From: Icerya purchasi | Lineage: Eukaryota > Arthropoda > Insecta > Hemiptera > Monophlebidae | Length of the DNA: 64,000 bases | Direction: 5' to 3' | NCBI GenBank assembly: GCA_039619475.1 | Contig: CM077115.1 | Location: forward strand, 494,967,352 to 495,031,351 | In this document: positions 1 to 64,000 of the stretch, in pieces | How the letters are laid out: every line of letters starts with the position of its first letter | Numbering within the stretch: position 1 is the stretch's first letter | Notes under the pieces: generated by a model | Databases searched by the model: none | What the model was told of the DNA's origin: nothing | The model's input: only the letters and a program-made list of their open reading frames with translations | Translations under genes and position numbers: made by a program

Positions 1-2336
1 ATTCAACTAATGTTACTTTTACGGTATGCATCTCGTCTTCTTTCTCGTATCGTCCGTTTCCGCGGAAGACCAATCATGCACATCGCATAATTTTATAGGG
101 ATTTTCTCTGTTGATTCCATCATTCGATAAGCCGGTTATAGTTCCGAGTTCTCTATTTTTCCTGGTTTTTTTTTCTTCTATTTTTCCTTGAATCATGATT
201 TTCTGCAATCCACCTCTCGGATGATGTGGCCAAGGAATTTTAAGAATCTTCTTTTTATTATTGGAATTAATCCATTTTCCGCCTTTATTTCCAATTCTTT
301 CAGTAACCGAGGCATTTGTTTTGCGCTTTACCCGTGAAATTATTTGCCCGGTTTCAGTTTAAACGCTTCCAATTTATGACATAATATTTCAACGTTCAAG
401 ATTTCAAGCCGTAACACACGCACACACTATTAAAAATAACTCAACTGACTTGGTGGAGACTAAAGTATCGCACATGGTTTAAAAAAAAAAAAAAAAAAAA
501 ATTGTTCACATATTTTTCTTTCTCTATGCTCATTATATTTCTTAGCATAGGTCGCGTCTATGTTTTCAGGATGAGTATTATATATTTTATTTAAACTTAA
601 GTTTTTCTTCGAGCAGCGCTGTCCGGTAAGTATGAAAACTTTGGTTACAATCGGTACATATTTTTACTCCTTTTTTTATGGTTATAATCCGTAAGTCCTA
701 TTTTGGTGAAAACCCGTCGTAAAAAAAGTTGTATATGCCACAATACGAACTTCACAGTTTCAGATTCTGTCAATGATATTCTGTTGCATTATTGTCCTTT
801 ATATTATAGATCGGGATGTAGCGCTCCGGCTATAAAACGTCAGAGGAGTAGTAGGCATGTATGGCGGAAATATTCAAAGTGTTCTTTCAGGTATTAGAAC
901 TGTACAAGAGTGTCAAGGATAGAGTTCGCATGAAATGCTTGACGGTAAAAAATTAACAACGAACGGACTACCGGTTAGTTGATTGTTTTTTGTTTGGTTT
1001 TTTCTTTTTCGTCATGCTCGGAATGAATAAGTAGATTGCAAAAATTTGGAATTAATTTCTGTCGGTTTAAATAATTCAATAAAATATTCAAATGTCCATC
1101 TAGCAGAAGCTTAATGAGACATTTATTAAACAAACCGCGCCGCCATCTTTCAATTTATCGCTTCATTTATTTATTTCTTTATCAGATGGATTGTTACCGT
1201 TCTTTCGGCGAGTGTCACATAATATATATGTGACGTATTCGAGAATTACGACGGAATTAGCCGATCGCATTTAAATTTCGACATCGTTGACAGCTTTTCA
1301 GAGTGCCGTTGAAATCATCAGAGCTGCGTCTTTTAATAATGACTTTTCACCGTGAAAGAGACAGAGCCGGAGCGCGAGCGAGAGTGTCGATTGGCCGGCT
1401 GAAACGAACGCATTTATCTGAAAAGCGACATTTTCGAAGACCTCGTGCGACTGAGAATTCAAGGAAAATCACGGTAAAAAGAAGAAAAAGGGCAAAAACG
1501 CGCACCTGCAAGCTGCTATAAGGTAACAGTGTGGTAAAGGTGAACGTGAGAAATGCTCGACTGAAATCGAACGGTGGCAGAACGTCGATTGTATACAAAT
1601 TAGTTTCAATTAACTTCATTATCATATCGGCTGCTTCGAATGGTGGTTGCCTTCTTACTGCGGCCGTAACATGTTGTAGCGGTTTTATTTTAGCTACGAG
1701 AAGGTGGTATTATAAATTTTGCATGCAACACCGATATGCGGGGTCATAAAAGTATAGGAAATTACCGGCAAAGAGGATTTCAGCGGAAAATAATAACTGC
1801 GCGAACGAACCAGTTTTAGTAAAAATAAATGCAATAATAAATTTAAAGGTGAAAGAGAGACAAAAGAAAGAGAGGCATAACACAGAAAGCAAAATCGAGT
1901 ACTGGACCGGTAAAGTGTTTCGCCTACGTTCGACAGCCGTGAGGTATACATCAAACTGACCTAACTGTCCGTGTGTGTGTGTGTGTGTTGGTGTGCGCGA
2001 GAGTCTCGGGGCTTATATGACGACAACGATCATCCGAGAGATCCAGGTTCCGATTCTATTTCATTAATTTTTCTCGCAGCCAATTTCTCTATATGCCAAA
2101 TAATAATAACAGGTAGAAAGACGACCGGATCGTCGCCGGTAACCTAACATTAAATCTTTAATGAGACTAAACCCCTCACCCTTCGGTGCTCGTGATCAAC
2201 GATCAATAGGCATTTCCGGTTTCCGTCTTTCTTACAATAAAGCTGACCCTAGCGCTGAACTGGTCCAGGAGATCTATCGTGCACCAGAAACGATAACGAC
2301 AATGGCTATGAATCTTCTTCCTACGGCTGTTTTGCC

Positions 2337-2370
<34 letters not shown>

Positions 2371-2371
2371 G

Positions 2372-2408
<37 letters not shown>

Positions 2409-3110
2409 GTAATAATAATATCAATGTTAACAGAATGGGAACACTAAATTAATCGTCAGACTATTCGGTTCGCGTAATTTATAATCAAAAAACAGCTTTA
2501 CCACCGATGCTATATTATTTTTCTGCTGTAGATAAGTGCGATATATGCCGTGCTAATTTTATTTTCTCGCTAAAAATCGATTTCGAAGAATATCGTCCGT
2601 TTGTTTCCACTTTATTCGTCCAGTCCTACCGGTTTTGATTGATTAAATTCAGCGCTCCACGGAACTAGTTCAAAAACAAAAATAAAAAGTCAAACAATTT
2701 TCCATTACAACACTCAATATCCGATTTAATTTATTTTACGTACTGCTGAAATAGAAATCTAACCGACCACGGCTCACAGATGTTCCTGTGAATTATACGA
2801 ATTAATTTATATGTACACGGTAGTTCTGTGAAACGGGCGGTTACTTTTGTCATAGCCATTATTTTTCGGTTTTTGGTGAAGAATTCTCGTTGACGGTTTT
2901 TCGAATCGCCCGACTAATAATATAAGTAAATTTCAAAAGTAATTGCGAACGTATGTACCTTTTTTCTAATACACATTTTACGCTTCGCTGCGGTTAATAA
3001 TCACAGTCTGTGCAAGGTAGCGAATTTGTGGGTCATTTATTCGCATGATACATAATTTTAAATTTGAATAAAACTGTCTAACTTTTTTTCGCGTTCCTAA
3101 CCCACAAATG
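1..3110. other. Host flank without recognisable genes
   Basis: AT-rich sequence with stop codons in all frames and only short, low-complexity open frames. It contains a poly(A) run near 481-500, a (GT)n tract at about 1971-1988 and an AAT/TAA trinucleotide tract (listed separately). I see no tRNA, rRNA or protein family here. An intron or regulatory region of a distant host gene cannot be excluded. Confidence 0.6.
2335..2426. repeat. (AAT)n/(TAA)n microsatellite
   Basis: A trinucleotide tract of about 90 bp with two TAG/AGT interruptions. The poly-Ile and poly-Tyr open frames over it are composition artefacts. Confidence 0.95.
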
Positions 3111-3310
3111 TCAGCCAACACTACCGTAGCCTAGTTGCTTAGGCAGTAGTGTTTCGATCGGGGGTAAAACCGGGTTCGAACCTCGCTCCCGCACACTGGC
3201 ACTTTTAAAAATTTCACTTACGTTGGGTTAATGTCTAATGTTTGTAGTTGAAGCGCCCAAAAAATAAAAACAAAATAAAATAAATACAAAAATAAAAAAT
3301 AAAAACAAAA
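3111..3310 (+). repeat. tRNA-derived SINE, full-length-like copy
   Basis: The head contains an A-box-like stretch (TAGCCTAGTTGCTTAGG, about 3127-3143) and a B-box (GGGTTCGAACCT, about 3172-3183), spaced as in tRNA promoters. It is followed by a unique body (around 3200-3255) and an A-rich tail of AAAATAAAAAC-type repeats. A second, 5'-truncated copy of the body and tail lies at 31509-31610, which supports a dispersed family. The exact 5' boundary is uncertain. Confidence 0.75.
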
Positions 3311-3589
3311 ATCAACTTTTGTATTATTGCGCTGCGTTCAATTGTTCTTAAATTATCGGCCTGCATTTTTTTTTTTTTTTTTTTAATATCATCATATTTT
3401 ATCGATGTGTGTTTGTATTTTTCTTATCTTTACCGTTTCTGTATTGTTATTTCGGTAAGACTTTATTTAAATGACGTCAGTTCATTTTTTTTTTTTTTTT
3501 TTCGTTCGTATTACATTATTTGTATTATTTTTAGTTCATCGATTTTCGATAATCTCTCGATTTTTCTTAGTAAATATTATATTAATAGT

Positions 3590-3780
3590 GGTTTGGTTTG
3601 TGGTGTGCTTTTTTTCTTTTTAATTTAGTTTTGGTTTGTCAGGTTTGGAGGAGGTTTTATGTTTTTTATTATCTTTTTTTTTTTTCGTTAAAATTTACAG
3701 CGAGTAGATTTTGTTAGGTTTGATTTTGTGTTTTTTTCTTTTTATTTAGATTTTTGGTGGTAGGTTTTAACGGTTGCTAA
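3590..3780 (-). repeat. Diverged dispersed repeat, inverted partner of 4600-4826
   Basis: The reverse complement of this T-rich stretch (AAAACCTACCA..., ...CAAACCTAACAAAATCTACTC..., ...CAAACCAAAACTAAATTAAA) matches phrases in the same order at about 4600-4826. It looks like two old inverted copies of one repeat. Family unknown. Confidence 0.4.
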
Positions 3781-3781
3781 A

Positions 3782-3854
3782 ATTTTAGTTCGTTCATTTT
3801 CTGCTATTTGCACTTTAAATTACGAAAAACAGCAAAAAATGAACGAACTAAAAT
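3782..3854. repeat. Perfect-looking inverted repeat / hairpin
   Basis: ATTTTAGTTCGTTCATTTT followed by CTGCT is answered about 25 nt later by AGCA-rich sequence and AAATGAACGAACTAAAAT, giving stems of about 20-24 bp. It could be the end of a small DNA-transposon remnant. No product inferred. Confidence 0.7.
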
Positions 3855-4599
3855 GTAAATAAGAACAAAAAGGGGAACGAACGGGATGAAAATTAACGAC
3901 AACATAACGTAAATAAATAAGAAGATGCTATTTAAGAAATCGAGCGCTTTTTCGAAAATTATACGCACCAGCTTGTCGATTACACTTCGTAATGTTTCAT
4001 AGCGCCATAATCATGATTTACAATTTGAAAAATATAATTATATTTCCTGCAAAACAAGTTGTGTTTCTTTTGCTGAAACATATAAAAGAATAAAATGGAA
4101 ACATATTACATCGAAATTGAAAATTTTTTTATTATTTATGATTATAGTACGACACGTCAGGCAACTCCTAAAAAAAAAAAAAAAAAAAAAAAGGATTTTT
4201 ATTGACAAAATGTGACCTAACAGGGATTAAAAGAAGTGAATTAAAAAAAAAAGGAAAAAAAAAACAAGTAAAAGTTATAGACTTGAAATAAGGAAGAATT
4301 CAGAGTTTAATATAAAAATGAATGATTTCTTCTTTCGCGTATTCACGAAAAAAAAGGTCGTACGACGTATCACAGAGCGTAATTTCGTGGGTCATATCAT
4401 AAAATTTAAAAAAAAAAAGTAAAAAATTATCGAGTAAAATAAGAAAATTAAAACGAAATAAATTGTAAATTTACAAATTATTTAACAATGAAAAAATGTA
4501 TATAATTTAATGCAACGGCTTGGAAATGAAAGAATATAACAACAGTCAAAAAGGAGACAGTAGCATATAACAGCCGTTATTTTTTATTTTTAAATTAAA
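3855..4599. other. AT-rich intergenic DNA, no gene seen
   Basis: Homopolymer-rich sequence (for example an A run at 4171-4192) with stops in all frames. No family recognised. Confidence 0.6.
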
Positions 4600-4719
4600 G
4601 AGATACCCAGTAAAACCTACCACTAAACTTATTAAACTAAAACTAAATTAAAAAGGAAAAAAAAGACAAACGACAAACCAAATCTAACAAAACATACTCA
4701 TTGTAAAGAAGAAGAAAAA

Positions 4720-4755
<36 letters not shown>

Positions 4756-4826
4756 CCTACCAGCAAACCTGTTATAAATCAAATTAAAAAGGAAAAAAAA
4801 ACAAGCCAGAAACCAAACCAATATTT
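4600..4826 (+). repeat. Diverged dispersed repeat with (AT)n insertion
   Basis: Contains AAAACCTACCA and GACAAACCAAATCTAACAAA phrases that match the reverse complement of 3590-3780. It is interrupted by an (AT)n tract at about 4729-4754 and followed by a second AACCTACCA phrase, so it may itself be a tandem duplicate. Confidence 0.4.
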
Positions 4827-4829
4827 TTT

Positions 4830-5241
4830 GTTTTTTTTTTTTTTTTTTTTTTAATTGGGCTCGTCAGCCGAGGACCTTCACCCAGAAACAATTAAGGGAA
4901 AACGAAAGTTATACAGTGAGGCGATCAGCTATCGCTAATAAGAAGGAAACAATGGAGGGGATAATAAGTGTAGAAGGAAAAGACAGGATATAACGAGCAC
5001 AAAAATGAGCAGGAAGCCCCAGCCCAAGCAAGTGGTAATATAGAGCCGAGCGCTCCACCGAAAGAGCAGAGCACTCAAAGAACACGTGGATCGGTGTCAC
5101 AAACAACCGCATCGTTTGAATGGAGAGGACAACATGGGGAAGAGGTCAACGAGAGGCGAAAGCGTGAGGAAGGTAGCAAGGAATGGTTTAAGCGCAAACG
5201 CACAATGGAGACAACAACAGAGCGAGGAAGTGAAGGAAACA
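4830..5241 (-). pseudogene. 5'-truncated LINE, ORF2 C-terminus (copy 1)
   Basis: A T run at 4830-4852 is the poly(A) tail of an element on the minus strand. Translation over two frames gives the C-terminus usual for I/Jockey-type LINE ORF2: an R-L-(x)n-H stretch, cysteines, then HVFFEC...SVERSALY, the usual Cys/His tail after RNase H. It ends in AGGTCC...GGGTGAAGG-type 3' UTR shared with the copies at 31780-32065 and 55129-56090. A frameshift near 5100 breaks the reading frame. Similarity to copy 3 stops near 5241, which I take as the 5' truncation point. Confidence 0.75.
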
Positions 5242-5975
5242 TTAAAATAATGTTTAATTGGTATAATATTTACTGAGGAAAATCGATACATTATTGATGA
5301 ACTATAAACAATACGGAAATGAACTGATGGCAATAATGTAATACGAACGAAAATAAAAAACTGAACTGACGTCTATTAAATAAATTCTTACGAAAAATAG
5401 ATTAAAATAATTAAAAAAAAAAAAAAAAAAAAAAAAAAGATGTAAATAAAAATGAACCTGAAATAAGGAGGAATTCATTGTCTTATATAAAATTAAAAAT
5501 TTGTTTTCAAAATGATTACAGTCAATATTACTCCTTTTATAAAATCGGTTACTTGTATTCGTATAAGTATAAATTGGTTATAACGACCTTTAGATCAGTG
5601 AATAATCTGGTCTTTATATCCGATATCAAATAAAATTTTATAATTTTTTTTGCCCGAAATTTATTCTGTTACTGTTATAAAACATCCGAGAAATATTTTT
5701 TACGGAATACCTTTTTACTGATTATAAAAATCGTCATTTATTTACAATCATAGCTAAATATATTTTTTCGCGAACACTCATTTTTTTTTTTTTCTATGCG
5801 AGAATGTATATTCTGATGAAAAAATAAAACTTAATACAAAACGAGAGATGAGTTTTTTTTTTGGCCCACCCTGGGCTTTGACCGAACTACTTCAATGTAT
5901 TACGGCTAGGAAATTTAATTCTGAGACGATAGGAGATGGAAAGAACAAAGGACTGAAGTAAATTTATTGCTGGAA
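5242..5975. other. Intergenic DNA, no gene seen
   Basis: AT-rich with a 25-nt A run near 5412. Only short non-conserved open frames. Confidence 0.6.
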
Positions 5976-6150
5976 AAAAGAAGGAAAAAATAAAGGAAGG
6001 AAAAAATAAAGGAAGGAAAAAATAAAGGAAGGAAAAAATAAAGGAAGGAAAAAATAAAGGAAGGAAAAAATAAAGGAAGGAAAAAATAAAGGAAGGAAAA
6101 AATAAAGGAAGCAAAAAATAAAGGAAGCAAAAAATAAAGGAAGCAAAAAA
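5976..6150. repeat. 16-bp minisatellite
   Basis: About ten tandem copies of the unit AAAAAATAAAGGAAGG. The last three units carry a G-to-C change (GGAAGC). The Phe/Leu-rich open frames on the minus strand come from this array and are not genes. Confidence 0.95.
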
Positions 6151-7473
6151 AGAGTAGAAATTACTGCGTAAAAATATTAGTAGTGCAATTTTTTTCTTTT
6201 TTTTTTTTTGGAAGAAATTTTTTTATATATGTATGATTGGTATTTTCCTAATATTTTTTGTAATGCCGTGTATCTTCATAAATGTTGTTAGATTTAAAAT
6301 GAAACATTCAATATGTTTATTAAATGACATAAGTTGAACAAAGATTTAACAATGTACCAGATGTTCTGTTTATACACTTTTTTTTTTTTTTATCGGGGCT
6401 TTTACTTTTTTTCATATTCATTTGCCAAACCTTCCAGAATTAAATTCGGAGTTATCATCTCGTTATAAGTATAATTTCCTATCAGTGTAGAAAAATTTTG
6501 CTTCCAGTAACCGATTTTTGATTGTAACCATTGTATATGTATATGAAAAATAAAGCATTTATAATTTTATGGAATTCCGTCAGTTCTAACAAAGTCGCTA
6601 TAACCGATGTCGATGTAATCCTACTTTTTCACGGTATTTTAAAATGTTTTTTTCTAAAACTATCATCAAATCTGTCAATTTATCAAAAAAAATGTAACGT
6701 GTAAACATTTTAACGAAAAAGACCTACCGTACGATTTTATACTTCGACCATTATCGTAGTTCATAATTACGAAACAGCCCTTAAATACGGCACTCGTTTT
6801 TCCGAATGAATGTTTAAATCTATATGAACAATTTTTCATTCACCAATCGTTCATTCTTTTCGGTGATGTGAAAACTTTCCCTCTAAAATAATGGACAATC
6901 GGTACAAAAAAACCACCTAGGTTAAAATGTTTTTTAATTTTTCATTCAATCAAAAATTACGCGCTTTAACCTTCTCCATTTATTTCTTCACAAAAAAAAA
7001 CAAAAAAAAAAAAACATTCGGTAAAGATTTTCAACACTATACAACAACTCGGGATATCAACATACTATTACCGCCTTACAGAGAGGATTATTAAAAATTT
7101 ATCGAAACACGACCGTCCCCGACTCCAAGAACTACCACGGTAATATGGACTTCCGAATCTTACTAATTTCCTTAAAATTATTAATTGCCATTCTAATTTT
7201 ATACCAAATTTCGATAGAGACGGGGACAGACAAATGCTAAACATCATGAGCTGTCAATTACGAGCCATACGGCAGAATTTGTTCCGTCCCGATGCTATAT
7301 CCTACTATCCCCTCTTCTAAAATTTTAAGAGATTCTTAAAATGCACTTATCACTTTCCATTCCTACTCTCTATATAGTCTTCGAAGCTTTTATCAATTAT
7401 CTATTTACATTATCGTAATAATTAACATTTCACGTCAAAAATGGAAGACAAAAATAATCGAAATGACCCGCGT
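6151..7473. other. Intergenic DNA up to the element I insertion
   Basis: No recognisable coding or RNA feature. The sequence just left of 7474 continues, after removal of element I, into the sequence right of 28603. Confidence 0.6.
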
Positions 7474-7479
7474 CCTGTT
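7474..7479. repeat. Target-site duplication of element I, left
   Basis: CCTGTT directly before the first base of the left arm. The same six bases directly follow the right arm at 28598-28603. Confidence 0.92.
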
Positions 7480-7500
7480 AGTAGTGGTAAAAGGACAGTT
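7480..7500 (+). repeat. Element I left terminus
   Basis: Starts AGTAGTGGTAAAAGGACAGT. It shares AGTAG and a following GGTAA/AA pattern with the terminus of element II (AGTAGGTAATAAATC), consistent with recognition by a related integrase. Confidence 0.8.
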
Positions 7501-8269
7501 CACGGCCAAAGGATGCCGCCACCGCTAATTAAGGCCTTCCAGAGCCGTTTCCGGAGCGTCTCGGACTGCGGAACCGCATTCCATTTGATTGTCGATCCTT
7601 TAATTACCGCACACACATGTAAATGTACGTGTTTATACGTCTGTACACACATGTAAAAATCACCATCATCATCACTTTCGCGGTAAATTCGTACGCATGC
7701 CATCGCAAGTGACCTTGTACCTGTCAATCAATTGACCGATGCATGCCTTTGCTTGTACGTAAATTACCGTTATTCGGTAGCGACTGGTTTTGGAGGATTA
7801 CGCACACACACACAATGATGTATATACGGTTACGAGCGTCTGTACACATATGTAAAATTAGTTATTATCATTATTGGATTTTGTTGTTATCAATATTATT
7901 AGTGGTCAGTCTGCAGGAATCGTGGTAAAATACAGGTTTTCGCCGTTCCGGTATTTCTAGGAATCGCGAAGATTTTCGTTCGGTCAGTTGCGTAAAACTT
8001 TTCTTTGTCCGATACATTATGTACGGGGGGGTAAGTCTCTATCTCACACATCGCAAAAGCGAAAATGCTTCTCTCATAGCGCTACACGTAAATGCTAACG
8101 CAACCGTTGAAACCGGATCTTAACATTCTTATACTTTCTATTACAGTCTATGTCATATTGTAGATGGATACACCCTACATGTACACACTAACACAAAAAC
8201 ATACTCATACTCAAAGCTCATGACTACTTTATTCAATGCGCATATGTAACCAACTATTCCTGACGGAAT
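7501..8269. other. Element I subterminal region
   Basis: Non-coding. It holds two related blocks with GTCTGTACACACATGTAAAA (7640-7659) and GTCTGTACACATATGTAAAA (7839-7858), plus an ATTCGGTA block (near 7774) that recurs near 10681. A CCGGATCTTAA block (8114-8124) recurs in inverted position in the arm near 16540 (right arm near 19548). These look like a duplicated subterminal or regulatory sequence. Mirrored at 27808-28576. Confidence 0.55.
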
Positions 8270-8316
8270 GACATTTTTCTGACGTAATATTTCCACTGCC
8301 ACAACTGATTTAAACC
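8270..8316 (+). promoter_or_regulatory. Orphan copy of the conserved upstream block
   Basis: ACATTTTTCTGACGTAATAT then TTCCACTGCCACAAC and TGATTTAAA, nearly identical to the block upstream of the 339-aa gene (10789-10835). No gene follows on this strand; the next kilobase is the MITE-bearing repeat array. It may mark a lost gene. Mirrored at 27761-27807. An open frame of 110 codons on the opposite strand covers it (see findings). Confidence 0.5.
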
Positions 8317-8583
8317 AAGTAAAAGCGCATGCATCGTTCTCACACACATGTCGATCGTTAGCGATATCGTAATTTTTTTTTAAATTAACCAAAGTATAAT
8401 ATTTAAAGCATAAAACTAACGTGAGCTCCCTATTCCCTGCTTTATACCATTCAAATGTATTTTTTAATTTTTTTATTTTTTCCATGCCTAAGCATTATAA
8501 AAATTGGTCTAAGTATATTTCTCATTTTCTACGGTTCCAAAAATTTTTTCTTTATTCTCCGATCGTTACAAAAACGTACTGAC

Positions 8584-8933
8584 TAGTGATGGGAAACTTC
8601 GAAATGTTTCATTCGAATTATTCGATTGTTCGATAACTTCGAATGCATTCGATTGTTCCACAGTTGCATTCGAAATGTTATTTCATTCGTATAATTCATT
8701 CGTATTCACATCAATCATTCGAATTAAAATCATTCGAATCAAAATCATTCGAATTAAAATCATTCGAATCAAAAATCATTCAAATCAAAATCATTCGAAT
8801 CAAAATCATTCAAATTAAAATCATTTAAATCAAAATCATTCGATTGTTTTTTTGTTTTTTTGTTTTGTTTTTTTTTTTTTGACGATTGTTGATTGTTTCG
8901 ATTGTAAAAACATTTCGAAATCGCACATCACTA
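8584..8933 (+). mobile_element. hAT-type MITE, copy A (left arm)
   Basis: Imperfect terminal inverted repeats TAGTGATGGGAAACTTCGAA and, from the right, TAGTGATGTGCGATTTCGAA. Flanking 8-mers GTACTGAC (left) and GCACTGAC (right) match at 7 of 8, as expected for an 8-bp hAT duplication with one mutation. The interior has about eight 15-bp units of the type CATTCGAATYAAAAT. No transposase. Confidence 0.85.
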
Positions 8934-9216
8934 GCACTGACAGATCACATGCTTATATCTACCATAGTGTTAGCCACCACGAAAGCGATCCATTCGATCC
9001 CGTGCACATTCTGCTCTCGATAGTTTCCCTATCGTTCATAATAATTTTTCAAAGCCTAAGTATCATAGAATTAGTGCAAGTATATTTATTATTTTTTCTC
9101 ACTTACGATTATTTTTCCGTCCGTAAGTATTATAAAATTAGTCTAAGTATATTTCTCATTTTCTACGGTTCCAAAAATTTTTCCTTATTCTCCAATCGTT
9201 ACAAAAGCGCACTGAC

Positions 9217-9525
9217 TAGTGATGGGCAACTTCGAAATGATTCATTCGAATTATTCGATTGTTCGATAACTTCGAATGCATTCGATTGTTCCACAGTTAC
9301 ATTCGAAATGTTATTTCATTCGAATAATTCATTTGTATTCACAACAATCATTCGAATTAAAATCATTCGAATCAAAATCATTTGAATCAAAATCATTTGA
9401 ATTAAAATCATTCAAATTAAAATCATTCGAATCAAATCATTCGAATGAAAATCATTTGATTGTTTTGTTTTTTTTGACGATTGTTGATTGTTTCGATTGT
9501 AAAAACATTTCGACGCACATCACTA
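9217..9525 (+). mobile_element. hAT-type MITE, copy B (left arm)
   Basis: Same family as copy A, with flanks GCACTGAC and GCACTGGC. The shared flank sequence shows it arose by the 633-bp tandem duplication rather than by a second insertion. Confidence 0.85.
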
Positions 9526-10540
9526 GCACTGGCAGATCACACGCTTATATCTACCATAGCGTTAGCTACCACAAAAGCGAACCATTCGATCCCGTGCACA
9601 CTCTGCTCTCGATAGTTTCCCTATCGTTCATAATAATTTTTCCAAGCCTAAGTATTATAGAATTAGTCTAAGTATATTTATTATTTTTTCTCACTTACGA
9701 TTACTTTTCCATCCATAAGTATTTATGTATGTTTTCCCCGGTTCTAAAAATAAATCTATCGATGTCTCGCCCCTCAACGAAAGCACACACATCATTCTCA
9801 CGCACGTGTCATTCGTTCGCGTTACCACTTTTTTTCAAAATTAGTCCAAGTATATTTTATTATTTTTCTCATTACGATTATTTTCAGTCCGTAAGTATTT
9901 CTGTATGTTTTCCGAGGTTTTAAAAATTAATCCGAACAAACATTCAGACTGTTGTGAAAGCATACTATCTATCCCTCCCGCACAGACTCTATATTACTCT
10001 ATTACGAGTTCTTCAAAAATTGATTCGAATATGTTTTTCATTTTTTTTTTTTTTTTCAATCCTAAAAATTCATTCTTTCTACCCCCGCCCCCTCACATCT
10101 AAAATTGCTGATCTTTGGTAATCTTTATTTATTTTATCGATTCTAAAAATTAATCAATGGTTCACTCGAAAGCATACCGTACATTCCCACACACATACCT
10201 TTTATCACGAATTTCCCTATTGATCATGAACTTTTTTCAGCGTTAGCCACAATAGCATATCACATTGGTCTCGCATACACACCACATGCAGTTCTATATG
10301 TCTAATTTTTATTAACGATCTTTATTTTTTTTGTACTGGTATTACTTTTTCCTACACAGTCATGTCATCATATACACTTAACATTGTCAAAAAATAATTT
10401 TAACCTTTCGAGAAAGAAAAATCTCCGATCAATAAAAAATATTTATTAACTTCACAATTATTTTTAATATTATTCGTTTCACTATAAACATATTTTTTTA
10501 TTTAATAAACTCATCCGCATCATCAATCGTTTCAAGACAT
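9526..10540. repeat. Element I subterminal degenerate repeat array
   Basis: Diverged units containing AGTATTATAGAATTAG, YCYAAGTATATTT, a T-rich stretch, a CCGRTTCTAAAAATTAATC phrase and CGAAAGC-CACAC phrases recur every 100-250 bp. Units of the same kind fill 35250-37080 of element II. Only short Phe/Ser/Ile-rich open frames occur, none conserved. Mirrored at 25537-26551. Confidence 0.6.
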
Positions 10541-10788
10541 TATTGTTTCGAACGTCAATACCTGTTTTCCAAGAATCGATAACCTCTGCAGGTATATATC
10601 TCGTCGTCACAACAACCTTTACCTGCATGACTCACATACCTTCAAGACCACTTGTACATTGCTCGCACGCTATTTACCATTATTCGGTACAAGAATATTT
10701 TTCACACTCCCTCACATATGCGCATACACTCAAAGTCCTCGATTACTTTGTTTGTATACAAATATATTCAGCTTTCTTCGACGGAACA

Positions 10789-10835
10789 ACATTTTTCTGA
10801 CGTAACATTTCCACTGCCACAACCGATTCAAAGGT
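10789..10835 (+). promoter_or_regulatory. Conserved upstream block of the 339-aa gene
   Basis: ACATTTTTCTGACGTAACAT, TTCCACTGCCACAACCGATT and CAAAGGTAG, about 250 nt before the ATG. Related blocks precede the 276-aa gene (19666-19716) and the 331-aa gene of element II (37270-37322). A second shared block, CTGTGTTCACGCATTATTAA (10917-10936), lies between this and the start codon. Probably promoter or enhancer; untested. Mirrored at 25242-25288. Confidence 0.6.
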
Positions 10836-11085
10836 AGCTAATGAGATAGACTATCGAACGGAATCATTCAAGCGGTCAGTATTAGTTTTATGTTAAACAT
10901 GTGTATTTTGTCGAATCTGTGTTCACGCATTATTAAAAAATTTACGTCAACGTTAAAGAAAATAATTTCCTATGTTTTTTCTCTTTTTTTCTCTATCATT
11001 TATTTTTGTCTTTTATCTTTCCTTTTTCTCTTTCTTTTTCTCTGTATTTTTTTAGTGAAAAGTTTGAAATACATATTATTCAATC

Positions 11086-12105
11086 ATGAACGCTAATATA
11101 GTTAACATAAGCAGCAACTCAAAATCAATTAAGGACACCGAATTTATTCAGAATTTATTTGCGAGTGATAGCGACTCGCATACGTCTTCGTCACTTCAAT
11201 TACCGCAATCAGATGGTGGTTATTCTTCAACAGAATCAACATCTTCTACACATAAAATCGTTGGTCCAGTATTATTGTCAGATCAGATGGAAATAGCGGA
11301 ATATTTTGTAGATTTCAGCTTCCATAAGGATTCTGATTATGGTTTTCTAGTAACCGAACTAGCGATGATTGATATGTCTGGCGGGAGGTGTTTACATACG
11401 CTATACAAGCCAAGCAGAGCATGGTCTGCATCAAAAATGCCTCATTTACAATGCTCTTCCGTGAGTCATTACTTGAAAACCCCCTCATTATTTCCCTGTA
11501 GGGAAGAAATATTCATGGCACGTGATGTATTCACAATACTGTCTGAAAAACCGAAGGTTCGCGTATATATTTTAACCACTTATGCAAAACTTATATTATG
11601 GGAACTTAACGAAAAGTCTGAATTGTTGCGTGACTTGGACTACGAACTCGTTAATATGGAGAAAGTCTTTCGAGTACCTAGTATTGATGATTTATATCAA
11701 GAATACTCTGGTATAAGCAATCTGGTAACTTGTAAGCACCATTATGAGAATGATATTTTTCATTGTGCGATGAAAAATGTTATGGTGATGAATACGTGGC
11801 ACGATCACGTTATCCGCCCGCTGAAGCTTATGAACAATCTCAATATAAATGATTTAAGCCAGTTATTCATTACAGCCACCAAAGAAATGATAATTACATT
11901 ATTTCCAAGTTGCATCGGAGACATTTATATATTTTTACCGGACAGATTAAAACAGGATGATACGATAAAATCATTTCTACCATGCTACGATCACGAACAT
12001 GATAAAGAATATTATATCGATGGTGATACATTACACAGGAGTACTCGAAATTGTGTCAAAGTAAAAGATTGCGACGACTGTCAACATTCAATTCATACGG
12101 ATTAA
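11086..12105 (+). CDS. Degenerate DEDDh exonuclease-like protein, 339 aa (left arm)
   Basis: Uninterrupted single-exon ORF. It opens with a Ser/Asp-rich disordered tail (about residues 25-56). The globular part starts at YFVDFSF (73-79), in the place of exonuclease motif I; the usual D-x-E is D76-F-S78. It continues with YKPS (107-110), YILTTYAKL (161-169; position of the conserved xVKGxEK strand of the family), CKHH (216-219), FHCAMKNV (225-232; compare the H-x-A-L-x-D motif of DEDDh nucleases, with the Asp replaced by N231), FLPC (297-300) and a C-terminal C329-x2-C332 pair. The fold is probably RNase H-like but most likely catalytically dead. Single ATG with a T-rich leader; AATAAA at 12112 and 12230. 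It is a paralogue of the 276-aa protein and an orthologue of the 331-aa protein of element II. The role is unknown; nucleic-acid binding is an inference. Confidence 0.85.
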   Translation: MNANIVNISSNSKSIKDTEFIQNLFASDSDSHTSSSLQLPQSDGGYSSTESTSSTHKIVGPVLLSDQMEIAEYFVDFSFHKDSDYGFLVTELAMIDMSGGRCLHTLYKPSRAWSASKMPHLQCSSVSHYLKTPSLFPCREEIFMARDVFTILSEKPKVRVYILTTYAKLILWELNEKSELLRDLDYELVNMEKVFRVPSIDDLYQEYSGISNLVTCKHHYENDIFHCAMKNVMVMNTWHDHVIRPLKLMNNLNINDLSQLFITATKEMIITLFPSCIGDIYIFLPDRLKQDDTIKSFLPCYDHEHDKEYYIDGDTLHRSTRNCVKVKDCDDCQHSIHTD

Positions 12106-12856
12106 AAATTCAATAAAAGACGTGGAATTTGAAAGCTGGAGTTGTCTAGATCCTACGAAAGTTGAATATGAACATAACAATTACCTTTCAATGTACCAAA
12201 GTCAATTGTCGCGTAGTATGTATTATGTGAAATAAAACCATATTTTTTTCTTTTACTCGCATTTTTTATTTTTATTATTTCAAAATCTTTTACATTGTTT
12301 CACATAAATTATAATATATGTATGTATATATGTATGGAATTTTAATATGTAATAATATACATTTCATACATTTTATTTTATTTCATGGTCATATAATTAC
12401 TTTAAAATTATTTAGATACACCGCAGATATTATAGTACCGAACACATCATTTATTATTTCATTCTATTTCAATTAATATGTTGTATGGATGAAATCGAAT
12501 CAATTTATGTAACTGTTTATTTAAATTTAAATAATCTTTTTCTTTTTTTTTTTATCTCTCAGCATATGCATGCGTGTATATGCTTACATATACAAGTATG
12601 AAAAAAATTATTTTTTTATTTTTTCCTCGATATGAATGGTAAATCTACGACTTTATTTGAAAAACGGTCAAAACCTAATACATAGATTTCAAATTTTGAT
12701 GGAAATTTCCGTAAAACGTTCAATTTACACTTATTATCTTTAAAAAAAAAAATTTTCATTATTATTATTCATATCATTTAAATAGACTGATACGACAGAG
12801 AGAGAAAATAAAAAGCTAAATTTTTACACGTGAGGGAGGGAGCTGATGAAAACGTA
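12106..12856. other. Intergenic DNA of element I arm
   Basis: AT-rich, no conserved reading frame. It contains polyadenylation signals for the 339-aa gene at 12112-12117 and 12230-12235. Mirrored at 23220-23970. Confidence 0.6.
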
Positions 12857-12937
12857 CGAGTCTTATTATTTGGAATACAGATTATGAAGGAAATTTTTAT
12901 TCAATGTTTCGTTCTAAGATTTTTCATTTTTTACATT
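12857..12937. other. Non-coding block conserved between elements I and II
   Basis: GAGTCTTATTATTTGGAATA followed by GAAGGAAATTT and TTTCGTTCTAAGATTTT aligns with GAGTCTTATTATTTGAAATA, GAAGGAAATTT and ATCGTTTTAAGATGTTTT at 41353-41433 in II, at a comparable place in the arm. No shared reading frame. Mirrored at 23139-23219. Confidence 0.6.
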
Positions 12938-14669
12938 TAAAATTTTTCAATACGAAAATATTTCGAAATCTACAGGAACGTCTATGAATAGTCTTCGTCA
13001 TTATAGAAGCACTTGCAGATCATGTATCGACAATGCATGCGCGTAAGGGTGAGTAAATATGTGTGAACATGTGTGTGTATGTATGCTTGAAATGTGCGAA
13101 ATGGCTAATAAGAAACAACCGTTGAATCGCAACGACAGGTAGAGATCCGCTTATAGAATAAGAGAGTGAGAGTGAGATAAATTATGTACCTTTATTATTG
13201 CAGAACTGCACTGCAGTGGCAGACATGAAATATCCGTTAGCATCCTTTTCGAGGCAGTTTTATAAAAAAGGCCGAAAATTAGCTTTAAAACTGGATGAAT
13301 GAGATAGTTGATAATAAACATACCATTAAGACCGGTATACATGTATGTGGGCATGTGTGTGAGCGCACGGTTAAATGAATGACAAAAGATTATTAACTGC
13401 ATAGACATTGTTAAATACAACTATACTGATTTATCTGTAAAACTAACAAATTTTACCGTTGTTTTCTTTCCTTTTTTTTTTCTTTCGCGTTTTACAAAAA
13501 ATTCATGTTAGTTCTAAAAATATTGCTAAATTCAAATTAAATCGATCATGTTATTTTATTTTTTATTTTTGTTTCTTTAAACAATGTGTTACGATCGTAT
13601 TTATCTTACTCAATCTTTTACCTAATATTCTAACGGTTTTAGACAACAGCAGAAATATGCAAGTTACCTTGGATGTATTATATTTTTCTCGTGTATATGT
13701 GTATACACGCTTTCTATACAAGCACATGCAAACATCGGATGCTGGAAATGTATGATAATATAATTTTTAAATCAATGATGAACGTATTATTATTTTTTTT
13801 TTTTTTTCACCCTGTGATATACAAAATAACATCATACTTGCTTTTACAACAATATTTAAATTCTACAAAAATAAATGTCCCCAGGGTGGGGAGTAAAAAT
13901 ATCATGAAGAATCACTGTTTTTTGTTTTTTTCTTTCTTTGCTTCACAATCTTTTTTCTTTATATTATTTTTTATTTCAGAGATTTTTTAAAATAGTTTTC
14001 TTTACACTCCAATATGGAATCTGTTAATTTATTGTACATGTCATATAATATGATAAATGCTAAAATTCGGAAAGTTTTTTTAAAGAAGTAATTGACAGAA
14101 GAGTATACTTTTGAAAACAAGAGAGTGAAGAGGCTATACATAAAAAGCAATATGATGCATTAAACATAACGAAAAAAAAAAACAAAAAAAAAACAGAAGA
14201 AACGTAAACACAAAGACTATTATGTTTTTTCATTAATCTATTCAATTACAACTTTTTTTCATTCATCTATATTCTAAGTTCCATCATAAGTTTTAATTTT
14301 TTATATGATGCCTACTAATTTCTATGTTTACTTAATTTATTTACTTTTCCACGAATGTTTTTAGAATTAAATTTTGAAAAAATTAAACATATTTTCGCAC
14401 CTGCGTCAACTATCACATTAAATACATGTAGAAATTTTCATTTCAAACACCGCCGGAAAATAACATGGGTTTTTTTTTTTATATTTTTTAAAAATTTATT
14501 CATACTCTCTCTAATTATAGCTATTTTTACTCATTTTTATATTCTACATACAATGCTTGAGGTATTAGATGATGCAAATTCTAAATACACCATATTGCTA
14601 TCACTCTGTTTATTATTTTTTATTTGTTACTCGTTTTTTTATTATTTTCTTATGTATATGTATTAGAAT
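12938..14669. other. Intergenic DNA of element I arm
   Basis: AT-rich with (CA)-rich phrases such as CACACACATGCCCACATACA (minus strand, near 13350). Several short hydrophobic open frames exist but are T-run driven and have no counterpart in element II. Mirrored at 21406-23138. Confidence 0.5.
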
Positions 14670-15110
14670 TAGTGATGTGCGATTTCGAAATGTTTTTACA
14701 ATCGAAACAACCGATAATCGTCAAAAAAAAAAAACAATTGAATGATTTTTGTGAATACGAATGAATTATTCAAATAAAAACCGGAACCATCCGAACACAA
14801 ACGAATGAAGTATTCGTTAAACATCGCCTAGATTCTTTCGAGAGAAATAACATTTCGAATGATTGTTGCAAATAGGAATGAATTATTCGAATAAAAACCG
14901 AAACTATCCGAACACAAACGAATGAAGTATTCGTTAAACATTGACTAGATTCTTCCAAGAGAAATAGCATTTCGAATGATTGTTGTGAATACGAATGAAT
15001 TATTCGAATGAAATAACATTTCGAATGCAACCACGGAACAATCGAATGCATTCAAAGTCATCGAACAATCAAATAATTCGAATGAATCATTTCGAAGTTG
15101 CCCATCACTA
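14670..15110 (-). mobile_element. hAT-type MITE, copy C (left arm)
   Basis: Opposite orientation to copies A and B. Ends are TAGTGATGTGCGATTTCGAA and (from the right) TAGTGATGGGCAACTTCGAA. Flanking 8-mers are ATTAGAAT and ATTAGAAC (7 of 8). The interior has two tandem units with TTTCTCTYGRAAGAATCTAG and CGTTTGTGTTCGGATRGTT, also seen in the decayed host copy at 61944-62070. Confidence 0.85.
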
Positions 15111-15387
15111 ATTAGAACCCATATGATTTTACAATAAAAAAAGTGTTTATACTCATTATTGAAGTTGAATATAGATAATATTTACATTTAAAGGAAAAAG
15201 AAAAAGTTATTTTTATTATTCCATTCGCACGCGAAAAAAATTATGAAATGAAAAATATATATATATAATTCATGTAATATATTTACAAACGATTAACAAG
15301 AATAAAAGAAAATTAATTTAAAAAATAAATAAATATCACAAAAAATTTAAAGATGGAAAAATTACAAGATTATGATTCGTACAATGC

Positions 15388-16218
15388 TCACAAATTGACT
15401 CCTTTGATCGGGTTATGTTGGAATTCGAACAAACTTGCATGGTTGCATTGCGGACAATCTTTGATTAAGGTGGGATGTACTGCACTGAGTGGAAAAGAAT
15501 CTGGAATATCATAGCTATGATGTTTAAAACATGGTAAGAAGCGTTTGATACGTCGATCATTCTTCAGTGCTACAGGTAATTTATTGTAAAAATCGCAAAT
15601 TTTTTGAGGGCATACATTAATTAATATCTCTGCAGTAATATTTTGCATCAAGTCGCATGTAGAATATTTTACTAATGATAATATAGATCTAACATTTACA
15701 TCGTACCATTTCATCATCACATATACATTCTGCAATGAACACCTATGTATGTTTTTATCCGTGTGTGCATCACATTTTACAACTCTTGATATTCCTTTAT
15801 ACATATTATTTAATTTCCTTAAATTGGGTATACCGAATTCTTTTTCTAAATTAATAATCTTGAATCTTGAAAGTGATGTTTCAAATAGTTTTATCCATAT
15901 AGTGGTAATTTTTTCATTTCCTTTAATGTAAATATTCAATGGTTCCAAATCTTCCAACACATTTTCTATATCACCAGCAATACATTCGTAATTGTAATCT
16001 CCTGCATTCCACGGAATTGAATGATAGTTTTGAATTATCCTCATGTTTTCTTGTTTTTTATTATTGGATAATACATCCCATTCGAATGGAGGCTTGTAAA
16101 TTCTATGAAATTGAATTTCACCATCGATACTTATTATTGAAAGTTCCTTAATGATGTACGTATCATTATCATATTTAAAACATTGAATATCGATAATTAC
16201 CTCACGTGCTACTATCAT
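15388..16218 (-). CDS. Degenerate DEDDh exonuclease-like protein, 276 aa (left arm)
   Basis: Intact single-exon ORF. The N-terminal strand VIIDIQCF (7-14) sits where exonuclease motif I (D-x-E) is expected, but reads D10-I-Q12. Next come FHRIYKPPFEW (37-47), YHSIPWNAG (65-73), IYIKGNEK (96-103; the family's xVKGxEK strand), INLEKEFGIPNL (122-133), C149, H152, then HRCSLQNV (158-165), where the DEDDh motif III Asp is replaced by N164 and the His appears replaced by Arg. RFLPCF (226-231) and C265-x2-C268-x-H270 close the protein. The same block order is seen in the 339-aa protein. It lacks that protein's Ser-rich N-terminal tail. It is transcribed away from the centre, convergent with the 339-aa gene. 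Likely a non-catalytic nucleic-acid or protein binder; function unknown. Confidence 0.85.
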   Translation of the reverse strand: MIVAREVIIDIQCFKYDNDTYIIKELSIISIDGEIQFHRIYKPPFEWDVLSNNKKQENMRIIQNYHSIPWNAGDYNYECIAGDIENVLEDLEPLNIYIKGNEKITTIWIKLFETSLSRFKIINLEKEFGIPNLRKLNNMYKGISRVVKCDAHTDKNIHRCSLQNVYVMMKWYDVNVRSILSLVKYSTCDLMQNITAEILINVCPQKICDFYNKLPVALKNDRRIKRFLPCFKHHSYDIPDSFPLSAVHPTLIKDCPQCNHASLFEFQHNPIKGVNL

Positions 16219-16358
16219 TGTTACAGTTGTTATTAAAGAGAAAAGAAAAAAAAACTAAAACTTTTAATAGTAACTAAAATTTAAACGTGTGAAGAACACT
16301 AATTCGTGAAACTAATAACAAGCGAGCGAATACAGTTATTCAGAGAGTTGACATAATG

Positions 16359-16409
16359 TCTACCTTTGAATTAGATGCATTCGATGAAATGTTGCATCAG
16401 AAAAATGTC
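16359..16409 (-). promoter_or_regulatory. Conserved upstream block of the 276-aa gene (left arm)
   Basis: Mirror of 19666-19716; described there. Confidence 0.55.
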
Positions 16410-16700
16410 CTTCAAATGGAGAAAGTTGATTGCATACATTGATGAATGAAGTTGTTAAGAACTTGTACATACATATACATTTTGTTTGTGGTAGTGTATG
16501 CATGTACACATGAGATCTTACATATAAGTAAGGGTCAAGATCCGGTTTTAACAGCTGTATCAGACGATCTTAACGTGCAGCTATGTACATGCAGGGATAG
16601 ACTTTAATATAATCATTATCGATGGTAAACGAGAACATTAATTCATTTTTAAATTTTAATATATCGTCTTCTGTCACTAATAAGATAACATAAAAAACTA
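16410..16700. other. Spacer between the upstream block and the DUF8207-like pseudogene (left arm)
   Basis: Contains CACACATGAGATC, a GGTCAAGATCCGGTTTTAAC stretch (16536-16555) related to the CCGGATCTTAA stretch at 8114, and the 3' flank of the DUF8207-like pseudogene, which shares AGATATATTAAAATTT-type sequence with the 3' flank of the intact gene in II. Mirrored at 19375-19665. Confidence 0.5.
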
Positions 16701-17673
16701 CTAACTTGACTGAATATATCCTTCTTCAACCAACTTTTCCTCAATCATTCGAATTTCATCATCTACACCAACATTTCACACTTTTTTAGATGTATGCGAT
16801 AACAATAATCACTCAACCAATTCATTAGGATCGTCTGAATAATCGATCGGTGTATCTTCATGACATACTCCGCCATCAGCACAATGCTTAGTCTTTGCTC
16901 CATCATAGTAAATTTTTACACTTGATCCATTAGACTGAAACATCGGACGTATTATTTTTCTGTATTTAGGAAATGTAGTACCCTTTAATACACCAGTAGC
17001 ACGTAAATGAGCTCTAGTACACTCAAGTATTTATTTATATAGATCTAAATCATTATTTTGTATATTTATTCTCATCTATATGCGATACCATTAGTAAATG
17101 AAAGAGTCCGGGTGTGTAAGGAAATTTTATTTGCTTACTTCCTTTTCCTAAATAAATTTCACCATATTTGCAGTCCCAAGAAATCAATGTCGATCCTATC
17201 AGATACTCATCAATGTTTGTATCATAGTGTATTCCATATACTTGATCATTTGGAACAAGTTTATCAAAATCTGTATGAAATGAATCTACTTCACTCATGT
17301 TAAACGACTTAGCTTTGAGTTTGTTTTTTAATATTTTCATCTTTAATTTCAGACTCAGCGTCACTTCTCTGTTTACTATTAGACAGTTTTTGACGTTTTT
17401 ACCATTGATGTATCATGTATTCCATAAGAATACATTTTAATCTTTCAGATTTTTGTAATGCTTCATGAATTTCCAATAATGGTTTCATAATAGGTTCCAG
17501 CATGGTGACTGAAGTACTTATAATTGGTTTCCACTCGGACTTCAATAGGTTATATTTTTACATTATATCGCTACATATCCTGTCTAGTTCATTTTTTTCA
17601 GTCTTGCTTCCTTATTCATTCCATTATTGTTGTTATCAGTATTAACCAATGATTTACTCTTTGATAACAACAT
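16701..17673 (-). pseudogene. Broken DUF8207-like gene (left arm)
   Basis: Mirror copy of 18402-19374 with the same stops and frameshifts; described there. The longest surviving open segment is 17053-17364. Confidence 0.85.
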
Positions 17674-18033
17674 TTTAAATAACTAGAATTTCATCAAAAC
17701 TTGTGAGTAAATCTTCCTTTATACATACATTTCACCATATATATCAGTCACTGTGAATTTCATATTATTTTAAATACTTAAAATATACTTCATGTTATAT
17801 ATAAGTTATTAAAATTCAATATAAGTAGATAGAGCAGATTTTCTCTAAACGTACATTGGCCTGACAAATTTCTGGACTGAAAGTAAATCTAACCCAATAC
17901 TCCTGCTACAGTTGTTATGTCAACAAAGGAGAATAAAATATCGAGATTTCAACAACACAAACAGCAAGAATTTGTATCATTTGTTATATTTGATGATTTC
18001 GAGTGTATCCTACAGCCTCTTAACAATTAATCA
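17674..18033. other. Centre-proximal DNA of element I (left arm)
   Basis: Non-coding. Parts of it (AGGCCAATGTACGTTT, TATTGAATTTTAATAACTTA, TGAAGTATATTTTAAGTA as read in the right arm) align with centre-proximal sequence of element II, so the surroundings of both centres are homologous. Confidence 0.6.
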
Positions 18034-18041
18034 CTAGTGCA
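18034..18041. other. Centre (unpaired loop) of palindrome I
   Basis: Eight bases, CTAGTGCA, separate the two arms (left arm ends ...AACAATTAATCA; right arm starts TGATTAATTGTT). Such a short loop would allow hairpin formation from either single strand. Confidence 0.9.
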
Positions 18042-18401
18042 TGATTAATTGTTAAGAGGCTGTAGGATACACTCGAAATCATCAAATATAACAAATGATA
18101 CAAATTCTTGCTGTTTGTGTTGTTGAAATCTCGATATTTTATTCTCCTTTGTTGACATAACAACTGTAGCAGGAGTATTGGGTTAGATTTACTTTCAGTC
18201 CAGAAATTTGTCAGGCCAATGTACGTTTAGAGAAAATCTGCTCTATCTACTTATATTGAATTTTAATAACTTATATATAACATGAAGTATATTTTAAGTA
18301 TTTAAAATAATATGAAATTCACAGTGACTGATATATATGGTGAAATGTATGTATAAAGGAAGATTTACTCACAAGTTTTGATGAAATTCTAGTTATTTAA
18401 A
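18042..18401. other. Centre-proximal DNA of element I (right arm)
   Basis: Mirror of 17674-18033. This is presumably the leader or promoter region of the DUF8207-like gene, which starts at 18402. Confidence 0.6.
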
Positions 18402-19374
18402 ATGTTGTTATCAAAGAGTAAATCATTGGTTAATACTGATAACAACAATAATGGAATGAATAAGGAAGCAAGACTGAAAAAAATGAACTAGACAGGATAT
18501 GTAGCGATATAATGTAAAAATATAACCTATTGAAGTCCGAGTGGAAACCAATTATAAGTACTTCAGTCACCATGCTGGAACCTATTATGAAACCATTATT
18601 GGAAATTCATGAAGCATTACAAAAATCTGAAAGATTAAAATGTATTCTTATGGAATACATGATACATCAATGGTAAAAACGTCAAAAACTGTCTAATAGT
18701 AAACAGAGAAGTGACGCTGAGTCTGAAATTAAAGATGAAAATATTAAAAAACAAACTCAAAGCTAAGTCGTTTAACATGAGTGAAGTAGATTCATTTCAT
18801 ACAGATTTTGATAAACTTGTTCCAAATGATCAAGTATATGGAATACACTATGATACAAACATTGATGAGTATCTGATAGGATCGACATTGATTTCTTGGG
18901 ACTGCAAATATGGTGAAATTTATTTAGGAAAAGGAAGTAAGCAAATAAAATTTCCTTACACACCCGGACTCTTTCATTTACTAATGGTATCGCATATAGA
19001 TGAGAATAAATATACAAAATAATGATTTAGATCTATATAAATAAATACTTGAGTGTACTAGAGCTCATTTACGTGCTACTGGTGTATTAAAGGGTACTAC
19101 ATTTCCTAAATACAGAAAAATAATACGTCCGATGTTTCAGTCTAATGGATCAAGTGTAAAAATTTACTATGATGGAGCAAAGACTAAGCATTGTGCTGAT
19201 GGCGGAGTATGTCATGAAGATACACCGATCGATTATTCAGACGATCCTAATGAATTGGTTGAGTGATTATTGTTATCGCATACATCTAAAAAAGTGTGAA
19301 ATGTTGGTGTAGATGATGAAATTCGAATGATTGAGGAAAAGTTGGTTGAAGAAGGATATATTCAGTCAAGTTAG
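18402..19374 (+). pseudogene. Broken DUF8207-like gene (right arm)
   Basis: Aligns along its length with the intact 325-aa gene of element II (46040-47017): the same start context, DQVYGIHYDTN, IYLGKG, FPYT-GLFHLL, YRKIIRP, SDDPNELVE and the end EEGYIQ. It is broken by frameshifts in the N-terminal coiled-coil part (near 18470-18490), an in-frame TAA where II has a Lys codon (near 18512), a one-base insertion after DENKYT (near 19018) and a TGA after NELVE (near 19262). The longest open piece is 103 codons (18711-19022). The identical lesions occur in the left arm. Confidence 0.88.
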
Positions 19375-19665
19375 TAGTTTTTTATGTTATCTTATTAGTG
19401 ACAGAAGACGATATATTAAAATTTAAAAATGAATTAATGTTCTCGTTTACCATCGATAATGATTATATTAAAGTCTATCCCTGCATGTACATAGCTGCAC
19501 GTTAAGATCGTCTGATACAGCTGTTAAAACCGGATCTTGACCCTTACTTATATGTAAGATCTCATGTGTACATGCATACACTACCACAAACAAAATGTAT
19601 ATGTATGTACAAGTTCTTAACAACTTCATTCATCAATGTATGCAATCAACTTTCTCCATTTGAAG

Positions 19666-19716
19666 GACATTTTTCTGATGCAACATTTCATCGAATGCAT
19701 CTAATTCAAAGGTAGA
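19666..19716 (+). promoter_or_regulatory. Conserved upstream block of the 276-aa gene (right arm)
   Basis: ACATTTTTCTGATGCAACAT then TTCATCG and CTAATTCAAAGGTAGACA, about 140 nt before the ATG at 19857. It matches the start and end of the block before the 339-aa gene. The start-proximal block TTAGTGTTCTTCACACGTTT (19775-19794) matches CTGTGTTCTTCACGCGTTAT in element II (37398-37417). Probably promoter; inferred from recurrence only. Confidence 0.6.
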
Positions 19717-19856
19717 CATTATGTCAACTCTCTGAATAACTGTATTCGCTCGCTTGTTATTAGTTTCACGAATTAGTGTTCTTCACACGTTTAAATTTTA
19801 GTTACTATTAAAAGTTTTAGTTTTTTTTTCTTTTCTCTTTAATAACAACTGTAACA

Positions 19857-20687
19857 ATGATAGTAGCACGTGAGGTAATTATCGATATTCAATGTTTTAA
19901 ATATGATAATGATACGTACATCATTAAGGAACTTTCAATAATAAGTATCGATGGTGAAATTCAATTTCATAGAATTTACAAGCCTCCATTCGAATGGGAT
20001 GTATTATCCAATAATAAAAAACAAGAAAACATGAGGATAATTCAAAACTATCATTCAATTCCGTGGAATGCAGGAGATTACAATTACGAATGTATTGCTG
20101 GTGATATAGAAAATGTGTTGGAAGATTTGGAACCATTGAATATTTACATTAAAGGAAATGAAAAAATTACCACTATATGGATAAAACTATTTGAAACATC
20201 ACTTTCAAGATTCAAGATTATTAATTTAGAAAAAGAATTCGGTATACCCAATTTAAGGAAATTAAATAATATGTATAAAGGAATATCAAGAGTTGTAAAA
20301 TGTGATGCACACACGGATAAAAACATACATAGGTGTTCATTGCAGAATGTATATGTGATGATGAAATGGTACGATGTAAATGTTAGATCTATATTATCAT
20401 TAGTAAAATATTCTACATGCGACTTGATGCAAAATATTACTGCAGAGATATTAATTAATGTATGCCCTCAAAAAATTTGCGATTTTTACAATAAATTACC
20501 TGTAGCACTGAAGAATGATCGACGTATCAAACGCTTCTTACCATGTTTTAAACATCATAGCTATGATATTCCAGATTCTTTTCCACTCAGTGCAGTACAT
20601 CCCACCTTAATCAAAGATTGTCCGCAATGCAACCATGCAAGTTTGTTCGAATTCCAACATAACCCGATCAAAGGAGTCAATTTGTGA
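19857..20687 (+). CDS. Degenerate DEDDh exonuclease-like protein, 276 aa (right arm)
   Basis: Mirror copy of 15388-16218 with an identical protein. The ATG follows a T-rich leader after the shared upstream blocks. AATAAA occurs at 20858-20863. Perfect duplication of the coding region in the other arm means dosage of two per insertion, and no test of constraint is possible within this element. Confidence 0.85.
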   Translation: MIVAREVIIDIQCFKYDNDTYIIKELSIISIDGEIQFHRIYKPPFEWDVLSNNKKQENMRIIQNYHSIPWNAGDYNYECIAGDIENVLEDLEPLNIYIKGNEKITTIWIKLFETSLSRFKIINLEKEFGIPNLRKLNNMYKGISRVVKCDAHTDKNIHRCSLQNVYVMMKWYDVNVRSILSLVKYSTCDLMQNITAEILINVCPQKICDFYNKLPVALKNDRRIKRFLPCFKHHSYDIPDSFPLSAVHPTLIKDCPQCNHASLFEFQHNPIKGVNL

Positions 20688-20964
20688 GCATTGTACGAAT
20701 CATAATCTTGTAATTTTTCCATCTTTAAATTTTTTGTGATATTTATTTATTTTTTAAATTAATTTTCTTTTATTCTTGTTAATCGTTTGTAAATATATTA
20801 CATGAATTATATATATATATTTTTCATTTCATAATTTTTTTCGCGTGCGAATGGAATAATAAAAATAACTTTTTCTTTTTCCTTTAAATGTAAATATTAT
20901 CTATATTCAACTTCAATAATGAGTATAAACACTTTTTTTATTGTAAAATCATATGGGTTCTAAT
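20688..20964. other. 3' flank of the 276-aa gene (right arm)
   Basis: AT-rich with an (AT)5 tract near 20811; no gene. Mirrored at 15111-15387. Confidence 0.6.
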
Positions 20965-21405
20965 TAGTGATGGGCAACTTCGAAATGATTCATTCGAATT
21001 ATTTGATTGTTCGATGACTTTGAATGCATTCGATTGTTCCGTGGTTGCATTCGAAATGTTATTTCATTCGAATAATTCATTCGTATTCACAACAATCATT
21101 CGAAATGCTATTTCTCTTGGAAGAATCTAGTCAATGTTTAACGAATACTTCATTCGTTTGTGTTCGGATAGTTTCGGTTTTTATTCGAATAATTCATTCC
21201 TATTTGCAACAATCATTCGAAATGTTATTTCTCTCGAAAGAATCTAGGCGATGTTTAACGAATACTTCATTCGTTTGTGTTCGGATGGTTCCGGTTTTTA
21301 TTTGAATAATTCATTCGTATTCACAAAAATCATTCAATTGTTTTTTTTTTTTGACGATTATCGGTTGTTTCGATTGTAAAAACATTTCGAAATCGCACAT
21401 CACTA
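20965..21405 (+). mobile_element. hAT-type MITE, copy C (right arm)
   Basis: Mirror of 14670-15110, at exactly the corresponding position with the same flanking 8-mers. Confidence 0.85.
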
Positions 21406-23970
21406 ATTCTAATACATATACATAAGAAAATAATAAAAAAACGAGTAACAAATAAAAAATAATAAACAGAGTGATAGCAATATGGTGTATTTAGAATTTG
21501 CATCATCTAATACCTCAAGCATTGTATGTAGAATATAAAAATGAGTAAAAATAGCTATAATTAGAGAGAGTATGAATAAATTTTTAAAAAATATAAAAAA
21601 AAAAACCCATGTTATTTTCCGGCGGTGTTTGAAATGAAAATTTCTACATGTATTTAATGTGATAGTTGACGCAGGTGCGAAAATATGTTTAATTTTTTCA
21701 AAATTTAATTCTAAAAACATTCGTGGAAAAGTAAATAAATTAAGTAAACATAGAAATTAGTAGGCATCATATAAAAAATTAAAACTTATGATGGAACTTA
21801 GAATATAGATGAATGAAAAAAAGTTGTAATTGAATAGATTAATGAAAAAACATAATAGTCTTTGTGTTTACGTTTCTTCTGTTTTTTTTTTGTTTTTTTT
21901 TTTCGTTATGTTTAATGCATCATATTGCTTTTTATGTATAGCCTCTTCACTCTCTTGTTTTCAAAAGTATACTCTTCTGTCAATTACTTCTTTAAAAAAA
22001 CTTTCCGAATTTTAGCATTTATCATATTATATGACATGTACAATAAATTAACAGATTCCATATTGGAGTGTAAAGAAAACTATTTTAAAAAATCTCTGAA
22101 ATAAAAAATAATATAAAGAAAAAAGATTGTGAAGCAAAGAAAGAAAAAAACAAAAAACAGTGATTCTTCATGATATTTTTACTCCCCACCCTGGGGACAT
22201 TTATTTTTGTAGAATTTAAATATTGTTGTAAAAGCAAGTATGATGTTATTTTGTATATCACAGGGTGAAAAAAAAAAAAAAAATAATAATACGTTCATCA
22301 TTGATTTAAAAATTATATTATCATACATTTCCAGCATCCGATGTTTGCATGTGCTTGTATAGAAAGCGTGTATACACATATACACGAGAAAAATATAATA
22401 CATCCAAGGTAACTTGCATATTTCTGCTGTTGTCTAAAACCGTTAGAATATTAGGTAAAAGATTGAGTAAGATAAATACGATCGTAACACATTGTTTAAA
22501 GAAACAAAAATAAAAAATAAAATAACATGATCGATTTAATTTGAATTTAGCAATATTTTTAGAACTAACATGAATTTTTTGTAAAACGCGAAAGAAAAAA
22601 AAAAGGAAAGAAAACAACGGTAAAATTTGTTAGTTTTACAGATAAATCAGTATAGTTGTATTTAACAATGTCTATGCAGTTAATAATCTTTTGTCATTCA
22701 TTTAACCGTGCGCTCACACACATGCCCACATACATGTATACCGGTCTTAATGGTATGTTTATTATCAACTATCTCATTCATCCAGTTTTAAAGCTAATTT
22801 TCGGCCTTTTTTATAAAACTGCCTCGAAAAGGATGCTAACGGATATTTCATGTCTGCCACTGCAGTGCAGTTCTGCAATAATAAAGGTACATAATTTATC
22901 TCACTCTCACTCTCTTATTCTATAAGCGGATCTCTACCTGTCGTTGCGATTCAACGGTTGTTTCTTATTAGCCATTTCGCACATTTCAAGCATACATACA
23001 CACACATGTTCACACATATTTACTCACCCTTACGCGCATGCATTGTCGATACATGATCTGCAAGTGCTTCTATAATGACGAAGACTATTCATAGACGTTC
23101 CTGTAGATTTCGAAATATTTTCGTATTGAAAAATTTTAAATGTAAAAAATGAAAAATCTTAGAACGAAACATTGAATAAAAATTTCCTTCATAATCTGTA
23201 TTCCAAATAATAAGACTCGTACGTTTTCATCAGCTCCCTCCCTCACGTGTAAAAATTTAGCTTTTTATTTTCTCTCTCTGTCGTATCAGTCTATTTAAAT
23301 GATATGAATAATAATAATGAAAATTTTTTTTTTTAAAGATAATAAGTGTAAATTGAACGTTTTACGGAAATTTCCATCAAAATTTGAAATCTATGTATTA
23401 GGTTTTGACCGTTTTTCAAATAAAGTCGTAGATTTACCATTCATATCGAGGAAAAAATAAAAAAATAATTTTTTTCATACTTGTATATGTAAGCATATAC
23501 ACGCATGCATATGCTGAGAGATAAAAAAAAAAAGAAAAAGATTATTTAAATTTAAATAAACAGTTACATAAATTGATTCGATTTCATCCATACAACATAT
23601 TAATTGAAATAGAATGAAATAATAAATGATGTGTTCGGTACTATAATATCTGCGGTGTATCTAAATAATTTTAAAGTAATTATATGACCATGAAATAAAA
23701 TAAAATGTATGAAATGTATATTATTACATATTAAAATTCCATACATATATACATACATACATTATAATTTATGTGAAACAATGTAAAAGATTTTGAAATA
23801 ATAAAAATAAAAAATGCGAGTAAAAGAAAAAAATATGGTTTTATTTCACATAATACATACTACGCGACAATTGACTTTGGTACATTGAAAGGTAATTGTT
23901 ATGTTCATATTCAACTTTCGTAGGATCTAGACAACTCCAGCTTTCAAATTCCACGTCTTTTATTGAATTT
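21406..23970. other. Intergenic DNA of element I right arm
   Basis: Mirror of 12106-14669, including the block conserved with II at 23139-23219. No supported gene. Confidence 0.5.
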
Positions 23971-24990
23971 TTAATCCGTATGAATTGAATGTTGACAGTC
24001 GTCGCAATCTTTTACTTTGACACAATTTCGAGTACTCCTGTGTAATGTATCACCATCGATATAATATTCTTTATCATGTTCGTGATCGTAGCATGGTAGA
24101 AATGATTTTATCGTATCATCCTGTTTTAATCTGTCCGGTAAAAATATATAAATGTCTCCGATGCAACTTGGAAATAATGTAATTATCATTTCTTTGGTGG
24201 CTGTAATGAATAACTGGCTTAAATCATTTATATTGAGATTGTTCATAAGCTTCAGCGGGCGGATAACGTGATCGTGCCACGTATTCATCACCATAACATT
24301 TTTCATCGCACAATGAAAAATATCATTCTCATAATGGTGCTTACAAGTTACCAGATTGCTTATACCAGAGTATTCTTGATATAAATCATCAATACTAGGT
24401 ACTCGAAAGACTTTCTCCATATTAACGAGTTCGTAGTCCAAGTCACGCAACAATTCAGACTTTTCGTTAAGTTCCCATAATATAAGTTTTGCATAAGTGG
24501 TTAAAATATATACGCGAACCTTCGGTTTTTCAGACAGTATTGTGAATACATCACGTGCCATGAATATTTCTTCCCTACAGGGAAATAATGAGGGGGTTTT
24601 CAAGTAATGACTCACGGAAGAGCATTGTAAATGAGGCATTTTTGATGCAGACCATGCTCTGCTTGGCTTGTATAGCGTATGTAAACACCTCCCGCCAGAC
24701 ATATCAATCATCGCTAGTTCGGTTACTAGAAAACCATAATCAGAATCCTTATGGAAGCTGAAATCTACAAAATATTCCGCTATTTCCATCTGATCTGACA
24801 ATAATACTGGACCAACGATTTTATGTGTAGAAGATGTTGATTCTGTTGAAGAATAACCACCATCTGATTGCGGTAATTGAAGTGACGAAGACGTATGCGA
24901 GTCGCTATCACTCGCAAATAAATTCTGAATAAATTCGGTGTCCTTAATTGATTTTGAGTTGCTGCTTATGTTAACTATATTAGCGTTCAT
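23971..24990 (-). CDS. Degenerate DEDDh exonuclease-like protein, 339 aa (right arm)
   Basis: Mirror copy of 11086-12105 with an identical protein; domain description given there. Transcribed toward the centre. The leader differs from the left copy by one T in a homopolymer, outside the coding region. Confidence 0.85.
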   Translation of the reverse strand: MNANIVNISSNSKSIKDTEFIQNLFASDSDSHTSSSLQLPQSDGGYSSTESTSSTHKIVGPVLLSDQMEIAEYFVDFSFHKDSDYGFLVTELAMIDMSGGRCLHTLYKPSRAWSASKMPHLQCSSVSHYLKTPSLFPCREEIFMARDVFTILSEKPKVRVYILTTYAKLILWELNEKSELLRDLDYELVNMEKVFRVPSIDDLYQEYSGISNLVTCKHHYENDIFHCAMKNVMVMNTWHDHVIRPLKLMNNLNINDLSQLFITATKEMIITLFPSCIGDIYIFLPDRLKQDDTIKSFLPCYDHEHDKEYYIDGDTLHRSTRNCVKVKDCDDCQHSIHTD

Positions 24991-25241
24991 GATTGAATAA
25001 TATGTATTTCAAACTTTTCACTAAAAAAAATACAGAGAAAAAGAAAGAGAAAAAGGAAAGATAAAAGACAAAAATAAATGATAGAGAAAAAAAGAGAAAA
25101 AACATAGGAAATTATTTTCTTTAACGTTGACGTAAATTTTTTAATAATGCGTGAACACAGATTCGACAAAATACACATGTTTAACATAAAACTAATACTG
25201 ACCGCTTGAATGATTCCGTTCGATAGTCTATCTCATTAGCT

Positions 25242-25288
25242 ACCTTTGAATCGGTTGTGGCAGTGGAAATGTTACGTCAGAAAAATGT
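25242..25288 (-). promoter_or_regulatory. Conserved upstream block of the 339-aa gene (right arm)
   Basis: Mirror of 10789-10835. Confidence 0.6.
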
Positions 25289-25536
25289 TGTTCCGTCGAA
25301 GAAAGCTGAATATATTTGTATACAAACAAAGTAATCGAGGACTTTGAGTGTATGCGCATATGTGAGGGAGTGTGAAAAATATTCTTGTACCGAATAATGG
25401 TAAATAGCGTGCGAGCAATGTACAAGTGGTCTTGAAGGTATGTGAGTCATGCAGGTAAAGGTTGTTGTGACGACGAGATATATACCTGCAGAGGTTATCG
25501 ATTCTTGGAAAACAGGTATTGACGTTCGAAACAATA

Positions 25537-26551
25537 ATGTCTTGAAACGATTGATGATGCGGATGAGTTTATTAAATAAAAAAATATGTTTATAGTGAAA
25601 CGAATAATATTAAAAATAATTGTGAAGTTAATAAATATTTTTTATTGATCGGAGATTTTTCTTTCTCGAAAGGTTAAAATTATTTTTTGACAATGTTAAG
25701 TGTATATGATGACATGACTGTGTAGGAAAAAGTAATACCAGTACAAAAAAAATAAAGATCGTTAATAAAAATTAGACATATAGAACTGCATGTGGTGTGT
25801 ATGCGAGACCAATGTGATATGCTATTGTGGCTAACGCTGAAAAAAGTTCATGATCAATAGGGAAATTCGTGATAAAAGGTATGTGTGTGGGAATGTACGG
25901 TATGCTTTCGAGTGAACCATTGATTAATTTTTAGAATCGATAAAATAAATAAAGATTACCAAAGATCAGCAATTTTAGATGTGAGGGGGCGGGGGTAGAA
26001 AGAATGAATTTTTAGGATTGAAAAAAAAAAAAAAAATGAAAAACATATTCGAATCAATTTTTGAAGAACTCGTAATAGAGTAATATAGAGTCTGTGCGGG
26101 AGGGATAGATAGTATGCTTTCACAACAGTCTGAATGTTTGTTCGGATTAATTTTTAAAACCTCGGAAAACATACAGAAATACTTACGGACTGAAAATAAT
26201 CGTAATGAGAAAAATAATAAAATATACTTGGACTAATTTTGAAAAAAAGTGGTAACGCGAACGAATGACACGTGCGTGAGAATGATGTGTGTGCTTTCGT
26301 TGAGGGGCGAGACATCGATAGATTTATTTTTAGAACCGGGGAAAACATACATAAATACTTATGGATGGAAAAGTAATCGTAAGTGAGAAAAAATAATAAA
26401 TATACTTAGACTAATTCTATAATACTTAGGCTTGGAAAAATTATTATGAACGATAGGGAAACTATCGAGAGCAGAGTGTGCACGGGATCGAATGGTTCGC
26501 TTTTGTGGTAGCTAACGCTATGGTAGATATAAGCGTGTGATCTGCCAGTGC
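25537..26551. repeat. Element I subterminal repeat array (right arm)
   Basis: Mirror of 9526-10540. Confidence 0.6.
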
Positions 26552-26860
26552 TAGTGATGTGCGTCGAAATGTTTTTACAATCGAAACAATCAACAATCGT
26601 CAAAAAAAACAAAACAATCAAATGATTTTCATTCGAATGATTTGATTCGAATGATTTTAATTTGAATGATTTTAATTCAAATGATTTTGATTCAAATGAT
26701 TTTGATTCGAATGATTTTAATTCGAATGATTGTTGTGAATACAAATGAATTATTCGAATGAAATAACATTTCGAATGTAACTGTGGAACAATCGAATGCA
26801 TTCGAAGTTATCGAACAATCGAATAATTCGAATGAATCATTTCGAAGTTGCCCATCACTA
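26552..26860 (-). mobile_element. hAT-type MITE, copy B (right arm)
   Basis: Mirror of 9217-9525. Confidence 0.85.
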
Positions 26861-27143
26861 GTCAGTGCGCTTTTGTAACGATTGGAGAATAAGGAAAAAT
26901 TTTTGGAACCGTAGAAAATGAGAAATATACTTAGACTAATTTTATAATACTTACGGACGGAAAAATAATCGTAAGTGAGAAAAAATAATAAATATACTTG
27001 CACTAATTCTATGATACTTAGGCTTTGAAAAATTATTATGAACGATAGGGAAACTATCGAGAGCAGAATGTGCACGGGATCGAATGGATCGCTTTCGTGG
27101 TGGCTAACACTATGGTAGATATAAGCATGTGATCTGTCAGTGC

Positions 27144-27493
27144 TAGTGATGTGCGATTTCGAAATGTTTTTACAATCGAAACAATCAACAATCGTCAAAA
27201 AAAAAAAAACAAAACAAAAAAACAAAAAAACAATCGAATGATTTTGATTTAAATGATTTTAATTTGAATGATTTTGATTCGAATGATTTTGATTTGAATG
27301 ATTTTTGATTCGAATGATTTTAATTCGAATGATTTTGATTCGAATGATTTTAATTCGAATGATTGATGTGAATACGAATGAATTATACGAATGAAATAAC
27401 ATTTCGAATGCAACTGTGGAACAATCGAATGCATTCGAAGTTATCGAACAATCGAATAATTCGAATGAAACATTTCGAAGTTTCCCATCACTA
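27144..27493 (-). mobile_element. hAT-type MITE, copy A (right arm)
   Basis: Mirror of 8584-8933. Confidence 0.85.
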
Positions 27494-27760
27494 GTCAGTA
27501 CGTTTTTGTAACGATCGGAGAATAAAGAAAAAATTTTTGGAACCGTAGAAAATGAGAAATATACTTAGACCAATTTTTATAATGCTTAGGCATGGAAAAA
27601 ATAAAAAAATTAAAAAATACATTTGAATGGTATAAAGCAGGGAATAGGGAGCTCACGTTAGTTTTATGCTTTAAATATTATACTTTGGTTAATTTAAAAA
27701 AAAATTACGATATCGCTAACGATCGACATGTGTGTGAGAACGATGCATGCGCTTTTACTT

Positions 27761-27807
27761 GGTTTAAATCAGTTGTGGCAGTGGAAATATTACGTCAGAA
27801 AAATGTC
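27761..27807 (-). promoter_or_regulatory. Orphan copy of the conserved upstream block (right arm)
   Basis: Mirror of 8270-8316. Confidence 0.5.
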
Positions 27808-28597
27808 ATTCCGTCAGGAATAGTTGGTTACATATGCGCATTGAATAAAGTAGTCATGAGCTTTGAGTATGAGTATGTTTTTGTGTTAGTGTGTACATGT
27901 AGGGTGTATCCATCTACAATATGACATAGACTGTAATAGAAAGTATAAGAATGTTAAGATCCGGTTTCAACGGTTGCGTTAGCATTTACGTGTAGCGCTA
28001 TGAGAGAAGCATTTTCGCTTTTGCGATGTGTGAGATAGAGACTTACCCCCCCGTACATAATGTATCGGACAAAGAAAAGTTTTACGCAACTGACCGAACG
28101 AAAATCTTCGCGATTCCTAGAAATACCGGAACGGCGAAAACCTGTATTTTACCACGATTCCTGCAGACTGACCACTAATAATATTGATAACAACAAAATC
28201 CAATAATGATAATAACTAATTTTACATATGTGTACAGACGCTCGTAACCGTACATACATCATTGTGTGTGTGTGCGTAATCCTCCAAAACCAGTCGCTAC
28301 CGAATAACGGTAATTTACGTACAAGCAAAGGCATGCATCGGTCAATTGATTGACAGGTACAAGGTCACTTGCGATGGCATGCGTACGAATTTACCGCGAA
28401 AGTGATGATGATGGTGATTTTTACATGTGTGTACAGACGTATAAACACGTACATTTACATGTGTGTGCGGTAATTAAAGGATCGACAATCAAATGGAATG
28501 CGGTTCCGCAGTCCGAGACGCTCCGGAAACGGCTCTGGAAGGCCTTAATTAGCGGTGGCGGCATCCTTTGGCCGTGAACTGTCCTTTTACCACTACT
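27808..28597. other. Element I subterminal region (right arm)
   Basis: Mirror of 7480-8269. It carries the only arm-to-arm substitution I found (28253, C on this strand, against A at 7824). Confidence 0.55.
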
Positions 28598-28603
28598 CCT
28601 GTT
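28598..28603. repeat. Target-site duplication of element I, right
   Basis: CCTGTT, identical to 7474-7479. Confidence 0.92.
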
Positions 28604-31508
28604 CGCCGATTATTAGAGAGAAAGAGACGAAGAACAACCCGATCAGCCAACAGCTTGACCTTGGTCTGTTTAATCGATATCCCGACGAAGAATCGAGAAT
28701 AATTCTTCGACTAAAAAACCCGGAACGTCGCTAATAATAAACCTTTACTTTCGCGAAACACAATCATCCTATATGAACACAATCTGACGAACCGAAACCT
28801 ACAGTCTCAGTTTGCTCGCTGGCCAACCTTCGAGCAGTTTAATCGTAATCGTCAGATATTTCGCGACATTACTATATTTGCATCGTTCACCATCGATAAA
28901 TCAACAGGGACACAACTGTGTGGGAACGAAAAAAAAACCGACCATCCAGCGTACCTTTCAGCTTCCAGTATGGAGACCCGTAGTCGCAGAACGAATTCCC
29001 ATCGTGTTTGACGATACATTATTGAGCGCACATTAGAACGTTTCCTGCTGGAATCGCAGAAATTTATTGCGCAACGTATTAGAAACCTCGATGCACCTAT
29101 TAAAACTCTTAATACATAACACGTTGCCTTACTCGGTATTCCTATATCGAAACGCCCAAACTTCCCCTATTGATGAGTGCACGCAATTCGTGAACGAAAG
29201 ACGTGAACATCGTAAAAAAAATCTTTAACGCAACGTAGCATGATGTCTTCAGCATTATTCAATATCATTAAAATATATAAAATCATATCAAAATTATTTA
29301 AAGAGGGAAATTCCTTTAAACTCGAAAGAATATTTACATCTTAAATATCGACAAATGTAAAAACATAAATTACGGGAATAAACTCTTCAAAAATAGAGGT
29401 GCTAATACGAAAAATATATCATCCATACTCGTAAAGAATTTCGAAAAATATTTTCAAAAAAATACCATTTTCAGTTTTTACAGTAAAGGGCTTGTGGGGC
29501 AGTTCGGCAGATGTGTCGTTGAGAGGGTATTCGCGCAACGTCCAAAGTATTTAGCTAGCCGGAAATATTTTCGTTAAGAGGTTCCGTTCGCTCATCAATC
29601 ACAAGCTTCTATCCGGCAATAATAGTAGGGAAATTAAAATACGATTTGTTTTCCGGCAACGAGAGAATTAGAAAAACGCTAATGAAAAAAAGTAGGTCAG
29701 TCAATAGGGACTACGAACAGCGAGCTCGTTGTTTTTTCGTTAAATTGGCAGGAGCTTAGCAATTAAGCTGTTTTTCAGCTTTCAAATCACGCGCAGGTAT
29801 CATTAATTGTCTCGCGGCGAACTCGATCTTTGGGATATATCTAATTCGAATACCGGTTAGTGCGGGAATTCGGCAATGTAAAGATCCATTAGGGAAAATA
29901 GACTGATCCCCACATTTTTTTCCGCACCATATCAGGCCTGTGGTACATTACAAAAAGAAGCTACATTGCGCAATAACCGGAACTGAGTACTTTTACTATC
30001 CGGTTGGAATGAGATGATAAGCAGAATATATGAAAAAAAAAAAAAAAAAAAAAAAATCTGAACTTCTTCCTCCGCGAATAAATCAAATCATGGACGGGCC
30101 GCCGGCGATATTAATTATAATAATGACGCGATATTAATGACAACTTTAATGATAATTGTGTCACTTAATCACTGTTACGCGTTTTATTGCGCGTGTCTGT
30201 CTCGAACTTGCCAATCGGATTAGAGAATTTCGCGATATTAGAATTTTTTCGATGTTGCTGTTAATTGTCGGTGGACAAATTACACGTTAGGCGATCGCCT
30301 AACGTGTGTGGTGGTGCACTTTATGAAGACATAAAGTGCGTAATAAAGTAACACTCAGAGATGGGACAAGAGGGAAAAAGTACGCTGCTCGCCTTACTGC
30401 TTAATTCGCCATTAAACGAGAGGTCGTTAATCCGCAAAACCGGTATACTGACCAAAAGAAACGGGTGGTAAACGGTAATTTAAGGAAAGCTAAAAGCAAA
30501 AAGCGTAAAGCGAAAAAAAAAAACACAAAAAAAACAAACAGCCCAACAACAAACAATAATAATTAAAATTACACGCTCGGTGCAATCGCGCACATGCCAA
30601 CGCTAAGCCAGAGAAAATAAGCGACTGAATTTGCATCTGCCGTCCTCTCGCCAACATCGTGTCGACGTTGCCGTCATTGGAGTTGCGAGCTCGATTATGA
30701 GTCATCCCGGCTATAAAACAATCGATCAAGAATTTCGGTAATTTTGCATAGAATTTTCCGCTCGCTGTAAAATATTCCGCATAAATCAACTACATACTTG
30801 TTAAGTAGTACTTGGCCAGTATACTTCGGCCCAGGCTGCAAAAAAATGTATGCGCATGGAAAAATTTGTTAATTTGGATTAAAATATCCGAAGAAAATTT
30901 AATACAAGTGCCCGAATTATAAGCGATTAAAAAAAGTAATGAAAAACCGTTAAATACGAAATATTAATCAGGTAATAACTGTTACTAGACATTTTCTGGA
31001 AACCCTATTATTTCATATATTTACAGATACGGGGAATAATGGTTAACTGATAAAAACGGACCGACACATACTCCGGTGCCAAAACAATTTTTAGTAATTT
31101 ATACGTCGCGGTGCTTCTTTACTAATTAATTAACTAGCTTTTCTGTATTTGGTGTATCCCCCTACGCGTTTTATTAAATATATTTAATAATTAAATAAAC
31201 GGTAAACACAAAATTAAATTTTCGGAGGAATTATTTTTGGCACTGGAAAGGAGGAAACCAAATATCCGGTGATATTCGTAATCTGTTAACAGATGTCGCG
31301 TGACTCATTAGACATAGAATTCGTAATTTTTCTCCACGTATCGCGGTCCTCTACTTTTCGCTTTTTCGAAAACAAGTTGATTAGCGGTTTTTGAGAGGCC
31401 AAAAATTATTACTTACATCGGATTTCCCAAATGAATTTAAAAATAAAATAAAGCGAAAATAGTTCTAAAATGTTCAAGAGATCGATTTAATTGTGTTTCG
31501 TTCGGATA
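28604..31508. other. Host DNA between the elements, no gene recognised
   Basis: Unlike the flanks of 1-7473 it is only moderately AT-rich and contains few repeats, but I find no conserved protein. A poly(A) run lies at 30032-30055. Two adjacent hairpins at 30282-30339 are listed separately. Confidence 0.5.
30282..30339. repeat. Two adjacent perfect hairpins
   Basis: A 26-bp perfect palindrome (30282-30307, centred on GGCGATCGCC) is followed after 8 nt by GCACTTTATG-AAGA-CATAAAGTGC (30316-30339), a 10-bp stem with a 4-nt loop. Could be a transposon-end remnant or a structured element. Not matched to a known RNA family. Confidence 0.7.
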
Positions 31509-31610
31509 GAATATCCCGCTGCCGCACATGGAAACTTCTAAAAATTTCACTAGCACTGGGTTAATAATTCATAGTTGATGCGCCGAAAAAAAAATAAAGT
31601 AAAAAAAAAA
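31509..31610 (+). repeat. Truncated SINE copy
   Basis: CCGCACATGGAAACTTCTAA, AAATTTCACTAGCACTGGGT, TTAAT..ATAGTTGATGCGCC and an A-rich tail match the body and tail of the SINE at 3111-3310. The tRNA-like head is missing. Confidence 0.7.
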
Positions 31611-31779
31611 GTATTTAAAATAAATGAATAATCTAATAAAATTGCGTAGATTATTTCAAAACTGGATAGCCGATTGATTGGGTTATGAACAACATAGGTA
31701 AATGACATTTCGTATTTAGGCGTTCTGGACGTAGGTAAAAAAACAACTTAGGATAATTTATAGAAAATAACTTCATTCA

Positions 31780-32065
31780 TTCCGGATGATGCAGTTATTT
31801 GCAACGCCGATCATGTGTTTTTCCAGTGTTCATTTCTCTCCGTGGAGCGTTCTGCCTTGTATTCTTATTTGCTGAAGCTTGAACTTCCTACTCCTTATTG
31901 TGCTTCCTATATTCTGTACTTTCCTTCCCCACTAATAATTATTCCTGCTATTTGTTCCCTTTTAGATAAAATTTCTGATCGGATCAAAACATATAACCGA
32001 CTTCTTTTCTCACCTTTTGTTTCTGGGTAAAGGTGGTTGACGAGCCCGAAAAAAAAAAAAAAAAA
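31780..32065 (+). pseudogene. 5'-truncated LINE, ORF2 C-terminus (copy 2)
   Basis: Frame on the plus strand reads ...VICNADHVFFQCSFLSVERSALY (the Cys/His tail after RNase H), with a stop at about 32030. It is followed by GGTGGTTGACGAGCCC and a poly(A) run at 32049-32065. Same family as copies 1 and 3; only the last 80 or so codons remain. Confidence 0.75.
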
Positions 32066-34777
32066 CTTCATTCATTACCTCCCTATCGAGGTCGACAAGA
32101 GAAATAGTTTTTTACTCCTATTATTAACTCGTTAATTAATTCTCTACAAAACACTTATTAGACCAATCCTAATATATACATCGCCTACGTTGTCCTCAAT
32201 ATCTAGCGCGCGCGTTTTAAACAATTACAGCTCATAAAAAAATACAAAACAGGTGTTTTAGGTGACTGCAAGACTTCTGCAATGCATAATACCTTATTTT
32301 CGCGATTACGTGCTGTACTTAGCAAAGAAATGTTTTGACGACTGCCTAGCTCTCATAGGGGACCTCTTATTAATGTTATTGGGAGCTACGATTCCAGAGA
32401 AGTGCAACTTATGTATTTAAAATATAAACATAAGCGTATAAAACATAATCTTTTGTAGTTCTTTGAACTATATACTTTTCATTATTTTTCATTGTTTCTA
32501 CTAGATGTTTTCGTTTTGTTTTTGGTCGCGCAGCTGCCACTCTAGCTAGTTATCCTAATTATTCGTAGGCTCTTTTTATGCCTTTTTCCTGCAGCCCATC
32601 GAGTAGTAGGCTAATTTACAATTTGTAGTAAGCAAAGTTTTTTCGATTCAGCTGTTTTGTGTTGATTAGGTATTACATGTATATTTATAGTTACGTCAAT
32701 TATTCTGTTTATTATAAAATGAAGGAAGGTTTATCTAGCAATAAATTCCTCGGTGTAGTTAATTAGGGCGCGGTATATCATTCGATTCAGCTTGCTTTCA
32801 TTTACCTAGGTCAACGCTAAATTAATTGCCCCCTAGATTGTCCGCGCAAAAAAAGTTCGTCTATCTGTCCAATACGTCTGCTAACGTTAACAAACTTTTC
32901 TAAACTGCCAATCTAATGTTACCGGTTCGTTGCACTAGTCCGTTTGCTTATTCGATATAGAATTTCGTTAGCGGTATATTTCGCCGAGCGTATTTAAAAA
33001 ATTTCGGTCACCAAATAGGCTGATTTCATTTTGCTACAATAAAATAGTGATATAGCATAGTTCCAGCTGTGCACTGATATTTAGCCGTCTAGGATACCAT
33101 TGACCAAAACCAAGAAAAGAAAAAAAGCACGGTGCGTCACGCGCTGTTCATTCTGCCAAAGTCGAGAAGTACTTGGTTAGTTAAACGCTTGACCCGATTC
33201 GCTATTTAAGCTGTTGTTGTGTGCGTATACCTCTCGATATATCCTTAGTGACCCGTTGACGTCAGAGAAGAGTACTCAATAGGCCTGGCGAACAGGAAAG
33301 AGAGCAGATCATTGAAATTTACTTCTTAACAGAGTGACTAGCGTCTTACACATTAAGCATTTTTCTCAATGTAAAATTACCTTCCTCCGTTAGTCTGATT
33401 AATGTTTGCTGCCGGGCAAGTGTTAGCAGATTTATTTCTTTTCCAATTTGCTTATCTGGTCCAATGAGACTAGTAGTACCAGAGGATTCGTGCAACTGAT
33501 GGACTAATATAGTTAATGAGTAACACGCAAGAAAATTAGACCATGGAAAACCTGTTCTTTACAAGAAAGCAACGCAAACAAAACCGCTTATATTTTCATG
33601 TCTATTTTAATATTTAGGACAATGCAATATTTTTCAACGGGCACAGTCTGATTGTATAGAGAAGTAAATTTCCACTAGTTTTAATTATCACGAATCGTAT
33701 CGCAAAAAGAAATGGCTTCCCTTAGGGATGATAATTTTATAGGATTAGGGCCTCGTTAATTTATTACGTTAGAAGTTTTGAGTGGTCTTACACCTTATCT
33801 TTTTTTGATCGAGGAGAGTCGTGACAATCTATTTCGTATGTGCACGTATAATATTGTTAAAAGGATTTATGCCGCTCCCTATCCTTCATTTTAAAGCGTA
33901 AATTAACTTATTCTATATTTATTATTAAGACACATTGTTAAATTTATTTTACCGTTAACTTATTCTCTCCACCCGATGTGACCGACAAATAGAAAAATTT
34001 ATCCCAGTACTTGTTTAACGTGCCCATAAGGATTATCACTTCTACAGTTCTTCAATGCAGAATCAACTCAAAGATACATGCGATGTGTGACACATGTATT
34101 TTCCATCAAAGAAGCTGTTCTCAAACGCATAATAAAGTAAAATCTACAAGAGTCTACGTTCGCCAAGATTTAAGATTAAGAATGTTTATGTGAAAACGAA
34201 CGGCATACGTTGTTGAATGGGAAGAAGAAATATATATTAATATCGACAAGAACTTTAGTAGCGGTATAAACATACGATATTTCGCAGTAGCTGATTATAT
34301 TTCTGGCTGGTCTTCGTGTGCAATAAATAAAGTTATTGTATTTTTGATTTTTTTTGTTTTTTCTTTTTGTAATTGGATTTTCATAACTTTGTAATTTACA
34401 ATGGCTGTCCACGAATATAGAGAGTTCGCTTCGATGCAGAGAATTCTCTCTATGCTCGTGCGACAATGCCTCGCTTCACTACAGGTGTTTAAATATAATG
34501 CTTTATCCCGTTGAGGCCTGTAGATTTTACGAAAATAATTTCATTTTACAAAAGATTGTTATTACCGCTTTTTCTTTTTTTTTTGATTCCGATCTTTCTC
34601 AAAAACCCTTGATAGTTCAACGGCACTTCAAAAAAAAAAAAACAAAAAAAAAACAACTAAACAACGCTTTTGCAATGTTACTAGTTTGATTCAGTAATTC
34701 ACGAGAAGTGAGTAGGATCATCTGCTTTGGCCGGAAAAATAGTGCCTACAGGACTGCTTAAAGAAGTCGTTGTACGC
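32066..34777. other. Host DNA, no gene recognised
   Basis: Low-complexity runs at 34630-34660. Short open frames have no recognisable domains. The interval ends at the element II target duplication. Confidence 0.5.
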
Positions 34778-34783
34778 GCCGGG
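34778..34783. repeat. Target-site duplication of element II, left
   Basis: GCCGGG directly before AGTAGGTAATAAATC; the same six bases follow the right arm at 54870-54875. Confidence 0.92.
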
Positions 34784-34879
34784 AGTAGGTAATAAATCTG
34801 CGTTCTGGCAGCTCTGACGTCACAACCCCTAAACGCGTGCAGAGGGCTGAAAGTAACGTAAGTATTTCATCAGGGAGGC

Positions 34880-37080
34880 AAAAACTAACCCAATTTTTTA
34901 TTCCGACGCCGAAAATTCACCCAAGTTTCCCCCAATTTCCCCAAAATTCCCCCCGTGCGTTCCCCTGCACATTTCCGATAAACTGATCCGATTATTAATT
35001 AACATAAGTATATTAATTAATGTCTGAAAGTAACCCAAGTCTCCGACCCCCCTCCCGCCCACTGCGTTACCGCGGTTTTTCAAAATTCCGGGCTTAAGTA
35101 TGAAAATTCCAAAATGTAACCCAAGTATGGTATTTAAAGCTAAAATTTAACCCAACACCCCCGTTCGCCCCTCACACATGTATATTACGATCCCGCGCAC
35201 GCTCCGGTCGCCACCGCGAAAGCGCACGCGCCGTTCCCACGCATATTCCGATCTCCGCCGCGATATCACATCCACACAAGCGTTCCATTCACGATACCAC
35301 AATTTTTTTATAAAATTAACTTAACTATATTTTTTTATTTACCGGATTCCCCGATCGTACAGACAAATCCGAAAGCACACGCACTGTTCCCGCGCATATA
35401 TCTAACATAACGTTCTCCACTGCAAAAGCGCACACGCCGTTCCTCCGCATGCCTCCCACGTTCACGATACCGAGATTATTTTTAATATTTCAAAGTCTAA
35501 GTATGGAAATTTCAAAATTAGCCTAAATATGTTTTTTATTTTTCCGATTCTCTGATCTTACTGCCATATGCCATGGCGCACGTCCCGATCCCGCGCATAT
35601 ATCTAACATACCGTTAGCCTCCGCGAAAGCGCACGCGCCGATCCCGCGCACTCATTGTTTGCTTGCGGATACCGCATTTTTAAAAATATTTCAAAGCCTA
35701 AGTATATATTATTATTCATACACTGATCAATTTTTTAAGGATCTTTCGTATTTTTACAAGTATAGACGCACCCGCGACGAAAAATTCTCCGATCATAGCA
35801 TTGCATGCAATCATCACCGCGTTATAGTATTTTTTTTAATTATTATTTTTTTTTTCACATAACAACCCAATCCCTGCTCTGTTGGCTAAACATACAAGGT
35901 TATCCAAAACATTTACAAATTAACAAATCAATTATTTCTATACTCAAAAACTATCCTTAGTCTCCTTTACCCTTTCCACCCTCTTTTCCAATCGATTATA
36001 ATATACATTATTTATTTTTTCTTATCCTTCCATCATCTTACACACTATGGTAGCTTAACATCCAATCCTGCACATACCGCTGCCGCTGTTTTAATATCTA
36101 ATATATAGCATTCTATTTACTTTTACTACGACCATTAAACCCCCGATCGACGCTCCCGACGCTTCCGTCATTTCATATTGAGAGGTAATTATTTTTTATG
36201 TGACCGCTATGAATGCCCACCGTCCATTCCAACACACTCATCTGTTGTCGTTAGTCTCCATATCGTTCATAATAACTTTTTTCAATTCCAAATATTATGG
36301 AATTATTCCAATTATATTTTTTTTATGCTTCCGATCATTTCTTCCGACTGTTGATAAATTTTTATTTTTTCTCCGATTCTAAAAATAAATCTCTCGATAC
36401 CTTCACTGCCATGAATGTGCACACACCCTCTGCAGTTAGTTTCCATATCGATCATAATAATTTTTTTTCAAATCTAACTATTATAGAATTAACCAAAGTA
36501 TATTTTCTTTACTTCAGATCATTTCTTCCGACTGTCCATAATTTTTTTATATTTTTTTCTACGGTTCAAAAAATAAATCCGACGAAGTCTTCATCAATAT
36601 GATTGTACACAACATATTCCCTCGCACTCAAATGCTACCGTTAGTTCTCACATCATTCATAATAATTTTTCATGTCTAAGTATTACTGAATTATTCTGAG
36701 TATATTTTTTCACCTCCAAAAATTTTTTCCAAACATGGGTAATAAAATTAATTCAAGTATATTTTTTTATTTAACACAGTTTCAAAATTTCTCCCTCCCC
36801 TATCCATCCTACACAAATTACAAATCTTTCGTATTATTTTTCATGACTACATCCATCCGAAGCTACAGTGAAACCTAACCAACCATTCCCACGTTCACAT
36901 ATGCTAGAGCTGGTTTCCATACCATTCATATTAATTTTTTTCCGAGTCTATTAGTTTAAGAATATTTTTATTTATTTCAATCTCTAAATATTTTTTTCTG
37001 AGTATTTTGTATTATACATATTTTTTCCCCTCTCTATTATGTCTGCACACAGTCGTAACGAAAAAATGCGCTGCTCATAT
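34880..37080. repeat. Element II subterminal degenerate repeat array (left arm)
   Basis: Repeated phrases: TAACCCAAGT (five variants in 34886-35160), CGAAAGCGCACGCGCCG, TCCCGCGCATATATCTAACA, CAAAGYCTAAGTATGGAAAT, AATTAGCCTAAATATGTTTT and CGTTAGTCTCC-ATATCGTTCATAATAA. Units recur at irregular spacing of about 100-200 bp and drift along the array, GC-richer near the end and AT-rich toward the gene. Element I has the same kind of array. No gene inside. Confidence 0.65.
34920..34965 (-). promoter_or_regulatory. Subterminal G-run cluster (left arm, minus strand)
   Basis: On the minus strand five to six G runs (3-6 G each) occur within 46 nt, separated by 5-7 nt such as AATTTT and AAATT. This is a candidate G-quadruplex about 140 nt from the end. 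Mirrored on the plus strand at 54688-54733. Confidence 0.6.
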
Positions 37081-37269
37081 CCTTACATGCATGTTGTCAT
37101 GACCTTGAATTCTTTCGTGTGACAATCAATATTATGTCTGCTGGGATCTTCCCCTTCATATCTTTCGTCGAAACCTGTTCACATGTACACACATACACAC
37201 AAACACATATATCCAAAAGATCATCTGCAAACTTCGACCGTGCACACCTACAACCAACTTTCACCAAAG

Positions 37270-37322
37270 GAATGTGGGTTTTCTGTTTTCTGGTGCAGCC
37301 CTCCCTTTTCAAAGGCAAGCAT
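37270..37322 (+). promoter_or_regulatory. Conserved upstream block of the 331-aa gene (left arm)
   Basis: A diverged version of the block before the 339-aa gene, with the same order: TTTTCTGKTGCAGCC-like centre, then CCTTTTCAAAGGCAAGC. It is followed by GTCAGTATTAGTGTTATGTC (37357-37376; element I has GTCAGTATTAGTTTTATGTT) and CTGTGTTCTTCACGCGTTAT (37398-37417). The ATG is at 37491. Confidence 0.55.
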
Positions 37323-37490
37323 CGAGCTAGATTGTCGAACGGATCTGATCGTGCAGTCAGTATTAGTGTTATGTCAAACGTGTGCATTTTGTAGAATCTG
37401 TGTTCTTCACGCGTTATTAAAGATTTGCCTTAACTTTAGAAGTAATAATTTTCTACGTTTTTAGTAAAAAGTTAAAAATATTATTCAAAC

Positions 37491-38486
37491 ATGAATAACA
37501 ATGCCGATCCGATTGATATTAAAACCGCTGAATTTATTCAGAATTCATTTTCGAGTGATAGCGGCTCGCATTCGTCTTCTTCACCTCCAACACCACAATG
37601 TGATGATGGTTATACATCAGAAGAATCAACATCTTTTGTATGTAAAATCGTTGATCCCGTATTATTATCAGAACAAGTGGATGTAGCGGAATATTTTGTA
37701 GATATCAGCATCCATATAGATTGTAATTATAGTTTCCGAGTAACCGAACTAGCAATGATTGATATGTCTGGCGGGAAGTGTTTGCATACGCTGTATAAAC
37801 CAAGCAGAGCATGGCATGCATCAAAAATGCCGCATTTACAATGTTCTTCAGTGAGTTATTACTTGAAAAACCCTTCATTATTTCCCTGTCGGGAAGAAAT
37901 ATTCATGGCACGCGATATATTCACGATATTGTCCCAAAAACCGAGGGCTCGCGTATATATTTTAACAGTATATGCTAAACTTACATTAATGGAACTTAAC
38001 GAATTGTTGCGTGACTTAGACTACGAAATCGTTAATATGGATCATGTCTTTCGAATGCCTAGTATTGAGGTTCTACATGAAGAGTATTTTGGTATAAGCA
38101 ATTTGGTAACTTGTAAACACCATAATGAAAATGATAGTTTTCATTGTGCAGTGAAAAACGTTATGGTGATGAAGACCTGGTATGATCATGTTATCCATCC
38201 GCTGAAGCTTATGAATAATCTCAATATAAATGATTTAAGTCAGTTGTTCATTACAGTCACCAAAGAAATGATAATTACATTATTTCCGAGTTGTGTTGGA
38301 GACATTTATATATTTTTACCAGATAGATTAAAACAGGATGATACGATAAAATCACTTCTACCATGTTTTGAACATGAGAATGATGAAGAATATTATTTCG
38401 ATGACGATACATTACGACATAGTACTCGAAATTGTATGAAAGTAAAAGATTGTATCGATTGTCAACGTACAATTCGCGCGGATTAA
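37491..38486 (+). CDS. Degenerate DEDDh exonuclease-like protein, 331 aa (left arm)
   Basis: Intact single-exon ORF, orthologue of the 339-aa protein of element I. Ser-rich N-terminal tail (about 23-55), then a motif I-like strand YFVDISI in place of D-x-E, YKPSRAWHASKMPHLQCSS, a FPSCVGDIYIFLPDRLKQDD block (fully conserved with I but for one residue), CKHH, FHCAVKNVMVM (motif III-like with Asp to Asn), LLPCFEH and a C-terminal C-x2-C. Differences from element I are spread evenly and are mostly conservative or synonymous, with no frame-breaking indel. This suggests selection on the protein since the two elements split. Function unknown; nucleic-acid binding inferred from the fold. Confidence 0.85.
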   Translation: MNNNADPIDIKTAEFIQNSFSSDSGSHSSSSPPTPQCDDGYTSEESTSFVCKIVDPVLLSEQVDVAEYFVDISIHIDCNYSFRVTELAMIDMSGGKCLHTLYKPSRAWHASKMPHLQCSSVSYYLKNPSLFPCREEIFMARDIFTILSQKPRARVYILTVYAKLTLMELNELLRDLDYEIVNMDHVFRMPSIEVLHEEYFGISNLVTCKHHNENDSFHCAVKNVMVMKTWYDHVIHPLKLMNNLNINDLSQLFITVTKEMIITLFPSCVGDIYIFLPDRLKQDDTIKSLLPCFEHENDEEYYFDDDTLRHSTRNCMKVKDCIDCQRTIRAD

Positions 38487-38803
38487 AAATTCATTAATTC
38501 ATTCGTTTTAATAATTTTGTAAATATTTATATGTATATATTTGTATATATTTTTCCCTCGATACATTCATTCTCCTATTGTATATATTTTTTCCTTTTCC
38601 CTCGATATCCGTTCGTTCGTTCATTCTATTGTATATATTTTTTTCCTACATATTTTTCGTCTTTTTCCGATCTTTTTCGATTTACGTTTATTTAATTTAT
38701 TTCTCTATCTACCTCTGTCTTCCCCTCTTAACTTGAAGTACTGGTAATGATGAACTTTTTTCAAAAATCTGAACCAGTTGTGTAAAATGTATATAATTAT
38801 TGT
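38487..38803. other. 3' flank of the 331-aa gene
   Basis: T-rich with three copies of a TTGTATATATTTTTTCC-type unit (38540-38650). No gene. Mirrored at 50850-51166. Confidence 0.55.
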
Positions 38804-38968
38804 TTAATTTTCGAATATAATCTTGCTTAATTTGTTCATATCTTTATAGATTAAAAAATTATATTTTTGCCTGTAATATTCCATCTTTTTTCTTTCTGTA
38901 ACACACGAATCTAACTGTTCAACTTTTTCACATACATCACATATTTCCGCAGCTGTGAGAGATTTCAT
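38804..38968 (-). CDS. Small ORF, 54 aa, coiled-coil-like (left arm)
   Basis: Mirror copy of 50685-50849; described there. Confidence 0.35.
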   Translation of the reverse strand: MKSLTAAEICDVCEKVEQLDSCVTERKKMEYYRQKYNFLIYKDMNKLSKIIFEN

Positions 38969-39419
38969 CTGTTTGTAGGATACAACCTCGGACTCTGATG
39001 GTTCTCTCAAAAATTTTTAAAATCTTTCGTAATCGCATTAAAAAAAAAAAAATACATATATGGTTTAATATTTTATATTTTGTAAATACTTTTTCGCGAT
39101 ATATACGAAATCATTCTAAGATTCATTGATGTTAAATGTATAGAAAGAGACAGGTAGAAGAAACCTGGTAGTTTACGAGACATAGAATGTTCGAAGAAAA
39201 AACGCGCTAGCACGAGCAGATCAGGGTTGCAACGTGCGAGCGAGAGACTGCATGCATGTATGTGTGTGCGATAAAGGGAGATAATCTCCAGAACAACAAC
39301 TTGATTGTAAAAAAAAAAACGTCGAAATCGTCTCTAGCCACCCCCCGAACAAGAGACGTATCGAAAACAAAAAAATAAAGGCAGTCTAAAAAAAAACTTC
39401 TTTTTTTCATTCATAGTAT

Positions 39420-41100
39420 TTTGTTGTTAGAATACTTATGGTCGTTGCCGTTCTCGATCGCGCTCCACTGTAAAGACCTCTGAACACGCAATACTAACGT
39501 TGCCAACACTAAGTTCCATATCGAATATAATATTTTTTCCTGTGTTATAAAATTATCCCAAGTATATTTTTATTCTTTCGTTACGCTAAAAGTTTTTCAA
39601 ATCTTTTTTAATATATATCGTGCACACAAATGTACGCCGCAGACACTTCCCGCTTCATTACCACTAATATATCTATACGTTCATTGTCTCTATTCTGATC
39701 ATAATATAGTTTTTTTCAGGAAAATCGTAGAAAATGGCTCTTCGCTCCGTTCATACTATGTAATCTATTTCCAAAATTTAAATCATGCCTAATTACTTTA
39801 AAATCAGCTTAAATATATTTTATCATTTCCAAAATTAATAATCTCATTACAGATCATTATCTCATTTCCCGATCGTACATAATATATATATTTTTTTTGT
39901 TATTATTTTATTTGTTTCCGTAAGAATTCTGGATATTATTCATATCAAACATTTGACCTTCACATTGTACCTGTATACTCATCTGTTTCAAAATTTTCAA
40001 AATAAGTATTATAAATAAATCCAAGTATACTATCCCAATATAAAAAAAAAACTCACATTGCATCTCCCATCAAACAATTAATTTTTTAGTATATCATACA
40101 TATTATTTTTTTATCGTTTAAATTTTTCTTCAATTTGCAACTGTCATAATCTATAGAAAACGTCTTGTTGACTAGATGCATGACGAATACACTCCTTATA
40201 ATTACATCATGAAATCATTTTTTCTTTAATTATTTTTTAACATCATGAAATTATAGTAGTATTTTTTAATTTTTTATTTTTCATACATGACAAAGATATT
40301 GAATTCATCACATCTATAAATGCATTCACTGTACGTCTCCATTAAACTATCATGAATTTTTAAAATTAGCCCAAACATACTATTTTTCACTATAAATTAC
40401 GGTCGCTCCTGTAATTTTTTCTATATAATCATTAACCTACGAAATCACTTCGATCGTTTCACTTATACCGAAGCAATCACTCCTTTTCCTTCATACTATC
40501 TATCTTCAAAGTCTAATAATATAACATGAAATTAGTCTAAATATAAAAATCCTGCAACATGTTTTAAAATTAGTCGAAGTGGACTATTTTTTCACTATCA
40601 AATCCGATCATACATCATTTTTTTTCTATATTATCATTATTGCAAGACCCTACAAAATCGTTTCGCTCATTTTACTTATAGCAATGCAATCAATCCTTTT
40701 TTCCTAGTGCTAGCGATCTTTAAAATTTAATACTATAATACGAAATTATTCTAAATATACGTTCATGCTAGCAAAATTATTACATCACCCCTTTTTTTTA
40801 CTCAATTGTATGTATGTTTCCGAGAAATCTCATTATATATTTTCAAAATTAACTCCAGCCCACGTACTATTTTTATATTTCACTTATTTATAATTGTTTT
40901 AATCATATCTGATGCAAGACCATGTAAAAGAATACAAGCAATTCCCACACATATAATTATTGTTCAGAGGTGTTGTGGGCATACTTTATCATATACTTTT
41001 GTAAGCTCATACCGAACGGACTTCATAACCTTTTATCATTCATTTAGATGCGGAGACACACAACTTTTAGCGGAGCAATCTATTCTTTGCTAAACTGATG
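39420..41100. repeat. Second degenerate repeat array of element II (left arm)
   Basis: Phrases like those of the subterminal array return (CCCAAGTATATTTTTATTC, AAATTAGYCYAAATATA, CATAATATAGTTTTTTTC, CGATCGTACATAATATA), so the array extends inside the 331-aa gene as well. Only short non-conserved open frames. Mirrored at 48553-50233. Confidence 0.5.
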
Positions 41101-41352
41101 ATTGAAGGCATCCTTTTTTTTTCTCCAAAAAAGCATGGAATAGCGAGGATTTTTTTACACACTCAAAATAAATGAGATAATTATTTCTCTATATTTAATA
41201 CATTACCAAGAATGTATATATCACTCGATTGACTCTTTCACTCATTCATCGATTTCAAATGCGAAGGAAATTTTCATACCATGCTTTATTCATACATTTT
41301 ATTTCTAAAACCCTATCACTTGAATAGAATGTTATAGGGCTGTTGTAAATGT

Positions 41353-41433
41353 ATGAGTCTTATTATTTGAAATATAAAATTTGAAGGAAATTTATATATC
41401 TTGCATCGTTTTAAGATGTTTTATTTTTACATT
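41353..41433. other. Non-coding block conserved between elements I and II
   Basis: Partner of 12857-12937; mirrored at 48220-48300. Confidence 0.6.
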
Positions 41434-41812
41434 TTTTTTTAATCTCCCTCTTACTATTATTTTTGAAATGGAGGTTGATGACGATGATTAGTATTTGTGA
41501 TTATAGAGGGAGAGGTAAACGTTTTCCTCACTTTTGACTAATTGTAACCAATTTCCCAATGATTTTTTCACCATTTTTCATACATCTTACTACTTTTATG
41601 TTTGTTTTAATCAATTTTTCGCTATTTCACATCATTTTCCAGTGTTTTTTAGTACTTTTTACAAAATTTTCCTTGATCTTTCAACATGTTTGACAAGTTT
41701 TTTTCTTTTCTTTCTTACATCTCATTACTATTTCATTAATCGTCAATGATAACAGTACATATTTATGTTTTCAAACCTTACACTTCATCTGTACACATCT
41801 ATGGCTTGTTGA
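41434..41812. other. Intergenic DNA of element II arm
   Basis: T-rich on this strand, with many TTTTCA/TTTTAC hexamer-like phrases; similar phrases fill 42160-42420. No gene. Mirrored at 47841-48219. Confidence 0.5.
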
Positions 41813-42031
41813 TTATTGTAGGTCTACAATCACGATCTCCATTTGATTATTGGATTTAATATTCACATCTTTGAACGTTTGATTTAATGAATTGACATGG
41901 ACTTTGTATTTCGCTCGCCCGCTCAATATCTTCATCAGTCTATTATACCATCGTTTAATAAGAGCATCCATAAGGTTCGAGACGATTACTGGATGTTTTC
42001 TCAACACATTTACAGACCTACCCCAGTACAC
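41813..42031 (-). pseudogene. ORF remnant, up to 72 codons (left arm)
   Basis: Mirror copy of 47622-47840; described there. Confidence 0.35.
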
Positions 42032-42635
42032 TAAGGAAATCTTTAAACATCTCTGTAATCACTCCTTTTAAGCTAGAGGGGGCAAGGGACTCCTATAATC
42101 GTTTTGACAATCAACACATCGTCGTCTATTGTCATGTCTTTACTCGCCGTTGCACAGACATGTAGTAAACGTTTTTTTCTTTTACAATTTTCTTATATTT
42201 CAACACTATTACAACATTTTACATCATTTCTAACTAATTTTAATCAGTTTTACATTATTTCTTAACATGTTCTTATGTTTTAGGGTCTTTTTGCGCTATT
42301 TTTTTCACCAATTGATGCTTTTTCTCAGAATTTTCTTGCGTTTTAGTGTCTTTCACACAATTTTACTCAATTTTCATCATCTTCGTCAGTTTTTCATTTA
42401 TCTCATACATTATATGTCTAAATGTGTCGAATATCCATCCTTTTAACTACAAATATTTTATAATTTGATATGGTCATAGATAATAACAAAAGATTTAATT
42501 CAATATTGTTTACAATTTATTCAATAATTTTTATGACATTCATCATAATCAATAAAAATAATCATTGCTTCATTGCTTCAATGTTAAATTCTAATATATC
42601 ATTATCAGCTATTAATATTTTATACCATAAAACGT
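42032..42635. other. 3' flank of the DUF8207-like gene (left arm)
   Basis: Repetitive TTTTCA-type sequence and the polyadenylation region of the DUF8207-like gene. No gene. Mirrored at 47018-47621. Confidence 0.55.
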
Positions 42636-43613
42636 CTAATTTAACTGAATATATCCTTCTTCAGCCAACTTTTCTTCAATCATCCGAATTTCAGTATCTA
42701 AACCATTATTTCCTGATTGTTTAGATTTGTGTAGTACCAATAATCGTTCAACCAATTCATTAGGATCGTCAGAATAATTGAAATGAGAGTCTTCAAGATT
42801 TACTTTGCGAACAGTTCTATATGCACGTTTCTTTTTCGTTTTACCTGGATAAACTTTTACATTTTTTATGATGGATTGAAACAGAGGACGTATTATTTTT
42901 CTGTATTTAGGAAGCGGAGTACCCTTTAATACACCAGTAACACGTACGTGAGCTCCGGTAAATTCCAGTATTTGTTTATATAAAGCTAAATCATTATTTG
43001 TATATTTATTCTCATCAACATTTGTTTCCATCAGTAAATGAATCAGTCCTTGTGTGTAAGGAAATTTAGATAGTGTTCTTCCTTTTCCTAAATAAATTTC
43101 ACCACATTTTCGATTCCACGAAATTGGTGTTGAACCCATCATATACTCATGAGTGTTAGCATTATATTGTATTCCATACACAGGATCATTTGGTACAGGT
43201 TCACCACCATCTATTTGAAATGGAGCCGTTTCATATATGTTAATAGCCTTATATCCAGACTTATTATCGCGATTTTCATATTCTTCTTCATTTTCAATAT
43301 CAGTCTCATAATCACGTTTCCAGCTGTCATTATAAAGTTTGTGACGTTTCACCATTGATGTATCATCACTTATTCCATCAGAATCATTTTTCATTCTTTT
43401 AGGTATTTGTAATGTTTCCCGAATATCCAATAACTGTTTTGTAACAGGTTCAAGCATGATAGATGACATATTTGTAATAGATTTCCAGGTCTGTAATGCA
43501 TTATATTTTTTCATTATATCGCTGCGTATCCTTTCCAGTTCACTTTTAAGAATTGCTTCTTTATTTATTCCATTATTACCAACATTAACCATCACTTTAC
43601 TCATTGACATCAT
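42636..43613 (-). CDS. DUF8207-like protein, 325 aa (left arm)
   Basis: Mirror copy of 46040-47017 with an identical protein; domain description there. Transcribed away from the centre. Confidence 0.88.
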   Translation of the reverse strand: MMSMSKVMVNVGNNGINKEAILKSELERIRSDIMKKYNALQTWKSITNMSSIMLEPVTKQLLDIRETLQIPKRMKNDSDGISDDTSMVKRHKLYNDSWKRDYETDIENEEEYENRDNKSGYKAINIYETAPFQIDGGEPVPNDPVYGIQYNANTHEYMMGSTPISWNRKCGEIYLGKGRTLSKFPYTQGLIHLLMETNVDENKYTNNDLALYKQILEFTGAHVRVTGVLKGTPLPKYRKIIRPLFQSIIKNVKVYPGKTKKKRAYRTVRKVNLEDSHFNYSDDPNELVERLLVLHKSKQSGNNGLDTEIRMIEEKLAEEGYIQLN

Positions 43614-43960
43614 TATTACAGATAATTAAAAATTCGTCAAAACACACATGTACAACTTCTCTATGTATACATTTCACAATCTATTTTGATCATAGAGAGT
43701 TAATGCATATTCATCATCAATAATTTATAGAATGTTTTTCAAGGCTTAAAGAAATATACTGTATTTCAATCTGTTCCCTAAATACACTATTTATGAAACA
43801 AATTCTTTATAAATAAATATAAACACCAAAAATGGGGTAAGAAATCTTAATGTAATTTAAGAATCATATTATTTATTTTTCAATATACTAATATCTCAAA
43901 ATATGTGATAACACCTAAACTTTTACCAATGATATTACAAAATCTAGAGCAGTGTGATTC

Positions 43961-44124
43961 ACACACATATATATCTACATATATATCTACATATATATCT
44001 ACATATATACATATATATCTACATATATACATACATATCTACATATATACATATATATCTACATATATACATATATATCTACATATATACATACATATCT
44101 ACATATATACATATATATATCTAC

Positions 44125-44160
<36 letters not shown>

Positions 44161-44164
44161 CTAC

Positions 44165-44196
<32 letters not shown>

Positions 44197-44435
44197 CTAC
44201 ATATATACATATATATATATCTACATATATACATACATATCTACATATATACATATATATCTACATATATACATACATATCTACATATCTACATATATAT
44301 ATCTACATATATACATATATATCAACAATACACATATATATCTACATATATACATATATATCAACATATACACATATATATATCTACATATATACATATA
44401 TTTCGACATGTACTAATATATATCTACATATGACA
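43961..44435. repeat. ATATAC/ATCTAC microsatellite (left arm)
   Basis: About 475 bp of mixed ACATATAT and ATCTACATATATAC units with pure (AT)n stretches. Long Tyr/Ile/His open frames here are compositional. The right-arm copy (45213-45692) is about 10 bp longer and arranged differently, making it the fastest-changing part of the palindrome. Confidence 0.95.
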
Positions 44436-44804
44436 TGCTATACTTTATGAGATGAGTATGTTACAGAATTCAATTATCAACTAACAATATTGTTATACAA
44501 ACATAATTTATAAAATGATATAAATTTCACAAATGTCACTAAAGGTACATGTTTTTCTTTTTGGGACATTCTACACAAAATTACTCAACAACACTACACT
44601 TTAAATAATTTTTAACAAAAATTATAATTTTTGTATATTATTTACTATTTTTTATTACTTAAATTATACTTCACATTATATAAGTTATACAAATTTCAAT
44701 ATATCAAGCTAGGGTGGATTTGCTGGAAATGTAACATCGGCCTAAACAGTTGATGGAATAAAAGTGAATTTGTCATATTTTCTAGTTTTGAGGGGGCTTG
44801 TTTC
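44436..44804. other. Centre-proximal DNA of element II (left arm)
   Basis: Non-coding; homologous in part to the centre-proximal DNA of element I. Mirrored at 44839-45207. Confidence 0.6.
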
Positions 44805-44838
44805 TGTATTATTGAAGATGGATCATATGGTGGTATTT
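44805..44838. other. Centre (loop) of palindrome II
   Basis: A 34-nt non-mirrored spacer between GGGGGCTTGTTTC (left) and GAAACAAGCCCCC (right). Confidence 0.9.
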
Positions 44839-45212
44839 GAAACAAGCCCCCTCAAAACTAGAAAATATGACAAATTCACTTTTATTCCATCAACTGTTTA
44901 GGCCGATGTTACATTTCCAGCAAATCCACCCTAGCTTGATATATTGAAATTTGTATAACTTATATAATGTGAAGTATAATTTAAGTAATAAAAAATAGTA
45001 AATAATATAAAAAAATTATAATTTTTGTTAAAAATTATTTAAAGTGTAGTGTTGTTGAGTAATTTTGTGTAGAATGTCCCAAAAAGAAAAACATGTACCT
45101 TTAGTGACATTTGTGAAATTTATATCATTTTATAAATTATGTTTGTATAACAATATTGTTAGTTGATAATTGAATTCTGTAACATACTCATCTCATAAAG
45201 TATAGCATGTCA

Positions 45213-45486
45213 TATGTAGATATATATTAGTACATGTCGAAATATATGTATATATGTAGATATATATATGTGTATATGTTGATATATATGTATATATGTA
45301 GATATATATGTGTATTGTTGATATATATGTATATATGTAGATATATATATGTATATATGTAGATATATATATGTAGATATGTAGATATGTATGTATATAT
45401 GTAGATATATATGTATATATGTAGATATGTATGTATATATGTAGATATATATGTATATATGTAGATATATATATATGTATATATGT

Positions 45487-45528
<42 letters not shown>

Positions 45529-45692
45529 GTAGATATATATATGTATATATGTAGATATGTATGTATATATGTAGATATATATGTATATATGTAGATATAT
45601 ATGTATATATGTAGATATGTATGTATATATGTAGATATATATGTATATATGTAGATATATATGTAGATATATATGTAGATATATATGTGTGT
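45213..45692. repeat. ATATAC/ATCTAC microsatellite (right arm)
   Basis: Mirror of 43961-44435, with internal rearrangement and 10 bp net gain. Confidence 0.95.
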
Positions 45693-46039
45693 GAATCACA
45701 CTGCTCTAGATTTTGTAATATCATTGGTAAAAGTTTAGGTGTTATCACATATTTTGAGATATTAGTATATTGAAAAATAAATAATATGATTCTTAAATTA
45801 CATTAAGATTTCTTACCCCATTTTTGGTGTTTATATTTATTTATAAAGAATTTGTTTCATAAATAGTGTATTTAGGGAACAGATTGAAATACAGTATATT
45901 TCTTTAAGCCTTGAAAAACATTCTATAAATTATTGATGATGAATATGCATTAACTCTCTATGATCAAAATAGATTGTGAAATGTATACATAGAGAAGTTG
46001 TACATGTGTGTTTTGACGAATTTTTAATTATCTGTAATA
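45693..46039. other. Leader region of the DUF8207-like gene (right arm)
   Basis: AT-rich and non-coding; presumably carries its promoter. ATGTATACATAGAGAAGTTG before the gene parallels ATGTATGTATAAAGGAAGAT before the element I pseudogene. Mirrored at 43614-43960. Confidence 0.5.
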
Positions 46040-47017
46040 ATGATGTCAATGAGTAAAGTGATGGTTAATGTTGGTAATAATGGAATAAATAAAGAAGCAA
46101 TTCTTAAAAGTGAACTGGAAAGGATACGCAGCGATATAATGAAAAAATATAATGCATTACAGACCTGGAAATCTATTACAAATATGTCATCTATCATGCT
46201 TGAACCTGTTACAAAACAGTTATTGGATATTCGGGAAACATTACAAATACCTAAAAGAATGAAAAATGATTCTGATGGAATAAGTGATGATACATCAATG
46301 GTGAAACGTCACAAACTTTATAATGACAGCTGGAAACGTGATTATGAGACTGATATTGAAAATGAAGAAGAATATGAAAATCGCGATAATAAGTCTGGAT
46401 ATAAGGCTATTAACATATATGAAACGGCTCCATTTCAAATAGATGGTGGTGAACCTGTACCAAATGATCCTGTGTATGGAATACAATATAATGCTAACAC
46501 TCATGAGTATATGATGGGTTCAACACCAATTTCGTGGAATCGAAAATGTGGTGAAATTTATTTAGGAAAAGGAAGAACACTATCTAAATTTCCTTACACA
46601 CAAGGACTGATTCATTTACTGATGGAAACAAATGTTGATGAGAATAAATATACAAATAATGATTTAGCTTTATATAAACAAATACTGGAATTTACCGGAG
46701 CTCACGTACGTGTTACTGGTGTATTAAAGGGTACTCCGCTTCCTAAATACAGAAAAATAATACGTCCTCTGTTTCAATCCATCATAAAAAATGTAAAAGT
46801 TTATCCAGGTAAAACGAAAAAGAAACGTGCATATAGAACTGTTCGCAAAGTAAATCTTGAAGACTCTCATTTCAATTATTCTGACGATCCTAATGAATTG
46901 GTTGAACGATTATTGGTACTACACAAATCTAAACAATCAGGAAATAATGGTTTAGATACTGAAATTCGGATGATTGAAGAAAAGTTGGCTGAAGAAGGAT
47001 ATATTCAGTTAAATTAG
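46040..47017 (+). CDS. DUF8207-like protein, 325 aa (right arm)
   Basis: Intact single-exon ORF; the first of two close ATGs was chosen. Residues 15-70 are predicted by eye to be helical/coiled coil, and 75-120 are charged and disordered. The core (about 142-215) carries NDPVYGIQY (142-150), the STPISW segment, GEIYLGKG (171-178), YTQGLIHLL (186-194), YTNNDLALYKQIL (204-216) and G-A-H (220-222). This order (DPxYGI, xIxLGxK, TxGLxxLL, YTxxDLxxYxxIL, xAH) is what I know as the DUF8207 domain of many insect and other invertebrate mobile-element-type proteins. A Lys/Arg-rich stretch follows (about 247-262), then SDDPNELVERLLVLHKS and a helical EIRMIEEKLAEEGYI tail, also typical of that family. 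AATAAA at 47132-47137. Function unknown; the basic tract suggests DNA contact (inference). Confidence 0.88.
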   Translation: MMSMSKVMVNVGNNGINKEAILKSELERIRSDIMKKYNALQTWKSITNMSSIMLEPVTKQLLDIRETLQIPKRMKNDSDGISDDTSMVKRHKLYNDSWKRDYETDIENEEEYENRDNKSGYKAINIYETAPFQIDGGEPVPNDPVYGIQYNANTHEYMMGSTPISWNRKCGEIYLGKGRTLSKFPYTQGLIHLLMETNVDENKYTNNDLALYKQILEFTGAHVRVTGVLKGTPLPKYRKIIRPLFQSIIKNVKVYPGKTKKKRAYRTVRKVNLEDSHFNYSDDPNELVERLLVLHKSKQSGNNGLDTEIRMIEEKLAEEGYIQLN

Positions 47018-47621
47018 ACGTTTTATGGTATAAAATATTAATAGCTGATAATGATATATTAGAATTTAACATTGAAGCAATGAAGCAATGATTATTTTTA
47101 TTGATTATGATGAATGTCATAAAAATTATTGAATAAATTGTAAACAATATTGAATTAAATCTTTTGTTATTATCTATGACCATATCAAATTATAAAATAT
47201 TTGTAGTTAAAAGGATGGATATTCGACACATTTAGACATATAATGTATGAGATAAATGAAAAACTGACGAAGATGATGAAAATTGAGTAAAATTGTGTGA
47301 AAGACACTAAAACGCAAGAAAATTCTGAGAAAAAGCATCAATTGGTGAAAAAAATAGCGCAAAAAGACCCTAAAACATAAGAACATGTTAAGAAATAATG
47401 TAAAACTGATTAAAATTAGTTAGAAATGATGTAAAATGTTGTAATAGTGTTGAAATATAAGAAAATTGTAAAAGAAAAAAACGTTTACTACATGTCTGTG
47501 CAACGGCGAGTAAAGACATGACAATAGACGACGATGTGTTGATTGTCAAAACGATTATAGGAGTCCCTTGCCCCCTCTAGCTTAAAAGGAGTGATTACAG
47601 AGATGTTTAAAGATTTCCTTA

Positions 47622-47840
47622 GTGTACTGGGGTAGGTCTGTAAATGTGTTGAGAAAACATCCAGTAATCGTCTCGAACCTTATGGATGCTCTTATTAAAC
47701 GATGGTATAATAGACTGATGAAGATATTGAGCGGGCGAGCGAAATACAAAGTCCATGTCAATTCATTAAATCAAACGTTCAAAGATGTGAATATTAAATC
47801 CAATAATCAAATGGAGATCGTGATTGTAGACCTACAATAA
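47622..47840 (+). pseudogene. ORF remnant, up to 72 codons (right arm)
   Basis: Open frame whose first Met-like codon is GTG, so it lacks a good start. The only nearby ATG upstream (47603) is in another frame and stops after ten codons at a TAG; a shift there would join both. The first in-frame ATG is well inside (about codon 21). The protein has non-repetitive composition (RKHPVIVSNLMDALIKRWYN is its most protein-like stretch), unlike the surrounding AT-rich noise. It could be a decayed gene or the last exon of a spliced one. No family recognised. Confidence 0.35.
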
Positions 47841-48219
47841 TCAACAAGCCATAGATGTGTACAGATGAAGTGTAAGGTTTGAAAACATAAATATGTACTG
47901 TTATCATTGACGATTAATGAAATAGTAATGAGATGTAAGAAAGAAAAGAAAAAAACTTGTCAAACATGTTGAAAGATCAAGGAAAATTTTGTAAAAAGTA
48001 CTAAAAAACACTGGAAAATGATGTGAAATAGCGAAAAATTGATTAAAACAAACATAAAAGTAGTAAGATGTATGAAAAATGGTGAAAAAATCATTGGGAA
48101 ATTGGTTACAATTAGTCAAAAGTGAGGAAAACGTTTACCTCTCCCTCTATAATCACAAATACTAATCATCGTCATCAACCTCCATTTCAAAAATAATAGT
48201 AAGAGGGAGATTAAAAAAA

Positions 48220-48300
48220 AATGTAAAAATAAAACATCTTAAAACGATGCAAGATATATAAATTTCCTTCAAATTTTATATTTCAAATAATAAGACTCAT
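48220..48300. other. Conserved non-coding block (right arm of II)
   Basis: Mirror of 41353-41433. Confidence 0.6.
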
Positions 48301-48552
48301 ACATTTACAACAGCCCTATAACATTCTATTCAAGTGATAGGGTTTTAGAAATAAAATGTATGAATAAAGCATGGTATGAAAATTTCCTTCGCATTTGAAA
48401 TCGATGAATGAGTGAAAGAGTCAATCGAGTGATATATACATTCTTGGTAATGTATTAAATATAGAGAAATAATTATCTCATTTATTTTGAGTGTGTAAAA
48501 AAATCCTCGCTATTCCATGCTTTTTTGGAGAAAAAAAAAGGATGCCTTCAAT

Positions 48553-50233
48553 CATCAGTTTAGCAAAGAATAGATTGCTCCGCTAAAAGTTGTGTGTCTC
48601 CGCATCTAAATGAATGATAAAAGGTTATGAAGTCCGTTCGGTATGAGCTTACAAAAGTATATGATAAAGTATGCCCACAACACCTCTGAACAATAATTAT
48701 ATGTGTGGGAATTGCTTGTATTCTTTTACATGGTCTTGCATCAGATATGATTAAAACAATTATAAATAAGTGAAATATAAAAATAGTACGTGGGCTGGAG
48801 TTAATTTTGAAAATATATAATGAGATTTCTCGGAAACATACATACAATTGAGTAAAAAAAAGGGGTGATGTAATAATTTTGCTAGCATGAACGTATATTT
48901 AGAATAATTTCGTATTATAGTATTAAATTTTAAAGATCGCTAGCACTAGGAAAAAAGGATTGATTGCATTGCTATAAGTAAAATGAGCGAAACGATTTTG
49001 TAGGGTCTTGCAATAATGATAATATAGAAAAAAAATGATGTATGATCGGATTTGATAGTGAAAAAATAGTCCACTTCGACTAATTTTAAAACATGTTGCA
49101 GGATTTTTATATTTAGACTAATTTCATGTTATATTATTAGACTTTGAAGATAGATAGTATGAAGGAAAAGGAGTGATTGCTTCGGTATAAGTGAAACGAT
49201 CGAAGTGATTTCGTAGGTTAATGATTATATAGAAAAAATTACAGGAGCGACCGTAATTTATAGTGAAAAATAGTATGTTTGGGCTAATTTTAAAAATTCA
49301 TGATAGTTTAATGGAGACGTACAGTGAATGCATTTATAGATGTGATGAATTCAATATCTTTGTCATGTATGAAAAATAAAAAATTAAAAAATACTACTAT
49401 AATTTCATGATGTTAAAAAATAATTAAAGAAAAAATGATTTCATGATGTAATTATAAGGAGTGTATTCGTCATGCATCTAGTCAACAAGACGTTTTCTAT
49501 AGATTATGACAGTTGCAAATTGAAGAAAAATTTAAACGATAAAAAAATAATATGTATGATATACTAAAAAATTAATTGTTTGATGGGAGATGCAATGTGA
49601 GTTTTTTTTTTATATTGGGATAGTATACTTGGATTTATTTATAATACTTATTTTGAAAATTTTGAAACAGATGAGTATACAGGTACAATGTGAAGGTCAA
49701 ATGTTTGATATGAATAATATCCAGAATTCTTACGGAAACAAATAAAATAATAACAAAAAAAATATATATATTATGTACGATCGGGAAATGAGATAATGAT
49801 CTGTAATGAGATTATTAATTTTGGAAATGATAAAATATATTTAAGCTGATTTTAAAGTAATTAGGCATGATTTAAATTTTGGAAATAGATTACATAGTAT
49901 GAACGGAGCGAAGAGCCATTTTCTACGATTTTCCTGAAAAAAACTATATTATGATCAGAATAGAGACAATGAACGTATAGATATATTAGTGGTAATGAAG
50001 CGGGAAGTGTCTGCGGCGTACATTTGTGTGCACGATATATATTAAAAAAGATTTGAAAAACTTTTAGCGTAACGAAAGAATAAAAATATACTTGGGATAA
50101 TTTTATAACACAGGAAAAAATATTATATTCGATATGGAACTTAGTGTTGGCAACGTTAGTATTGCGTGTTCAGAGGTCTTTACAGTGGAGCGCGATCGAG
50201 AACGGCAACGACCATAAGTATTCTAACAACAAA
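48553..50233. repeat. Second degenerate repeat array of element II (right arm)
   Basis: Mirror of 39420-41100. Confidence 0.5.
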
Positions 50234-50684
50234 ATACTATGAATGAAAAAAAGAAGTTTTTTTTTAGACTGCCTTTATTTTTTTGTTTTCGATACGTCTC
50301 TTGTTCGGGGGGTGGCTAGAGACGATTTCGACGTTTTTTTTTTTACAATCAAGTTGTTGTTCTGGAGATTATCTCCCTTTATCGCACACACATACATGCA
50401 TGCAGTCTCTCGCTCGCACGTTGCAACCCTGATCTGCTCGTGCTAGCGCGTTTTTTCTTCGAACATTCTATGTCTCGTAAACTACCAGGTTTCTTCTACC
50501 TGTCTCTTTCTATACATTTAACATCAATGAATCTTAGAATGATTTCGTATATATCGCGAAAAAGTATTTACAAAATATAAAATATTAAACCATATATGTA
50601 TTTTTTTTTTTTTAATGCGATTACGAAAGATTTTAAAAATTTTTGAGAGAACCATCAGAGTCCGAGGTTGTATCCTACAAACAG

Positions 50685-50849
50685 ATGAAATCTCTCACAG
50701 CTGCGGAAATATGTGATGTATGTGAAAAAGTTGAACAGTTAGATTCGTGTGTTACAGAAAGAAAAAAGATGGAATATTACAGGCAAAAATATAATTTTTT
50801 AATCTATAAAGATATGAACAAATTAAGCAAGATTATATTCGAAAATTAA
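50685..50849 (+). CDS. Small ORF, 54 aa, coiled-coil-like (right arm)
   Basis: ATG-initiated frame of 54 codons. Composition is protein-like: SLTAAEICDVCEKVEQLDS followed by a Lys/Tyr/Glu-rich amphipathic helix. The same frame stays open upstream to 50643 without an ATG, behind a pyrimidine run and AG dinucleotides. It could therefore be the terminal exon of a spliced gene. There is no counterpart in element I that I can see. No family recognised; it may be a chance frame. Confidence 0.35.
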   Translation: MKSLTAAEICDVCEKVEQLDSCVTERKKMEYYRQKYNFLIYKDMNKLSKIIFEN

Positions 50850-51166
50850 ACAATAATTATATACATTTTACACAACTGGTTCAGATTTTTGAAAAAAGTT
50901 CATCATTACCAGTACTTCAAGTTAAGAGGGGAAGACAGAGGTAGATAGAGAAATAAATTAAATAAACGTAAATCGAAAAAGATCGGAAAAAGACGAAAAA
51001 TATGTAGGAAAAAAATATATACAATAGAATGAACGAACGAACGGATATCGAGGGAAAAGGAAAAAATATATACAATAGGAGAATGAATGTATCGAGGGAA
51101 AAATATATACAAATATATACATATAAATATTTACAAAATTATTAAAACGAATGAATTAATGAATTT

Positions 51167-52162
51167 TTAATCCGCGCGAATTGTACGTTGACAATCGATA
51201 CAATCTTTTACTTTCATACAATTTCGAGTACTATGTCGTAATGTATCGTCATCGAAATAATATTCTTCATCATTCTCATGTTCAAAACATGGTAGAAGTG
51301 ATTTTATCGTATCATCCTGTTTTAATCTATCTGGTAAAAATATATAAATGTCTCCAACACAACTCGGAAATAATGTAATTATCATTTCTTTGGTGACTGT
51401 AATGAACAACTGACTTAAATCATTTATATTGAGATTATTCATAAGCTTCAGCGGATGGATAACATGATCATACCAGGTCTTCATCACCATAACGTTTTTC
51501 ACTGCACAATGAAAACTATCATTTTCATTATGGTGTTTACAAGTTACCAAATTGCTTATACCAAAATACTCTTCATGTAGAACCTCAATACTAGGCATTC
51601 GAAAGACATGATCCATATTAACGATTTCGTAGTCTAAGTCACGCAACAATTCGTTAAGTTCCATTAATGTAAGTTTAGCATATACTGTTAAAATATATAC
51701 GCGAGCCCTCGGTTTTTGGGACAATATCGTGAATATATCGCGTGCCATGAATATTTCTTCCCGACAGGGAAATAATGAAGGGTTTTTCAAGTAATAACTC
51801 ACTGAAGAACATTGTAAATGCGGCATTTTTGATGCATGCCATGCTCTGCTTGGTTTATACAGCGTATGCAAACACTTCCCGCCAGACATATCAATCATTG
51901 CTAGTTCGGTTACTCGGAAACTATAATTACAATCTATATGGATGCTGATATCTACAAAATATTCCGCTACATCCACTTGTTCTGATAATAATACGGGATC
52001 AACGATTTTACATACAAAAGATGTTGATTCTTCTGATGTATAACCATCATCACATTGTGGTGTTGGAGGTGAAGAAGACGAATGCGAGCCGCTATCACTC
52101 GAAAATGAATTCTGAATAAATTCAGCGGTTTTAATATCAATCGGATCGGCATTGTTATTCAT
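51167..52162 (-). CDS. Degenerate DEDDh exonuclease-like protein, 331 aa (right arm)
   Basis: Mirror copy of 37491-38486 with an identical protein; domain description given there. Confidence 0.85.
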   Translation of the reverse strand: MNNNADPIDIKTAEFIQNSFSSDSGSHSSSSPPTPQCDDGYTSEESTSFVCKIVDPVLLSEQVDVAEYFVDISIHIDCNYSFRVTELAMIDMSGGKCLHTLYKPSRAWHASKMPHLQCSSVSYYLKNPSLFPCREEIFMARDIFTILSQKPRARVYILTVYAKLTLMELNELLRDLDYEIVNMDHVFRMPSIEVLHEEYFGISNLVTCKHHNENDSFHCAVKNVMVMKTWYDHVIHPLKLMNNLNINDLSQLFITVTKEMIITLFPSCVGDIYIFLPDRLKQDDTIKSLLPCFEHENDEEYYFDDDTLRHSTRNCMKVKDCIDCQRTIRAD

Positions 52163-52330
52163 GTTTGAATAATATTTTTAACTTTTTACTAAAAACGTAG
52201 AAAATTATTACTTCTAAAGTTAAGGCAAATCTTTAATAACGCGTGAAGAACACAGATTCTACAAAATGCACACGTTTGACATAACACTAATACTGACTGC
52301 ACGATCAGATCCGTTCGACAATCTAGCTCG

Positions 52331-52383
52331 ATGCTTGCCTTTGAAAAGGGAGGGCTGCACCAGAAAACAGAAAACCCACATTC
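52331..52383 (-). promoter_or_regulatory. Conserved upstream block of the 331-aa gene (right arm)
   Basis: Mirror of 37270-37322. Confidence 0.55.
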
Positions 52384-52572
52384 CTTTGGTGAAAGTTGGT
52401 TGTAGGTGTGCACGGTCGAAGTTTGCAGATGATCTTTTGGATATATGTGTTTGTGTGTATGTGTGTACATGTGAACAGGTTTCGACGAAAGATATGAAGG
52501 GGAAGATCCCAGCAGACATAATATTGATTGTCACACGAAAGAATTCAAGGTCATGACAACATGCATGTAAGG

Positions 52573-54773
52573 ATATGAGCAGCGCATTTTTTCGTTACGA
52601 CTGTGTGCAGACATAATAGAGAGGGGAAAAAATATGTATAATACAAAATACTCAGAAAAAAATATTTAGAGATTGAAATAAATAAAAATATTCTTAAACT
52701 AATAGACTCGGAAAAAAATTAATATGAATGGTATGGAAACCAGCTCTAGCATATGTGAACGTGGGAATGGTTGGTTAGGTTTCACTGTAGCTTCGGATGG
52801 ATGTAGTCATGAAAAATAATACGAAAGATTTGTAATTTGTGTAGGATGGATAGGGGAGGGAGAAATTTTGAAACTGTGTTAAATAAAAAAATATACTTGA
52901 ATTAATTTTATTACCCATGTTTGGAAAAAATTTTTGGAGGTGAAAAAATATACTCAGAATAATTCAGTAATACTTAGACATGAAAAATTATTATGAATGA
53001 TGTGAGAACTAACGGTAGCATTTGAGTGCGAGGGAATATGTTGTGTACAATCATATTGATGAAGACTTCGTCGGATTTATTTTTTGAACCGTAGAAAAAA
53101 ATATAAAAAAATTATGGACAGTCGGAAGAAATGATCTGAAGTAAAGAAAATATACTTTGGTTAATTCTATAATAGTTAGATTTGAAAAAAAATTATTATG
53201 ATCGATATGGAAACTAACTGCAGAGGGTGTGTGCACATTCATGGCAGTGAAGGTATCGAGAGATTTATTTTTAGAATCGGAGAAAAAATAAAAATTTATC
53301 AACAGTCGGAAGAAATGATCGGAAGCATAAAAAAAATATAATTGGAATAATTCCATAATATTTGGAATTGAAAAAAGTTATTATGAACGATATGGAGACT
53401 AACGACAACAGATGAGTGTGTTGGAATGGACGGTGGGCATTCATAGCGGTCACATAAAAAATAATTACCTCTCAATATGAAATGACGGAAGCGTCGGGAG
53501 CGTCGATCGGGGGTTTAATGGTCGTAGTAAAAGTAAATAGAATGCTATATATTAGATATTAAAACAGCGGCAGCGGTATGTGCAGGATTGGATGTTAAGC
53601 TACCATAGTGTGTAAGATGATGGAAGGATAAGAAAAAATAAATAATGTATATTATAATCGATTGGAAAAGAGGGTGGAAAGGGTAAAGGAGACTAAGGAT
53701 AGTTTTTGAGTATAGAAATAATTGATTTGTTAATTTGTAAATGTTTTGGATAACCTTGTATGTTTAGCCAACAGAGCAGGGATTGGGTTGTTATGTGAAA
53801 AAAAAAATAATAATTAAAAAAAATACTATAACGCGGTGATGATTGCATGCAATGCTATGATCGGAGAATTTTTCGTCGCGGGTGCGTCTATACTTGTAAA
53901 AATACGAAAGATCCTTAAAAAATTGATCAGTGTATGAATAATAATATATACTTAGGCTTTGAAATATTTTTAAAAATGCGGTATCCGCAAGCAAACAATG
54001 AGTGCGCGGGATCGGCGCGTGCGCTTTCGCGGAGGCTAACGGTATGTTAGATATATGCGCGGGATCGGGACGTGCGCCATGGCATATGGCAGTAAGATCA
54101 GAGAATCGGAAAAATAAAAAACATATTTAGGCTAATTTTGAAATTTCCATACTTAGACTTTGAAATATTAAAAATAATCTCGGTATCGTGAACGTGGGAG
54201 GCATGCGGAGGAACGGCGTGTGCGCTTTTGCAGTGGAGAACGTTATGTTAGATATATGCGCGGGAACAGTGCGTGTGCTTTCGGATTTGTCTGTACGATC
54301 GGGGAATCCGGTAAATAAAAAAATATAGTTAAGTTAATTTTATAAAAAAATTGTGGTATCGTGAATGGAACGCTTGTGTGGATGTGATATCGCGGCGGAG
54401 ATCGGAATATGCGTGGGAACGGCGCGTGCGCTTTCGCGGTGGCGACCGGAGCGTGCGCGGGATCGTAATATACATGTGTGAGGGGCGAACGGGGGTGTTG
54501 GGTTAAATTTTAGCTTTAAATACCATACTTGGGTTACATTTTGGAATTTTCATACTTAAGCCCGGAATTTTGAAAAACCGCGGTAACGCAGTGGGCGGGA
54601 GGGGGGTCGGAGACTTGGGTTACTTTCAGACATTAATTAATATACTTATGTTAATTAATAATCGGATCAGTTTATCGGAAATGTGCAGGGGAACGCACGG
54701 GGGGAATTTTGGGGAAATTGGGGGAAACTTGGGTGAATTTTCGGCGTCGGAATAAAAAATTGGGTTAGTTTTT
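52573..54773. repeat. Element II subterminal degenerate repeat array (right arm)
   Basis: Mirror of 34880-37080. Confidence 0.65.
54688..54733 (+). promoter_or_regulatory. Subterminal G-run cluster (right arm)
   Basis: G runs at 54688-54691, 54699-54704, 54711-54714, 54720-54724 and 54731-54733. Mirror of 34920-34965. Confidence 0.6.
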
Positions 54774-54869
54774 GCCTCCCTGATGAAATACTTACGTTAC
54801 TTTCAGCCCTCTGCACGCGTTTAGGGGTTGTGACGTCAGAGCTGCCAGAACGCAGATTTATTACCTACT

Positions 54870-54875
54870 GCCGGG
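54870..54875. repeat. Target-site duplication of element II, right
   Basis: GCCGGG, identical to 34778-34783. Confidence 0.92.
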
Positions 54876-55128
54876 TTTATTTTTCTTTCTGTTTTTTAAG
54901 AATAATCTTTTCGCAGATTTTTTTTTTTGACCAACTGAAACTGCTCTATACTCTTTACGCTGTCGATATCATTTTTTGGATAGTAGACTAGAATACAGCG
55001 GAATGGTTATTTAGAAAAATAACATGCATAATACATAAAATCATTTAATTAACAATTTAATTATTATTATAAGCCTTCGAGTAAAATAATATGTCGATTT
55101 TTATGTTGTCTATTTAATTAAAGGATTG

Positions 55129-56090
55129 TTTTTTTTTTTTTTTTTTTTTTTTTAATCCCCTCCTTGGACACGCCAGCTAAGGACCTACACCCAGAAATAA
55201 CAAGAAAGAAAAGAGTCGTCAGTTAAAAATTTTGATTCGGTCAGATATGGACAATAACTAATGGAATAATGGCGAGGGGAAGGGCAAAATATAAGATGCA
55301 CAATAAGGAGCAGGGAGCTTGAGTTTCAGCAGGCAAGAATATAGAATACAACGTTCGACAGATAGGAATGGACGTTTAAAATAGATGTGATTGGCGTCGC
55401 AAACCACCGCTCCATTGGGGTGGAGAGGACAATTTGGAGAGGAGACAAGGGAATAGCGAAAACGAGAGGAAGAGAGACCAGAATGGCCAAAACACAAGCG
55501 AATCATAGAAATGACAACAGAACGGGGAAGTGAAGGAAACTCAAAGAACCAGGGATTAGAAGGAAGACTAGGTTGCACAGACAGATAAAAGGATTGATCG
55601 TTACGAAAGGAGGAAAGGTAAATATCTGACCAAAGTTTGAGATGAAATTTAGTACATAGGGAAGTTAAGTTAGAGGATGAAATTTTTCTTAAGAAAAGGA
55701 ACGAGAAGAAGCAGCAACTCGAGCCAAAAAATCATTCATTTAATTACTTTGATGCTCACGTGGCTGAGAGCCTACAGCAAATCAACACAGATGGAGTAGT
55801 GAGAGGAAAGAAGATGGACAAGACAGCGTATGCGAAGAATGATGAAATCGGAAGAGTGATCGGGAAAAGGGAAGCTGATCGCTTGAAGAAGTCTGAAACA
55901 ATCAAATAATTAGAAAACCGACGACTGAAGGAAATGAAGATAACGGAGCGTAGGATAGCCATCGACTCGGCTTTGAACAGAAAGAAGGAAGACGAAATGA
56001 TTCAGAGAAATTGAAATCCGGAAGGATAAAAGAAGCTCCAACACCATGAGTTGGTCCCCTGAAGCCATCCGTGAACATAAGTATCATGAC
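55129..56090 (-). pseudogene. 5'-truncated LINE, RNase H and C-terminal tail (copy 3)
   Basis: The longest of the three copies. From the right: an RNase H start (FTDGFRGPTHGVGASFIL, minus strand, about 56075-56020; the TDG Asp is present), diverged RNase H sequence, then ISMIRLCFGHSGLSSSRFRY and CDANHIYFKRP...SVER (the post-RNase H region of I/Jockey-type LINEs). It ends with 3' UTR and a 25-nt T run (poly(A) tail) at 55129-55153. Several stops and frameshifts. Same family as 4830-5241 and 31780-32065. Confidence 0.8.
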
Positions 56091-59000
56091 TGCTTAATTG
56101 AATTTAGAAAAAAGCTATCGAAAAAAGTTTTATTAAGCGGAAGACAGAAAAACCATTAAATTATAGTTACAAAAACTTTCTAATAAATACGTAAGGTATG
56201 GCCGATGGTTTGTCTTGCATATAAGTCCACCCCCAAACAAAAAAACCCCAAAAAACGTAATTAAAAAAAAATATATATATATATATCGGATTCTACTCTA
56301 AAATTAAATAAAAATACATTAAAAAGTAAAAGATAATTACATGATAAGAATTTTTTTTTTTTTTTATTGACCCGGTTTTTGTCTCTTGGAAAGCTTTTGA
56401 AGCTGGTAATATATTTTAATACTTTAAGCATATATTAAGACTATTCTTGAACAACATTAATCACTTTTTTTGAAGTTTCAAACGCCAAATTTAAATTGAA
56501 GCAATAATTAAAAACGGTACACTTTCGAATGGACAACATTAAAAATGGTCCAACGTGCGAATAATCGTAAAAGAAAAACGTACGCCATTGACATATATAT
56601 TACCTTTTTTGTTGAAGTCGGAAAAAATAAAATTTTGACTTGTTTTTTATTCTTAATGTATAACGGAAAACATGTAATTTCAAATTAAATAAAAACAAAA
56701 AATAATTCCCACTTTAGTTTACCTTTCTGTATGTATAAAAGGTTCCCCCCAATTTTTAGGTGTCCTAATTTTATATTATCATATAGAAATCGCGAAATAT
56801 TTCAGTATTAATAAAGTAGCCAGAAATAAATAAAACGTGGACACCGCGATTGTAGGGAACATAGGTGAAAGGAGCCCTTTGATGGGGAGCTAGCGAAGCC
56901 CCCAAAATTCTCTTTAAAAGAAGAAAGCAAGTAATTTTTAATTACTTTTTGCGGAAAAAAATCATTGGAAAAATTTTTACGATAAAAAATTAATTTCTAT
57001 ATGAAATTTTTTCAAAAACACTTCAAAAGAATTTAACGTATATACCAGTAGTGATGGTAGTTGTTTTGAGTACTTTTCATCTTTCCTACATCCCACACAT
57101 ATACTGAAAGTTGACTACGCTTATACAACGAATCTTTTTCATCAAAGCTACGCAGTCAGTTACTAAATTTTCATCGATCATTTCGTAAGGTTTATAAATC
57201 TTTATTTATATTTTTGAATTCACTTTTTGACATTAGTTTGCATGTTATATATATATATATATTAATACGAATTCTTATTATATCCCCAGTTCAGGGGTCA
57301 TATAATACAAATTCTTCTTCTCGAAAATTTATTATTTTTAAGGACGAACCAGATCCCTTTTCTAAGGCGACTTTAATACAAATTCTGTTGAGCCCGAGAT
57401 TATTTTGCTAAAAAAGATAGCTCACAATAACGCTCCGTGAGAAATTCGCGAACGAAAAAGTATTATTAATTTATTAACGGTTGTTTTATATAAAGTAGAA
57501 GTATTTATCGAAATGTTTATTAAGTTTTACAAATAACAGAAATAAAAAATTACTAGCTGAAACCCGTCGAAACTCGACGAAGTGATAATTTTTCAAAAAG
57601 CTATTTCATGGTTAAACATAAGTTAATAGCGCTCACAGTGCTTGACGGAGTGCAATAAAAACTCATCATACAACGCTAAAGGCCACGCCTGAGTTAACAG
57701 TGTCCATAATGCTTAATGAGAATCAAAAGTAAGCATGCTTACTATGGTTACGGTTAACATAATGGGAAATTAGTGTTGCGTTAAATCGATTTAGGAATCT
57801 TTCGAAAGTTTGATTTTTTTAAATTGCGAGATTAAATTCATACCAGTGTGGAACATTATGAATTACAAGGTGCTTTTGGATTACTCTTAAACATAAAATC
57901 TCATAGTAAAATTTATATGACGAAGCTTTTAATTTTTCAATAACACGTGTACTAAATATCATCTTGTTTTTCTTTTAAGGTTTTCATCACAACCGTAATA
58001 ACGTATATTTTATATTATTTCTTAGACATATAACTTATTTAAATTAATTTAATTACTTCCGTAAGCATATTATTATTTTTGTAATTTCGTTTGATTTCGG
58101 TAACTTCAGTTTTTCAAATTTATTCAGTGTTATTGCTTCCATCGTGTCGTGTTGTAGTTTTAATTAATTCGCGGTTTTCGTATTTTTCCTTATTTTATAT
58201 CTCTGTCGTTTTTTTTTTCGTCGAAAATTATTTCAGATTTTAAATTTTTTTTTAAAGTTATAGGCAATATTTTTTTTTTTTTTTTTTCGTTATTAATTAA
58301 TTGTCGAACGTTTAGCATAATACCACAAGCCTATGTCGATCTTCAATGAAATTGTCTCGATCTACTGGAGTTATGTTTTTTCTGCTGTCACCTTGGCCTT
58401 TTTAGTGTACTTGTTTATGTTTGGTACTTTTGTGTTTTGTAACTTTGCTTATCAGTTGATTTTGTTGAGTTTTGTAAAGGGAATCTTTTATAATATTATT
58501 ATTTGCTGTAATTGAATTGTCTTCTGCCGAGTTTACGGGACGGGGGGATTTGATAACGTAGCGTGTTTGCTAGTATTTCACACATGCTGTTTTCGTCTAG
58601 TCACTTCCAGTGTAGGAGGATGCAGTGGTACTCTATTTTTCGTATTTCTCGGTCAACGACCAGGCTGGTTTCGTCTGCCTTCGTTTCAGTGTAACTTCGA
58701 GATAATGTTCTGTTAATCTGATGTGTTACACAATGTGTATACATCAATAAAATCACGTAACAATAAATACGTTTTCACTATAATTTTATACATTTTTTAA
58801 GGGTACGTTTAATGTTACTTTATTTATTCGTGGCGTTTCAATATCGAAATGCGTAAGAATTTTTCAGTGACGAAATTAGGCTAATTTGTCCATTTTGGGA
58901 AGATAGGAAAATCCGTTTTTCTGATGATAGTATAATATAGTTAATTTCTACTATTTTCATCATCTACTTCGACATAAATCGTGTGGATTTTCTTTAACCG

Positions 59001-61943
59001 CAATCGCGGGTAGATAAGATAGAAACGTCATACGAATGGCGTAAAATTTTTCTTTTGGGTATTTCAATGAAAAACGCAATAACACAACGATCTACGGCGA
59101 TTAATTGTTTACCTCAAAAAATTCCTTTCATCGATAATTGCGGTTAAAAGTGAAAAGCTGTTCCAACGGGGTAGTGTAGTTTTATTTGCACATTTGTTAT
59201 TTCATGAACAACTCTGTAGATAAAAAAGTTCAACTTTTTCTAATCAACTTTGTACGCCATTCATTACTGTGATATGTCTGTCGGTTATTACATTTTTTCG
59301 AAATCAGATTATTTAGTTGAAGTCTGCTTTCTAAATTTTTTGTTTTTAGAACAATTTTCTTTTTATTTTTGATACTAAATAGAATATAAAGAAGCATTTT
59401 GAAATGTTTCTATAAATATATATGTAAGTATATTTCTAAAATAATACATTTTTTATTTCCCGATTGTAAAATTAGTCGTAATTATTTATTTCCATGATTA
59501 AGCGTGTGGCGGTAAATTTTAGTCGTTGAGTTAATCTTGCTGGTGAGTCCAAGGGAAACAAAAAAAAAAAAAGTAATTAATTACATCATCTTTACGGTTA
59601 TTGGCTGGGGACCAAAAATGAAAATGTATACTAGTCCGAATTCAGGGTGGCTACTGTACAAAGTTCTTTCGGTGATGTAATTCCGGCTTGATCCGACGTA
59701 GTACAGAGTTATTGTAGATATTTAGAGTGTAATACAAAAATTTGTTAACCTCTTTCGTAGTAATATTCTTTCGACGACTGCTAAAAGACGCTGTAGCCAA
59801 ACCGTTACTGCCATGACCACCGGGTTTGGAATCGCTTATGTCGACTCGAAACATCGCAATAATCGCTATTTTTAAAAAAATTGTCAGAACTCTATTGCTG
59901 CTACCGAGATCGCTACTGAAAAACTATCTTTAATATCATCGTAAATTGTATATAAACTTCGCTATTTTCCGGTGTGTACGGTTCACTTACCGTCAGCTAG
60001 TTTTGGGAATAAAAATTAAACATAGGGAGTAGAGTTGCCGATTGAGAGTTTAATTGTATAGACAAAGCAGGACAAAAAATACAGCGGAAAGCGGATATCT
60101 GGATTTACTTTTTTCTCCGCTTAATGAGACGGAATAAATAAAGCAACGTAAGAACCATCTCACGTGCAGTACGGAGAATATAAAGGTGCCCAAAGGAAGA
60201 AAAATGACATTTAAAAAGAGAGAGCATGGTTACTGATTAAGAAAGAATATATCGCGCTAAAGTGTGAACACTAAGAAGATGATGCGACGGAAAAAGAAAA
60301 GAGGGTAGAAAACTATAAAACGAAGGTATATACATCAGGGGGACGAAGGGAAAACTTGCAGAACCGAAGAGCGGGTCAAGGTTGAACACTGCGAATCATA
60401 TTAATAATATTGATCTATGTTAGCCGAAGAATTCCATCATGATTATTCCCCGGGTGGATCTGTACGAATAGGACGGAATAAAAATCGATAAATGAGACAT
60501 TAGACTGCGAATCGAAAGAAGACGATGGTAGGACAGGATTACTGGAAACTTTCGGAATGCGTTAGAAGAAATATGTATATATGACAAAAGCAGGAAGAAG
60601 GAATAAAGTGAACTGCATCGAGGATAGATGAAGGGGAGCAGAAGGATACTGAAAGCGGCGTTAGAATAATTGTGAAAAAGGAAGGCAAAGGAAGCGTCAA
60701 ATCCTTAAAATGGCCCCCGGTACGAAATCGTCAATGTACAATAATGAAAACACGTATTATTAAACGAGAAACATCGAGGAGTGATGTCGGCGAAAATCTA
60801 CACTACTATTGCGGGTAAATTATCAAGTTTTTTCTTCCTGAGGAAGTTTAATTGCCGATGTCTGTCTCACTCGTGGTGACGAAAGAAAAAAGTCGACTTT
60901 TTTGGACTTCCGCTTTAGGCCACACAAAAAAAGAAAACAGATGTAGCTTAGAATACGAATAAATATAACAGAGAAGACAGGGAAAATTCGAATTAAATTT
61001 TAAAAACAACGCCTAGTTCCGGATGAATACACTTATAATAATATCATCCGAAATTCTAGTCGGTGTTGTTGAAATTTATTCATTTATTTAGTAGAATTTT
61101 ACCATTTTCTAATTATTTATAACATCAATGGCGTAGTTTGGCCCGCACTTGTGTGTACGCACGTTATTCTGGCATTAAACCGACATAATTATTAAACGTT
61201 TTGTTGCTTTTTTTTTTAAACATTATAAATGGCCGATCAGGTTTGCTCGCTCTTTGTTTTCAGGTGCGAAATATTTCCACTAATATTATGCTTTCTTTGA
61301 GCACGTAAAACTATGTGTACATTAATCCCCAGTGAAATTTTTTGCAATGCACGGCAGCGAGATATCTTAACGAAACAGCACGCGCTGTCTAATCAATTAT
61401 GCCGTGGCAGCTTAAGTAATGTTTGAATTATAAAAGCCAGTAAATAGCTACAGAATTACGCCAAAAAAAAGCAAAACAAAACAAATTAGTAACATCGTTC
61501 TACATAAAATGAAAAATTATCTCCCTTATTTTTCACTGAAATTTCGTTTTATTTAATAATTAACTAGATTTTCCGAGCGCTTTGTAACCCGAATGAGTCA
61601 TAAATGAATGAACTTCTTTGAAATTATAAACGTTTGCGCAAAGTAGGGGAAGAGCCAGAAACGAAGCGGTTTTTATGTTGGAAAATATAAAATTAAGTCG
61701 TCTGTACGATTGTGATTAAGCAAGTAATTAACATGCGAGTCCGTGAAGTTATGCATATTTCTTACATATGTGAGTACGTGTGCGTCTATTTATGAAAGGA
61801 TGCGTGCGTGTTTCTTGATATGAACGCCGCGATTTCGGCGCTCAGCCACTTCATCCTGCAGGCGATTGCATTACATTGTTCTGCTTACGACTACTAGTAT
61901 TCTCCAGTGACGACGACTTTGGAAAGTTTCATCGGAACATTTC
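56091..61943. other. Host DNA without recognisable genes
   Basis: AT-rich, with (AT)n at 56271-56286 and 57248-57262 and several homopolymer runs. An inverted pair TTAACCGCAAT (58996-59006) and ATTGCGGTTAA (59137-59147) lies about 140 bp apart. I find no protein domain or structured RNA. Confidence 0.5.
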
Positions 61944-62070
61944 GATCAAGTCGAAACCTTTCGATTGTTGTTCGGCGGTTGCATTTGAAATGTTATTTCT
62001 CTCGGAAGAATCTCGATGTTTGTTTCCTGAATGTTCGAACGGCTTCGGTTTTTATTCTCGTATAGAGTAT
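61944..62070 (+). mobile_element. Decayed hAT-type MITE, 5' part
   Basis: TTTCGATTGTTGTTCGGCGG, TTGCATTTGAAATGTTATTT, CTCTCGGAAGAATCTCGATG and GGCTTCGGTTTTTATTC follow the order of the 5' half of MITE copy C in element I. It is clearly more diverged than the copies inside the element. Confidence 0.65.
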
Positions 62071-62129
62071 TGTTTACGAAATTGATAATTCCATATTTCG
62101 ATTTCTGTATATTACATTTTTATTAATAA

Positions 62130-62780
62130 TATCAGCCGGCGGATCCACGGGGAGAGGAATAGGGGACATTTCACCCTCCAAAGAACCAAAGCCTCTATGA
62201 AAAAATTTATTATAACAGAGAAACTTAATTTATACTATAAAAGATTCGTATAAATGTTACACACCTGGGGATTTAATTATAACTATAATATTTAATACTG
62301 TTTTCTAGTAAAACTATTAATGTGTTACCTTTTTTATTCTGTTTTTTAAACACAATACTGTTGTCGATCTTTTGTCTTTTTTATTTATTTTTAGTTTTTA
62401 TTTTGTAATTTTAATTTAAAATAGTTCAATGAGAAATACATGTGTATTTAAACTTTCTCACGAAACATAAAAAAGAAGTAAAGTATCTATTAAGAAATAC
62501 TATCTTTCTTACTATTTCTAAACTACCATATTTAAGGTATAATTTTATAATTTCGTGTTATTTTTTTCATAACTAAAAATAAAACAAAAGTTAAATTAAA
62601 AATTGTAATAATTATGTATTTTTAAGGAACATTTTTCAATGATTTCTAAAGAGGTGGTCGCTGTTTGATTTTCTTTAAGAAACACAAGGGGTGTTTCTCA
62701 AATCTACTGCCTACCGTAGAAGATTTTACATAATTATATTATCCCCCCCCCCCAAATATCCTGCTGGATCCGCCCCTGAA
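62130..62780. mobile_element. Possible small DNA transposon nested in the MITE
   Basis: The left edge reads GGCGGATCCACGGGG. The right edge, reverse complemented, reads CAGGGGCGGATCCAGCAGG. Both share GGCGGATCCA in inverted orientation about 640 bp apart. The interior is AT-rich with a C run at 62744-62753 and no coding potential. Ends and duplication were not resolved. Confidence 0.35.
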
Positions 62781-62824
62781 TATATATCCGTTCTAAAATG
62801 TAATTTTAATAAATTTTCAATTTC

Positions 62825-62862
62825 TAATTTAAAAAAAAAAAAAAAAAAAACAAAAAAAAAAC
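62825..62862. repeat. Poly(A) tract
   Basis: Two long A runs separated by one C. Confidence 0.9.
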
Positions 62863-62944
62863 GGCGATTATTTTAAGCGAATTTCTGCGGATTAAACGAA
62901 ACAATTAAATTTTCCATTTGCGAAGGAGATTGCTCGGCTGTATT

Positions 62945-62990
62945 TTCCGCAATTGTCGATTGTTTCGATTGTAAAAACATTTCGCAACCG
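62945..62990 (+). mobile_element. Decayed hAT-type MITE, 3' part
   Basis: TCGATTGTTTCGATTGTAAA AACATTTCG-type sequence matches the 3' end of MITE copies A to C. It has the same orientation as 61944-62070 and is probably the other half of that copy. Confidence 0.6.
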
Positions 62991-63559
62991 GCCGCCCTAC
63001 TGCTACCAGCTGTTAAATTTGAATTGTCCGAATCTGCTATATCATCTGCTATTAACGAAATCTGCCTTGACGGATTTATTAAAAGCACCCCCCGTCATGT
63101 TGATGCGAGCACTTTCCTATCATCGCTTATAAAATTAATAGTGATCTACTGACATTGAGCACATATCGACCGATCGCCGAAATTCCCCATGTTTGACAAA
63201 AACAGTCTGCGGAGCTAATAATACATAGATTTTTAGAATAGTTCATTAGGTAAGGGCGTATTCGTCATTGTAAGTTAGAGAAATCCTCCTGAAATACCTC
63301 TGCTACGATAATTTAGTACACCCTTTATTAATTCCGATGAGCGTCGCAATAATGAGGAATATTTTACCCGCTGCGTGCGATACTCGTTACTAGAATTTAC
63401 AGTTATATCCTTATCATCGCTCATAAATAATTACACCGAAAATTACGAAATAAAATAATTAAAAAAAAAAAACAAAACAAAAAACACTGAACTAGATTTA
63501 AAAGTTTAATAAAAATGCACTAAAAAGTAAGAATTATTCGATACGAAGATAAACTTATT
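62991..63559. other. Host DNA, no gene seen
   Basis: AT-rich; no recognisable feature other than an A run near 63461. Confidence 0.5.
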
Positions 63560-63960
63560 CCTCCTCTTCGTGCAACCCGATTCGGGTATAGCTTAACCAC
63601 TTTTCATGGATTCAACCAGATGACGAAATGCGTCTCGATTTCTTGCAATCTGGAACAATTCTCCTACTTTGGTAACTCCAGTCCATTACTTAATATTTTG
63701 GAGCCAAGAAATCCTTCTTCTTCCTCATCCCCTTTTACGTTCTACCGCTTCCATCATAATTGTGTGCAAAAGGTGATATATTGATGCTCTCATGAAATGT
63801 CCAAAGAAATTAATTTTGCGTTTTTTGATTATGGCCATTAATATCAGATTCGTTTTCATCAATTGTGTAATACCTCCGCATCTTTAATTTTTCTAGTCCA
63901 TGGTATCTTCCAGATCCGGCGATAACTCTACTTTTCAAATGATGAACTAACAAAGATAAA
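63560..63960 (-). pseudogene. LINE ORF C-terminal fragment (RTE/Jockey-like end)
   Basis: Reading the minus strand with frameshifts gives GHFMRASIYHLLHTI, an Arg/Glu-rich linker, ISWLQNIKQWTGVTKVGELF and QIARNRDAFRHLVESM. This is the ending (GHxxR...RRxxWLxNLxxWTGLxxxELFxxAxDRxxxRxLV) common to a large class of insect non-LTR reverse transcriptase proteins. It has several stops and runs toward the end of the window. Confidence 0.75.
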
Positions 63961-63973
63961 CAGTAAAATATAA

Positions 63974-63991
63974 TAATCAGGGGGGGGGGGG
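63974..63991. repeat. Poly(G) run
   Basis: A run of about twelve G followed by GATCCAGAGA. It could be the end of a GGATCC-containing transposon like 62130-62780, or a sequencing-prone tract. Confidence 0.6.
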
Positions 63992-64000
63992 ATCCAGAGA

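Follow-up and report, generated by a model that had tools for sequence, protein, structure and literature searches.

A dispersed family of full-length palindromic elements with Maverick-like ends in the genome of Icerya purchasi

Mavericks (Polintons) are described in PMC8097293 as elements of 12.7–24.6 kb with (AGT)2//(ACT)2 ends and perfect 6-bp target duplications. The repeated end motif is tied there to jumping-back protein-primed replication, and adenoviruses and tectiviruses serve as the analogy from which a protein-primed strand-displacement mode is expected for Mavericks (PMC8097293). The 64,000-nucleotide stretch of Icerya purchasi DNA analyzed here (the window) contains two insertions, element I and element II, which resemble this description in their AGT-repeat ends, perfect 6-bp target duplications, similar size and dispersed insertions. 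They differ from it in their terminal repeats, which measure about 10 kb, whereas those given in PMC8097293 for intact vertebrate Mavericks are 46–1,447 bp long and enclose a unique middle. A further difference is that the polymerase, integrase, ATPase, protease and capsid genes of Mavericks were not found in the scanned ORFs of elements I and II. For integrase, ATPase, protease and capsid, there was no match among 25 ORFs compared with Pfam-A, which is a part of the ORF list and a search that spliced or very diverged genes could escape.

Other known systems share single features with the palindromes. Among viral genomes, those of defective adenoviruses bearing long inverted duplications and of self-complementary AAV would have a snap-back self-complementary strand and helper-dependent copying in common with the elements described here. 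They are by-products of laboratory work or vectors, whereas the palindromes are present in the genome as a family of high copy number that has a gene under selection. Foldback transposons of the Galileo type have other ends, another duplication length and another size, without a Maverick link, but are alike in their very long inverted repeats, which fill much of the element (Galileo is named in PMC8504770). Teratorn, as described in PMC6431247, differs by its piggyBac-like transposase, 18-bp TIRs and herpesvirus genes. A non-exhaustive literature search found no report of palindromic or non-autonomous Mavericks of such kind. The initial annotation had named the two insertions as the best candidate for an undescribed system; a wholly undescribed system is not supported, since the ends and the target duplication are already published for Mavericks/Polintons (PMC8097293). 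What is unusual here is the full-length palindrome, the copy number and the gene kept under selection.

Element II is a palindromic insertion of 20,086 bp (34784..54869, unstranded) with the termini AGTAGG...CCTACT, set between two copies of the 6-bp target duplication GCCGGG (34778..34783 and 54870..54875, both on the + strand). Its extent and duplication agree to the base with the initial annotation. The left arm (34784..44821, +) is mirrored by the right arm (44822..54869, −). In an ungapped comparison of the element with its own reverse complement, no mismatch occurs in the outermost 9,377 bp of either arm, and all 670 mismatch positions are located at offsets 9,377–10,708, which correspond to the AT-rich satellite and the centre. 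The left arm is thus free of arm mismatches up to position 44160, with satellite and centre beyond. Stretches of an ATATAC satellite (43929..45724, unstranded) flank the centre at 44821.5, and the arms lose register here. There is no unique middle, and each terminal repeat of about 10 kb makes up a whole half of the element.

Element I is a palindrome of the same family with a size of 21,118 bp (7480..28597, unstranded), the termini AGTAGT/ACTACT and the target duplication CCTGTT (7474..7479 and 28598..28603, both +). Its layout matches that of element II, as the initial annotation had claimed, and its arms pair at 396 of the 400 positions surrounding the centre. The two elements are also clearly diverged: DNA identity is 85% over 978 bp in the region of the 331/339-aa gene and 73% over 1,131 bp in that of the 325-aa gene, with hardly any further sequence that aligns. 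The alignment extends to 149 and 53 bp short of the respective centres. As this alignment reaches nearly to the middle of both elements, their palindromic form is probably ancestral. An unrelated origin was rejected, given the alignment of the gene order and of the stretch beside the centre. The three flanks compared have only common short repeats between them, mostly with 65–73% identity and all away from the insertion borders, and a duplication of one locus as the source of I and II was rejected due to these differing flanks. Neither shared flanks nor an absence elsewhere in the genome was found, and the proposal of two independent insertions of a mobile family is supported by the differing flanks and by the presence of the family throughout the genome.

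In element II, the 331-aa gene is located at 37491..38486 (+) in the left and 51167..52162 (−) in the right arm, and the 325-aa gene at 42636..43613 (−) and 46040..47017 (+), respectively. Element I carries the corresponding 339-aa gene (left arm 11086..12105, +; right arm 23971–24990, −), a 276-aa paralogue (left arm 15388..16218, −; right arm 19857–20687, +) and a broken relative of the 325-aa gene (16812..17412, −; mirrored in the right arm) with 57% identity over 89 aa. The different gene set ascribed to the two elements is therefore only partly correct: the 331/339-aa gene is common to both, while element I has the extra 276-aa paralogue, whose protein is 28% identical to the 339-aa protein, and its 325-aa relative is broken. 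Between subfamilies, the dN/dS of the 331/339-aa gene is 0.22–0.31, the values against the 276-aa paralogue being saturated or undefined; at the level of codon substitutions, this gene is under purifying selection. For the 325-aa gene, six changes were counted between the two copies compared, a number uninformative on selection.

The label "DUF8207-like" previously given to the 325-aa gene found no support, as there was no such Pfam-A match at E ≤ 1. No relatives of the 339-aa and 325-aa proteins were detected outside the source genome at E ≤ 0.01. Furthermore, viral contigs contained no match for the 325-aa protein or alignment A1, prokaryote genomes no relative of the 325-aa protein, and PDB sequences nothing better than E 0.34. 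An RNase H-like topology was predicted for the 339-aa and 276-aa relatives of the 331-aa protein; like all predicted folds it is of low confidence, and a family missing from the fold-match list is not thereby excluded. The first catalytic motif of DEDDh exonucleases is D-x-E. It was not found in the 331-, 339- and 276-aa proteins, in which D76 is invariant (6/6 aligned sequences) and the residue at +2 is S or Q.

The genome-wide search suggested by the initial annotation revealed many copies of the palindromes, dispersed throughout. For the 331-aa gene, 121 genomic matches were scored, of which 112 form 56 convergent pairs and 9 are unpaired. The 276-aa gene of element I has 140 matches, with 128 in 64 divergent pairs and 12 unpaired. 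Altogether, the genome carries more than 100 inverted gene pairs of this family. An exact 6-bp duplication together with AGTAG ends was present in 21 of the 22 copies inspected (elements I and II; 9/10; 10/10), which is beyond chance. AGTAG occurs at both termini in all 21 copies with resolved ends and AGTAGT at both in 13, element II having AGTAGG. The measured sizes are 20,086, 20,188 and 21,118 bp, and some copies are longer or shorter, with 11.7 to 46.7 kb end to end.

No sequence homology of the palindromes to any Maverick was found. The genome has at least 133 matches to the polymerase family PF03175 (from 91 scored of 638 candidates), many of them with open frames of 1,220–1,290 codons, and 14 control genomes gave no match. 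None of the 133 matches listed is located in the 64-kb window. Twelve polymerase copies form six inverted pairs, which are mirrored to the base in 5/5 cases where two stretches could be compared. The PF03175 polymerase copies are possible donors of Maverick proteins.

The arms of the same copy differ by 0–6 mismatches per approximately 5,400 bp in all 11 copies compared. By the same comparison, 3–68 mismatches were found between copies of the subfamily of element II, with at least 20 in 25 of 28 comparisons. Among the copy-private variants of eight copies, 88 are common to both arms versus 9 sites at which the arms differ. The protein scores of the two members of a 331-aa gene pair are equal in 51 of 56 cases; for the 45 pairs below the top score, 40 are equal versus a mean of 1.4 in shuffles. 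For the 276-aa gene, equal scores were found in 59 of 64 pairs versus 9.1 in shuffles. Copy L023/L024 has six sites that differ between its arms, and its left arm differs from that of copy L029 at only three. This arm sharing fits copying before insertion and gene conversion in the chromosome alike.

We favor, with a probability of about 0.6, that element II is a non-autonomous Maverick satellite which would be copied in trans by Maverick proteins via a folded-back strand. At both AGT-repeat ends, a Maverick polymerase would be primed by a terminal protein and displace a self-complementary strand. The displaced strand would snap back into a hairpin of about 10 kb, within which mismatches between the arms would be repaired. 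Replication would then open the hairpin to a palindrome with identical arms, and the Maverick integrase would insert it by a 6-bp staggered cut. The palindrome itself probably goes back to a single fold-back event, which took place in a Maverick ancestor, and would have been inherited since.

The main rival, which we consider distinctly less probable, also assumes Maverick-type palindromes, but with arms kept identical mainly by arm-to-arm gene conversion in the chromosome instead of a folded-back replication intermediate. The arms of Y-chromosome palindromes are kept alike by gene conversion, which likewise predicts shared private variants. Sequence exchange does act on the arms according to a diverged copy at C2:77.55 Mb with patchy shared and unshared variants, in which the shared variants end abruptly and 17 of the 22 arm differences fall in one stretch. 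The shared and unshared variants form 10 runs versus a shuffled mean of 30.3, and 0 of 10,000 shuffles were as low. Of the 17 sites in the block, however, 13 have a variant private to the right arm and 2 one private to the left arm, with 2 undecided. This one-sidedness is better explained by a left arm overwritten by another copy than by arm-to-arm conversion, and the copy was dropped as proof of the latter. These clustered differences, most of them found in the right arm alone, indicate that one arm can be overwritten by itself. Gene conversion furthermore leaves the making of a fresh palindrome at each insertion unexplained.

It is improbable that the palindromes represent an independent transposon of unknown kind, equipped with an integrase-like system of its own and like Mavericks merely in end motif and duplication length, as end motif, 6-bp duplication and size match Mavericks jointly, and the predicted protein model fits exonucleases over longer stretches. 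An assembly artefact, in which single-armed or long-TIR elements were falsely written as palindromes, is very improbable and was dismissed for those copies whose duplications match: 21 of 22 copies have exact 6-bp duplications that link different flanks, 5 of 11 copies retain arm differences of 1–6 sites, and the assembly is based on HiFi reads and hifiasm (PMC11183206), although palindromes may disturb assembly at a likely scaffold gap, where 100 N separate two adjacent polymerase palindromes with near-mirrored sequence on either side (52 paired bases, two 1-base gaps). Ten adjacent pairs of 276-aa palindromes have a concatemer-like appearance. Because of the 100 N between near-mirrored ends in the single adjacent polymerase pair that was read, adjacent palindromes are counted as probably unmerged contigs, by extrapolation from this pair to the ten 276-aa pairs, and a real concatemer was rejected.

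Long perfect palindromes are commonly regarded as unstable when located in chromosomes; this genome nonetheless has more than 100 inverted gene pairs belonging to such elements. The folded-back satellite reading could be extended, at somewhat less than even odds, to a class of self-complementary Maverick satellites that would have given up all replication and capsid genes, form a 10-kb hairpin when mobile, have one arm rewritten from the other in each cycle, and keep their own genes to exploit the helper. If the fold-back is true, the palindromes would be a naturally occurring record, in an animal, of protein-primed replication by strand displacement and a natural counterpart to self-complementary viral genomes, and a Maverick satellite would be able to spread widely and yet retain its own gene under selection.

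Element II, one of the two palindromic insertions in the window, is located at 34784-54869 (20,086 bp), starts with AGTAGG, ends with CCTACT and is flanked by GCCGGG on both sides. When it is aligned to its own reverse complement, the first 9,377 bp match at every position, and the 670 mismatches are confined to offsets 9,377-10,708, comprising an ATATAC satellite and the centre (44821.5), around which 383 of 400 positions still pair. Element I (7480-28597) has the same layout with the target duplication CCTGTT, and 396 of 400 positions pair around its centre. Between the flanks of the two elements, similarity is limited to short diverged repeats. In element I, both arms contain a direct repeat of about 0.6 kb (8477-9723 and the mirrored stretch) that includes short tandem units; inverted copies of parts of it are present at 14670-15118. 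Outside any element, about 40-65 bp at 62936-63000 are similar to a motif repeated in these arms.

The window corresponds to C1:494967352-495031351 in an assembly of 1,103,370,081 bases and 41 contigs, of which C1 has 601,656,059 bases. For the published cottony cushion scale assembly, the available text of PMC11183206 gives 1,103.38 Mb, a scaffold N50 of 601.66 Mb, two chromosomes and construction from PacBio HiFi reads with hifiasm; the words Maverick, Polinton and palindrom are absent from its main text. In the genome search, the 331-aa protein of element II obtained at least 121 scored matches (3,519 candidates), of which 112 form 56 convergent inverted pairs and 9 are unpaired; among the matches listed, 34 of the 56 pairs span 14-15 kb. 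For the 276-aa protein of element I, at least 140 scored matches (2,966 candidates) were obtained, 128 of them in 64 divergent pairs 2.7-4.9 kb apart and 12 unpaired. Both totals are lower bounds, although ten neighbouring pairs of 276-aa palindromes may represent overlapping contigs entered twice. One palindrome of the element II type on a second contig (G000:C2:198239811-198286507, 46.7 kb) contains two 276-aa gene pairs and thus seems to be a palindrome nested within a palindrome.

The ends were inspected in 22 copies, namely elements I and II, ten selected from the 56 pairs and ten further copies taken from 14 with both ends among 40 matches listed. In 9/10 and 10/10 of the latter two groups, respectively, the ends are inverted AGTAG motifs and the 6-bp duplication is exact and specific to the copy; the ends of the remaining copy (L035/L036), the only one of the 22 without readable ends, disappear into a TA repeat. 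Both ends read AGTAG in all 21 readable copies, and AGTAGT in 13 of these.

According to the available text of PMC8097293, intact vertebrate Mavericks end in (AGT)2//(ACT)2 with perfect 6-bp duplications and measure 12,723-24,620 bp with terminal repeats of 46-1,447 bp, and the repeated end motif is tied to jumping-back protein-primed replication. The palindromes described here fit in end motif, duplication and size, but their terminal-repeat length lies outside that range. No recognised Maverick genes were found among 25 ORFs of elements I and II searched against Pfam-A, and none of the listed genomic matches to the polymerase family PF03175 lies within the window. Outside it, 133 PF03175 matches were obtained from 91 scored candidates (best 91 of 638), and many of these matches lie in open frames of 1,220-1,290 codons; 14 control genomes gave no match to this family. 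The Maverick label of these polymerases follows from the family PF03175, not from whole elements. Taken together, ends, duplications and genome setting suggest that Maverick integrase and polymerase acting in trans are most likely the machinery.

Among the matches listed, six convergent inverted pairs account for 12 polymerase copies. In all five pairs with two comparable stretches, both stretches have the same base as their mirror point. Fold-back therefore seems to affect polymerase-bearing elements as well, and polymerase-bearing palindromes probably exist in the genome. Two of the six pairs adjoin, separated by a run of 100 N that is bordered by near-mirrored sequence (G000:C1:427202338-427223292; locus L044, 427212640-427213010), so the independent pairs may number five, and some adjacent palindromes are probably a single locus entered twice.

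In 11 copies, one with unreadable ends being left out, the two arms were compared along their terminal 5,400 bp or so, gaps excluded. Arms within a copy differ at 0-6 sites in all 11 copies. The left arms of the eight copies of element II's subfamily differ from each other at 3-68 sites (at least 20 in 25 of 28 comparisons). In another subfamily, 225 of 4,977 sites differ between the left arms of its two copies, and between subfamilies 619 to 1,426 differences occur per about 3,800-4,000 aligned sites. An exception is L023, with 6 differences between its own arms, yet a left arm only 3 sites from that of L029. In the eight copies, 88 copy-private variants are present in both arms, compared with 9 arm-different sites. 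Both arms obtained equal scores in 51 of the 56 listed 331-aa pairs; below the top score, 40/45 pairs are equal (shuffle mean 1.4, maximum 8; 10,000 shuffles), as are 59/64 of the 276-aa pairs (9.1 in shuffles, maximum 19; 5,000 shuffles). Thus, homogenisation of the two arms accompanied or followed the mutation that distinguishes each copy.

These arm data are compatible both with fold-back and with gene conversion between arms in the chromosome, which could likewise homogenise them, and do not discriminate between the two. The copy at C2:77.55 Mb, of which much of the right half is missing, has 44 private variants common to both arms and 22 arm differences over 3 kb. Of these differences, 17 are located in the last 0.7 kb, where shared private variants are absent, and 13 of the 17 occur as private variants of the right arm. 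This pattern is most simply read as the overwriting of a section of the left arm from another copy; single arms are hence subject to exchange, which keeps chromosomal conversion in play. Under fold-back, the displaced strand, self-complementary along almost its entire length, would form a hairpin with the origin at its open end. Repair inside this hairpin would make the arms alike, and the palindrome would be restored by replication around the loop.

Elements I and II (73-85% identity in genes) align up to 149 bp and 53 bp from their respective centres, with 74% over 123 bp near the centre. Since separate fold-back events would be expected to choose differing centres, the palindrome is probably ancestral. 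The family is real and large, with ends of the known Maverick type and an unusual full-length palindrome, and the near-identical arms and copies suggest that it has probably been active recently.
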